NCBI GenBank assembly: GCA_950295325.1
Contig: OX485805.1
Span: forward strand, 36,133,501 to 36,197,500
Reading direction: 5' to 3'
DNA from: Polytrichum commune
Lineage: Eukaryota > Streptophyta > Polytrichopsida > Polytrichales > Polytrichaceae
DNA: 64,000 bases
The notes beneath the pieces are model-generated. The model was not told where the DNA came from. It was given only the letters and a program-made list of their open reading frames with translations, and did not search any database. Each line of letters starts with the position of its first letter. Positions within the stretch are counted from its first letter, which is position 1. The position numbers and the translations under genes are program-made. Of this stretch, positions 1-64,000 are shown one piece after another.

Positions 1-740
1 CACTTGTTCTTCTCATTCAAATTTTTCTTTTCCACTTCTCTATGAAATCTTGGTATCCTCTTACCTTCCAGGTTACCTGCATCTACAATAGTCCTCACTC
101 TTAGTTTCTCATTCTCTTCTTCCGACTCACCATAGCTACTACCTTGATCGGTCTATTTCCTTGATGTCAAATCCTACTCGAGTGGAACATGTTTGTAGTT
201 TTTGCCCCCATACTCATCCTTCTCCAATTCATTTATTGTACATTCATCCAACAAACATGATTGCACCTTCAACGCCAATGCGACACCCGAAGAAAACACT
301 TAACACGGGAGCTCGGTGAGAGTTGTGTTGCGTGGCACGGCAATGACAAACACTTCAATCGCACGAGGCGAGAGGGAAAAATAAAGCAAAGAGGAGTAGA
401 GAGGGGCTGTTGGTGTTCGCCGAGAGCCTGCTGTGCAACGAGAAGGAAACAAATTGGGGCAGGTCCCCAGCTGGGCGGGCTTTCAGAGTTAGAGTGGGGC
501 CCCTGTAACTACAGTTAATTACTTCGACTGGTTAACCTAATTGGAATGACGGAGGGCATGGATAAAGGGGCCTGGGGTACTACTAGTGTATGGGTTGGTT
601 CGCCCCAGGCTTCAACACACCACACATTCTCAAATTCTTTCAGAGCAAACTGCAAGCCTCATTCATCCAATCTCATGGGACCATTCATCCATCCACCAAC
701 GCCTCACCCTAAATTGGACAGGAGGCTAGCAAATGGCACA
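1..740. other. Unassigned 5' flank, partly GC-rich
   Basis: I recognise no gene here. Bases 270-490 are noticeably richer in G+C than the rest and carry short open frames with no recognisable product. At about 583-606 lies one end of the GGGCGAACCAA inverted-repeat element seen twice near 62.1 and 62.7 kb. The segment is probably distal promoter sequence of the SDR gene plus spacer. Confidence 0.4.
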
Positions 741-764
741 CCAAGTGGCAGCTTACCAGGACGC

Positions 765-900
765 CGCCACGTGTCCAAGTGCATGCTCCACAGGGGAAGG
801 CAATCCTCCACATTGCATGTTGTCCGGAAGAATGCATGCCAAGACCCATCAACTTAAAAGCGCAACATCTGCACATCACAAACAACTGCAGCTTGCATGA
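765..900 (+). promoter_or_regulatory. Putative ABRE/RY-rich core promoter of the SDR gene
   Basis: CCACGTGTCC at 767-776 matches the ABA-responsive element that bZIP factors bind. RY/Sph-type motifs (GCATGC or TGCATG, recognised by B3 factors of the ABI3/FUS3 type) lie at 781-786, 814-819, 833-839 and 894-899. A TATA-like CTTAAAAG is at 853-860, which would put transcription start near 885-895. ABRE plus RY clusters are typical of seed or spore maturation and desiccation genes, and glucose/ribitol-dehydrogenase-like SDRs are known from that programme. The motifs are directly visible; their function is inferred. Confidence 0.55.
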
Positions 901-1028
901 TTCAGGCTTTCTCCGGAAGCATTTTAGGCTACTAGGATTTTCTTCAAGGAGGAGGATCTGTGCAGAATTTAGCTTGGGTTTGACAAATTTGGTGCATCCA
1001 AGTGAGACATCCAAGTGAACCTGTAAAC

Positions 1029-1526
1029 TTGTAAGTATATTATTATCCAGCTTGTGTGCAAACAGATTGGGTTGACATTTTGTCCAAGTTGTGGAGCAAT
1101 TTGCTCTGGGTTGATGATTGGTGCATTGAAGTGTGACAGCTGTTGCTAATATATTAATACCCAATCAATTTTTGAAAGGTTTTTTTTTGTGTTGTTTGAG
1201 CCTGTGCATTGAAAGATCAATACAGTGTGATGAGTGCCCAGCAACAATTCTTCTTATGAAATCTTGAGAAACATTGTAGTTTTGGATGATGAGCTTTGTG
1301 CAGTGAGTGGATGCATTTAAAAACCGATCTCTGCAGTTCCAGTTCTTTCATGTATTATTAAAGGAACCCATAGCTCTTACTTGCAAACACTGACGTTAAT
1401 GGCTCTCGCATTGGCAGTCTTGATCTTTAGCCATGAATGATGATGGATTTTTTTTTTGAGCCCTTGAACAAATCTTGTTGCAGAGTTTGGTGAGTTGGTG
1501 GAAACTTCAAAAGTTTTAATTTTTAG
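1029..1526 (+). other. Putative 5'-UTR intron of the SDR gene
   Basis: A good donor (GTAAGTATA) begins near 1029. A T-rich acceptor ending TTTTTAG lies at about 1520-1526, leaving only CAAAG between the acceptor and the start codon at 1532. A leader intron ending just before the ATG is common in plants. Proposed from splice signals only; no transcript evidence is available. Confidence 0.4.
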
Positions 1527-1658
1527 CAAAGATGAGTTCCATGGTGGAGGACCCATCCAGCAAGATCCCAGCCCAGGTGCAAAAAGTGCACCCGGGAGTG
1601 GAGGCAGACATGGAAGGACCTGCTCCCCAATATTATTCAGACACATATCGGCCATCAG

Positions 1659-3295
1659 GTTTGCATTCCTAAACTTCCCTGTCATAAATTCATATCTTGA
1701 CAATAAATACCCAAAACGTAGTTTTGTTGGATATTTTGAAAGCACCTCATGACCTCATAATGCCCTCCTGTTGTGAAGTTTGCATGTATTTTCCCAATGC
1801 CTGGAATGTTAGGTTTAACAGTTTGTGAAACTGGATCGTTCCTTGCACTTTAGGAGAGGTGGTTGGGAGCGCACAACATCTTGGCATTGACAATGTTGGC
1901 TGTGGATTGAATTGAAGAGTGTGCGCTCTGGTACCTGGTTAGCAATTGTGAATCACGCAAATTGTCATTTTAAGTTCAAGACTCAGGCTCGTTGCAAAGT
2001 TATAGGAGGTCAATGTGAATATTCTCTTTCTCTTTAAATGATCCCATAGGCCTTTCCAATGGTGCTCACAATTGAACTCTAGAATGGTTAACCTATTATG
2101 AGCACATAGTTCAATCTCATCATAACATGTCATTTGCTGTTGGTCTCCATTGCTAATTATAAACCTTGCCACTTACCACTCAAATATAGGTGTCCAATTA
2201 AGCAGTGTCACAACTACAGATATAATGCCCATGTAGGGCATGCGGCCCTTCCAATTCCACATAAATTTTATCGCAATTGGATCGGCTTGGAAGTTGTGTC
2301 ATCCAATTGGCAAATGCAGATTGCGAAGATTGTCATTTCAATTGTCTCAAAATTAGAGTTGAGACGCAAAGTTATAACAAATCAGAATGGAGATTCTCAG
2401 ATTCTCTTTTAAGTGATCACATAGACCATCTCAATTGTGTTAACTTTTGAACATGGATTGGTTGATGTCTTTTGAGTACCAATCTCATCATAACACAAGT
2501 CATTGTAGTCTTCATTCTTAGCTACATTCATTGTCACTTTTTTTATTGGATAGCTATATGTGAGTGGTGTGTGGTTATGTGTGCATCTAAGAGTGCACAC
2601 CAAAAAGACGTGTGTGAAGAGATTGGACTACATGCTCAAAAATTGTTGCTGTTTCTAGGCTCAATAGTAAACATGTTTTGAAGGGGGAAGACCTAAATGA
2701 CCATTTAATGAGCTCGAGAATCTTCCATTTGACAGTGAATAAGATTTTCATATGAGCTCTGGCAATTGGCTACAGACCTCGATTTGGAATTGGCAATCAT
2801 CTTGCACTAATTGCGTGATCTGCATCCTAGGAGAAGTGGGTGCAGAGCTAAAAGTTTCCATTACAGGCCTGCTTAAGGTAGATGTGTGCCATTTGGTTAC
2901 TCATCTTAATCCGACACTCTGTATCAAAAGAGTGGTATGTAGTTAGGTATGGTTTAAGAATGGATACCAAAAAGGTATCATGTTTTTAAAAAGAGATTGG
3001 ACTACATGTTCAAAATATGATTACCATTCCAGACTCAATAGTCAACATAATTAGCGGGACGTATATGACCACTTAATGAGCATGAGAATCTTCACTTCAA
3101 TAACAAATCAAGATATTCATATGAATTATGAGGCAAATGGCTATGGGCATGGTTTGGATCTGCGAATCATCTTGCACTAATTGCGTGTTTCATATCCTTG
3201 GAGAAGTGAGCTAGTTTGAAGAAAAGTAACCGTTTAAGACCCATCTACCTTACCTTAAGCTTATTGCTGCAAAAAAAAAAAAAAAACAAATGCAG
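1659..3295 (+). other. SDR intron 1, filled with dispersed repeats
   Basis: The 1.6-kb intron has donor CAG|GTTTGC and acceptor TGCAG. Bases 2160-2760 contain degraded copies of the dispersed TTAAGGTAGA repeat. A nearly complete inverted copy follows at 2873-3258 and ends 37 bases before exon 2. The acceptor is preceded by a 17-base A run (about 3271-3287) instead of the usual pyrimidine-rich tract. Confidence 0.7.
2873..3258 (-). mobile_element. TTAAGGTAGA-family terminal-inverted-repeat element
   Basis: The ends read TTAAGGTAGATG and CATCTACCTTA(CCTTAA), an imperfect inverted repeat. The interior, read on the minus strand, contains GAGCACGTAGTCCAATCTC-like sequence and a motif about Thr/Ala-poor spacer shared with copies near 3.9, 14.9, 26.5, 42.4, 46.1 and 49.3 kb. 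It has no coding capacity and is probably a non-autonomous DNA transposon of about 390 bp. Confidence 0.6.
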
Positions 3296-3899
3296 GAAAG
3301 TTGGAAGGGAGGGTGGCACTCGTGACACGGGCATAGGTCGGTCGGTTTGCTGTCTCTTTGCAGCCGAAGGTGCTCAGGTTGCCTTTGTGTACAAAGGGGG
3401 GCCTGAGGACCAGGACGCAGAAGTCACAAAGAAGGAAGCTGAGAGGATTTCCAAGGGAAAATGCAAGGCCATGGCCATCGCAGTGGACTTGGGGTACGAC
3501 GAGAATTGCAAGAAAATCGTCGATGCAGTTGTGAAGCAGTATGGACGGATCGACATCCTTGTCAACAATGCTTCGGAGCAGTTTTATGCAGAAAGCATCG
3601 AGGACATTAAGCCGGAACAGCTGGAGCGAACGTTTCGCAGCAATATCTTCTCCATGTTTTATCTGACTCGACATGCTGTGAAATACATGAAGGTGAATGC
3701 ATCACATCACCTGACTTTGTCAAACATCCGCATATCAAAGGACAAAATGGTATTTCGAAATCTCATTGAAATATTCCTGCAGCAGATGTCCATGAATCTT
3801 CACCAATTTAAGCATTTTATTCAACTATATTATCTTTAAGCAGTTATACCACCCAAAAGGCTGAATGTTTGCAGCCCCTAAGGTAGCAGGGTGTTAATG

Positions 3900-4450
3900 G
3901 ATACAGTTTCCAACTCGCTCACTTCTCCTAGGACTTGAAAGACGCGATTAGTACAAGGTGGTTACCAAATTCAAACCAAGGCCAAAGCTGCTTGCCTCAT
4001 AACTATCGGAGCTTGTATGAATAACTTATTCATACACCACAGTGAACATTCTCATGCTCATGAAATGGTCATATAGGTCCCCCCCCCCCTTTCCCCATAT
4101 TATGTTGATTATTACATCAAATATGGTATTTAGTGTCACTTACTATTTGGAATTACGCAATGCTATAATTGTTTATTGTACACCTCATTTTTACCAACAA
4201 AGGTCAAATTGGTTGTTTGGACGTTATAGAGAGCTTTACTTGATTAAGAATTTACATTTTAATAAAATTACATAGGAATGTGTAACTCCAAACAATAAGT
4301 GACACTGAACATCATATTTAGTGTAGTTATCATATCATCTTTGAGCACACAGTTAAATCACATGATGCCTTTTTGGTATCTGTTCTTGGAATCACACCTA
4401 ACCATATACCACTCAAATATAGGCGTCCTGATAAGAAAGGAACCGAAGAA
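3900..4450 (+). mobile_element. TTAAGGTAGA-family repeat, interrupted by a TA-site MITE
   Basis: The sequence aligns by eye with the copy at 14.9 kb: GCGATTAGTACAAG, then TCATGCTCATGAAATGG, then a C run (4079-4089). After 4324 it resumes with TTTGAGCACACAG, the HindIII-less continuation of the same repeat, and ends near ATAGGCGTCC. The 209-bp element at 4115-4323 splits it, so the larger repeat is older. It lies in SDR intron 2. Confidence 0.6.
4115..4323. mobile_element. ATTTAGTGTCAC-family MITE (TA target site)
   Basis: The left end CATCAAATATGG...ATTTAGTGTCACTTAC is the imperfect inverse of the right end ending CATATTTAGTG. The dinucleotide TA flanks both sides (4113-4114 and 4324-4325). 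The 209-bp element is non-coding and close to copies at 27.9 and 49.5 kb, sharing an interior ACCAACAAAGGTCAAATTG block with the 27.9-kb copy. It is nested inside another repeat within SDR intron 2. Confidence 0.75.
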
Positions 4451-4990
4451 GGGCTGTCTACTACTTCACTTTACCGGGACTTAACCCGGGCTTGTGTGAT
4501 ATTCTTGCATTTATGGATTCAGCTCTTCATACCATTCAATGGAACGGCGCTTGACTCAGTTCGGTGGTCAATTTGGCGAGTCCCTCGACTAAGATGATGA
4601 TTTTGTTTGGAATTTGTGCTGTAGGAGGGCAGTTCGATCATCAACACAACCTCCATCACTGCATACCAAGGAGCACCCATGCTACTCGACTACTCATCGA
4701 CGAAGGGCGCAATCCTCGCGTTCACCCGAGGCCTTGCCCTGCAACTTGTGAAGCGAGGCATTCGTGTAAACGGTGTGGCCCCCGGGCCCATATGGACGCC
4801 TCTCATTCCCTCCTCGTTCCCGGCCGAGGTGACTGAAGGTGGCAAGTGGGGCACGGAAATGGTCCCCATGAAGAGAGTTGGGCAACCGTTTGAGTGCGGA
4901 ACGGCATATGTTTTTCTAGCCTCCGAGGACGCATCGTACTTCACCGGCCAGGTGCTTCACCCCAACGGCGGTGCTGTCGTGAACGCTTAA

Positions 4991-7340
4991 TTCAGAACTG
5001 AGGTATGTGGGTGTTATTGGGTTCATTTTTCATGTTCTTCAACTTCTACCGAGTAGATTTACACAACGAAAACTTGTGTTGCATGAGCAAGTCTATGATG
5101 AAAGCATCAGCAAAAATTAAATTGAAAATTGGACCTCCCTTATGGTTATGATTTCTTTATGGTTGTTGGAAGTGCATGTTTGTTGATTCCTTAATTGAAT
5201 ACGTAGGTTCTCCCAATTTGTGTTCACTGGTGAGTGTGGAGTAGTTCATGAAATTTGAAAATGTAGCTGAAGCTCTTTTAAACATGTCTCTTTATGCTGT
5301 TGTTCTTTGATCCTCACCATACCACACACCGTTCAAATATAAGTGTCCGATCAAGGAAAGTAACCGAATTACACCATAAGACCTTGGATGATGGATTTGA
5401 GGAGCCTTGACACGGGTTGTAGAAGGCGCTTTTAACCTATTGGAATGGATGGCAGGGCGATATGTATTTGTTACAGGACGTAGTGGTCATGCCATGGTGT
5501 GGTAATTAATTACTGGTGATAATGTGCCTCCCCATATCCAATCAGGAATAGATACGTCCACAAAATTGCTCGACATGACCACTACAACAACACAAGCAAT
5601 TGCAAGCAAGGAGAAGCTGCCAAGCTCATCAGTGACGTTTGACATCAACAAACCTTCATAATGCGATTTTTGGCAGTTTAGGGTTTGTATAGGTGTGAAG
5701 GTGGAGGTAAATTTTGTGTAAATAGTTGCTTCATATCTGAAGCACACAGTAAGCTTTTAACTAAGGTAGTGTGGCTACTTGCAAAGAGTTTCTTGGCAAA
5801 CGTTTGTATCAACTGGGAGGTATCACCTATCCTTTAAAAACTATTTACATAAAGAACCCCATTGTTTGTGTCTGGTGTCCCTGATTGACTGGAAACTGGG
5901 AGATTTTCTCAGTGAAGCAATTCTTCAATTCTGATGAATCTCAGACCAACTTTGTAACACTCGGTAGGTTCTGACTCAAGGTGCATTTACAGACAACGGT
6001 TCCAATTCGGAGTTGTGGTTCAGATTCACTTTCAACCACAACTGCTATTTTGTTTTTGTTTTTGTTTATCCTCAATGATCGTCTCTCCAATTGGTGTGAT
6101 TTGCAGTGTGCAGACAAGCACTTTTATGGATTCTAGTGGAAAGGTTGTTTAAGATGTATTACCCCCTATAAATCTTCTCCCATGCTTTGGTTTTGAAGTT
6201 ATCTTCCATTTTTACATAAAACGTACAAAGAAAGTAAACCACAACCCTTGTTGACTACTCCCAACTACATCTTGTATCATACTTGAGCAAGTGTAGTTGT
6301 GGTTGTGGTGGTCATCAATATACCTTTCCCCTCATCCCACAAAAATAGAGTTCCAAAAAGTGTAAACTACAATCATCAACCACCAAATAATAGTTTTGTT
6401 GTGTGTACACAAACACCTTGAGTCTCATGTTCACTACACTAAAAATCTTATTGAGTTTGGCATTGATATTGGTGTGCCATGTTCACTGGAGTTGTCCTTG
6501 GCATCAAGTGTCGCGTAGGTCATGTCCAACTCTAGTCTCTAATTGCCAATCAATGATTGCAAGACAATTAATGTGGGTTGATGATGAGTAATGTGGAGCA
6601 CTAATTCCCATGTTTAGTGGAGTGGTTTCTTTTTCAACACAAAAGGTTTACAAGCAAGAAATTCCTTGTGCACAATCTTTAGTAGAATTATGGACGAGTA
6701 GTGGCATACTATCATAACAACAAAAGGGATGTATCACATACGAGCATGCCTCTTATCCATCCCACATAGAAACTTGACCACCTATAAGTTTGTGGTCGAT
6801 TCATCCCAAATCACTTGGACTAGACTACTTTGGGGTAATAACTGAAGTTGATGTCAAACCAACTCAAAACGGCAACCTCTAGGCTCGATAATCTTTCAGG
6901 GCATTTAGGTTGGATGAATGGAAGGTACGCTCAATGTATGTGATGACCTCTCACCATCGAAATTACACAGAAAACAATTGGACCAAGGTAGACATATCAC
7001 TTTATTCGTTAATTTGGGATTTTTTTGGCATTTTGAGACAATTACAAATATATGAACATGGATAAAATCACACAGATTTTGGAGAATGTTGTAAGATGCA
7101 AATACTTTGAAGCGGGTGTTCATATCAAGAACCCAATTAAGAACTCATATCAAGATGGTTTAGGTAGGACAACCCAAACATTAGACCATGTTGTTGTGGT
7201 CCATATATTAATTTGAGACAAGAGAAAGTCTCAAATTAACGAATATAGTGATACATGTCTCGTTCAATTACTTCTCTTGATCAGACACCTATAATTGGGT
7301 GGTATGCGGTCAAATGCCAAACCAAGAATTGATACCAAAA
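4991..7340. other. SDR 3' flank and unassigned spacer
   Basis: AT-rich spacer downstream of the SDR. A degraded end of the TTAAGGTAGA repeat (CAAATATAAGTGTCCGATC) lies near 5335-5360. I find no convincing coding exon: short open frames at 5487-5747 and 6403-6591 show no family signature. A degenerate GGAGAGAGGG-family element occupies about 6715-6950. Confidence 0.5.
6715..6950. mobile_element. Degenerate GGAGAGAGGG-family element
   Basis: The left arm contains GAGCATGCCTCTTATCCATCC and the right arm GGTTGGATGAATGGAAGGTACGC, imperfect inverse copies. Between them is the family's TTGACC...AAGTTTGTGG...CTTGGAC interior also seen at 12.85-13.1 kb. The outermost bases are eroded, so the boundaries are approximate. 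Confidence 0.5.
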
Positions 7341-7938
7341 CATTTAGAGTTAGTGGGTTATATGTGGACCTACATGTACATTAAGAACTAAGGGTTATAT
7401 GTGGCATATTATATACTACTAGATAACCATGCTTACAAGACCTACACAGAGCTATGGAGAAATTAGAGCAACCGAAACTGCTTAAGGCATCATGAGACGC
7501 CTATAGTATATGAACATATTCATGTCAATGAGTAAGCAAAAAGAACTTGCTCGTAAAATAATGATGAGCAAGAAAAAGAGGAGCTCTAGATACACATCCA
7601 TTGACAGGCTAGAAGGTGACCAAAAACAAATTTATTGCAAATATTGCAACTCTGGTATCATAACTTACAATGGGTAAGCAAAAAATGAACTATGAGCAGT
7701 AGTAGCTTAATATATACTAGTTGTGTAGATAAATATGCCCCCCTGCTCTAAACTTGACTGTAAGAGCAACCAAGTAAAATCTGGTCACTGCATCTAATGT
7801 GCTAGGTGATTCAGTAATTGATGTACATTATGTTGTTTGCGAGGAAGTCTATCTCCATTTGGATCAGGAAAATTGGTTAAACTTACTCATTTCATCCACA
7901 GTCCTCAGATTTGACCAAACCAGAGAAGCTTTTGTTGC

Positions 7939-10172
7939 TCACTTCTGTGCAAGAGCCTCCAACTCCTTCACATAGCTTGTGAACTTCGCCATGATCAGAG
8001 GAGTGAAGGAATCCACTGAGTTTTGTGTTGGGCTGAACCGGAAGGGCCACACCACTCTTGTCCTCCCAGGACCTTCTCTGATTGCCTACTTTTACATATC
8101 CAAATGAAAATTTATCAATTCCGACTTCAAATAACACAAAAAACTTCCAAAATATTCTAGACGGAACTGCGTGATGGTCCCAGTCAAAAATTGGCAAGTG
8201 ACATGTCACATGTCAGCTAAACCCCTCAGCTTAGAAACTACTCTCTGGAAGACGCTGATCCCAACACTTCAGTGGACCTGATGAGTTACAATTAGACCAC
8301 TATATCAGGTATCAATGATAATATTATCTAACAATTCCAACTTTTGATTTTGGATGTAACCACTCCTAGCTCAAGAATCGCGTATCAACTACACTAAATA
8401 TGATATTTAGTGTCATATGGTATTTAATGTCACTATAATGGTAACTTTGCGGATGACACTTCTTATGAATAAGTGAGGATATATTGTCATGGATGATGGA
8501 TGAGTTCATCCATTGGCCAAAAGTGTACCTTCTCTTGTCCGCAACTTGGTGATGAAATATTGTCATGGGTGATTGAAATTCGGATGAAAAATCACTTGGT
8601 AAGTGACATTAATTGGAACACTGTAAATCTATAATTCCCCACCAAAAAATTACAAGGAATGACAAATAATGTTGGGTTAACATTTAGTGTTGGTGACACT
8701 GTACTGCGGTTTACAATTAGTATTGAGCACAACAATTAGAATTGGTGACACTAAATATCATATTTAGTGTACCGCCCTCAGAATCTATCAATATTCCTCA
8801 AATAAAGTAATACTCATTCTGAAATCTTCCTCGACATTTTTCGTAGTTCCTAAACTGATCAGCCTGGCACAACTGTTATCACTGTGTTGAGTATTGATCA
8901 TAACATCTAAGTCCTTCAGTTAACACACACGCTTGAAGAATGTCACCCGGCACTTCGAATTCCATTACACTGACTGATTTCAGTCACCTCGTACTCTCAC
9001 AAGTCTTTCTGTAGCATTTCCGAAATGCGAGTCTCGTAACCTAGTAATCTCTCTTGTAGGTTCAAGTACTCTATCAATCATCACCTAACTAATGTGACTC
9101 TCAGCTGATCTGACCAAGAACAGCCTTTCCAGCATGCAATCCTGGGGTGCCCTAAATCTCACACACCAAACCAAACCAAACCAAACGTACATACACTTGA
9201 CAATTTTCACACGGCACTTCGAAACGTAGTTGTCCGGCTATTGATCTCTCTTGGTTCAAGTGCTCTATCACCCAATTAATAATACTCTTGGCTGATCTGA
9301 CCAAGAATAACCTTCAACATACAATCCCGGAGTGACATGAATCTCCGTATAAGTTTTGAGTTGCCTGCAGCTAGCTGATCACCTTCTGACACATGCATTC
9401 AATAATCGGAGAGCGACTGAGTTTGACCATACGAATCCCCCCTGTCTGGTCAACGATATGATTTTAGAGATCGGCACAGTTCCTATAATGGTCATAGCCC
9501 TTCCCCTCAGTTAACAAACACCAAACACACACAAACCTGAAGAATCTCACACCGACGGCACTTCGAGTTCCACTACGCTAACTTATCTCAGTCACCTAGT
9601 AATCAACTCTCATCTCTGCAACATGCGATATTTAAGAGACATGTGTTTGACATTATTACTTGGAAGACGGCTTGGTAGCCCGGCTCGATGCCGATGTTGC
9701 CACCGACGAGGTCGTAGGCCATGATACGGCGGTGGTGGTCAATGTAGACGAGCTTCTCAGCAGCCCAGTACTTTCCAGAGCAATCGTGGGGTCGCACCTT
9801 GCGGACGCACCCTGGGACACCGCTCTGGCCCTCCGTGCACTCCACCGCGCAGCGACGCGGGAACTGGAGCCAGTCGGAGCCAATGGCCCACACTTTCTCC
9901 ACGGGCGCTGCGATGATCAGGTCGATGCTGCCGTGCCAATTGGTGCTTCCATCTCCGAATTCCCCTCCGCCTCCGGACGAGAAGTCGCTTGTCATAAGAC
10001 CACCTGCACTTCGGCTGATCAATCTCGAATTACTCGCCACTGCCACAACAGGGTTGCGCATACCGGATCCCACTGTTTGGTGCACCCACAGGCGGAAGAG
10101 CAGGATGGTGGCGATGTGCATTAGGAGCGGCAGGACCAAAGAGCACAAAAGGTGCGAAGATATCACCTGCAT
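7939..10172 (-). CDS. SRPBCC / lachrymatory-factor-synthase-like protein, copy A
   Basis: Two coding exons on the minus strand: 10172-9660 (171 codons) and 8085-7939 (48 codons plus stop). The intron is phase 0 (CAA|GTAATA ... GTAG|GCA), giving about 219 aa. Residues 4-30 form a strongly hydrophobic stretch ending FRLWV, a likely membrane anchor or signal. A Gly/Ser linker (SSGGGGEFGDG) leads into the SRPBCC fold, starting WHGSIDLIIAAPVEKVWAI and continuing EKLVYIDHHRRIMAYDLV. Exon 2 encodes RTRVVWPFRF and the C-terminal helix SFTPLIMAKFTSYVKELEA. Plant members are small helix-grip ligand-binding or cyclase-like proteins of about 170 aa; the N-terminal anchor is extra. The ligand is unknown. 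The frame is intact. Confidence 0.8.
8392..8769. mobile_element. MITE of the TATTTAGTG family, empty site known
   Basis: The 378-bp element starts CACTAAATATGATATTTAG, ends with the inverse, and is flanked by TA at 8390-8391 and 8770-8771. Copy C of the duplication reads ATCAACTACCGCCC at 16577-16590, with one TA and no element, whereas copy A reads ATCAACTA, the element, then TACCGCCC. This proves insertion with TA target duplication after (or polymorphic at) the gene duplication. It lies in the SRPBCC intron and has no coding capacity. Confidence 0.9.
8820..9400. repeat. Internally repeated intron modules of the SRPBCC genes
   Basis: Related modules recur in the copy A intron: CTGATCTGACCAAGAA followed by an AACATGCAATCC-like block near 9106-9145 and again near 9292-9330, each linked to a CGGCACTTCGAA block (8949, 9212, 9556). 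The same modules occur in the copy C intron near 17040 and 17238. They suggest older internal duplication of a roughly 190-bp unit. No function is evident. Confidence 0.5.
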
Positions 10173-10186
10173 GGACGCGGGGGTAC

Positions 10187-10305
10187 ACAGATGAGAATGT
10201 CACCCAGTTTCCAGCCAATTCGGGACAACAGACGCAAACAAAAGGGTACTTTATGTAAATGTTTCTATAGGGTAGGTGATATGTGGGTTCTTAATTCACA
10301 TGATG
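10187..10305. promoter_or_regulatory. Short upstream gap of SRPBCC copy A
   Basis: Only about 120 bases separate homology breakpoint A from the inverted pseudo-exon B, so any promoter of copy A must lie here or inside the inverted repeat. I see no clear TATA box in the minus orientation. The sequence is unrelated to the region upstream of copy C. Confidence 0.35.
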
Positions 10306-10457
10306 GCATTCAGAGAAGATCTTGGGAAGACAAGAGTGGCGTGGCCCTTCCGGTTCAGCCTAACACAAGACTCAGTGGATTCCTTCACTCCTCTCATTAT
10401 GGCGAGGTTCACAGGCTGCGCGAAGGAGCTGATGCACAGGCTCTTGCACAGAAGTGA
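10306..10457 (+). pseudogene. Inverted SRPBCC exon-2 fragment (copy B)
   Basis: Reads RTRVAWPFRFSLTQDSVDSF and then TPLIMARFTGCAKEL, clearly exon 2 of the neighbouring genes but on the opposite strand. The acceptor AG is lost (GATGGCATT instead of CAGGCATT). Five extra bases near 10432 shift the frame so that the usual ELEALAQK end becomes a different tail. There is no exon 1 beside it. It is a dead fragment whose downstream flank continues to about 11.4 kb as the inverse of copy A's 3' flank. Confidence 0.85.
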
Positions 10458-10684
10458 GCAACAGAATCAATATCTTCTATGATTTGGTCAAATCTGAGGA
10501 CCGTGGATGAATTGAGTAAGTTTAACCAATTTTCCTGATCCAAATGGAGATAGACTTCCTCGCAAACAACATACTGTACATGAATTACTGAATCACTTAG
10601 CACATTAGATGCAGTGACCGGTTTTTACTTGGCGGCTCTTACACTCAAGTTCAGAGCAGGAGGGCATTTTTGTCTTCACAACTA

Positions 10685-11022
10685 CACAAAATATGATATT
10701 TAGTGTTTGATTAGATTTAGTGTTTTACCACCCTACTCTGCTCAACACTAATTTTCAATTCTTTGATAATTAGTGTTAGACATAAATGTGTTGCCGCTAC
10801 CTTTCTTGTTGCCACCTCTTTCCTGTGAAACAATCAATCGCCTTCCTTATTACCACCTCTTTCCTACTAAACACTAAATTCGTGCATGTAACTTTCACAT
10901 ATTACCATAGATGATATTTAGTGTTTGAGTTTACATTTAATGTTACTTACTTTCATAGGGTTAGTGATATTTAGTGTAGTGTTCGTATTTAGTGTATCTA
11001 ACACTAAATATCATATTTAGTG
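10685..11022. mobile_element. MITE of the TATTTAGTG family in copy B
   Basis: Starts CACAAAATATGATATTTAG, ends ATCATATTTAGTG, and is flanked by TA at 10683-10684 and 11023-11024. The equivalent place in copy A (inverse strand, 7718-7719) has an uninterrupted ACAACTAGTATATA, so this is a second insertion with TA duplication. The interior is rich in repeated ATTTAGTGT blocks and non-coding. Confidence 0.8.
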
Positions 11023-12848
11023 TAGTATATAGGCTACTACTGCTCATAGTTCGTTTTTTGCTCACTCATTGTAAATTATGATACCAAAGTTGCCAATTTT
11101 GCAGTATATTAGTTTTAGGTCACCTTCTAGCTAGTCAATGGATGTGTATCTAGAGCTCCTCTTTTTCTTGCTCATCAATATTTACTAGCAAGTTCTTTTT
11201 GCTTACTCATGACATGAGTAAGTTCATATACTTAACCTATAGGCCTCTCATGAAGCCTTAAGCATTTTGGGTTGGGTTGCTCTAATTCCTCCACAGTCGT
11301 GTGCAGGTCTTGTAAGCATGGTCATCTAGTAGTGTATAATATGCCACATATAACCCTTGGGTCTTATTTCACATACAAAATCTTAAATTCACATATATGT
11401 GGGCTAAACCCTTGGTTCTTAATTCATTTTGCATTGGCTTTTTTGCCTCTTGTTTTAACAAATGAAAACTCCACCCATTGAAAGAATTTAGCTTGCAATA
11501 CGAGGCTTTCCGATTGTTGGGTACAATTTCATATCAACAAGCAATGCATGTGACATGCACAACATATATATCAACGGTCAGTGCTCATGTGAGATCAGTG
11601 AGTTTTAATCTGACTATGCGCCCCTAATTTGCAATTCTAAACATAAAAATAAAATATTTTTTATATCATTCTATGAGTTTTGTGGATGAAATAGTCACAA
11701 ATATCCCTTAGAATCATGAAGTTTGGATTAATTTACCAAATTTTGAATGAATGCCTATAAATTTGGATGATAATGTGGTACTACTCTCACTGTGTGGGAC
11801 TGGTTTCCATGCAAAGTGGTGTGTGTGGGCAAGTTGATGTATTTAGTCATGGATGGCCCACTCAGGGATGACAGTACATGGAAAGTTTTCAAATTTTAAA
11901 GGGCCCTGAAATAAAGTGACAATATCCTTACCATGCGAGAAGTATCTCATATTTTTCATCAGCATGCTGTCAATTCTTCTTGCTTGCTGTCAGAGCTAAC
12001 GTCCACTCCTCCAAAACAGGTCCACCCCACGAGTGCGAATGATGTATGTTCCTGCAGGATGATAACTTAGGAAATTTTCATGTTCTCCTATCCCTTTGCT
12101 AATGAGAGTGTGGCTGTGGATATTATAAGGTTTGTTTATATAAATAACCTCAATTTATGGACGGCAGTGTCATGACTCAAGGCAGGGGAGAGGAACTGAA
12201 AGACGAGTAAATTTAAAGGCCAGCATGGCCATTGCATGCAACCAAGAATTTTATTGAAGGTTTCTCACAAATTAATGATGCAAGAGAATATGGGCATATA
12301 ATTTTTTATCCTTGTAAACAAAACCTCTGAGAAGAAACATTGAACATGTAATCCTGATCATGCACCTTGCCATTTTAATTGCAGCTATGTTGACAGTCTC
12401 TATGGATTTGAATACCCTACTTGAAATTTTTTCTGAAGAAGTAGAACCTTCACCATGACATTTCATCAGAAGAAATTTTAAAGGGAACCACTCAATTTTT
12501 GTGATTTTTTTATTAATTTATTCCAGGTGCAGGTCAGCAATCCAATATGCAAAGATAGAAGACCCTATGATGGGCTATAGATTTTTAGCCACAACAAACT
12601 TACGTACTTTTACACATTTTTTGAGAGCTGAGCTCGTCACATATTTATATACTCAGCAGAGCAAGCTATGCTATATAAGGGGGCTAGCCAATGAATGCTC
12701 ACATGGCCCACTTTTGACAGAATCCTCCCAGGAATCTTCAAAGAGCTCATGCACAACAAAATTATCTCAGAATCAAAGAAGAAACATACAAACGTGACAG
12801 AATAAAAGCATTTTCTCTACCCGCTTCATGAGCTTTGCAAGAAGAAAT

Positions 12849-13103
12849 GGAGAGAGGGAATTATCGCATAGGAGCATACCTCTGATTCATCAAACATAAA
12901 AACTTGACCCATGTAAGTTTGTGGCCAATTCACCTGAAATGACTTGGACTTGAACAACTTGGGGAGGGGGGGGAGGGGGGGCGGGGAGCTACTTCCGGTT
13001 TCAAAACTTCTAAATAATAACCCCCGGTTGCATATTCTTTAAGGTTTTTTATGTTGAATGATGGAGAGGTATGTTCCTATGCAATAATAATACCCTCTTT
13101 TCG
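12849..13103. mobile_element. GGAGAGAGGG-family MITE with 8-bp target duplication
   Basis: The termini GGAGAGAGGGAATTATCGC and the degenerate inverse ending ACCCTCTTTTCG flank a 255-bp non-coding element. Arms contain the CATACCTCTGATTCATC and TGAATGATGGAGAGGTATG inverse pair. GAAGAAAT stands directly on both sides (12841-12848 and 13104-13111), an 8-bp duplication of the hAT type. A G-rich run (12961-12986) lies in the middle. Confidence 0.75.
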
Positions 13104-13550
13104 GAAGAAATAGATCCAAAATTCCTACTCACACACAAACACATTCATTGGGTAAGTTGGCAATCCTCGAAGGATACAATTAGATGAAACTTTGTCAGTG
13201 CACCTCACATCACTTCAATGTCACAGTAGCGGTTCGTAATTTCTTCAAAACCAATTTGAGAGCCTTGAAGAATTACTTGTCATAGGGGGGTAAGAAATCT
13301 TTTCATCAGACCAACAATGAAGTGGATTCAAGTGGAACTTTTGACTCATACTATCCACAAGTACGTTGTAGCATTTCTAGCAGCGTGATATAGGTCAATG
13401 GAATCACACAAGGAAACTTTTTCTTTTTGGTCATATAATGATTGGTATCTTCTTGAATGGTTCTCAAGTGCTAACAACATGTAGATGTGGTTTATCCTCG
13501 ATGGCCTTGAGCAACTATTTTCAATGTCAAAATATGACATACAATAAATT

Positions 13551-13650
13551 TTGTGTGAACAAAGTGAGTTGCTTTATGGAGGTTTATTTGTGTGAACAAA
13601 ATGAGTTGCTTTATGGAGGTTTATTTGTGTGAACAAAGTGAGTTGCTTTA
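13551..13650 (+). repeat. 37-bp tandem repeat, 2.7 copies
   Basis: Units start at 13551, 13588 and 13625 with TTGTGTGAACAAAGTGAG, and the first two continue to TTTATGGAGG. Copies differ by single bases. Not associated with a gene. Confidence 0.9.
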
Positions 13651-14906
13651 CGAAACTTGAACTTGAGTCCTAAAAGTTGAGTCTTGGCTTTGGGAATCTT
13701 AGAATTAACGAGTCAGGATGGTTTTGCAGTTCTTGTACGATACTCGAGTGACGTGGTGTTGTCTCTTGCCTTTATAACAGGGTATTACTTTCGGTCGCCC
13801 CATTCATGAAATTATGCCTCTTTATTAATTCTCTCATCTGAGTCATCTCCACCTCCCAAGCCTTTCCAGGTCACGCATAATTGCAGGCAGGTAATAAGAT
13901 ACATAATTATAAGAATATTAAGCTACGCTGATATTATGGGCAATCAGGTTGGCATTGCGAATAGCTCACCTCTTTACCCATGAAAATTACTTTGGGTCAA
14001 AATTGAGTCACAAAACTTGTACTTTTTTCATTCATCCATATGGCAATCACAATGAAAATTTAATTTATGTATTATGTTACTTTGGTAATAAGTTTTGAAC
14101 AAAATAGTGTGGAATGTTAATAAATTAGTATGGGACAACTTAATTGCACATATCAGTATAGATGTTGCTATTTTCTTAATATAGCATTCTTTGTCCTAGC
14201 CATGAGTAAATGTCCTCATTCATGTTCGAAAATGTGATGACTTGATGATCCTATTTTAATTTGAATACCTGGTGGAGGTGTTAGTGGAGGTATACTAATC
14301 ATCAATGTATTGTACCCAAATAAAAGACCACCAAATCCTAGAGAGATCAAGAAGGAATACTTAGTATTTAAGAAATGGTTGAAGTTTCAACCTCATGCAC
14401 ATCTTGAACAGTATAATAATACATGTATAGCTAGCCCGTGTTGGGCATTGGATGAGGGTAATGAAAAGCTCTCATGTCAAAAGGCTGATGACAATATGAA
14501 CCTGCCAATATAATAGAAAGTATAGATTTACAATAAATGTGTAAAAAATATTCAAAATTCAAAATTCAAAATAAAAATAAACCAACATCCAGTCGTCCTG
14601 ACGTGAGTTTGAGCCCATTAGCCCTAAATAAATGTGGCAACAAAGCAGACAACATATTATACGTATTCTTCTTGCTTGGTTGAATTGTTGAATTGTTGAA
14701 TCTTCCATTGCATTGGGTATGAATTACTGAAAGAAAGTGGCAGCTTACTGACCTTACTCATGATAAACCTTAGACCCTTCATTTCAATGCACCCTAAATA
14801 ATAAATCTAGACTCTAAAGCACATGTAGCATGTATCTTTTACCTTCACCTCCTCAAAACTGGTTATCTCTGTTGATAAGGTAGATCAAAGTGCTCATGAC
14901 TTCCTT

Positions 14907-15295
14907 CCAGTTAAGGTAGACAGGTCTTATATGGCTACTTCTTCCGACTAGCCCACTTTTCTTATGATATGAGCAAGCAATTAGTACAAGATGGTTAGCA
15001 AATCTAAATCAACGCCATAGCCACTTTCCTCATAATTTTTGGAGCTTGCATGAATGTTTATTCATTATCAAAGTCAAGATCTTTGTGCTCATTGAATGGT
15101 CATATATGTCCTCCCAATTATGTTAAATATTGAACTTAGATTAGTTATCATTTTTTGAGCACGTAGTCCAGTCTTTTTTAAACACATGCCTTCTTGGTAT
15201 CCATACTTGGAACCACACCTAACCACATATCATTGTACTGTATATTAGATTTAATTAAGATCAGTAGCTGAAGTTGGCATGTCTACCTTAACTGG
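14907..15295 (+). mobile_element. TTAAGGTAGA-family element with intact 16-bp ends
   Basis: The ends are perfect inverses: CCAGTTAAGGTAGACA at 14907-14922 and TGTCTACCTTAACTGG at 15280-15295. The interior carries the family blocks CAATTAGTACAAGATGG and GAGCACGTAGTCCAGTC. No open frame of note. It is the best-preserved copy in the window and the reference for locating the insertion in the copy at 3.9-4.45 kb. Confidence 0.7.
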
Positions 15296-15637
15296 TTTCA
15301 GTTGTCTCGAAAGGACAATTACAAAAACTATCTCCCAGTATCTATTCCAATTGCCAGATGTCATTAAAATCAACAAGGCAACCAGATGTTCCTAGAGTTA
15401 ACCTGGGGTAGTAAGCCTTTTTTGGATGTCTCATTTCACCACATGCATTGCATCAAGTAACAAGCAGTAGTTTCAATTTACGAATATTGTCACAATTAAA
15501 CAAGCTTTGACTTTCAAATCCAAAGTCATCATGATGACAATTTATTAGGAAAGGAGCTGAACTGACTTACACATGGGTAATTAGCCCCCATGGAAAATTA
15601 AAAAGAGAAAAAAAGGACAGCATATTATGCACTAGAT

Positions 15638-18381
15638 AACCATGCTTACAAGACCTTCACACAGCTATGGAGGAACTAGAGCAACCCAAAACGCTTAAGG
15701 CTTCATGAGAGGCCTATAGGTGTGGTATATGAACTTACTCATGTCAATGAGTAAGCAAAAAGAACTTGCTCGTCAAATATTGATGAGCAAGAAAAAGAGG
15801 AGCTCTAGATACACATCCATAGACTGGCTAGAAGGTGACCTAAAACTAATTACTGCAAAATTCGCAACTCTGGTATCATAACTTACAATGAGTAAGCAAA
15901 AAACGAACTATGAGCAGTAGACAAAAATGCCCCCACTGCTCTGAACTTGGCTGTAACAGCAGCCAAGTAAAAACCGGTCACTGTATCTAATGTGCTAGGT
16001 GATTCAGAAATTGATGTACAGTATGTTGTTTGTGAGGAAGTCTATCTCCATTTGGATCACGAAAATTAGCTAACCTTACTCAATTCATCCACGGCCCTCA
16101 GATTTGACCAAACCAGAGAAGATATTGATTATGTTGCTCACTTCTGTGCAATAGCCTCCAGCTCCTTCACATAGCCTGTGAACTTCGCCATGATCAGAGG
16201 AGTGAAGGAATCCACTGAGTTTTGTGTTGGGCTGAACCGGAAGGGCCACACCACTCTTGTTCTCCCAGGGCCTTCTCTGAATGCCTGATTTTACATATCA
16301 AAATGAAAATTTATCAATACCGACTTCATGAACATAAAGGACTACCAAAATATTCTAGACGGAAATGCACGATGGTGTCAGTCAAAAATTTGGCAAGTTA
16401 CATCTCAGCTAAACCCCTCAGCTTAGAAACTACTCTTTAGAAATCACTGATCCCAACTCTTCTGTAGACCTGATGAGTAACTATTAGACCACTATATTAG
16501 GTATCAAGGATAATATTATCTAACAATTCCAACTTTTGATTTCGGATGTAACCATCCCTAGCTCAAGAATGTCGTATCAACTACCGCCCTCAGAATCTAT
16601 CAATATTCCTCAAATAAAGTAATACTTATTCTGGAATCTTCCTCGACATTTTTCGTAGTTCCTAAACTGATCAGCGTGGCACAACTGTTATCACTGTGTT
16701 GAGTATTGCTCATAACATCTCAGACTTATATTTCGACTGTGACCACTCTACGCTCAATTATCTCACATCAACTATCGCCCTCAGACAACTACACTCTTCG
16801 AATAACAATAGCACACTAAAGTATTCTTGAATCTTCCCACATAATTTTCACAGTTCCTAAAATGGTCACTCAGTCAACACACACAGTTAAAGAATCTCGC
16901 ACGGCACTTCGAATTCCATTATACTGACTGATGTCAGTCACCTGGTACTCTCATTTCCGAAATGCGAGTCTGGTAACCTAGTACCTCTCTTGAAGGTTCA
17001 AGTACTCTATCAATCATCATCCAACTAATGTAAGTCTCAACTGATCTGACCAAGAATAGCCTTTCCAACATGCAATCCCGGAGTGCCATAAGTCTCACAC
17101 ACCAAACCAAACGTACATACACTTAAAAAAATTCAAACGGCACTTCGAAGTGCAATTGTCCTGTATCCAAAATGCAAGTCCGGCTATTAATCTCTCTTGG
17201 TTCAAATACTCCATCACCCAATTAATAATACCCTCAGCTGATCTGACCAAGAATAACCTTCAACATACAATCCCGGAGTGACATGAATCTCCGTATAGGT
17301 TCTGAGTTGCCTGCAGCTGATCATCTTCTGACAAATTCATTCCACAATCGGAGAGGACTAAGTTTATCCATCATAGTACTCCGTATCTGCAGAAGGCTGC
17401 GATTTGAGAGATTGGCACACAGTTGGAAGCCGGCTAGGCACACTAGGTGATGAGTATAACACTAAATTCCTGAATCAAGCCACATATTTTTCACAGTTCC
17501 TAAGATGATCAGAGTCCTTCAGTCATTACAAACCAAAATCTCCGTGTACCCGAGATTTATGCAGCCGATCATCATTTGACACATGCATTCAACAACCGGA
17601 GAGCGACCAAGTTTGACCATAAGAATCCCCCGTGTCTAGTCAACGATATGATTTTCGAGATTGGCACAGTTCCTATAATGGTCATACCCTTCCCCTCAGT
17701 TAACAAACACCAAACACACACAAACCTGAAGAATCTCACACCGACGGCACTTCGAATTCCACTACGCTAACTTATCTCAGTCACCTGGTAATCAACTCTC
17801 ACCTCTGTAACATGCGATATTTAAGAGACATGTGTTTGACATAATTACTTGGAAGACGGCTTGGTAGCCCGGCTCGATGCCGATGTTGCCACCGACGAGG
17901 TCGTAGGCCATGATATGGCGGTGGTGATCAATGTGGACGAGCTTCTCAGCAGCCCAGTACTTTCCAGAGCAATCGTGGGGTCGCACCTTGCGGACGCACC
18001 CCGGGATACCGCTCTGGCCCTCCGTGCACTCCACCGCGCAGCGACGCGGGAACTGGAGCCAGTCGGAGCCAATGGCCCACACTTTCTCCACGGGCGCTGC
18101 GATGATCAGGTCGATGCTGCCGTGCCAATTGGTGCTTCCGTCTCCGAATTCCCCTCCGCCTCCGGACGAGGAGCTGCTTGTCATAAGACCATCTGCACTT
18201 CGGCTGATCAATCTCGAATTACTCGCCGCTGCCACAACAAGCTTGCGCATACCGGATCCCACTGTTTGATGCACCCACAGGCGGAAGAGCGATCCCAGGG
18301 TGGTGGCGATGTGCACTAGGAGCGGCAGGACCAAAGAGCACAAAAGGTGCGAAGATATCACCTCCATGGACGCGGGGGTAC
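15638..18381. repeat. Segmental duplication, copy C
   Basis: Direct duplicate of about 7,380-10,186, starting near ACTAGATAACCATGCTTACAAG. It lacks both small transposons present in copies A and B but has additional intron sequence at about 16,715-16,860 and 17,330-17,560. Confidence 0.85.
16138..18367 (-). CDS. SRPBCC / lachrymatory-factor-synthase-like protein, copy C
   Basis: Two coding exons: 18367-17849 (173 codons) and 16284-16138 (48 codons plus stop), with a phase-0 intron (CAA|GTAATT ... TCAG|GCA), giving about 221 aa. It has the same architecture as copy A: hydrophobic residues 4-32 ending SLFRLWV, then a Ser/Gly linker, then WHGSIDLIIAAPVEKVWAI, EKLVHIDHHRHIMAYDLV, and a C-terminal SFTPLIMAKFTGYVKELEA. 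Two extra residues (GS) sit in the hydrophobic segment. The frame is open throughout and substitutions relative to A are few, so both copies may be functional. The upstream sequence differs completely from copy A beyond 14 bases, so expression may differ. The ligand or reaction cannot be read from the sequence. Confidence 0.82.
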
Positions 18382-18472
18382 TAAGCTCTAACTTGGCAAA
18401 ACTCTCAAATTCTCAAATTTTTAAAATCTTAAGTCACCTGACAATCTGTTGCCAAGTTCTTAAAGTTTCTCT

Positions 18473-18750
18473 CAAACCGTCAAAATCTTAACTTAGGTGG
18501 GTGAATATTTCTTTTGGGTCAGGAAATGCTGCCTGGAGGAAAAGATTCTAGATAGAGCATCCGAAATAAGCAATCACGTAAGTGGGGACGGGGGTTATTT
18601 CCGAGGTTGCAGCCTCACGAAATCTCAAACTGTCAAAATCTTAAGGCGAGTGGGGATTTTTGGGGGAAATGCTGCATGGAGAGAAGGATCCCAGCTAGAA
18701 CATCCGAAAAAACCAACCGCGAGGGTTAACTCCGAGGTTGCGGTGAGGTG
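18473..18750 (+). repeat. Tandem duplication (period about 153) upstream of copy C
   Basis: CTCAAACCGTCAAAATCTTAA at 18473 recurs as CTCAAACTGTCAAAATCTTAA at 18626, each followed by GGAAATGCTGC, an AGCATCC/ACATCC block and CTCCGAGGTTGCGG-like sequence. It lies 100-380 bases upstream of the copy C start codon and so may be part of its promoter. Confidence 0.7.
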
Positions 18751-19002
18751 CACAGACTTGGATGCAAAAAAGCCAAGAGTGATAAGACTGGGGATGTCAA
18801 TACATATAGTATATGTGGGAAAAATAACAAAAACAAAAAAAACCTCCAGATCAGAAGGTTAAGTAAAGCCCGAAAAGATGCAGTCACATGCAATTCGCCA
18901 CTTGTAAAAACACTCCAAACGAGTCAGTTTCAACTAGTGTCTGAACTCGCAAAAACTCTTAGAAATCTCCAGTCTGAACACATCACTCACATCACTACTA
19001 TA

Positions 19003-19026
19003 AGCTCTCTCTCTCTCTCTCTCTCT
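19003..19026 (+). repeat. (CT)n microsatellite
   Basis: About 12 CT dinucleotides in a pyrimidine-rich stretch. CT tracts are frequent near plant transcription starts, but no gene start is identified beside it. Confidence 0.85.
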
Positions 19027-19184
19027 AAAGACTCCCAGCTCCAACACTCACTTCAACCCTCCAGAATTTATAAGATGACTCTTCACATCAAAATCCACTA
19101 GATCCAACACGCTTTATTATTACCCCCAACCGACATATCACCAGACAACCGCGGGCACTTAACCCCTAAAAAGAATGTGACGAC

Positions 19185-19700
19185 ACGTCAAAAATCCTCC
19201 ACACGGTAACCGTACTGAATGGAAAATTCTTCCACGTGCGCCTCTGAATCACAACTTCTTCCCTTCTTCAACCATCGTCGGAGTAAGTTCGCATCAAACC
19301 CAAAAGCCTCCGACACCGCCACAACTGTGTTCTCTGTCTGCACCCCGAACCTCACCGAACAACACTTGTAGGAGGTACTGGGAACCTCGGAAGAAATTGT
19401 CGACCATAGTAGGGGAAAATTTAGGACGAAATTTGTCGCAACAAGTGCACACGGCGGAGGAAAATGCAATGTGAGTGCCTTTCGGGCACCGCAAACCGGA
19501 ATCATTGTGCGATCCAAGCGCGAGGGGCTTTTTGAAGGCTCCCCCGAAGAGGAGACGACGACGACGACGACGTCGCAATGCAGTCCACAGCGTCGTCGCC
19601 TTGGCAGGTGGCATCGGGGACGGACGGAGACATCCGCTTTCGTCGCGAGTGGCGACGAAGGCGGACGAACCTTCCCCGCCATAGAATCTAATCAATCAGT
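19185..19700. other. GC-rich segment, possible exon or promoter
   Basis: G+C is clearly higher than in flanking DNA, with many CpGs and a (GAC)n-like run at 19553-19572. Overlapping open frames exist on both strands; the longest runs on the minus strand at 19188-19682 (164 aa, Arg- and Val-run containing). No frame resembles a known domain, and the runs come from the triplet repeat. ACGTCA-like and CCACGTGC motifs lie at its left edge. It could be the first exon or CpG-rich promoter of an unrecognised gene. Confidence 0.35.
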
Positions 19701-20221
19701 TTAAAATAGCCATGCAGGGGAAAAAACCAAAAAGCCTCTATCCTGTTATTTAGGAGGGCGGTTTTCCTATAACAAGCTAATTGTCTTGTCTCCCCCCCCC
19801 TACTACTTTCTTATTAGTCCACCCTTTAGACTTCCTTTTGGGGCATCTTTATAAAGTAAAAAGACTTCTACAGTCTAACCTCGTTAATATGACATTCGTT
19901 TATACACCACCCTCGATAGTACGACACATTTTTGCAAGACCAAACTTTTTAGTTCAAAACTCCCTCTTTTATACGACCACGACACTCCGTAATGCGACAT
20001 TTAGAATCTTTTTTTGTCATATTAAAGAGGTAGTTAATGCTAAAATTCCTTTCATCTATGTTATGTACATCTAAAATACATCCATTTTCACTGGGGAACT
20101 ACTTGGGAACTTCACTTATCATGGGGAACTTAATGATAGTTAGGGTTACTCGTATAGAATGGACATGGTTAGGGTTAGAGTGGCCTCCTGCCTAGTATGT
20201 TGCCTTGTACTCATGATGCTA

Positions 20222-20826
20222 CAGTCCACCCTCTATAAATGTTACACCTATAAGTGTTAACCCTCTCTAAATGTTAACTTTCTTCTACTCCCCACATATT
20301 GCACACTATAAATGTTAAACGTGTTAACTGTTAACAAAATGGTACTCACTTCTTTGTAAATTTGACTCTATAAATGTTAACGAATTAAATACAACCATAA
20401 TATGATTGTGAGGGAGAGGAGTGTGAGGTGGAACCCATTCCATCTTATAGTGACTTGCAATCTAGTTTTGGTACCATTAGAAGGTACATGGAATCACGTT
20501 CATGTGATGTGTCCAAGTATGTGGGTTTGTTGGTGCAGATTGAGAAATATTTGCAAGTTGTACATGCAAATGAATCTCACCAAAGAACCATTGATTCATA
20601 CTTCACCCGTGATTTGTAAACTTGATATTGAATAAAGTTTTGATTGGGTTTGCAATTTTATGAATGGTATTCTCTCACAAGGACTCTTCACAATTGCTTA
20701 TATTTATAAATGTTAAGATTTGTATATTGCTCAAATAAGTAATTTTATAATTGTTAACTATTAACACCTCTATAAATGTTAACTTTGATCCACTCCCAAG
20801 GGTTAACATTTATAGAGGGTAGACTG
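20222..20826 (+). mobile_element. Pogo/Tigger-like deletion derivative, copy 1
   Basis: Ends CAGTCCACCCTCTATAAATG and inverse TATAGAGGGTAGACTG, flanked by TA at 20220-20221 and 20827-20828. Subterminal ATAAATGTTAAC motifs repeat many times. It retains the 3' end of a transposase-like frame (20401-20619; ends SYFTRDL). About 110 bp of coding sequence present in copy 2 is missing here. 605 bp in total, non-autonomous. Confidence 0.8.
20401..20619 (+). pseudogene. Transposase C-terminal remnant, pogo copy 1
   Basis: The reading frame passing through PSYSDLQSSFGTIRRYMES and ending RTIDSYFTRDL is nearly identical to that in the second element at 25.3-25.6 kb. An acidic region followed by a helical segment and a terminal T(I/L)xxYF motif resembles the C-terminus of Tigger/CENP-B-type transposases. 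No DDE catalytic core or DNA-binding domain is present. Confidence 0.55.
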
Positions 20827-21287
20827 TACTTCACCTACGGTAAAGCAGCTTAGTGATGCTTAAACGTCATGCATCATTGTTGTTTAGTTTCTTATTGGAG
20901 AACTTTTTATATTTTGGTGTTAATGAGATTATTAGTTAATGAAATTTTAGTAGGGAATTTACTAGATAACATGACAGTTGCTAAGCTGGGTTCGTAACAC
21001 CATAGATCTTTGGACTCCTATTTCAAGAGTTCTTGAGAAAATTTGTATTTGTTTGAAGTTATAAGTTATTATTTCATACCATCTATATTGCTTAAACTCC
21101 TTATATGTATTTTTAAGCTCACACTACTTATGTTTTCGTATTCCCTCAACAATACGACAACTTTACACCATTTATCATGTCAATGAGAAGACGACACCTC
21201 GATAATACTACTTTTTTTTGTGCTTCCCAAACGTGTCATACTAAAGAGGGAGAACAGTATATGAAACTTCCTTTTGGGGCATCTTCT

Positions 21288-21393
21288 ATGACGTAAATTA
21301 GTTTTACTAGAAATGGAGTTCAATAGATTTGTCGGGCTCCATGACGTAAATTAGTTTTACGTGAAATGGAGTTCAATAGATTTGTCGGGCTCC
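21288..21393 (+). repeat. 53-bp tandem duplication
   Basis: ATGACGTAAATTAGTTTTAC begins at 21288 and again at 21341, each followed by GAAATGGAGTTCAATAGATT and GTCGGGCTCC. Two nearly identical units. Confidence 0.9.
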
Positions 21394-21527
21394 ATGACTC
21401 AACTACCATGGCTTCTTGGGCATTTGGTCAACTGTAAAGATATTTAGTTTCTTTATTTAGTGTGGCCCACACTTGCTTCAACTGAACACCAACTTAGCAC
21501 CCACTAGAGGCTAGTACTAGAGTACCC

Positions 21528-21675
21528 TATGACCTGGGGCACTCAAATGAACAAGAGGTCTTCATTTTGAAACCCAAAATCTAGGATTATCATGCATTAG
21601 GACTTCTCAGAAGTGAGAAATCCTAGATTTTGGCACTCCAAAATGAAGGCCCTCCCGTACATTTGAGTGGTCATA
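21528..21675. repeat. Hairpin element (about 60-bp arms)
   Basis: TATGACC and a following CACTCAAATG, CTTCATTTTG and AAATCTAGGATT are mirrored by AATCCTAGATTT, CAAAATGAAG, CATTTGAGTGGTCATA. The loop is about 25 bases. Probably a foldback MITE; a transcript would form a long imperfect hairpin. Confidence 0.75.
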
Positions 21676-21759
21676 GGTGTTTGGCGGTGTAGTGGTGTTA
21701 GCTACCTTTTGAGGATAAATTAGGGCACCCATCAAGGTATGTTAAGGATGCAAGGTGAA

Positions 21760-22200
21760 AGATAAACACTTTGTTGATATAAATAACTCAAGGTCATCAA
21801 TCACACACACGAGCCAAGGGCCGTGACCATGTAATTGTGAGGGTCTTTGATTCTCATCCAAAGGCCAATAAAGTAGTGTGTTTTGACAACAAGTATCCGA
21901 AAGAGAAGATAGAAGAAAAGTTGACCATGTGATCAGCGTAATTGGAATGCCCGTTCGACCCACCTTTGGCAAGTACCTGAAAATGCCATACCACTGACAC
22001 GGTCTGCTAAAATTTGTGTCATGCATACCTCTTGGAGGTGGGCTTGACGAAAAGTCTAGCAACTCATGAAACATTATTTATAGTTTGCCCATGTAGGAAT
22101 CCATGTACACTTTTCATTCATGATATTTCTTTGGGCACTTAGGCGTCCACCTTCTAGTGTGTAGTGAACTTGGACTGTATCGGCCTCTTTTTTTTTTTAA
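21760..22200. mobile_element. Degraded PIF/Harbinger-like MITE
   Basis: Shares internal blocks with the intact element that follows: GAGCCAAGGGCCGTGACCAT, CTCTTGGAGGTGGGCTTGAC and TGTAGTGAACTTGGAC. The termini are not recognisable. Confidence 0.45.
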
Positions 22201-22216
22201 TCAATGAGAGATCTTA

Positions 22217-22719
22217 GGGCCACTTCACACACGAGATTGAGAGCCCATGACCATTACACTTCAAGCACTCTCATTGGTGGAAAAGGCGGAGCTGGTCCAA
22301 GGTCACTTCACACTACGCTTGAGGGACAATGGAGTATGTGACTGCAAGATGGATGTGTAGTCTACGTGGATTCCTACATGGCATCGAATGCATCGTGTTT
22401 CATGGTCACTTTGACTATTCTCAAAAACCACCTCTTGGAGGTAGGCCTAACACAAAACCGGGAGACCATAGCACTCCGAACGTTCACAACCGTTGATTTA
22501 TTCTATTTTATCATGTGTGAAGACCCGCATGAATAGAAATTCATTGAAATAGCATTTGGTTGAAGGTCCGGTCTGGTCACATAGACTTCACACTACACTT
22601 GGAAGGTCCGTGACCACAGTACATGATTTTGGAGATGTCTTGGGACAGCCTTTGAACACTTTCTTTTGGGCTCTCACAATTTCATGGTCATGGCTCTTGG
22701 CTCGTGTGTGAAGTGACCC
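22217..22719. mobile_element. PIF/Harbinger-like MITE, TTA target
   Basis: GGGCCACTTCACACACGAG at the left end and its near-perfect inverse CTCGTGTGTGAAGTGACCC at the right end are flanked by TTA (22214-22216 and 22720-22722). The element is 503 bp and has no significant open frame. The copy at 62.84-63.35 kb is homologous in the opposite orientation. The 3-bp TTA duplication is the hallmark of PIF/Harbinger transposition. Confidence 0.85.
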
Positions 22720-22722
22720 TTA

Positions 22723-23237
22723 GAATGCAATGATCAAAGGCCTTCATTCTTGTGTGTGAAGTGGCCCAAAATATCAAAAAGACATTATTAAAAGATATTC
22801 TTAATAAACTACGGCCATTTGATATTTTGATTTTAAAATAAGGAGTGCCCTTGTAATTGGTGTACGTTCCTTATGAGATTCCTCCATCATCATCTTCTTC
22901 CCATGTCAACTCACGTGTTCTTCTAAGAGGCGTTTTATACAATATTTGCCTGAATTTGTGGAAGCTCGAAAGATGTGTGGTTTGGCCTTTCTGTAGGGAG
23001 TTTATTTAGGATATTGCAGTACTTTTAGGCTAGGATGTTCGCCAAGGTTCGAAGGATGAGAAGGAGAACACATTACCCATGAAATGTCAATTTAAAAACC
23101 TCTCATGAAAATATCAGAAAATATGTTGTAATTACTATACTTTGTTTCCAACACCTAGCCTCCCTACATGTTTGTGGCTAATTCAATTTTTGTATAAATT
23201 TACTATACTAATTGGGGGTCTCTGACCTTGATTTAAA
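22723..23237. other. Unassigned spacer
   Basis: AT-rich sequence with no convincing coding frame. It contains a short piece of PIF-like end sequence (GTGTGTGAAGTGGCCC, 22753-22768). Confidence 0.5.
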
Positions 23238-23252
23238 AGTTAACTTGGTTTT

Positions 23253-23388
23253 TTTTTTTTTTTGAGACAAAAGGCCGACAGGCCAGCGCCAAAGCACATG
23301 AGGCAGTTGACCACCTGGCAAGTTTTCCGTCAAGTAGAGAGGAGATTTCACAACCGGGATTCGAACCGCCAACCTCTTCCTTGAGATT
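23253..23388 (-). mobile_element. tRNA-derived SINE with 15-bp target-site duplication
   Basis: On the minus strand the sequence begins near the pol III B box GGTTCGAATCCC (23356-23367) and ends in a run of A (a T run at 23253-23263 on plus). The 15-base AGTTAACTTGGTTTT lies directly on both sides (23238-23252 and 23389-23403). An internal A box is not seen, so the copy is 5'-truncated. The target-site duplication shows LINE-mediated insertion. Confidence 0.85.
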
Positions 23389-23403
23389 AGTTAACTTGGT
23401 TTT

Positions 23404-24329
23404 AGTAGATGATCATTGGGCTTTACAAAAATAATAAGCTATTTCATTCTCTCCCTCAATAGTTGTTACGAAACCATACTTGTAGAAAGAAACTAGAGCT
23501 ATTAGTTCATGTCAAGTTGTCTATTGGGAAGGTGAAAATCTATTGAAGTATTTTATAGGATTACGGTTGATATTCCCTACCATAGGTGTTGTTAGTTCAT
23601 TCCAATTGGGTCCAACTAGACTAAATTGGGGGGCTATGATGTCGATTCAGGGATTGGTTAAGATAGAAAGAGAATTCTTTGGGCTATGCAATGGTTCTCT
23701 ATGTTTTGACAAAATTTTGTTCTAATATTTAGCCTAATTTGTTCACTTCTAGGTAAAAATATTAATATAAAATAACATTAGAGACCTAAATTTAGTTTAG
23801 TTAGGTCCAATTGGAATGGATTAGCCTTTGACTTACAAGGAGCTTGTTTTACCATAGATCTACCTTGGGTGGGTTTACATAGACACCACAAAAGCTCTCA
23901 TCTAGTAAAAGGAGAATTATTCAAGTATCATTGTGCACACAAAGTATGCATGGAATATGATACAAACTTCATTCCCCTAGTGTGTAAAATTTTTTAACAT
24001 GTTGACAATACTTTCACAATAGAAATAGGTGCACTGAAAGAGGGTAATAGTATTTGACAATGGTTTGTCTAATACGCCATGGGTTTATTGCTAATCATCT
24101 TGTACTAATCATGTGTTTCATATCCTAGGAGAAGTGGGCTAGTCAAAAATAGTAACCATTCAAGACCCACCTACCTTACATAGATGTCTTGTTCATTGAG
24201 TTAGGTCCACACCAATCGTATTGAGATAAAGGGGATCTCATTTAACCATATTCCCCTCGTGTTTGTGATTATTCATGCTCACTTAGATCCCACCATGCTA
24301 CCTATTTCATGGTCTTTGATCCTAATGCC
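23404..24329. other. Spacer with a partial TTAAGGTAGA repeat
   Basis: No coding exon recognised; the open frame at 23543-23725 has no family signature. Bases 24086-24175 carry the repeat blocks AATCATGTGTTTCATATCC and ACCCACCTACCTTA. Confidence 0.5.
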
Positions 24330-24597
24330 GGGAGAGAGGGAATCATTGTATACAAGGCGTACCTCCTCTCATCCATCCAACATAAGAGCTTGGCCTCTTC
24401 ATAGGTTTGTTGCTAATTCATCTCAAACGACCTCAAGTACACTCATTCGGGACCTGTGAAGCTAATTCCAATGTCAAATTTACAAAAAAAAAAAACCTAT
24501 GGGAAGCATAATACATTATTTCAAGGCTTTCATTTTGGATGAATCAGAGGTACACTCATATATGGTGATTCTCCCCCCCCCCCCCCCCTTCTCTCCC
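24330..24597. mobile_element. GGAGAGAGGG-family MITE with poly-C run
   Basis: Starts GGGAGAGAGGGAATCATTG, ends TTCTCTCCC, with inverse arms GTACCTCCTCTCATCCATCC and TGGATGAATCAGAGGTACAC. A run of 16 C (24573-24588) interrupts the right terminus. A target duplication is not clear here. Confidence 0.65.
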
Positions 24598-24835
24598 TAC
24601 TTTTAGGTATTGAATCAACTAAATAAAATTACTCTTTTAGGGTAAAGGATAGTTGACCATGTACTCACCTCTGCTACGATTGACTGGGACCATTGCGTAT
24701 GTTTGACCAATTTCATATGACGTTCAACTTCAAGTCCAAAGTTTCAAAAACAAAAATGAATGTCAACATGGACATCTACATTTCTCTTCTTAAATGTCAC
24801 CTCCATGACACATGCCTAGTACTACATGTCATTTC

Positions 24836-25069
24836 ATACCAGGGCCACACCAAAAACCCCAGCAGCTCCAGTCACCAAAAACATCAGCCCTACGTATTCT
24901 CCGGAAATACAGGGTTGGGATTTCAGTTGGCTGGAGCTACTGGAGTGGCTGGAAGAAGGGAGGTAGCCTGCAACCAGTAGCTCCAGCCAACTTAAATCCC
25001 AGCCCTATATTTCCGGAGAATACATAGGGCTGATGTTTTTGGCTGGGCCGCCCGGTGTGGCCTTGGTAT
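24836..25069. repeat. Long hairpin (about 105-bp arms)
   Basis: ATACCAGGGCCACACC at the left and GGTGTGGCCTTGGTAT at the right are inverse. Inside, CATCAGCCCTACGTATTCTC, CCGGAAATACAGGG and TTGGCTGGAGCTACTGG are mirrored almost perfectly. The loop is only about 25 bases. It is a foldback MITE by structure; a transcript would give a long near-perfect hairpin of the kind that Dicer-like enzymes process. Confidence 0.85.
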
Positions 25070-25122
25070 CACCTTCTAACATGTCAACTAACGTGTGGTT
25101 TTGCCTTTCACAAGTCACACTA

Positions 25123-25836
25123 CAATCCACCCTCTATAAATGTCACACCTATAAGTGTTAACCCTCTCTAAATGTTAACTTTCTTCTACTCCCCACATAT
25201 TGCACACTATAAATGTTAAACGTGTTAACTGTTAACAAAATGGTACTCCCTTCTTTGTAAATTTGACTCTATAAATGTTAACGAATGAAATGTGCACAAG
25301 AGTATGTGCAATACGAATTAGACTTTGATTTGAACAATCCATATGAGGTCACCGAAGAGGATGTATGGGATGTTTTAGGCTCTATTGGTGGGACTTCTAA
25401 TGTCTCAGATGATGATTGTGAGGGAGAGGAGTGTGAGGTGGAACCCATTCCATCTTATAGTGACTTGCAATCTAGTTTTGGTACCATTAGAAGGTACATG
25501 GAATCACGTTCATGTGATGTGTCCAAGTATGTGGGTTTGTTGGTGCATATTGAGAAATATTTGCAAGTTGTGCATGCAGATGAATCTAACCAAAGAACCA
25601 TTGATTCATACTTCACCCGTGATTTGTAAACTTGATATTGAATAAAGTTTTGATTGGGTTTGCAATTTTATGAATGGTATTCTCTCACAAGAACTCTTCA
25701 CAATTGCTTATATTTATAAATGTTAAGATTTGTATATTGCTCAAAAAAGTAATTTTATAATTGTTAACTGTTAACACCTCTATAAATGTTAACTGTGATC
25801 CACTCCCGAGGGTTAACATTTATAGAGGGTAGACTG
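25123..25836 (+). mobile_element. Pogo/Tigger-like deletion derivative, copy 2
   Basis: Ends CAATCCACCCTCTATAAATG and inverse TATAGAGGGTAGACTG, with TA on both sides (25121-25122 and 25837-25838). 714 bp, about 95% like copy 1 by eye, and retaining about 110 bp more of the transposase-like frame. Repeated ATAAATGTTAAC subterminal motifs could be transposase binding sites. Confidence 0.85.
25285..25629 (+). pseudogene. Transposase C-terminal fragment, pogo copy 2
   Basis: A 114-codon frame: YELDFDLNNPYEVTEEDVWD, an acidic stretch (SDDDCEGEECEVE), then SFGTIRRYMES and the end RTIDSYFTRDL. The layout resembles the C-terminal tail of Tigger/pogo transposases. The methionine at the start is fortuitous, since the catalytic domain is absent. 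It has no independent function that I can infer. Confidence 0.6.
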
Positions 25837-25838
25837 TA

Positions 25839-27945
25839 CATGTCAAATCCTAAATTGTGCATGTCAATTGAAATGCATTTTTACTTTATTTTTGGGGTAC
25901 AAGTTGTTGCGTGTCAAATGTGAAAAAAAACTTGCAAAACTTTGATTGGTTGGACACTAGCACAACCAGGCCTGGTCTGATTGGTTGTAGCTGGATTGAG
26001 CCATGAGATATTTTACGTGGGTCCCACCAATACACGTGGCATGACGGCATGCTGGGGGTAGAAGGAAATGGCCATGCACACGTGGGAGGCAACCCTAGAA
26101 TATAGCTGACATGGCATGGCGTTGGGGGTGGGGGTTGGGGGGGGTCTTGGTCAGCTGGAATTAAGGAGCCCTTTTGGACCTCGCCACCTTAACAAATAAT
26201 TCAACAAAATTTAGGAAACGTTTTTGCATGGCGAAGTCGAGTTGTTTAAGTTCATGGCCACGGTCCCTTTTTCTTAGGGGGTTAGTTATGCATGAGTGTT
26301 GTAGTAGTACCTCCTCCATGAAGTCGGTGTAGGGAGGGGGGGGGGGGGGGGGCGCTTTAATATGCTAGTAATTTGGCATCATTTGGGGTTTATCAAAAGG
26401 AATCACACAATTGAATCAATCTCTCTTTAAGACTCAATGATGAGGCCACCGCAAATTTGACTCCATTTATTGTGGCCATGAGCAATTTCATACATACGTT
26501 ACGTGATTCCACTAACGTAGATGGGTCTTAAATGGTTACTTCTCGCGAGTATACCAATTTCTCATAGGCTATGAAATCATAGCCATAATTAGTAAGCAAT
26601 AGTTAGCGATTCCAAATTGAGGCTGTAGTCATTATCCTCGTGGTTTTGGGAGGTCGTATGAGCATTTTTATATATTATCATCATAGTGAAGATTCTGATG
26701 CGTATTGAGTAATCAGGTGGGTTTGAGTTGTGTTTGAACTAAGGTAAGCACGCCTAATTCGGTTACGTACTCATCTTCAACATAATCATGTCTTTGGGTG
26801 GTGTGCAGTCGGTTGTGTGTGTATCTAAGAACATACACCAAAAGCACACGTGTTTAAAGAGTTTGGACTCCCTGACCGTGTTGACTATTCAGCCTATAGT
26901 GGTTATTGTATGTTGGGAACATGGCCTATTCCCTTTTAAACATGTGTTTTTGGTATATGTTCTTGGAGTCACACCTAACCACATACCACTCAAAAAAAAT
27001 TAGGTGTATGATTTTAGATATACACTTGAATGACGCACATCTACCTCACATTGATATTTGCAATTATGTTGACCTTGCCAAGAGGTTGTTTCTTTACATT
27101 GGGTCAAAATAAGATCACAAAATTTTATAGCATTGTTTATTGCATTCTATAGTAGCCATCCCTAAAAGGTTATCATGAATGCGTCATGGTCGAGCGCTAC
27201 CCCTTGCCTAGAAGGCTCCAAGGCCCAACAAAATAAGCTCATTTATGTTGCCACTATGGTAACAAGTATCAAAGAATGTCGATAAATGTGTGCAAGTCTA
27301 CCTAATCACACATATCAAGGCGCACATGACATGTAGTTTCGTGTAATCAACACTATTCATCACCAACAACCACATTAATTGTCTTGCGTCATTGGGTGCC
27401 AACTAATGGACCCGATCACACCAAACTTCCCATCTAGTTCCAGTCGTGAAATTGTTGGGGATTATGTTTAGAAATAGATGTTGGTCCACCACTTTTCACA
27501 TTACTACAGTCGGAGATGCCTATGGATGGTGTCTGAACTAGCCGGTGTGATCAGCCCCTCATGGTGTTGCATGACAAGTCATGAAGATCACTCTAATTTA
27601 CTTGGCACACCAATTTTATAACCAATTCAGATCATATAGGTGTTTATGTGTAGCCATGGCCTTCCTACTACATGGAGGAACATGATTGTCTTTCACACTA
27701 TTAAACTAATTTGTGGTCTCTGGCTCTTTAGTTTGGAGCCCAACCAAATGTATAATGTTCATGAGGTGAAAATGCAATTGGTTTTCTTACAACAAGATTT
27801 TTTCAATCGATCCAACTCCAAGATCAACATCAAAATCCAAACTTAGTTCAATGGGACCCAATTGAGATGAATTAACCACAAGTTGATAGGAAGACAAGTA
27901 GCAAGATATCCATGCCGGCATTCCTTCAAGTGTTGAGTATAGCTA
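25839..27945. other. Spacer with fragments of dispersed repeats
   Basis: No coding exon recognised. A run of 17 G lies at 26336-26352. TTAAGGTAGA-family fragments occupy 26505-26800 (GTAGATGGGTCTTAAATGG onward) and 26930-27040 (CACACCTAACCACATACC). Short open frames at 26788-27112 lie within these fragments. Confidence 0.5.
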
Positions 27946-28166
27946 CACCATTTATGGTATTTAGTATCACTTACTATTTGGAATTATGCAATGTTGTAAC
28001 CATTTACTATAGATCTTAGTTCTTACCAACAAAGGTCAAATTGTTTGTTCGGACATCATAGAACATTAATACATTCTTTACTTTGGTAAAAACTTACACA
28101 TACTGTAAAAAGTTATAGTATTGTGTAGTTCCAAATAGTAAGTGACACTAAATACCAGAAACAGTG
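27946..28166. mobile_element. ATTTAGTGTCAC-family MITE, TA target
   Basis: Left end CACCATTTATGGTATTTAG, continuing CACTTACTATTTGGAATTA; the right end is the inverse, ending CAGAAACAGTG. Arms are about 45 bp. TA flanks both ends (27944-27945 and 28167-28168). The element is 221 bp and non-coding, and the best copy for defining the family. Confidence 0.85.
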
Positions 28167-28169
28167 TAC

Positions 28170-29036
28170 TAGGTCTAGATTGATGATGTTCCAAATGTTT
28201 ATCGTTAGCATTTGACAAAGATCCAACGCACCAAAGTGTGGATGTTTTTAATGATTGTATGCAAAAGTTATAAAGGATCAAAGTTTTATTGGTAGACGAC
28301 TCTAAACCATCAGGGTGGCTTGACATTAAGAGGGTGGACATCCTCAAAATCAATATGTACTCATAGTGCAAGATTTTGGAATATTGGTTTTGGAGGAGAC
28401 AATGATTTTAGCTTGCTCTACCCTAATGCACTTTCCAAGCTACAATTGCACAACGTTGAACAATCGTGACTACATAAATAATAGGCATTATTATAGTTAT
28501 AACATGAGGTACGACAAGCTTACTACTATGATTCAAGTGGGCCATACTTATCTTGTTTGATATCATCATGATGAATGCGTTGGTGGGTAGTAGTGAAGTT
28601 GGTGGGATAAAACCATAAACTACGATGCTTACATGTAGCAATTATTAAGGTCAAGATACAACTATGCCAACAATATTCAATTACATATTTAATTTGGCAT
28701 TAAAATCGATATACCGTGTTGATTAGAGCCGCCCCATGGCTCGTCATGCAGTAGCATGTGTCCTATGTCACCCTCTCTGGTTGTCATCCAATGATTAAAA
28801 GATCAATTACATGAATCAATGATGAATAGTGTGGGCCAGACTAATAAAAAGTGTAGTGTAGTTCCCTATTGGAATAATGGATATTTTTAATGAAAGATGA
28901 CGTAATCATGTGACATGTAAGTGACACTTGGAAGATGTGGGAAGTTCTATAAGTGGCACCCATGTGCTTATATTTGGTGACCCGCACTATTTGCTCTCAA
29001 TTCCACACCATTTCCTAGTCTAAGGCGACTACCATA
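28170..29036. other. Unassigned spacer
   Basis: AT-rich sequence with no recognisable coding or RNA gene; short open frames on both strands lack family signatures. Confidence 0.5.
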
Positions 29037-29037
29037 A

Positions 29038-29605
29038 GCTGATAGCAAGTTGGGCAAAAAATAATTCAAAATAATCGAGCCTAATGTTTTGGAAATTATT
29101 GGGCTAGATGGCCTAAATGAAAGGAAAGATCATCATCAAAATGCCTAAATTTAAAAAAACTCTCCAATCTTCCCAAGGCAATCTCTCTCGACTTGGACAT
29201 TCAAAACTTCAATATCACTTTCAACGCTCAATAGTCTTTCATCCTTGTCAATGGGATGGAACATATGACAATTTGCCTCTGGCTCTTCGCGATGCTTGCA
29301 AATTCTCAAACAACCTCTACCACACATAAGCACAAAACAACGTGAAATGTTATTCACAACCTTAATTAGCACACTAAGACAACTCAACCTAAACCTCAAG
29401 GCTAATATTGTGTACTTGGCCGCCATGAATGAATAAAAAATAAGTCACAGTTCATGAATGTGTATGTAGTATATGCTATGTGCCTAAATGAATAATATGT
29501 ATATACATATTGGCCTAATTTTTCATAAATTTGTTTACAAACCGCCTAAGCCTTTTTTTGAAATTAAATTAGTTATTAGGCAAGATGTGCCCAACTTGCT
29601 ATCAG
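29038..29605. mobile_element. GATAGCAAGTTGGGC-ended element, probable hAT type
   Basis: GCTGATAGCAAGTTGGGCA at the left and TGCCCAACTTGCTATCAGC at the right are perfect 19-base inverses. Flanks CTACCATA and CTACAATA match at 7 of 8 positions, consistent with an 8-bp target duplication. The roughly 570-bp interior has only short frames. Confidence 0.7.
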
Positions 29606-29694
29606 CCTACAATACTAGTAGTGACATGCTTCTCCCACAACTACATCATTGATTTTGAAAAATGTGCACCACACTATTTTGAAGCATCCGCATT

Positions 29695-31950
29695 TTGAAG
29701 TTAATGTGGACCACGTGTATTAATAACCCGACTGATTTTTGCTTAAAGTTAATGGTGCGTACCATGCAAACATCTTGGTGCTCATACCTTATGTTTGTAA
29801 ACACATGCATTAACCATGCACCCCAGGAACTACTAGCCACAACCACACTCTCTATCATCATAGTGCCCTTGGTCGGTGTGATGCCCCACAAGACAAGGAT
29901 GTTGTCGTCAGGGGAGGAAATTGTTCAAATTGTCTTGCCAACGGCAATAAAATGGGAAAAGATTTTGACAGACATCAACGAAGTGGGCAAAAAAAGAGAT
30001 GGGGTCCCATTTCTTTGTCCAGGTTGAATGTGCTAAAAAACCAATAGTTTACGAAATACATTTTGAGGAGACCCGGGGACAAGTTTGCTAGGTGCACAAC
30101 TTGTGAAAAGTGTAAAGGTCTTCGAGACGCGCATCTTATAGGCACTGAATCATGTCCTAAACACTAGAAAAACAAACGTTGAGCTTGGGAACAACCAGGA
30201 GGTGCACCGTCAAGATTACTATAAGAATTATGCAATATCTATACTGAGGCCTAGGAAGTTCTCATAGTCATCCATGACAAGATGGACCATGCCAAGATTG
30301 CATGCCTTTGTTATGCACGTAAAGTAAAGGCCACAAACAGTCTATTCAAGCTTCTTGTCACTATCACAGGTTCGCAAAACCTCCCACATATTGGTAGTTT
30401 ACAAGATTTGAGATGCGCATTGCGTGTGTATGCCAAATCTCCAATGAAATCCATCCATCTTGTTTTGATGTCCAAATTTTATTTTTCACACACATTTTGT
30501 TATTGCATGTATGATCGAAACATGGCCATGTGGATGTTAAATATGCTCATTATGGCTTGGATTTACCCTAATGATGCCAACCATACTATCGGTTTATTTG
30601 TAAAACTCCTTTGCAATCTTGAGAAGCCACCAATGCACTCACCTCGTGCATTTTATAAAGATTTTGGAATGACCTTATTAATTGTTGGAACCCCTTATTA
30701 TACCCATCTTTGCAAAAAACTTGCCTCCAACTTTCCACATGCAACTTGATCATGTATTAAATACAACAAGTGTCCTTATGTGTGTGTGTGTGTGTGTGTG
30801 TTTTTGTTGGTGTCTTTGCTTATAGCTAAAGGCATTTTTTAGAAGGCATTTGTGTCTTTTTTTATCATGGGCCCCACACACAACAACATTGATGTGTGAA
30901 TTGATCGTTGGAGCATGAAGTTGCATGAAAAAAAAATTCCTACCATTCCACTTCTCATAAAATCGTACATAGATTTCAACAATGTGAATTGCCAGTAATT
31001 CCACACATGAGAGAAGAAATACTAGATTTCAAGGCCTTCATCAAGCCTAACATGCTAGAAAGGGTGGACCGCCAAGTCAAATATACCAAAGCTTAATAAT
31101 TCACTTTTATGTGTTGGATGATGGTGTCCCTGACATGCAATTTAAGCTTTTGTGCACATCACCTAATCAAACCCCGGAGGACGGTATACTTGTGTGGTGT
31201 CAAGATTGTGATGGCAAATGTATGTTGCCTAATGGGGAGCCCAAACCTTGCACACTAGATCCCATGAGGAATAGACTGGAATCATTAAAGGTATCTCCTG
31301 ATTCACTGAAGAGTGGAAAGAATTGTATGAGGACATTACTAGACATGTTCGGGACACCCATGAACCATTGATAGCATATTAAGATCACATTCGATCAACC
31401 TTGCTGGCACTCAAAGTCAATACCCGTTCGTCTTTGACACAAGGATTTTGGCCTCAAAGTCGGGTGACAATTGTGGAGTTTGACGCCATGTTCTTCAGCA
31501 ATGAAGATGTCCGTGAGGAATTCACAGTGGATGAACATTATGTTGGCCATGCTTGCAATCGTCCAGCTCCATCTTTTTGTGTGGTTGTAGATTGCTATGA
31601 AGGTTATATGGTCCTCGTATGTGCATGAGATGAGGAGCACCCCAAACCAATTTGGTTGATGAAAGCATTGCTATCCCTCAATTTTGTTCCAATTAGCCCC
31701 AATTTTCGCCAAAATGAGCTAGAATACTTCCATCCCAGTACCAAAGACCAAAATGTGCTCTACACCTATTTAGATTCAGACACCAAAAAGGGTTTCAAGT
31801 GGACAATCAACTTGGCATATGGGCCAGTTTGGAGAAGCACAAATACCATGCTTTGTGCTTGGAAGCCTCGTAAGGGCTCCAAATCAGAGACAATGACTAT
31901 CCCCCCAAAAATATAGAATTTGCCAAAGACAACTTGACACGTATTGCAGT
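29695..31950 (+). pseudogene. Decayed transposase-like gene
   Basis: Broken frames on the plus strand can be read in order: 29860-30027 (IVLPTAIKWEKILTDINE), about 30080-30150 (a Cys-x2-Cys motif, RCTTCEKCKGLRDAHL), 30200-30740 (RQDYYKNYAISILRPRKFS, then VIHDKMDHAKIACLCYARK and NDANHTIGLFVKLLCNLEKP), and 31111-31910 (GILVWCQDCDGKCMLPNGEP, REEFTVDEHYVGHAC, FKWTINLAYGPVWRS). Stops and frameshifts separate them. The H-D-K-M-D-H-x-K block resembles a large plant family of uncharacterised transposon proteins; I infer but cannot prove a DDE transposase. No terminal repeats were located. Confidence 0.55.
30780..30800 (+). repeat. (GT)n microsatellite
   Basis: About 10 uninterrupted GT dinucleotides within the decayed element. 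Confidence 0.9.
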
Positions 31951-32237
31951 TGCAAAAAATGATGCTAAAAATGAAAATAAAGATGAAGATGGAGACAAGC
32001 CCAAATAACGTAGTCAAGGTTATTGGTAAAGATAGACATATTTGATAGACTTATTTGATAGACTTGTTCTTTTCAATGTTATATATAGGTTTGGGATGTG
32101 TCATCCAAATCAATAAAGCCAAGCTTATTTTTGGATTCAATAATTTGTTTTGGCACAAATCCAACAAGATAGTTTTGCGCCATGGAAATTTTGCATGTAG
32201 TTTATGCTTTCTTATGATTTAAAGATTTACTACATTT

Positions 32238-32239
<2 letters not shown>

Positions 32240-32278
<39 letters not shown>
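32240..32278 (+). repeat. (TA)n microsatellite
   Basis: About 19 TA units in an AT-rich spacer (31,951-32,530) that otherwise shows no feature. Confidence 0.9.
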
Positions 32279-32279
<1 letters not shown>

Positions 32280-32535
32280 TCTTCATGTAGGAATATGCAT
32301 AACGTTATGTTCCCGATGTTCCAGATGCTCACAAAATGGGCATCCCAAATTATGCGTAGAATTTGTTTTGAGACTTTCTAAAGTTTCCGGTTAACAAATA
32401 TAGTGTGTTTTTAGTTTTTCCCCCCCTAAAGTAGGTACAATGGACATGGAAAAAAAGTTGTTACATTAATGTCAAAGTATGGATGCATATGGGATTTGAC
32501 ATGTTTAAAAAGGTCATTCCAGGCCTTGTAGTGGG

Positions 32536-33143
32536 GTGCAAGCACGGTAAAGTGGACCCAAAAAGTGCTCTAGTGTACTAAAACCATAATGTTATTGGTC
32601 AAAGGCCTAAAAGTAGTAGCAAAGCGTTATTTGGATTGGAATTCTTTTTATGATGACCTTTATTGTTGTGTTAAATACTCAAATGTAGAATATCAAGTTG
32701 AGATCTTCAATACTTAACATCAAAAGTGATGCTCAAAAGCAAATGGTTGAATTTGGTTTTGGATGTAGATTTCATGACCTTACCTATTTTGAAGTTGGAA
32801 TTTTTTTATTCCTTGAATTCATTATTCACTTGAGGGCATCATCACAAAACTTTGTAGGAAACCATCAATTTAATGTAATTTAATCATATTAAAAAATTCA
32901 AACAATCACTTATTCAATATCACCTACTTGCACACCACTTGCACCATCTTCTAAAATATGTAGTTTTTTCTTGGAATTCTTTTTGTCATCATAAATTATT
33001 TGGCTTTGTTTATCAATATGTTTTTTTCTAAATTTCTAAATTTTTTTTTCTTCACAAAATTCAAAGTTAGTACATAAAATTAAATCACTTTCACTTAACA
33101 CTAGGCAGGGATCAGGAGTTGTCCACTTTACCGTGCTTGCACC
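32536..33143. mobile_element. GTGCAAGCACGGTAAAG-ended element
   Basis: GTGCAAGCACGGTAAAGTGG at the left is matched by its exact inverse CCACTTTACCGTGCTTGCAC at the right, about 610 bp apart. Flanks TAGTGGG and TAGTGTG are similar, suggesting an old short target duplication. The interior is very AT-rich and non-coding. Confidence 0.7.
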
Positions 33144-33149
33144 TAGTGT

Positions 33150-35070
33150 GAAAATTATCTTGCATGAGGGCATTTTTTTCCCATTGAGGACAAGGTTGTT
33201 TGGTAGAGGGTTTGAAGCTTTTGAGACTTACTAGGTCTAGTAGTATTTCTTTTGTCGAGTTTCCAAATCTCTCTCAGTTCATGCATTTAATATGTTTAAT
33301 GCAATCTCTAATTAACATAGTTAGAAAACTATAAGTATAGATAGGGTGTTAAGAATTGCTTGAAAACCCAATACATGATAAATTGAGCTTCCCCACCCCC
33401 CAATAGGCCACCTAGTTACCCAATGTGTATACCAAACATAAGGCTAGGTCTTCGCTAAGCGAACTCCTTGGGCCATGCATTATTACGGGAGCTACTATGG
33501 GGGCTATTATTATCTAGGAGTTTTGAGACCCTTGATTATTAAATAAATGCACTTTGACTTAAAATTTGAGCTCTTTGATTTCTTAAAAATCCCAAGGCCC
33601 TTGTGTTTTGAGCATGCTAAATTGCTTGCTAATATTAGAAAACAAGTACATTATTCTCACTACAAACTTTTACAAGTAAACCAAAAACTAAACACACAAC
33701 AACTACAAAGTAGCCAACGCATCAACATAATGACCCAAACATAGGCAATGCCATGACAAAATATTCCAACCTAAAATGTAATTTAAAAACTTTGTAATCT
33801 TAAAGTGTGAAGACACACTAACCACTTTGAAATCATGGTTCAATCGTGACATATCACAATTTACAATATACAACAATCCATTTAAAATATGTAAAGCATC
33901 TCTATAAGAATATCTAAGACTCCTTCTACCAAGCCGAAAGTGAGAAGTTTGAAGATCCTACTACCGGCGGTGTTAGGGGACCCTTTATTACAAAGTCAAA
34001 AATTGAAATCTAACTTCAAGTTATCTAATGGAAGGCTTCCATATAATTGGAATTTGTGCAATTACGTGCTGCTATGTTATTTAAAATTCAAGTATAATAC
34101 GTACCTCGTGAATAAATCATCCCATAAATTTGAGTAAATTTCACTTCTTTTCTACTTTCCGCAGTGCCACCTCCTGCATGCAGGTATACACCACAGTCCT
34201 TCAAAAGATGTTGATTTTGTCTATGAGACTTTGATTGAATCCAAAATTAAAGGTATGTGGACCTCCCTCGACCACGTAAATTTGAGCGGTATATTGCAAA
34301 ACTTGTATTTTAACAACCTAAAAGACATGTGATAAGATGAGATTGGACTGTGTGCTTAAAATATAGACAATATTTTAAGTTCAAAAACTAACTCAATTGG
34401 GAGGGCCTATAAATGTCATCACTCAAAGACAATAAGCATCTTCATTGTGACCTCTGCACTTGTAACTTTTGCTTGTCAATTTCGATTATGAAAGTTGAAA
34501 TGACAAGCTTTGTGATCATAATAATGTGTAATTACTAAACGAATGAGACCATTCCCAATCCAATCCAACAGTCAAAAGTGTTTATGGAGTTGGAAGCGCC
34601 CGCAACAAGACCATATACCTTAGATGGGATCATGCAATTACCTATGCAATTACTCAGATTCAAGCAGTGATGTTAGAACTTTCCGTGGGCAAGTACTACA
34701 CTCGTACACAAACGATTCATCTTGGAACAATTTTCTCCATGCATGAGTTACAAGTAATACACTAAATAATATTACTGTGGGCCACAATAATTGTCTAGAG
34801 CTCACACTAATTCTCATAATGATCAGTGTGGTGCACATTACTTTTCAACTCACCTTAAAAATATTAGTAGAAAATTAGTGTGGATGATTATTTTATTTTG
34901 TGTTACTTTTTTCCTACAAGTAATATTCAATGTGTTGGTCGGAAGTCTTCATGAAGACTTAGGGTAAGACCCAGGGTCTTGGACCCATGTTAAATCCACC
35001 TTGACTAGAACATTAGTGTGGCCAATGCTAATTATTTCCAAGCTAATTTCCCACTCACGCTAATAAGACT
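33150..35070. other. Unassigned AT-rich spacer
   Basis: No coding exon recognised. Bases 34,740-35,060 share blocks with 45,840-45,990 in inverse orientation (GTGGGCCACA, AAGTCTTCATGAAGACTT-like palindrome, CCAACACATTGAATAT), so they belong to another dispersed element. Confidence 0.5.
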
Positions 35071-35073
35071 ATT

Positions 35074-35830
35074 TAGCACAGTTCAATTGAAGGAGAGGAG
35101 AAATTGTTTACGAGTTTAGGGCCGCTTCACACTATGGCCGAAGGTCGAGAGGCCATCGATTTCCACCAATCATGTTGCAAGAAACCAAGATTTCAACCTC
35201 TCGACCCATCACACTAAGGCCAAAGTCCACATGCCATCACAATTTAAAATGCTTACTTTTTGACAAAGGCAATGGACTCTCGAAGGAAGTTTGGGTCGGA
35301 CATGAACAGAAACCCAAACTATGGTTGAGAGGCCGTCAATCTTTTTCCATTAAAAAAAAATCAATCATTGACAAGATCTTGGCCGTTAGATCGGAGGGGT
35401 TGTTTTGGGCTAGGAATAAAGTGCGATGCTCCTTTGGGTTTGGACTTTGGGCTTGGCCTTTGGAAGCTTCACACTATGCCTGGTCGAAGGCTCCAATTCC
35501 TATATTTTATTGGCTATTTTCAGCCCATTTCTTTGGACTCTCAACAAAGTTTGGCCATTCAATCCCACAGCCTCTTGACTTGGACGGCCATAGTGTGAAG
35601 CAGCTCTTAGTACAAGTGTAGTGCAGTGGAAGGAGAGGAGAAATTATTTACAAGTTCGGTAAAAGTGTAGTTGAAGGAGAGGAGAAATTATTTACAAGTT
35701 CAGTAAAAGTGTAGTTGAAGGAGTGGAGACATTCTTTACAAGTTCAGTAAAAGTGTAGTTGAAGGAGTGGAGACATTCTTTACAAGTTCAGTAAAAGTGT
35801 AGTTGAAGGAGTGGAGAAATTCATTCCTTA
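35074..35830 (+). repeat. 44-bp minisatellite split by a PIF-like MITE
   Basis: Units of 44 bp beginning GTAAAAGTGTAGTTGAAGGA and ending TTTACAAGTTCA run from about 35612 to 35825 (five copies, the last partial). One more unit (GGAGAGGAGAAATTGTTTAC) precedes the MITE at 35119-35606, so the MITE inserted into the array. AGGAG-rich units alternate between GAGGAGAAAT and GTGGAGACAT variants. Confidence 0.85.
35119..35606. mobile_element. PIF/Harbinger-like MITE, TTA target
   Basis: GGGCCGCTTCACACTATGGC at the left, and at the right the inverse GCCATAGTGTGAAGCAGCTC; TTA flanks both (35116-35118 and 35607-35609). 488 bp. The open frame 35172-35621 inside is not recognisable as a protein family. 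Confidence 0.85.
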
Positions 35831-36171
35831 CTCTCACTGCCACTTGAGCAGATGAGACGTTGCCAATCCTTCCATAACTTTTCTGCACACACACACACAT
35901 AACTAAGTGACTATGGATTGCTGGTGTCCAAATGAATTCGAGTGTGTTGGTGGGTACACACAGACAGAGGTCCACCATACCAGGCATGGAGGCGATTGAG
36001 CAGATAGATATTCAAGAGCTTCGTGGACAGTGAAGAATTGCAGCGCATGCAGAGAGTGTGAGTAGGCTACAAGTCCACATCTACTTGTCAGGCTTAGTAC
36101 AATCGATTAATGGTCCGAGCATTGTCACCCTTAGAATGTGCTGCCACAACATTCTTCTGTGTACCAACTGG

Positions 36172-36950
36172 GCCGGCCGGCGTCATGGTCTTTGTGTGCA
36201 AGCTGCTGCAGTGTCTCGACCAATGTACATTCTTCGTACTTGCGAAAATCATCATTCTAGTCACGGACACACCGGCATCATATGATGGACATGAGGTAGA
36301 CAAAGTTAGCAGTGCACAAGTTACGGTGGTGTCGTGTGCATTTCCTTTTTGTGTGAGTGAATGGACGTAGATAGATAGATAGATAGATGTAAACACTGAT
36401 TGTTCCTAGAGGAGAAAGAATGAACGGAGAGCTTCTTTGGCCCTGGGCTACTGTCCTCTGTCAAGGGTGAAAAGTTTTTAAGTGGTTGTACAATTAGCTT
36501 TGTGTTGCAGCTATTGCCGATCTTCCTTTTGAGGAGGGGATTTTTGAAATACTGCGTGGATCAATTGGCCGGCGTCATGGTCTTTGTGTGCAAGTTGCTA
36601 CGATGGCCTAACCAATGTAAATTCTTGTACTTACAAAATCATTTGAGTCGACCACACTGCATGATGGGCATGAGGTAGACTAAATTAGTACTTAGATGCA
36701 CATGTTATGGCGGTGTCATATGTGTTCCCTTTTTGTGTGAGTGAATGGATGCAGATTAATGTAAACACTAGCTCCTACAGGAGCAAGCATGAATGGAGAG
36801 CCTCTTTGCATGTGGGCTACTACCCCCTTTCGGGGGCAGTAAGTTTGGAGTGGTTGAGTGATTAGCCTTGTGTTGCAGCTATTGCTAGCCTTCCTTTTGA
36901 GGAGGGGGTTTTTGAAATACTTACATTTGTGTAACACATACACACAACTT
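36172..36950 (+). repeat. Tandem duplication, period about 396 bp
   Basis: GGCCGGCGTCATGGTCTTTG occurs at 36172 and 36568. Each copy continues through a CATGAGGTAGAC block, CCTTTTTGTGTGAGTGAATG, a GGAGAGC(T/C)TCTTTG block and CTTCCTTTTGAGGAGGGG. The first copy has a GATA microsatellite (36369-36388). Open frames inside shift between the copies, so coding function is unlikely. Confidence 0.8.
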
Positions 36951-38255
36951 CAATGCCATTTGAAGATCTAACCTTGTGCCAAATATGACATGCAAACCTA
37001 GATTCTAAATAAGTTATACCAATCATGCAATTCTAGAGAATGTAGTGGCACGAACCACCCAACCATGAGCTATGGAGAGGAGACTTGAGAATCAACAAGC
37101 AGCAACAACCACAAGAGAATTGACTCCCTTGCTCAACACCTCCCTCTCTCCTCCTCACCTCTCCTCTCTCAACATATAGCTCAACCCTTGCCTCAAGTTT
37201 CTATTCCAATTTCAAAAGTTTCTTAATCCATCCACATTTGTAGAGAGAAGGAAAAGAAAGAGGACTCCAACGTTACCACCAATGTGTATTATGGTGTTGC
37301 TTCATTTTCAAGTTGGTCTAAACCTATTTAATCCCGAAATGCACATTACAAGAATTAGAGGGGCCTCGAAGAATGTTGCCTCCTCTCAAAGAAGAACACC
37401 TTGAACAGACACGGACAACCTGATCTCCATGAAGGGCAAGCCCTTAGATTCCCACATGGTTGGTTAAATATATATAGTTCACCAAGAACCCCTTAGTGGG
37501 TGAACCTATAGTGCACCGGAATCAAGTGCTAGGAAGGTCACATATGTATGTATTTTGGCTCAACCCTATTTCACATGGAGGCTTTGCATGTTCCAAAAGT
37601 AGAGAGCATGCAGAGATCGATTTCATGATGGTGTCCCTACTGCCCAGATCATGATCGCAACCAAAAATGATCAATCACAAACAAAATTTCCACTTAAAAT
37701 CTTTGCAAACCCTCTGCTGGGACCCAACCTTTCAGATGGCTGAATTAGCAACAAATCACAGATGCAAATTGGTGCACAAGAAAAGTCCTGACTCGAACAT
37801 GTGAATTCAATAATCAATGTTTTTATATAAATCCCTAAACATAGATAGGCAGTTGCAAATTGCATCCATCCAGATGTATGTACAACTACTCTGACAACCT
37901 TGAAGTAACCTGGACCTACCTCAATGCCCACAAATGTTAAAATTTCTCCTAAGGGCAACCACCTTCTAAGGGCCAGTGACTACTGACCCATCACTGCATC
38001 AACTGTACGTCTAATGTGAAGAAACTAACCGTGTGTGTAAGAGCTCAAATCTGATGGTACATATTTGATAGACTAAGTTTTATAAGAACCCGCAAATTTG
38101 CGACCCATGTAATATGAAAGAAATATGAGACTGGCCATTGATAAACTTGACTTTGAGAGTACAGCCCTTCTCAGTAACCCAGAGAACAGTCTATATTATA
38201 AACAGGCCCACTAACCTTGTGAAGGTGAAGTAGGATTTGCATCCTTTTGGGAAAA
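36951..38255. other. Spacer and annexin 3' flank
   Basis: No exon recognised. The part nearest 38,255 should contain the annexin 3'-UTR on the minus strand. Open frames such as 37671-37958 have no family signature. Confidence 0.5.
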
Positions 38256-41200
38256 TCAAGCACCTCCTACTAATGAGAGTAGGAAAAACTTGTAGTTCCC
38301 AGATGTGTCTCCAGCAATCATACTCTCAAGAGACTTCTTGTATGTAGCTTGAAACTCTTGTTTAATGTAGTACATGTCGATCTCAGCACGAGTCGTAACC
38401 ACCCGTATCAAAGATTCATCATTGGTGCCCAGGCCTTTCATCGAAGTGTAAAGTTCCTGTAGATTATTTGGATGATTAGGTTAGGTCATGAAAATCACAA
38501 GAGCTTCTAGCTTGAAAAACTAACCAAAGAGAACATTCCAATGAGCCTCACAATATGCACAAAAGTTGTCACCCTGTTGACGAGAATTATGACAAGGTAC
38601 ACAATACATAAGAGCTGAGAGATTTGAGTTACCTTGGCGAAGAATCTGGCTGGGTAGCAAACACACTGGACCACAGCTATAAGTGCGTCTTCAAAAAGCC
38701 CAGACGTTTCTCTTCTAACCGCCTGCTAAACAATCAACAATAAGAATCTTAGCAAATATACTTCCCTATAGCAAGAGATTCGAACCAACTAAGTTAATAT
38801 GATCATAGCTTTTGAATTGCACACACTGAAGCCAATTATAATGAAGTCTCAAAGGCTAGAAATCTTCATTATCTCCATTGCAAGAGGACAGACTCTTCTT
38901 GGAACAGAGAGTAGTTTCAATATTCAGAATGGAGATTTCTATTTAGAATAAAATATTATGTTTGCATTATTCACATCATAGTAATATGGTTTCAAACTAA
39001 CCTTTTCAAAACTGTGGCCATAAGTTTGCAGATAGTATTGAAAAGTGCAATTCAAATGGGCAGCACTTCGTGTTGTCAGAATGTGGATGAAGGTGTCCTC
39101 ATTTGTACCCAGGCGTGCCTCACCTGCTCGATATAATGCTTGTGCATCTGCCAATGCCAAGTGGGTATCCACACCGAGTGATTCCGAACGGTTACCCCGT
39201 GCTAGTGCTAACAAGAGCTGCACAGATAAGACAAAGGCATAAGAAATTTCACACACACACCTAGTATAAATTGATGACTTAATCATTGATGCACGAGTCT
39301 TCTGCAGAGTTCCGTGTCCTGATTGTATTTGTATCTCTTAAAGCAATGAACTTCATTTTGCTAAAGAGTATTATATATACAACATTTTTCCAAAAACAAT
39401 TGATGCCTAAAAATGGCCACATACTGATGAACTTTGGATTCTTATTTCTCTCACTGACCTTCCGGTAATCCCCTGATGTGTCACCATCAATGTGGTGCTC
39501 CAATGTTCGCCGATACATGGTATGATAAGCTTGCTTTATTGCATACAATTGTGAAGGGGTTCGGGAACATATGATTCCAATCAATGCGGAATCCCTTGTG
39601 CCTATACCCTGCATTGCCTCATACAGCAACATTGCATCCCGCTGTGCTGCGTCCATCATCCATAGAAGCATGGCTCTCTGCAAATGACACATGACTCAGC
39701 TGGGATATTCAGATTCTAATTTCTGTAGCACTTTTGTTAAAGAATCTGATTCATGTTGGATGAACTCGGAGAAAAAACGGCTCAACAATGTCGCGAGCAT
39801 TAGGTTAAAGTCTCCCAACATTGGTAAATTCGAGAGACTTCAACTAGGGTTGACTGGTCAAAATTCAGCTGCCTATTCTGTAATGAAAAGTTAGACTAAC
39901 AATAAATATACAAATCCTTTTATTTATATGTGTGTATATATGTATATATATACATTTAAGTGAGATGGAAACCCTCAAAAAATCAATCAGGTCCCGGCGA
40001 GATTTGAACTCGAGTTACTGGATTCAGAGTCCAATGTCCTGACCACTAGACTACGGGACCAGTTGATGATTGAGGGCTGTCTGGATAAATTCGAGACAAC
40101 ATTGGTAAATTCGGGAGACTTCAACTAAGGTTGGCTGGTCAAAATTCAGCTGCCTATTCTGTAATGAAAAGTTAGACTAACAATAAATATACAAATCCTT
40201 TTATTTCTATGTGTGTATATATGTATATATATACATTAAAGAGAGACGGAAACCCTCAAAAAGTCAATCAGGTCCCGGCGAGATTTGAACTCGCGTTACT
40301 GGATTCAGAGTCCAATGTCCTGACCACTAGACTACGGGACCAGCTGATGATAGAGGGGGGTCTGGATAAATTCCAGTACCATGACACAGTAGATTGCAAT
40401 ACTAGACTGCATAGTAAATCAAAACACCAATATATTTATTTATTTATTTATTATTTATAAGTTTCAGGAGGAGTATTCATCTGCTATTGTAAACATTGCA
40501 ATCTACTGTGCCATAGTACTGGAATTCATGTGGACAAGATACTACCATGAAGCGGTCCCGTAGTCTAGTGGTCAGGACATTGGACTCTGAATCCAGTAAC
40601 GCGAGTTCAAATCTCGCCGGGACCTGATTGACTTTTTGAGGGTTTCTATTTCACCTTGGCATTTTTTTGGCCTTTGCGGTCGCAACCTCCCTTACATACA
40701 TCCTATGAATATTTAAAGAGTGTATTTGCAGACTCAGGTGCCAACATCATTGGAAAGGTGTAGTTCAATTAAAATATGTGAAGGAGCCAACATGGTGATG
40801 ACCACCTGAACAAATTAACCTACTTTCATCCATGTTTTGGAGGGATTCTCTTATTCATCTAGAATCATACTTATTTTTAGAATATGTTGGCGAAATCATC
40901 CTTCTTCAAGATTTTTTTTCCGAAACTTGGAGATTTCATCTAAGAATATTCTCAGAATCTGTGGTGGAATATTTTTAGATTAATTTTCAAGTAAGTATGT
41001 GGTGAAAGTTCACCATATAGGCTGACAAAATAAGTAAATTTACACTCCCTCCATTCCTCTCTCCTCGTCCCTTCCTTCCTTGTGATTCTCTCCTGCTCTC
41101 TCTTCTTTGCTCCATACCTTACGCATTCCTTGGATTTTAGCAGGTTGGCCTCATATAGATTGTGTTAAAGTAAGCTGCTATTTGATTTCTAAACAAATAT

Positions 41201-43237
41201 AAGACTCCCCACACTGCTCATGACCCTGGAAACACAGTTCTGTTATGAAAGCTACCTCCAATTTGCCATGAAGTTCGTTTTTGAGACGTTTCTGAATGCT
41301 CTCTCCATATTGTCGGTAATAAGCATCGGCTATCGCAAGGCGCTGCGCTTGAGTACGGTGGGCGAGAATTTGAATCACTCTCTTCTCATCACAGCCTAGA
41401 CCTGCCACCCCATCAAGTTCCTGGATTTAGGTCAAACCCAGAATGTACACATTATGTTCAGCGGGCCTAAGGGGCGGTTTACACTATGGACCAAGAGCCA
41501 TAACCATGAAATTCTAAAATCTGTGATTGGAGAGTAAAGTGCTCTTGGTCCCATTTGGCTTTACACTACCTTGAAAAAAGGAGAATGACCACTAACTTTG
41601 AGGTCCCCAAAAACTACTAAAATCTGCCATTTGGATAATGTGCCATGGTCCAACGGGTTTTCCGTTGAGGCGAGGCAAAATGCTCGACTCAACGGAAATC
41701 AAGGGAGCCGTAAGGCTGAAAATCAGCCATTGGCCGAATTTTTTTTTAATATTTTTTTTTCCCGGTTTTTTTTGGGCATGTATTAAAAAAATCAGCACCT
41801 TCACTTTTTGGTGTGTGGTCATTCCTCTTGGTCCACATTCGGTTTACACCTAGTGAAGGGCCCATGAACCATGAAAACTAATATTTTAGTAACTCGGACC
41901 ATGGAAGTCGTCCCATGAAGTCGTCCCACGCAAAATAGGCCTCTTACGTGGGACGACTTCATGGTCCATAGTGTAAACCGCCCCTAATTTGGTTACTCAT
42001 ATTAATCAAACACCTATACTTAGGGTGAGTTTCCATGTAGGCCGCTTCCCCACCATATTCTAGTTTGTATAAGGGCAAACCGGCCCAAATGTAGAGGGAA
42101 TCTAGTGGGGTAGGGTTCGTATGTGCCAACGAACTACTCCCAACTTCTCAAATCCATGCCCACCTACTAACCTCCTCCAGGTTGAAACCTCCTCCTTCTC
42201 AAACTGGGTCTTCAACCCGGAACTTGTAGGTTAAAGAACTTGTAGGTTAAAGATTCTTTAGTGGGCTCAACAGTCATGCAGCCATTGTCCATGGCCCTCG
42301 CAGACCTCCATTTGTGCTTAACTAGACCGACCCACTATTTTCTAGAACCTAGTAGACGAGCGGCCCACATGGATGGTTATGTACGGATCTGGAACAAACA
42401 CCGAAAAGGCATGCGTTCCAAAGATATATTGGACTACGTGCAGAAAGTTTGTAAACTATTCTAAGTTCAGTACTCAACGGAATTGGGGGCACCACCTGTA
42501 TACTAAATGATGATTTAAGTAGTACGAGAATCTTCACTTCAATAATGAAAAGACATTCATATGAGCTTTAAGTTTAATAATCATCTCATACTAATCGCGT
42601 GCTCAATATCCTAGGAGAAGTACACTACTTGGACGAAGTAACCATTTAAAACCCATCTACCTTCAAGGACATATTCTTGACGAAATTGAACGGTTTCTAC
42701 ACTCCATTTTCATTTTACTCAAACCACTGAGAAAGGCCACAACACTCTGTAACTCAATCCTGCTGAATTTCGACGGAGAGATTCTGGACGGAATTTGAAA
42801 GTTTTCTAAACTCCATTATCCTAAGTCTCCAGCTCAGAGCGATAAAACGTTATGTATACATAATTTGAGGGAGACATCACTTACCATCCAGTCTTGGAAA
42901 TCAAGGAAAGGAGTGTGGCAAGATTCTCGTATCCTCTCTGCGTTGCAAAATTCACTTTTGGCACCGGAGATGGTGGAATTTATAAAGAAAATTGGAGGAA
43001 AACTACTTTAAAAGCACAATGCAGGAAGAGAAGCGAAGAGAAGAGAAGGAGAGAGGATTAGATTGGAGAATTTCCTAAAGGTCCTCCTAAGATGGATTGC
43101 AGCGACTTCTATGTCCTTTGAGAATTAAGAGTACTCCTTTGATTGAGGTGGTTTGGAAGTTTACCTTTAAATGCACGATGAAGGCCATTGACGTCCTCTT
43201 GCATATTGAGGTACGGCGGCACAGTCACCGTAGCCAT
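38256..43237 (-). CDS. Annexin (plant type), six coding exons
   Basis: Exons on minus: 43237-43165, 41401-41256, 39677-39459, 39217-39002, 38722-38633 and 38456-38256. All introns are GT-AG and phases agree; 945 nt, 314 aa, the usual plant length. Exon 1 starts MATVTVPPYLNMQEDVNGLH. Four annexin repeats follow: KGLGCDEKRVIQILAHRT, MQGIGTRDSALIGIICSRT, ARLGTNEDTFIHILTTRS and KGLGTNDESLIRVVTTRA. Annexins bind acidic membranes through Ca2+ held by GxGT loops and an acidic residue about 38 positions later. Repeat IV is canonical (GLGTND then GDTSGNYKFFLLSL). Repeat I has Cys in place of Thr (GLGCD) and GKLE where GDFE is usual. The conserved His of ILAHR and the WMMD block are present. Probably a cytosolic, membrane-associating protein. 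The frame is intact. Confidence 0.93.
39990..40060 (-). tRNA. tRNA-Gln (CUG), copy 1, T-stem mismatch
   Basis: 71 nt without CCA, intronless. Acceptor GGTCCCG pairs with CGGGACC; anticodon loop CTCTGAA (anticodon CTG) on a TTGGA/TCCAG stem; T loop TTCAAAT. A TTTTTT terminator follows on the minus strand near 39978. One base differs from copies 2 and 3 (T-stem TCGAG instead of GCGAG), breaking the outermost T-stem pair, so function may be reduced. Confidence 0.9.
40271..40341 (-). tRNA. tRNA-Gln (CUG), copy 2
   Basis: Same 71-nt cloverleaf as copy 1 but with a fully paired T stem (GCGAG/CTCGC). It is followed by TTTTT on the minus strand. It lies in the sense direction of the annexin intron and is the inner arm of an inverted repeat with copy 3. 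Confidence 0.93.
40554..40624 (+). tRNA. tRNA-Gln (CUG), copy 3
   Basis: Identical to copy 2 but on the opposite strand, antisense to the annexin gene. Anticodon loop CTCTGAA; pol III terminator TTTTT at about 40633-40637. It probably arose by inverted duplication of copy 2. Confidence 0.93.
41471..41984. mobile_element. PIF/Harbinger-like MITE, TAA target, annexin intron 1
   Basis: GGGGCGGTTTACACTATGG at the left and the exact inverse CCATAGTGTAAACCGCCCC at the right, flanked by TAA (41468-41470 and 41985-41987). 514 bp, non-coding. An inner hairpin (AAGTCGTCCCACG and CGTGGGACGACTT) sits near the right end. The left end is 67 bases from the exon 2 acceptor, inside the intron. Confidence 0.9.
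42023..42375. mobile_element. GTGAGTTTCCATGTAGGCC-family element, degenerate
   Basis: Left end GGGTGAGTTTCCATGTAGGC with CCACCATATTCTAG; right end TTCTAGAACC...GAGCGGCCCACATGG as a decayed inverse. It lies in annexin intron 1. Related to the better copy at 48021-48425. Confidence 0.6.
42400..42670 (-). mobile_element. TTAAGGTAGA-family fragment in annexin intron 1
   Basis: Shared blocks: GGACTACGTG, CGAGAATCTTCACTTCAATA, ATTCATATGAGCTTT, ATCCTAGGAGAAGT and ACCCATCTACCTT. The orientation is that of the copy at 2873-3258. Confidence 0.6.
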
Positions 43238-43545
43238 TACAACCTTCCGGCTCTCTCTCAAGAGTCGAGTTTAACAATTGGCTGATGGTGTTCGAGTCTG
43301 CAGACAATGTACAGCATGTTAGACCACATTTCTAGACGCAGAGTTTCTCATCCCAATATCATGGTCTTGGTGATCATGACGCATAACTGTCTTAAACCGG
43401 ACCTCACCTCCACATACATGTGAGCGCACAACAAAATGAAAACTTAGCAAGTGAGATTTCATGGACGACTTTCCCGGATGTCTTGATTTAGGCTGAAGGT
43501 GTTCCAAGGATACAGAGCAACGAGGGACCTTGCGTTTTTAAAGAG
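43238..43545 (-). promoter_or_regulatory. Putative annexin leader and TATA region
   Basis: On the minus strand a TATA-like TTTAAAAA is formed by 43535-43542, which would place transcription start near 43,505 and give a leader of about 270 bases before the ATG at 43237. Motif evidence only. Confidence 0.3.
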
Positions 43546-44623
43546 GACAGCGCCAAAGTGACCTACTTTCTTGGAGTGGTAGAATCAAATAGAGAAATAG
43601 AAAAACAAAGTGTGTTAAAAAGGGAAGTTAAGTTTGCTGCACTCTGAAGCGACAAGTTGAGTCTGACATACGTCATGAGCGAGGCACAGAAAATTAGGTA
43701 GCACTGGGAGCGACAAAATTAGCTAAATGAAATTCTCAACCAAACGCACAAGCGAGGAAATTAGTGACACTGAGAAATTCAGTCCTATCGCGGTGGTTTA
43801 AGAACCACTTCAAAATGTGCACAGGGCATGTAGAAATTCCACCTTGCGAAACTCAATCTTAGGGACACCAAAATCTAAAGACAGCAGCTGACCCTTTGAT
43901 GTGCTTATGAAACCATGCACACAAAATAACTGCAACATAAAACCTCGCTCAAAATGTCTATGGTCAACCTTAAACGGGCCTCAAAACACCGGTCACTGAA
44001 CTATAAACCCCTGCAATAATAGGACTGCTCCAGCGACCAATTCTCACAACCGCCACACTCGTGACCCTAATGAAACAGGCTCTCAAATTCCTCAACCTAG
44101 AAAAATTGCGCACCCTTAACATTTTCAATATGCCACTTCCAACTCATTCACCATGCCATACGATCACTGCAGCAGCTCACCATCACTCACACCATCGCGC
44201 GAACATAATAGTTCCACTGGAACAACTCATGGTCAAGCAATTAAGCTATCCTTACCTTTTCTAAAAATCGCCGAGAATCCTTCACACTGCGCGATCAACA
44301 ACAAACCTCCGCGAACACGGGCAATTCCTGTGCTTCAGAGGAGCTCGACGAGGTAATCAACACACACTCTACCGCTGCAACGAAATTGACGAACCCCTAA
44401 GAATAGCAAAAGAGTGGCGAGAAGACGTGTTGCCAGAGTGATTTATTAGCAATCCGGCGACGATGACAGGGAACTGATCAGACGAGTGAACAGAACAGGT
44501 GGCGTGCCACGTCGGATCGCTGGAGGAAGGTGAGCATGAAGGCGTGGCTTTGCGTCGCACCTTCCTGCCGCTAAACGCTGCGTCAGGCGGCGGTATGGCC
44601 TGGGGGAGCTAAATGTGCAAGAA
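43546..44623. other. Annexin upstream region and GC-rich spacer
   Basis: No coding exon recognised. Bases 44,270-44,610 are GC-richer with CpGs and short frames on both strands (for example 44369-44560 minus), but no family signature. It could be a promoter or an unrecognised first exon. Confidence 0.4.
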
Positions 44624-44960
44624 CACCATTTATGGTATTTAGTGTCACTTACCCTATGTTGAGGTGTATCTTAGGTTACACTAATGACCAACAACTTCAC
44701 CATCAGTGTCGTCCCATGACACTTGACATTCAAGTGCGTTTACTTATACACCTCTAAACTCCGTAATATCAACCCCCATAATGTCACTCGCTCTCTAATA
44801 TCATGAAACCCTAGGGAACGAATGTTCGTAATTCAAATCTCACTCCTTACTGTCACATTTCTCTCCCTTATATCACAATTTTTCCATTAATGCAAATCGT
44901 CAAAGAAGTCAACCCACACCCTCGCACCGTGCCATGTGTCAAAATGTGGAGTGCCATCTT

Positions 44961-44991
<31 letters not shown>

Positions 44992-45549
44992 TGCTACTTG
45001 TTGAATGTTGGTGCATGCATATGCCACATCACCTGGGAAGGCCAAGTGGAGTGGACCACACCACACAATTAAAATGCTCCATTTTGTGTTGTTCCATAGT
45101 GTCACATGCTACACTAATTCTATAGTATCACGTATCCATCTTAACACTACAAAACTCCGTAATATCATGTGCACTTTGGTTGCCACATGTGTGATACTAC
45201 AGAGTTTAGAGTGTATCTTGGCATGAGCATGTTTAATAGTGTTATGAGGTGTATGCTTATGTTACACGATGGTGTACAAGTTGACTAAAGTGTACACAAT
45301 TGACACTTGGCATTAGTATGCTCAATAACATTATATCTTCCCATTACATACTAAAATCATAAACTCATCATCTCAAGTATCCCAATGTGCTACGCTAAAT
45401 GTCATAATATAATAAATTTTCACTTGAAAATTTACTTATGTTAACATTATCATATTGGCAATTAGAGCACATGACACTTTGAGACCTCTAGGCATCAGGT
45501 TTAGACCCTTCATAAACAGTGTACGTGACACTAAATACCATAAACGATG
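44624..45549. mobile_element. Long ATTTAGTGTCAC-family element
   Basis: The left end CACCATTTATGGTATTTAG and the inverse right end (ACTAAATACCATAAACGATG) bound 926 bp. TA follows the right end; the left flank is AA, so the target duplication is not exact. The interior repeats short blocks such as GTGTCAC, CTCCGTAATATCA and CTTGGCAT. A (CTT)n run at 44959-44989 creates long Phe- or Leu-rich open frames that are not real genes. Confidence 0.65.
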
Positions 45550-46080
45550 TAGTGCCTTTTCCGTTAACGGGCACCTTTTTTGGGCTGCCCAGTGCAAAAA
45601 AGTAAGAAGTGTTGTTAGCCTCTGTGGCTAGTTTTCATTGGCCTTCAACACAATAAAATAAAAGGCTGTGGAAGGACAAAAAGGGGAGTGAGTGTGTCAC
45701 TCATGAAGAGGTCCACCTGGTAGGCTTGGGGTGGCCTTTTTACTGAATAAATGAATTTGTTTGCATTGCTTGTTTTGTAAGTTCTGGGTCACTGGCTGCT
45801 TTCTTGAAAAAGTTCATTGGCTTTTGAACTAAACTGGATAGTCCTATTAGTGTGGGTAGAAAGGTAGTGTGGCGATAATTAGAGTGGGCCACACTAATTA
45901 TCTAGTCAAGGTGGAATTAATGTGGGTTTCAAGACCTCGGGCCTTCTGTTAAGTCTTCATGAAGACTTATGGCCAACACATTGAATATTTGTTATAAGAC
46001 AAAAGTAGGACCAGTTACAATCAAGTGTACGATGAAAATATAAACCTCTACATAAGCTACAAAGAAGGTGAGTGAGATTT
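45550..46080. other. Spacer with a dispersed repeat fragment
   Basis: Bases 45,840-45,990 are related in inverse orientation to 34,740-35,060. They include the palindrome AAGTCTTCATGAAGACTT. No coding exon is seen. Confidence 0.5.
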
Positions 46081-46440
46081 ACGAGGACACTCTCTAACGA
46101 GTTTTTAGCTCTACAGCCACTTCTTGTCGGATATGAAACACATAATTAATGTGAGATGATTAGCAAATCCAAACTGTGTCTGTAGAGATTTTCTCCATAA
46201 TTTTGTGAAGTTCATATGGATATCTTATACATTGTCAAATGAAAGGCTCTCTTTCTTATAAATAGCCCCCACCGCTAAGGTACGTAGAATACCATATTGA
46301 ACCTAGAATGGTTGACAAATTTTGAGCACGTTGCCCAATCTCTTTTAAACACATGCCTTTTGGTGTTTGTTCTTAGATCCACACACCACTCAAATGTGGT
46401 TGTCCATTGAAGATGAGTACCTAATTAGGCTTGCTTACCT
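46080..46440 (+). mobile_element. TTAAGGTAGA-family element
   Basis: Blocks in the family order: GATGATTAGCAAATCCAAAC, TTCATATGGATATCTT, ATTGAACCTAGAATGGTTG, TTTTGAGCACGTTGCCC, CTTTTAAACACATGCC and CTTGCTTACCTTAG. The left terminus is eroded. Confidence 0.6.
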
Positions 46441-46688
46441 TAGATGCCACCCCAAGCTCGCCAATACCAAGTTGCACTACTTTCAAAACAAGATACGGTG
46501 ACGTAAAACGACTCCCCATTTTATTCTTATTATAGTCACTTGTGAGTCACAAAGAAGACCTTATTCAATATCGGATGCTCGGTCAAAAGACTCAATGATG
46601 CATGTCTTGGTGTTCCGCAATTACAACAATTCCTACCTCAAAAATTAAGACTTTATGGAAGGTTAGTGACATTGCCGGCCACATCAAC

Positions 46689-46926
46689 GGAGAGAGGCAA
46701 TTATCACATAATACAAACATATCTCTCATTCATCCAACATAAAAACTTTGAAATAGTATGCAGTCCACATGTTGCTATTTTTTTATCGATTTGACACCAA
46801 AATCAGCTTTAAAGATCTCGAAATAGTGTAGTCTAAGCTAATTGAGATGAACGAACCACGATCATGTCAAGTTTGTATGTTGGATGGATGAGAGGTATAC
46901 TCTTATGCGATAATTCCCTCTCTCCC
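46689..46926. mobile_element. GGAGAGAGGG-family MITE
   Basis: Starts GGAGAGAGGCAATTATCAC and ends GCGATAATTCCCTCTCTCCC; arms CATATCTCTCATTCATCC and GGATGGATGAGAGGTATAC. The flanks ACATCAAC and ACAGCAAT match at 6 of 8 positions, compatible with a decayed 8-bp duplication. Confidence 0.7.
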
Positions 46927-48020
46927 ACAGCAATGGTGTGGTCAATAACCTTTGGAGCGACACACCATAGGGTAAGGTTTACACACAATTGTAAGTTGTT
47001 TGCAAGTTATAGTAGCATCACTTTAGATGTTTGATAAGATTTTATGACACGTCAATGTATGTGAAGGGTGCATGGAGATCACTACTATTGCATAAAGCTT
47101 ATTGTCAAGATTTTGGGATACGGAGGTGCGAATGTATGTATCTTTTTGGGTGAGAATTCCAACATGTTTTTGTCTATGCAAGTACTCTTATTTTTCCCCG
47201 TGAATGGTGCCATGTAATTGATGTTGACCAATCCATGGGAATATGTTGGGAGTCATATTTAACGGTGGACCTTGGAAATGGTTGTGGCGGATGCCGGAAA
47301 CTTTCTACTTATCAAATTTCATAGTACTTGGACACAATGCATGAAGAGAATTTGGAAATAACCAATCAAGATCCTCGGTTTTCTTAGGCTCATCTATAAG
47401 TAGAAGTTTGGTAGCAATGGTCCTTTGTCGGGTGGACACTGAATCATTAACATTATGAACAGACATTTTATTCACGCTGGCCATGAAAGAGGTCTGAAGT
47501 TTCATATTTTTTTATGAAAAAACTTTCCATGAGCCCCATGAGGGCTTTGATGAGTGTGTTGGGGAGGTCAAGTCAAAAGGATTAATGTTGACATAAGGTT
47601 GAGGTTGGTGTTATTGCCACATGCCCATTTGCTCTCGAATTCCAATGTTGGCTTTTGATGTGTTCAAGAGAAGGATATGACTTACTTAGGGTGAGTTTCC
47701 ATGTAGGCCACTCACCCACTAGATTTTAGATAATAGTGGGCTGAAGGTTGTTGCATGTAGGTAAGCACAAGCGAGTACCTATGAGTTAATATTCCATCAC
47801 AAAAGCAAGGTCCCAAAAGTTACCTAACTTCTACATTGATAGCTTTTATTTAAACCTTGCTTTTACCTAGGTGGTGCAATTGTAGATAGATTAGCTCTCA
47901 AATAGGTTAGCTACCTTATATGTTAGCGAACTCATGCAATTGGGCAATGCGGGCACAATATAACTAAAATGGTTACTTACTCTAACTTGAGCTCTAACTA
48001 GATGTGCGGTTGGACCCTAA
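46927..48020. other. Spacer with a one-ended GTGAGTTTCC repeat
   Basis: No exon recognised. At 47,689-47,770 a single end of the GTGAGTTTCCATGTAGGCC element is present, without its partner. Confidence 0.5.
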
Positions 48021-48425
48021 GGGTGAGTTTCCATGTAGGCCACTCGCCCACGAGATTCTAGAAAATAATGGGTCGGAGGTGTTCGCATGTAGTTAAGGAC
48101 AAACCACCATCCAACCACATTATGGCGGGCCACTAGAATGTGGAGGACTGTGGAGATGGGTTGCTAGACTTCCTACGCTCATTTCAACCTACAAGTGCCG
48201 GTCACTAAAGGATTGAGACTAGTTACAAACTCAAGAGAACCAATGTTGGTCTAAAACTCCATCCTTGATAACCGGAGGAGGTTAGTAGGTGGGCCCAAAT
48301 TTGAGAAGATGGGAGTACACAGTTGGCACATACAAACCCTACCCCGCCATATTCTCTCTACAATTGGGTGGGTTTTTCCTTATTCACACTAGAATCCGGT
48401 GGGCAAGCGGCCTACATGGAAACTC
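48021..48425. mobile_element. GTGAGTTTCCATGTAGGCC-family element
   Basis: GGGTGAGTTTCCATGTAGGC at the left is mirrored by GCCTACATGGAAACTCA at the right, with inner CCCACGAGATTCTAG against CTAGAATCCGGTGGGC. About 405 bp, non-coding. A target duplication was not clear. Confidence 0.7.
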
Positions 48426-49498
48426 ATGTTGCATATCTGAATCGAATCTTCAATAATGTCAAGGTATTTAACCAATTTGAAAAGTGCACTTGTAGAGTAA
48501 GAAATTTGCTAAAAATTGACAGTATGTAGCTCAAATACATCTAAGGGTTAAGGACTTGTTAGCTAGTCAAGTGTTGCTAGTTGGCCCAAGGGGCATGTTT
48601 GGTTAAGGTTGCAACTATTTGTTTTTGGTTTTTAAGTCACCCATGAGGGCACCTTTCAGCTCATCATGTCGTCAGAGCCTACTATATCTTGAAAGTTGGA
48701 TGAGAGTCCTTGGACCTCCTCTTGCAATCCAAAAACTTTGAAAGAACTTTAGGATCTACAATAGGCCCATGCCCATTGGACTCGCCATCCTAAGTCCTGG
48801 ATCAGCCTACACAAGGCCAACTTGGCCCACCCATCCTAGTATGACATGCCATAAAGTCAAATTTTAATATCCCGACATCACTCTTTGAGAATGTTAAATT
48901 AAGGCTAAGTGACTTAAGAGATACTACATATAAACCCTTAAACTCACCTTTGAGCTTTTGACATGGAGTTTGATCCCAAGAATGTTTGGATGAATCAACT
49001 GTCTTCACAACATTGTGTAACTTACTTGCAAAAGTACCACATAAGGTGAACATGTCTTAAATGATTAGTTTTTGTTGTTATCCATGGTGATTCTAAACTT
49101 AATTTTCAAAGTTAGGATTTTTCTTGGATCTGCAATGTGATATGAGATTTTAACAACAAATTATGAAGTTTTATAATCTACCATGTTGCTATTGCGATCA
49201 TTCCAAGTCAAAAACCTTGGAACCATAAACAACCAAGTAGAGAACCCCCTTATTTTGACTATTCAACATAGAATGGTTAACAAATTTTGAACACGTAGTC
49301 CAAGCTCTTTTGAACACATGCCTTTTTAATCTCCGTTCTTATATACATGCCTAACCACACACCACTCAAATAAAGATGTCCAAATAAAATAAATAACCAA
49401 ATTAGTCACATTAACTTGACTTGATAAGTGATCTTAAGATCACTATTAAGGTCGCTTGATTTTGACTTTTGTTGATGACTATAAGTTATAACCCACTA
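48426..49498. other. Unassigned spacer
   Basis: No coding exon. A TTAAGGTAGA-family fragment lies at 49,260-49,410 (GAATGGTTAACAAATTTTGA to CAAATAAAGATGTCC). Confidence 0.5.
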
Positions 49499-49686
49499 CA
49501 ATGTTTCTGATATTTGATGCCACTTACTATTCGCGGTTACATAGTGCTACAACTACTTATGGAGAATATCAATCTTTTTACCAAACAAACTTATTTATGT
49601 TCTATAATATCCAAACAACTTATGCTAATAACAATTGCATACCATAAACTTCAAATAGTAAGTGTCATTGAATGCCCTAGACAATG
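49499..49686. mobile_element. ATTTAGTGTCAC-family MITE, TA target
   Basis: CAATGTTTCTGATATTTGATG at the left, inverse at the right ending CCTAGACAATG; TA flanks both ends (49497-49498 and 49687-49688). 188 bp; a diverged copy of the elements at 4.1 and 27.9 kb. Confidence 0.75.
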
Positions 49687-49688
49687 TA

Positions 49689-52353
49689 GTTAACATTGGC
49701 CAAGCCTAGCCTAGAGTGGCACAAACATAGAGGCAATGTGCCAACTTGGAAGTGGTAGGCATTTTATAGTGTAGAACTCATTCGGAATTTGTCCCTCAAA
49801 TCTATCCTACTAACGTATGGAAGGCTATAAGGCCATTGGGAGATAGACTAGAGTCATTGGTCCATCTTGAGCCAAAGAATATGGGTGAGTTATTAGTTGT
49901 GACCTTCATGAAAAGCGTGGTAGAGGCAACACGTGCGCCCAATGTCTTGGACCAAGTCCAATGCAAGCATCAATTTTGTGCTTCTACGGTAAGAAATGGT
50001 TGAAGCGATTTGAAGAATTGTATATTGTTCATTTCAATGACACGATTCAACCATTTCTTACAATTTTAATATATCTTACTCTTTGAAGAATCATATATTG
50101 TCCATTCCAAGAAACTTACAATGCTCCAAACAATGGGCCATGTGGGAATAATGTTTTGGAACAAGGAGTGAGCGCAATGAGTAGTTTGAAAACATAGGAA
50201 GTACTATATTGGTTTCCGACTAATTTGACCAAATTATTGAGGGTGCATTAATATACCTATACTTATTCTAACGCCATTGCCCTAGGGCGTGGCTAAGGAT
50301 GTTTTACGAACAGACAGTCTATTCACTCCGGCCTCCTCCGGAGATCGGAGTTCTTCTTCTTCTTACCTATTCATGAAAACACACCTCAAGAAGTCAAGAC
50401 CCAACCATTTGGCGTTGCATATTCCTAGGACGGTTTTTATTTACAAAAGTTTCTTTCAACAAATGACATAATTTAGTAGATTCTCATGATTTCTTTTGGA
50501 CAAATAAAATTGATTAAGTCAATAAATCCCAAAATAATTCAATAAAATTTGGGACTACCACAATAGTAATGGTAGTGCACACTGCACTTGAAAGATTCAA
50601 TGTGGTATGCTCGGACATTCTATCCCTCAAAATGTGAGATGGTATTTGTGCATTAAGCCTTGTAATGCACCAACCCTAGTAGTCCATTTCACATGTCCAA
50701 TATAGGCGTTTCATATACCTTACATAGGGGACCCTTCTTCCCCTCCTCAGACACACAACCATAACATTGCTAAGCAATGTGGTTATGTTATGTGCACCCT
50801 AAAAATATAACCAAGGGGTGCATAGACCCTACACATGGAGACTTAGATTTAGACTGAGCTCCCATCATCCTATGGCCTACAACTGCTTAATAGTGTTACG
50901 ACTTGTAACAAAAAGGAAAAACATATATGAAATAAGATTATTTTTCAAATGTGTCCCCACAACCTATTAGGATTTATGAGGGATTTTAACACCTTCTAGC
51001 ATGCCTTCACAAAGAAAAATGTATGATGAAACTCATGTGCACTTGATGTCAAATGTAGAAGGGATTTCATATCCTTTATCTTTAGATCTTGTTAAACATT
51101 ATGTTTCATCATGTTTCATCCATGTTCCAAATCCGCTCGTGAATTCAAGATGATTGTTCACCTACCTTTTAAATAACAAGTCATAAACCTTTCAAAACGG
51201 AATGAGTTTATGGGATTGGTGGAAGTGTTCATTATGGACTAGATAACCAGTGAGAGGATAGTGGATGACTCACCGCTCCCACGCCTCGTCATCCACCTAT
51301 TCAAATTGGTTATTGAACATAACCAATCATCTCATGGACAAGATCTTAGAATTATGGATGATATTGCGTCTCCATGGGTGCAAAATCATGATGAGTTATG
51401 ATAACCTTTTTACTTTTGGATGAGCGATTGGTATTGTTACAAAACATCAACTACAATATTGGTGGTATATTTAAGTTTCATAGGCGGAAACGTTTAAAAA
51501 CAAGCGGCTAGTTGCAGGAGTGCTTTACTATAGTATTCATCTTGCACACATGGCCAACTCTGGTTGGTTGTTCGACCAAGACCAAACTTTGACCATTTCA
51601 CATCAATAATCACTTGCAATTGGACTCCACTTGAAGATCGAGTTACTAACATCTTCCATAAGACAAACTATGGTAGAATTCTATGTTTTAATGGGCAGCC
51701 CAAAAATTACAATAAGTGGTAGACCATGTGGATGAAGGCACACCTAAATTAAGGTGGCTATAGTTCCTCAATTATGCCCACCATTGGGATCGTGAGAACT
51801 CACGTTCCCATCCACCGAGAGTACCGAACCGAACGCGTTAAGAGGGCCGGGAACGAGTCTGAACGGGTCGCACCGGGCGGAGAGCGCGGGTGCCCGGGTG
51901 CCTGACCCACGCTGTGCCGGCCCCCTCCCCTCCTTCACCGAGGTGTTGCAAGAAACTTCCAAGCCCCTCCGCCATAGCCAACGACTTGTCGGTCACCAGG
52001 CCATGTTTGCCACACAAATCTTCTCTTTCCGTCAACGTACCTACTTAATTCGATTTACTTCGGGATTTTTCTTTTCTTTTCTTTCAAGTCTTGTGCTCGC
52101 TCCGGTTGGGGTTTCATCGATGGGATGAGGCCTGGAGCTACGACGTTCTTTCTGCTTCCTCTTCGGATTTGTTTCAGCGTGCCTAATTGCCGCGGAGGAG
52201 GCGGGTCGTCGGTTGCCTACGACGACGCTTCTTCTTCAGGTACCGCGTGGAAGTTTATACTTTTTTTCTTCGTCATCAACTAGCGAAATATGTTGCCGGG
52301 GAGAGAGAGGATTCAGATTTTCTCTACTTTGGACTCCCTTCCTGGCGTCCTTG
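49689..52353. other. Spacer and SNAP33 upstream region
   Basis: No coding exon recognised between 49.7 and 51.7 kb. From 51,780 the sequence becomes GC-rich with a pyrimidine-rich tract (51,925-51,940) and CT/TTC-rich stretches to 52,240, the look of a plant promoter and leader. CAG|GTACCG at about 52,237 could be a leader donor. A TATA box is not obvious. Confidence 0.45.
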
Positions 52354-52833
52354 ATGCTCAGAGTTCCTCCTGTACGAATTTTGTCAAGATTAAAGAAATT
52401 CTCTAAGGAAAAGGGGAGGTTTCGGTTGCTAAATTGGTACGAAATTGGTAAATTGGTCAAGAAATTCAGCAACAAACATGCATAGCCACTGTATATCTCA
52501 CTCACGATGCGCGAAGTTTGTGACACAGATTAGCGATAATTAGGCAGACCGGAAGCTCGAGAGAAAATTTTCCAGACCTTCTTGGCTTTCGTCATGCTCA
52601 CACTTTCTTCTGTACGAATTCCATCGAGAGTTCAGCCATTCCGTGAGAAACAGGGGAGGCTGCGGTTGCTAATTTGCTAAAATAGTTCAAGAATTGAGAA
52701 ACATGCATGCATAGCCACTGTATATCTCACTCACTGTGCGGGAAACTTGTGAATTCGACACAGATTAGCTCAGGCGATATTTATTAGGCATACCGAAACC
52801 TCGAGAGAAAGGTTTCCAGACCGCAAGAAGGTA
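52354..52833 (+). repeat. 240-bp tandem duplication in the SNAP33 leader
   Basis: ATGCTCA followed by TTCCTCCTGTACGAATT or TTCTTCTGTACGAATT begins at 52354 and 52594. Both units share GCATAGCCACTGTATATCTC, GACACAGATTAGC, and CTCGAGAGAAA before TTTCCAGACC. The second unit ends five bases before the start codon at 52839. The duplication must lie in the 5'-UTR or in its intron. Confidence 0.85.
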
Positions 52834-52838
52834 AAGAA

Positions 52839-55245
52839 ATGGCAGAAGTTTCAACCAGAAGGCCAGGCTCCGGCCTCTTTGGACGCTCATCACGAGCCGC
52901 TAAAGAGAATCCGTTCGACTCCGACGAGGAGACGACCTCCAAGAATCCATTCGACGATGAGGAAGGGTACGCCAAACCTGCACGCAGCGGGAGGACCGTT
53001 CGCAACAAGGCCTTGGTGTCAGGATCGTCAGCACCGTTGGCACCGTCGGCTCCGCCGTTGCCTTCCGATGAGCTTTTCAGCTACGGATCCTCGAAGCCAA
53101 AAGCCAGCTACGCCGTTCGCCATAGCTCGTATGATGACGATGAAGCTCCGACCGAGGAATATGTGAACCAGGCTGTGCAGGACTTGGAGAGGCATGCTGT
53201 TAAGAAGTCGCAGGAGACGACTTCGACGCTTAAGAATACCCTCAGGGTTGCGAATGATACCATGGGAGTGGGGGTTGAGACGCTGGTCACGTTGCATGAC
53301 CAGGGAATCCAAATTGAGCGCACTCATGAGAGGGCCGTGGACCTCGACCAGCATCTAAGCAGGGTATGCATCTGAGAATTGCGAGTATGTTTTGTCATGA
53401 TTTTGTTGTGGACACTCATTCAATGTGTATGTATATAGGTTAAGTTGATTGAGAGGATTATGTCGTCGGTTTCTTGAGAATTATTACATGGTTGACGTGA
53501 GGATGGAGTATTGAGAGTTAGGATGATGTTAAAGAGTTTGTCGATGATGGTTAAGGGCACACTTCTCATGTGCCGGTCCGTTCCGACGAAATAGAGTTCG
53601 TCGACATCAGCGAAGCTCTCACTAGTATCTTCAAGCATCTTGATGGCCGAGCACTTCCATGTGGAGTAGAGGGAGATCTGCTTTTTGTCCAACATGCAAG
53701 TTGGAATGTGGCCGTCCGCACACTTACCCATTTTGAATGTTCCATTTTCCTAACATTCGGACTTTATATCTTGGGATGTTAGGAAAATGAAAATAAATTC
53801 AAAAATTATGAAAACTTTGGGCAAGGTTTGAATAATAAGAATGTAGCACCTTGATTTTTTTAAAGGGAAATATAACATTCTAGAGTCTGCGCCAAACAAG
53901 TTTGTGGAAATCCAGTTTTCTCACTCAAATGAAAGTCAATTTCTAGGTGCCAGAAAAGAGAGGCAGTCAAGTCCCCCCTCCTTAAACTTCAACTATCCCC
54001 TACAAATGTGCTGACTGCTGCCGATAATAGTTTTCCGGAGTAATTTAGCGCAAACGTCCATGTGGAAGAGGGTCAATTTTTTTGCGATCTAGTGATTTGC
54101 ACCTATTTTTCCGGCACATGAAGTGTGCCCTAAGAGCTTGTCTATGTCACCAATTTTCTTAACGGTTCTGTGGTATGTTGGTCTTGTGGTGCAGGGAGAG
54201 AAACTTCTTGGAAGTTTGGGAGGAGTGTTCTCAAAGACATGGAGACCTAAGAAGGGCAGGAAGATCACTGGACCTATGATTGGACGAGGTAAAGCTTGTA
54301 ATTGCAATCTCTATCTGAATCTTGTGGGAAGAAGGTATTTGTAATTGAAATGGTGTGCAACTTCATTGTGTTGCTGTGATGCCGAGGTGATGTATCTGTT
54401 TGTGGTTCCTTTGAGCAGCCTAAGTTCTTAATGTCCACCATCACTCTCACTTTGAATACGTTTTTTAGTAGCCATTTCCTGGTATTTGGAGGCAAAGCAC
54501 ACTTGTGAAATTGATAATTGGCAATGCTCTCATCATGACTGTAGCATGCAACAGGAACTGTACATTTGTCTTATTGTTCCTTCAGATGTGGTGAAACATA
54601 CTGTATATACAAAGAATCTGATGTAGATCTGGCGAATGTATTCATTGCAGCTGATAAGCCCGGCAAGGAAAGTGCTGAGGACCGGGAAGCTTTGGGCCTG
54701 GATGGACCCATTGTAAAGAAGAAGTCCGGAAGCATCCATGATACGAGCACCTTCCAGGGCCAAGTTGAGGTACAATTCCATAACTTTACTACTTTCAATC
54801 CAAATTCTCCTGTACATTAAAACCGGCCATGTTGAATCTAAACATGTAATGGTGAATCTCCATTCTTTACAAGTATGTCTTTTAATCGTGGTCCTGATTG
54901 ATCTTGAAACAGTCAGAGAGAGACACCCAAGATGACCTGCTTGATGATTTGAGCAGTGTGCTGACGAATTTGAAGGAGGTGGCTATTGATATGAACAAGG
55001 AGGTTGAGAGGTAAGTATATATCTTTCTCTTCCAGGTTTTTGTTTGAAAATGTGATCGTTTGACGAGCAACTTCAGTGCTATCTTGTTCAATGTGGTGCA
55101 TGGTTTGTGACATTGATTGAAGAGATGTGTTATTATTTGCTACAGGCAAGCCCCTGGTGTCGAGCATCTCAGCAGTGACATTCAAGAGCTCAACAACCGA
55201 GTACGTGGGGCAAACTTGCGTGGACAAAAATTGCTTCGCAGATGA
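52839..55245 (+). CDS. SNAP33: SNAP33-type Qbc-SNARE, five coding exons
   Basis: Exons 52839-53363, 54195-54288, 54651-54769, 54913-55010 and 55146-55245; all junctions are GT-AG and in phase; 936 nt, 311 aa against about 300 in the family. The product pairs with plasma-membrane syntaxins and R-SNAREs in exocytosis and cell-plate fusion. Two NPF motifs (KENPFDSDEE, SKNPFDDEEG) lie near residues 25-45. The Qb SNARE helix runs from about residue 110 (EEYVNQAVQDLERHAVKKSQ) with a central Gln in LHDQGIQIERTH. The linker is GEKLLGSLGGVFSKTW. The Qc helix (DDLLDDLSSVLTNLKEVAID) has its central Gln in MNKEVERQAPG. The end is NNRVRGANLRGQKLLRR. There is no transmembrane segment, as expected for SNAP-25-like proteins. 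The frame is intact. Confidence 0.95.
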
Positions 55246-56337
55246 TTCCTGCGTATCATCATTTATTTAACTTGATCATGGCCAATGCTTGAAGTGTGCA
55301 CATTGTTGTGAAGACCTTGACGTGTGCCCAGTTGCCACAAAGTTTTGATTTGAAGTATAAGTTTATGTAAATATCTCTTTGTGGTAGATGATGTTGATCA
55401 GGGCAGCTTGCTGTGACTACGATTCCGGGGGAAAATAACCGATTGACCACAAAGTGGCCTAATCACAGCAAGACTGTCTCCTATAATTGAGGTGGTAGGC
55501 AGAAAATTAAGTGACCTAATTATAGTGGTATTGGACCTTTTTACTCTCCAATTTTTTCTGTCATGTGCTGCAAGTTGCCAACAATTGCTGCGATGACATC
55601 AGACCATACTTTGGCATCCCCTCTCATGACAATATCGTCACATGGTAACACAGGGGCCAGGGTTTGAAACTTTCATGCACTTGGTGATACTGAAGGGAAT
55701 GGTGGTGATGTTTTGAAACAAGTGGTTCACTCTCGCTCAATGATTAGTTGATCGTGTACTTGTTTTCCAAGAAGCAGACAGGAATAGATCTCCATCCCCA
55801 TCTCCAGACATGGATACAATCTCTTCTTTAAGAATTTCAATGTTGTTTTCTGGGTTTGGGAATTCTTGTTTCGAAAATGTGGAATTGCTGAATGGAAATA
55901 AGTTGGCATATTGAAGACCATGTGGAGGTTTTCTGAAACTTAAGCAACCACAGTGCATCTGCCATCAGTAGTTCTGTAAGTACTCCTTAAACCAGACTGT
56001 TCACGCTTAGTATATCAGCTTTTCAAAATTGCCCCATTCACTTGAGCATGAGGGACTTCTTGAACTCTTCTTGCCTTAAGAATAGAAGGCTATTACTACC
56101 TATTAATCAAAGATTGCCAATAGTAGCATTGTCAAGTATTTTTGAACAATCAAAATTGGATGACGGTGTAGTAGCTGATTGTTAGGTAAAAGAAGTGTTG
56201 TCGAACATGAGGTCCAAGGAAAAGGAAAATGAAATGCACCAGCAACAGTTTGGTTTCCTAACACCTACCGAGGGGGCAATAGTAAAAACGAACCCCCTAG
56301 AGGTTGGTTGTGGATTCATTCCGATTTAAGTTCACTA
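55246..56337. other. SNAP33 3' flank and spacer
   Basis: The first few hundred bases should be 3'-UTR. No further exon recognised; minus-strand frames near 55,727-55,958 have no family signature. Confidence 0.5.
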
Positions 56338-57999
56338 TACCGTTTGTGGTATTTAGTGTCACATGCGTAATAGTGTCACTTACCTTGTTTTGAGGCATAT
56401 GCTAGGTTACACTAATGACCAACAACTTTATCATTAGTGTCACCTCGTTACACTTGGCATTCAAGTGCACTAACTAATATCTTGGCATGAGTATGTCCTG
56501 TATTTATGTAGAGTGTTCTCAAAGAGAAATCTCACGTCATGGGTCCACGCACGGTACAGTATGATTTTGTATGAAATTTGATTTACACGAAGAGACATAA
56601 CTATTCAAATTGTCAACGTTTTCATGTGAAGATCAAAGGTTTCTCACACGTGCTATTGCTAGAGAATTTCATAATTTGTTCTCACGAATGCCTAATTATT
56701 TCTTGGGAGCTTGACGTTAATGTTTATTGCTATGTTCCCTCCCCAAAACCCTATTATGTACCAATTGCATCATAGAAAATCATACCAATTTGTATTTGAA
56801 ACATGACTACGATGTTCCACATACTTATAACAAATTATCAAATTTTGTAAGCATCTCTTCTTTTGGGAACAAACTCACCTACTATATCTCAATTTGAAAT
56901 GTCAAGTGGAACCATTATGCAATGCTCTTCTTACATGATTACAGATGAATTTGTGGATGAAAAAAATGAATATTTTAAACTGAAAATTTTCAATGAATAC
57001 AATTGAAAAATATGGATTTTTTTATTATATAATAAATTTGAATATCTCGATAGAGTTTGAAATTTCAATGAAAATCGAAAATCAAAAAAATCAATTAAAC
57101 CATTTTTTTAGATTAAAATTTTAAATAAAATTGCCACCGGATTTTATTTGTTTATGTATGTATCGTACAAAACAATTTTGTACAGAATGCATGTGTGTAT
57201 GCATGGCATTGACAATGTATGTAAGAGGACACATGTTGTTTGTACCAACAATATGTGTATCAAGGTGAAGAAGGGAGGGATGAAGAATATCAACAATAGA
57301 GGGGAGGGAGATAGATGATGTCAATGATGTTCAAATTTTAAAGGTTTTGGGTTTAGGTGTTGAAGTCGACACCTAAGAGATGGCGTCTACCGAAGAAAAC
57401 AATAAGCAAAGTCTTGAAAAATGAACGTGCAGGGGTGACAACCACACCCATAATTGGTGGACAACAACCCACACAAGGCAACCACCAAGACCAATACAAA
57501 TTGCAAGCATGATACAACAACCCACAGGTCACCATCCACCGAATTAGTGTACCCAACCCACAAAAATGGCTACCGAAGTGCTTCTGAAACAACGGTGTTT
57601 AGCCATAATTATTGATATTGCAACCAAATCAACCAAAAAACTAGGTCAAACCCATAATGGGTTGATATCATGAACATTCCAGTGGAAACGACAATTAAAG
57701 TGGCAGTTCTAGTCATAACACCAGTGGACATGGCCGCTACCAGCACCGTGGCACATGATTGATTTGAACACGATTTTCTCTAGTGATGGTGGTGGGTCAT
57801 GGGGACTTATGAGCATAGGCATACATGCATATGGCGGGTATGTAAGAACATGGGAGGCACATGGGCATGGGCATATGGTTGCATAGGTGTATAGGGTTGG
57901 GTTCATCTGGGATATTAATTCATTTAAACTGGCGCAATGGGTCACGTTGACACAGGTTTAAGCTAGTAGTGTACGTGACACTAAATATCATAAACGGAA
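56338..57999. mobile_element. Long ATTTAGTGTCAC-family element
   Basis: Left end ACCGTTTGTGGTATTTAGTG; right end CACTAAATATCATAAACGG as inverse. Subterminal blocks GTTACACTAATGACCAACAA and CTTGGCATTCAAGTGC match the element at 44.6-45.5 kb. The AT-rich middle (56.6-57.9 kb) is unrelated and non-coding. TA precedes the left end; the right flank is eroded. Confidence 0.6.
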
Positions 58000-60900
58000 A
58001 AGATTAATTTGGGGTCTCTGACCTTGATTTAAGGGTTAATATAGCTTAAAATAAGAAATCTTGGGCTCCATAGTAGTAGCCAGAGTTTTCACCCTTCCCT
58101 TTTAGTTCGCCCTCCCCCTTCTCAAGTTCAAGGAAAGTTTTAAATTTTCCTTGCTCTTACCAAGCCATTTATTATGATTTTCTTTTCAATATGTAATGTT
58201 CATGGCAAACTAGGAGAAGGCAAAGGAAAAATGTAGAGCAAGTTCAACATATACGAATTTAATCAACATGATCTGTCCAATTAATTTCAAATTACATTTA
58301 CATATAGAACTATTTGGGCCCACATCTTCCCAATCCGTTGCATCCTTGCATATAAATTAATGTCCCAGCCCATTCACACACCATATGTCCAACATGTTGT
58401 CGTTGAATTTTTACTAGCTATCCACCAGTGCATGCAAACTACGTTAGTGCCCATGTGCTTTCACCGTTCCCCCGTTCAAGTATATATAATAAAATTTGTC
58501 ATAAATTCATCTCTTACGGTTGTTGCAATGTTTGTTAAAGCTCGATGAAATCAAATTGAGTATCCCACCGTTTGTGTACATACCTATATCAGAGCAAAAT
58601 AGCAAGCATGAGGGGGTGGCATGTATCGTGATAGACCGTAATGCATGCATGAGGGGTGAACACGACACGTAAAGTATAAAATGAGAAACTTCAAAAACAA
58701 TTCTCCACAATCACTTTGTGTAATCCATAATCATCAATCCTTGGCCTAGACGAGATCATCCATTGTTGGATGAGCTCATGAAACTCAAAACTTACGTGAC
58801 AAGTGAATGTTGTAAGAAATTTTGCCTTGATTCTTCTATGCTCAACAAGGACTTCAACCCATGACATTATGTGAATGAAGTCAAATCTTGGTCCACATCT
58901 TGGTCTTATCTTAAGTTTGTACACATGATTCATAAGAAAGACTTTCACCAACACGTGTATTGTATTATGCCCATGAGAAAAAAATCACCTTAAATCCAAA
59001 AATATTGAATTAGATAATAGACCATTAGATTTAGTTAGCTCTACAAGATCTCGTAGTCCAATTTTATTTTTTTAATTTTATTTTGAAAAAAAAAGTTGAA
59101 TGTTAGTAGTGGTCGATTTAAGCATACAACTATTATTTAATTTCTAATTAAGCAACCCAAAATATCAAGAGTGCCAAATTTGTTATTAAAATAATTGTTT
59201 ATCACACGTCAAGGCCCATTGTCGTTACGTGCATTTGCACATTGTTCATCAAATCAAAAGTTAGGAAACACCTTGAAGACAAACATGACTTCAAAATCAT
59301 TTTGCAATGTCACTCATGACCACTACCAACAATGCAAGAGCAATTTTTAACCCAAGGGCACGATTCACTTGCAATGACACCAAGGCAATGAAGAGTGTCA
59401 AGAAAAATGTGTTGCAGAGGTGACGGATTTGGTTGGTCAATAGTGTTGAGTAACGTACACTTCACAAACATGCTTAGCGAGCTTTTTCTCTAGTTATCGT
59501 ATTCACAAATACTTTGGAACATCTGTACAGAGAATATATGTATATGTGAAAATAAAAAATGAATCAATTTTCTTCAAAATAAGGCCACACTAGCTATTAT
59601 TAAGGAGGTAAAAGGCTCACACTTAAGGAGGATGTGGCTTGGAGAACTAATGTTTGGACTTGTAAGGAGGCTCATAAGAATAGCTCATAAACTATCACAC
59701 TTTTGAAAAATAACAAAAAACATTTTGTTAAGATTTTAAACTTTTTATAATCGTGTTGGTTTCTTAACACGTTGAGGTCTATTGCAAAGAGATCCATGCC
59801 ATTGTTCGAAGCATTGGAGCACTGTGAGAGTGGGACAGTAATGGCGGTGCTATCTTGTTATAGTGATGGTAGACATCGGGTCATTTGACAATACGAACGG
59901 ACACTTCATTCACGCCGGCCCCTTAAACTGGGACCGGAGTTTCTATCATCATCATCTTCATTATCATCATCATCATTATAGTGATGGCATTACAACATAT
60001 TGCTCGTTTGGGGGAGCTTGAAGATGAAGGTGAAAATCTAGAGGAAAACTCTGAGGATTTGACTTAATTTAGAAAGTTTTTAGATATGCATTTGGCACTT
60101 GACTATGGTTAGATTCCAAGATCATTGGTGCTAAGGATTGTAATTCAAACCCACATTGTTACATTTGTTTATGATGTCACATCATCACAACCTTGACTTG
60201 CAACTAAAAATATCACATAATTTTCTTATACATTTTGGGTCAAAGTGAACAAGAAAAAATGGTATGTCCTTCTAATGTAATACAATTTTCATAATTTTTA
60301 TATATAAGCTACTGAGGTTTTAAAGTAACACCTTCCTTTTAATGACATCTATTTTTAATCTTTAAATTGTCAACAAGTGAGTGCAACGATGTCATTAAGT
60401 AAGTCATTGTTAAAAGCGATTAATCATATGTGGCATTAAGTTTGAAATAACACCACTTTGGCCATTCATAATAGTGGTGTAAGAAGGATACAAGAACACT
60501 TTTAGAAGAGCACCAACTTTAGCCAATCACAATGGCTAATCCGGGATCTATCTGCTCAAAAAGTGATGTAAGAAGTGATCAACAAAAGGGGGACAACACC
60601 TTCAATTAATAGAAGATCCTCATTTGCAATAAGGTCGATTTATTGGTGATTCTCACTTAGCAATCCAACATCAAAAGACCCCTGCAGTTGACAATAAAAG
60701 GCTCTTTCCTTGAGATGACTTTGAGAATTTATGTAGGTTGCATATGATTTTCTTTTGAGTTTGTTTTTCTAGATTCTGTATAAAATTACTAATCTATGAA
60801 TTTTTTTTTTGAAAATTCTCCAAGCTACTTAACCTTCTTGAAATATGAAAAGTTTCTTAAAGTGACACTTTAAAGCCTCAGTGCCTTTATAAGGGAAGTA

Positions 60901-62060
60901 GGCTCAATTCTAGATCTTGGAGCTCTCCATTGGGTTTGAATCAAACATAATATAAAATTTGTGCCTCATTAGTATTATGGAGATACATATGAAGTGGATC
61001 CTAAAGTGGGTGGTGGTTTTGAGCTAAAACCTATTTCATTTCAAAAGTTGTGTGTATAACTCAAGTATTTGGCAAGATCATATTGTACGTCAGTGCGCCA
61101 CGAATTTTGAAGATTTTTCTTTTCTTTTCTTTAGGTCTACTTCACCCTCACTTTCTGAAAACCGATAATTTTGAAAGTAAATCCTACAAAATTTAGAATT
61201 CTATGGATGTAAATCATGTAGTTGCAATTTTTTTTTATGAAAACATCATAACCCACCTTATTTGTAACTTTATTATGATTTATTTATTTTTTCTTTTCTT
61301 TTCTTTTTGGTATAACTAGGAAATGTGGCTACTTGCGCCTCTAAATGACATGGTAAAACTTTTTTTTACGGCACCATGCTTTGACCTTTCTATTTGATAT
61401 CATTGTCGATTTCTACTAAAACATCAAAATAAAAAATAGGCTTCATTTTTGTGCTTTTGTATGTAAGCATAGACCAATTCAACCGATTCATCCGCGAAGC
61501 ATCCAAAATCTGTGTCGAAGACACTTTGGCATTTAAGAGCTATTATATATACGTGTACAATTTCTCCCTAATGTGAAGCATACATTTTTATTTTTATTTT
61601 TATTTTTTAAAACAGTGCCCGTGGGGCTGTGGCATGTGATCGTTCACCTTACGTGTTTTGTTTGGTAAGAATCAATTGTAGTGGCATTTGGGCTATCCAA
61701 GACTTAAACCCGAAAAGAAGAAACACTAACTTCTTTTCTTTTCAAAAAGAGTATATATATCCTTGGACATGTCCTCAATATTGTAAAGCCCTCCCCTCGG
61801 GGGTTTCCCTTATGAATGTGAGGGCTACAACATGGAAATAGAAGTAGAATCTATTATGACTTATGCAGAGCAATTTCAAGAGATCGTGACACTCTAGTGA
61901 CGACATTCGAATAAGTTACTCATGGAAAGAAAACAACAATGTCCTCGTCATATTCTGTCCTTGTGGAATCTGTACACGAGGAATATGGCACATGATCATC
62001 TTATCTAAGGGCATCAATGAATCCACAAATTTAGGCAAAGTCAACAAGCCATGGTACAAG
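58000..62060. other. Unassigned AT-rich spacer
   Basis: No coding exon, tRNA or clear element found. Many poly-A/T runs. At 59,893-59,935 a CGGACACTTCATTCACGCCG block followed by a (ATC)n run resembles 50,308-50,350 (CAGACAGTCTATTCACTCCG), a minor dispersed repeat. Confidence 0.45.
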
Positions 62061-62063
62061 GCT

Positions 62064-62150
62064 AGGGCGAACCAACTCATACATTGGTTCTTTGGAGGCA
62101 AGGGTTTAGGCATCCAACAAGGAATATGTGTATGGGTTGGTTCGCCCAAA
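62064..62150 (+). repeat. GGGCGAACCAA hairpin element, copy 1
   Basis: GGGCGAACCAACTCATACA at the left and TGTATGGGTTGGTTCGCCC at the right are inverse, spaced by GGCAAGGGTTTAGGCATCC. It is the inverse of the unit at 62,627-62,713. Confidence 0.8.
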
Positions 62151-62626
62151 TCATGGCACATGAGGTGCTTGTGGCCTCTAGCCTTGACAACAAACACGGA
62201 GAACCGACCGCTAAGTCACAGATGAACCAGCGAGCAAGTCCAGTAATTCATGCATATGCATTTGCATCCGCGAACAGAGAATGGCCTCCATCCGGGATGC
62301 TGGTAATTATTATTCTATATTTGAACATAGTACAAATTTAGTCCGAATTTATCTTGAAAATATTGATATTTTCTATATAATCCATTGAATCTACAAATTT
62401 GTAAGTATAAGTCTAAATTTCGTAATGAAAGCATCATTTTACCCATCATTACCCATCCTTTTAGAGGAATCTATGAAATATACGTCAAACTAACAAAACA
62501 AAACAAAATCGGAAGGTGTCATCATGTGGACTTGGAAACACTAGGATCTTGACTAGTTATGCCCAAAATCCTCCCCGGAGATTGAGCCAAACTACCGCCT
62601 TCATGGTGCACCCTACCACAATGGAG

Positions 62627-62713
62627 ATTTGGGCGAACCAATCCATACACTCGCTCCTTGTTGGATGCCTAAATCCTTGCCTCCAAGGAACCAATGTATG
62701 GGTTGGTTCGCCC
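62627..62713 (-). repeat. GGGCGAACCAA hairpin element, copy 2
   Basis: GGGCGAACCAATCCATACA and TGTATGGGTTGGTTCGCCC enclose GGATGCCTAAATCCTTGCC, the reverse complement of the centre of copy 1. Short flanks are also inverted (GGCTA outside, AAATC inside), so the pair spans a larger inverted structure of about 650 bp. Confidence 0.8.
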
Positions 62714-62838
62714 TAGCCCCACAATGGACTTAGTAAATATCTCTCTATTGACTCCATACTGCAAGCTGCAAGGTAAACTATGTCAAGAAATAGTTGTACC
62801 ATTTGAAGCCATCTCCAATCCATAGAGAGGGGGAATGA

Positions 62839-63345
62839 GGGCCACTTCACACAAGAGCCAAAAGCCGTGACCATGAAATTGTGAGAGCCCAAAAGAAAGT
62901 GTCCAAAGGCCGTCCCGACAAACCTCCAAAATCATGTAGTGTGGTCACGGGCCGTCAAGTGTAGTGTGAAGTCATAGGTGACTGGGCCCTCAACCAAATG
63001 CTATTTCAATGAAATTCTATCTATGCGGGTCCTTGCACATGATAAAATAGAATATATCAATGGTTGTGAGCATTTGGAGTCCCTAGCTTGGAATATATCA
63101 ATGGTTTGTGTTAGGCCTACCTTCAAGAGGTGGTTTTTGAAAATAATCCAAGTGATCATGAAACATGATCCATTTGATGCCATGTAGGAGTTCATGTAGA
63201 CTTTACATCCATCTTGCATTCACTTACTCCGTTGGTTCCTCAAGCGTAGTGTGAAGTGAACTTGGACCAGCTCCGCCCTTTCCACCGATGAGAATGCTTG
63301 AAGTGTAATGGTCACAGGCTCTCAATCTCATGTGTGAAGTGACCC
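62839..63345. mobile_element. PIF/Harbinger-like MITE
   Basis: Starts GGGCCACTTCACACAAGAG and ends TCATGTGTGAAGTGACCC; 507 bp. It is the reverse-orientation homologue of the element at 22217-22719, sharing CCAAAAGAAAGTGTCC, ATCATGTAGTGTGGTCACGG, AGTGTAGTGTGAAGTC and ACTTGGACCAGCTCCGCC-type blocks. The target site is TGA against TTA, one mismatch. Confidence 0.8.
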
Positions 63346-63399
63346 TTATTGTAAACGAGTGTACCTCTCATCCATCCAACATTAAAACGCTTGAAGTGT

Positions 63400-63738
63400 A
63401 GTGGTCATAGGCTCTCAGTCTCGTGTGTGAAGTGACCCTTATTATATACGAATGTACCTCTCATCCATCCAACATTAAAACCTTGTAACGCCTATGCATA
63501 ACTTATATATAAGTTATGCATAATATATTAACTTATATATATCTTAACTTATATATAAGTTTGTTGCCGATACATCTCAAATGACCTCGAGAACACTAAT
63601 TTGGAGTCTTTAAAGTTAATGCCGATGTCAAATTCACTAAAGTAATAAGCAACCTCCGGGCTGCATATTATTTCAGGGTTTTTTTTATGTTGGATGAATG
63701 AGAGGTACGCTCGTACACACGATAATTCTCTCGCTCCC
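63400..63738. mobile_element. GGAGAGAGGG-family element with AT-rich insert
   Basis: Left arm GTACCTCTCATCCATCCAAC (twice, near 63360 and 63450); right arm GTTGGATGAATGAGAGGTAC followed by GATAATTCTCTCGCTCCCC. Between the arms lies a palindromic CTTATATATAAG-rich stretch (63,500-63,560). A second PIF-like end (GTGTGTGAAGTGACCC, 63424-63439) lies at the left edge. Confidence 0.55.
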
Positions 63739-64000
63739 CAATCTACGAACAAAGAGAGCTCGCCGCTCGTTAATCACAGATGAAGCAGTTGGGATTGAGA
63801 AATATCCAGTTCAAGTTTGACAGACAAATCAAATGATCATTTTAGAGGAAATCACATATATATGAAGTAAATCTCAAATTATCAAAGAAAAACCGGGAGA
63901 AATCAGCATGTAGACCGGTTGGATTTGGAAACACTTGGATCCTCGACCGATTTTGCCCAGACTCTCTTCGTTTACAATCTCCAGTTGAAGCCAGAGGCAT
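63739..64000. other. Unassigned right edge
   Basis: No feature recognised. Bases 63,890-63,960 resemble 62,510-62,590 (TTTGGAAACACTTGGATCCT against CTTGGAAACACTAGGATCTT), another dispersed repeat. Confidence 0.4.

Follow-up and report, generated by a model that had tools for sequence, protein, structure and literature searches.

Three tRNA-Gln(CUG) genes, two in tandem and a third inverted, lie within a single intron of an annexin gene in a 64-kb stretch of the Polytrichum commune genome (C3:36133501-36197500 of a 407.8-Mb assembly; hereafter the window, whose own positions are used for features within it). The locus is very probably a small homogeneous tRNA cluster produced by local duplication inside the intron, with standard genes as its members and with a hairpin in the annexin RNA as a by-product.

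The annexin intron and its three tRNA genes

The host is an annexin gene on the reverse strand (38256..43237), recognised from Pfam matches of exon ORFs, the joined exons and PDB matches, with an inferred coding sequence of six exons and 314 amino acids. Exons 1-6 were placed at 43237-43165, 41401-41256, 39677-39459, 39217-39002, 38722-38633 and 38456-38256, with borders inferred from the sequence, and when joined across GT-AG introns they gave an open 314-aa protein. Pfam searches were carried out with the ORFs of five of the six exons (1-4 and 6); four reached PF00191 above the cut-off, and the exon 1 ORF, of 26 codons, had no Pfam match. The joined protein matched PDB annexins over nearly its full length (E 1e-137 to 3e-64 among the best 60 of 77 distinct sequences), and the named matches, as far as they were recognised, are taken by us to be animal annexins. 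Intron 2 (39678..41255, reverse strand, 1578 nt, GTAGCT ... TTGCAG) contains all three tRNA genes. Two of them are in annexin sense, and the third, on the forward strand, is antisense to its host, as had been claimed for it. On this gene model the cluster would be intronic, nested in a protein-coding gene that is itself intact. A paralogue of the annexin gene on C7 (48-60% identity, depending on the piece compared) contained no tRNA gene detectable with ARAGORN, so annexin genes in this genome do not invariably host tRNA genes. A 20-nt, 80% match between exon 3 (39628-39647) and a part of the intron near the inverted tRNA gene (40492-40511, right arm of the repeat described below) was considered as a possible exon duplication and judged to be chance.

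The tRNA genes, hereafter t1, t2 and t3, were reported by both ARAGORN and Rfam at 39989..40060 (reverse strand), 40270..40341 (reverse strand) and 40554..40625 (forward strand), and they were the only tRNA genes that either program reported in the window. Their RF00005 scores of 65.7, 71.4 and 71.4 bits, respectively, are all above the cut-off of 29 bits, and all three carry the anticodon CUG (CTG in the DNA). The original prediction of two tandem copies and one inverted copy of tRNA-Gln(CUG) in one intron was thus borne out by the scoring with both programs and by the joining of the annexin exons. The t2 and t3 bodies are identical at 72 of 72 nucleotides, which is beyond chance. Between t1 and t2 the identity is 71/72, and the single change in t1 falls on the first base of the T stem, where the Rfam alignment marks the first pair as broken. 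An A box at position 8 and a B box at position 51 were found in all three copies. Each copy was also said to have its own Pol III terminator, and a run of five or six T residues does begin at +7 or +8 of all three trailers: a T6 run from +7 for t1 (39977..39982, reverse strand), and T5 runs from +8 for t2 (40258..40262, reverse strand) and for t3 (40633..40637, forward strand), each a likely terminator. Only t1 has a CAA motif in the 12 nt upstream of it. Each copy would be a separate Pol III transcription unit, driven by internal A and B boxes and closed by a T run of its own. The product of t2 and t3 would be one and the same standard tRNA, and t1 might be a slightly weaker gene.

Duplication order and the tRNA-Gln family

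Repeat comparison resolved the cluster into a direct and an inverted duplication. The tandem units, at 39816..40095 (containing t1) and 40097..40376 (containing t2), both read on the reverse strand, are spaced 281 bp apart and are 95% identical, with 266 of 280 sites the same and 14 different. The inverted repeat consists of two 163-nt arms, t2 with its flanks at 40238..40400 and t3 with its flanks at 40495..40657, which are arranged head-to-head about a 94-nt spacer and are 87% complementary; these arms had been put at 150 bp, and the measured length is slightly greater. The t1 and t3 regions can also pair as arms, over 136 nt at 86%. Differences between the t2 and t3 arms are distributed very unevenly, at 22/91 flank sites and at 0/72 sites in the tRNA bodies (Fisher p 8e-7, a test that treats sites as independent here), which indicates that the tRNA bodies have been held constant. 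Since only 14/280 sites differ between the tandem units, as against 22/91 in the arm flanks, the tandem duplication is apparently the younger of the two. The head-to-head t2/t3 pair would have arisen when a stretch around one tRNA-Gln(CUG) gene, from about -59 to about +32, was duplicated in inverted orientation; the t1/t2 pair would have followed through a 281-bp tandem duplication.

The upstream flanks of t2 and t3 have not diverged evenly. The non-tRNA block from -59 to -28 (40369-40400 in the left arm and 40495-40526 in the right) is identical at 30 of 32 sites, and is far more alike than the 27 nt adjoining the tRNA genes, where 12 of 27 sites are identical and 15 differ. The cut at -27 was chosen after looking at the alignment, so the fair figure for this contrast is that of a split-point permutation over all splits (p 7.5e-4); with the cut at -37, no difference between the blocks was seen (15/39 vs 15/36, p 0.82). 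The tandem pair tends in the same direction, with 4/27 sites differing at -27..-1 vs 7/152 in the far 3' flank. Beyond about -59, the in-register alignment of t2 and t3 was no better than that of shuffled sequences, 243 of 500 of which aligned as well. An out-of-register upstream match (44 nt, 73%, E 0.002) was set aside as lying in AT-rich spacer. Transcription-linked mutation has been described beside active human tRNA genes (PMC8113476, citing Thornlow 2018), and by analogy the gene-proximal divergence seen here fits such a process. If transcription-linked mutation does account for it, the genes would be active. Alternatively, the -59..-28 block could itself be constrained or converted.

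The same tRNA occurs elsewhere in the genome. A search of the assembly with the 420-bp inverted pair gave at least 26 matches, four at the locus and at least 22 elsewhere, and among the 22 listed outside the locus none extends more than 11 bases past the tRNA body. Six copies elsewhere, three on C7 and one each on C6, C4 and C2, have the same 72 nt as t2 and t3, which makes t2 and t3 standard members of the family. With BLAST at E 0.01, the 150-bp flanks of these six copies matched neither the annexin locus nor one another, and none of the five loci that contain them has an inverted repeat at the tRNA gene. Identity across the family could be due to gene conversion or to selection, and whichever it is acts on all members, not on this cluster alone. 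Two further observations were made on these copies. At C7:16818616 and C7:16821944, identical tRNA-Gln(CUG) genes lie on one strand, 3.3 kb apart, with 18 of 24 bases in common just upstream and no longer flank match, perhaps as the result of an old local duplication. One of the five loci also has a short palindrome 1.4 kb from the tRNA gene. Searches outside the moss gave no exact match to the 72-nt tRNA in viral contigs and none to its first 41 nt in prokaryotic contigs, both of these collections being uninformative.

These data bear on two other accounts of how the cluster came to be. A tRNA-derived SINE or a foldback (MITE-like) element would make the palindrome a mobile unit, and the arm block at 40369-40400 and 40495-40526 does resemble terminal inverted repeats. 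Against this, the bodies of t2 and t3 are undamaged and match the six copies elsewhere base for base, and the matches listed outside the locus all end within 11 bases of the tRNA body. Within the window no further copy was found except for AT-repeat matches, and inspection by eye revealed no element body and no clear target-site duplication. With intact tRNA bodies, and with no shared body elsewhere in the at least 22 outside matches or in the flanks of the six copies at E 0.01, the SINE was rejected as a candidate, and a mobile origin of either kind is highly improbable. The other account is an assembly artefact, either a false duplication or a foldback chimera, and it has in its favour that the assembly is the sole source of evidence. 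Chimeric foldbacks have near-identical arms, whereas here 22 of the 91 flank sites distinguish the two arms, and 14 of 280 sites the tandem units. Insofar as the copies have diverged, an artefact consisting of exact copies is unlikely, and we regard an artefact of any sort as exceedingly improbable.

The predicted hairpin and its possible roles

Local duplication in this orientation leaves a palindrome in the intron RNA, and strong hairpin potential in the annexin pre-mRNA had been suggested. Structure prediction agrees. For the annexin-sense RNA of 40230-40665, the minimum free energy was -276 kcal/mol vs a shuffle mean of -103 (z -32), with none of 100 shuffles as low; when the whole intron was folded, the mean fraction of t2:t3 pairing was 1.0, t2 and t3 being fully paired, and that of t1 self-pairing was 0.63. 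On these figures a highly stable hairpin is expected in the annexin-sense intron RNA. In our preferred reading, a local duplication of standard tRNA genes, this hairpin would be a by-product and the intron would presumably be spliced normally.

The duplex might instead be a working hairpin, cut into small RNAs by a Dicer-like enzyme or altering annexin splicing. The stability of the fold and the complete t2:t3 pairing in the whole intron would suit such a role, although a fold of this kind follows from any inverted duplication. Both of the differences in the 32-nt non-tRNA block, which is otherwise identical, leave G-U pairs on the annexin-sense strand; two out of two would arise by chance about one time in four, and over the whole arms there is no clear lean, with eight G-U-leaving differences on the annexin-sense strand vs five on the other. 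Rfam matched no miRNA family at the gathering score. The sole miRNA match across both arms was to MIR841, at 20.4 bits vs 200 and on the opposite strand, and such weak matches, far below the gathering score, were not taken as evidence of a miRNA family. Foldbacks are, moreover, not rare in the window. Among the longest 25 of the 30 inverted pairs found there, two MITE-like pairs have short spacers, at 24875-25042 (69 nt, 94%, 30-nt spacer) and 27944-28168 (86 nt, 78%, 53-nt spacer), and two more have longer ones, at 62060-62718 and 3126-4002 (473 and 687 nt). A working hairpin is accordingly judged to be very unlikely. There is only a very slight chance that the hairpin feeds a small-RNA pathway in which small RNAs cut from its 32-nt non-tRNA arms and from double-stranded tRNA-Gln would tie annexin transcription to tRNA-Gln supply or to the silencing of tRNA-Gln genes. 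The nesting raises a further idea, that annexin transcription by Pol II and transcription of the nested tRNA genes by Pol III regulate each other, so that the output of t1 and t2 would differ from that of t3. PMC4999229 reports for C. elegans that an intronic tRNA is affected by the promoter of its host and that Pol III occupancy of intronic tRNA genes is lower on the same strand as the host than on the opposite one; it also gives an intronic share of tRNA genes not different from chance. In the moss, ARAGORN detected no tRNA gene in the annexin paralogue on C7. Mutual regulation of this kind is unlikely, and nothing was found that favours either polymerase interference or an effect on annexin expression, both of which had been proposed.

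The window contains other repeated sequence. Longer dispersed inverted repeats (up to 234 nt, 90%), perhaps transposon copies, lie at 7374-11374 and 15682-16285 and at 22216-22720 and 62838-63346. Two very similar ORFs lie about 8 kb apart, at 9603-10199 and 17792-18412 (reverse strand). The ORF at 17792-18412 had a sub-cut-off Pfam match to Polyketide_cyc2 and that at 9603-10199 had none at E 0.001; both look Bet v 1-like.

Other tRNA clusters in the genome and in print

A genome-wide tRNA search was used for comparison, in which 63 of 24132 candidates were scored, so that all counts from it are lower bounds. Among these 63, seven neighbouring pairs lie less than 1 kb apart, six of them parallel and one, t2/t3, antiparallel; a close head-to-head pair is therefore unusual in this sample of 63. 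ARAGORN added tRNA genes beyond the 63 at C7:29996500-30003500 and C5:37985500-37989500. In the first of these regions, two tandem Val(CAC)/Arg(CCT) units and one inverted unit occupy C7:29997545-30001000 (1045-1749 and 4350-4502 within the region, with the inverted unit 2.6-2.9 kb off), and the longest arms are 293 nt and 85% complementary. Like the annexin-intron cluster, it combines two same-strand units with a third on the opposite strand, in the same order and direction. Unlike it, each unit holds two tRNA genes, and the arms are about 2.9 kb apart (vs 94 nt in the annexin intron). So few bases separate the two genes of each Val/Arg unit that they may be transcribed jointly. In the second region, at 858-2526, three tandem Gly(TCC)/Asn(GTT) units were observed with a spacing of about 492 bp. 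Besides the Val/Arg cluster, three tRNA clusters were checked; two, including the Gly/Asn one, are tandem only and one repeats only the tRNA body, and none of these three has an inverted repeat of at least 50 nt. Taken together, the C7 Val/Arg and annexin-intron clusters show that inverted duplication of tRNA units has occurred at least twice in this genome. With two tandem units and one inverted unit recurring in this way, the arrangement is less special than first thought.

The cluster is of a kind already known: the literature describes tRNA clusters, head-to-head pairs and tRNA genes in introns. In PMC11700998 a plant tDNA cluster is defined as at least three tDNAs within 1 kb, and 324, 103 and 2 clusters of at least three tDNAs per kb are given for eudicots, monocots and ANA genomes, respectively. 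In PMC12652284, 578 identical pairs less than 1 kb apart are counted among 28,262 tRNA genes of 50 plants. The annexin-intron cluster falls within the plant definition, with three tRNA genes of the same anticodon in 637 bp (39989-40625) arising by local duplication. It differs in that one member is inverted; strand is apparently untreated in these two sources, to judge from the absence of the words "inverted" and "orientation" from the main text of PMC11700998 and of "inverted", "opposite" and "strand" from that of PMC12652284. A head-to-head homogeneous class, comprising divergent adjacent tDNAs of the same isoacceptor less than 1 kb apart, is described in PMC2888827, and t2 and t3, which are divergent, share an anticodon and are 212 nt apart, belong to it as described there. 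According to the same source most tRNA pairs are parallel, as are nearly all of those in Arabidopsis and Selaginella, which makes an antiparallel pair a minority form in those species; antiparallel tRNA pairs are also suggested there as a source of small RNA. In C. elegans, 44% of 609 tRNA genes are intronic, as chance predicts, and PMC4999229 nonetheless argues for the conservation of specific tRNA-host pairings. Those genes, as described in that source, resemble the present ones in that introns of protein-coding genes harbour them on either strand, whereas here a whole cluster with an inverted repeat is nested, and in a land plant. Among the papers listed in literature searches for plant intronic tRNA genes, none was judged to address the point, though cases may still be in print. 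The annexin-intron cluster is, then, an ordinary local tRNA duplication in an intron, and its inverted member is the one less common feature.

For the tRNA-Gln family of this moss, the locus provides a clean example of tRNA gene multiplication, in which the relative ages of an inverted and a tandem duplication can be told. Fixed tRNA bodies stand beside drifting flanks within the cluster, and two of its copies have identical counterparts elsewhere in the genome. Having copies in both orientations within a single intron, the locus would also offer a handy natural test of the effect of host transcription on nested tRNA genes.
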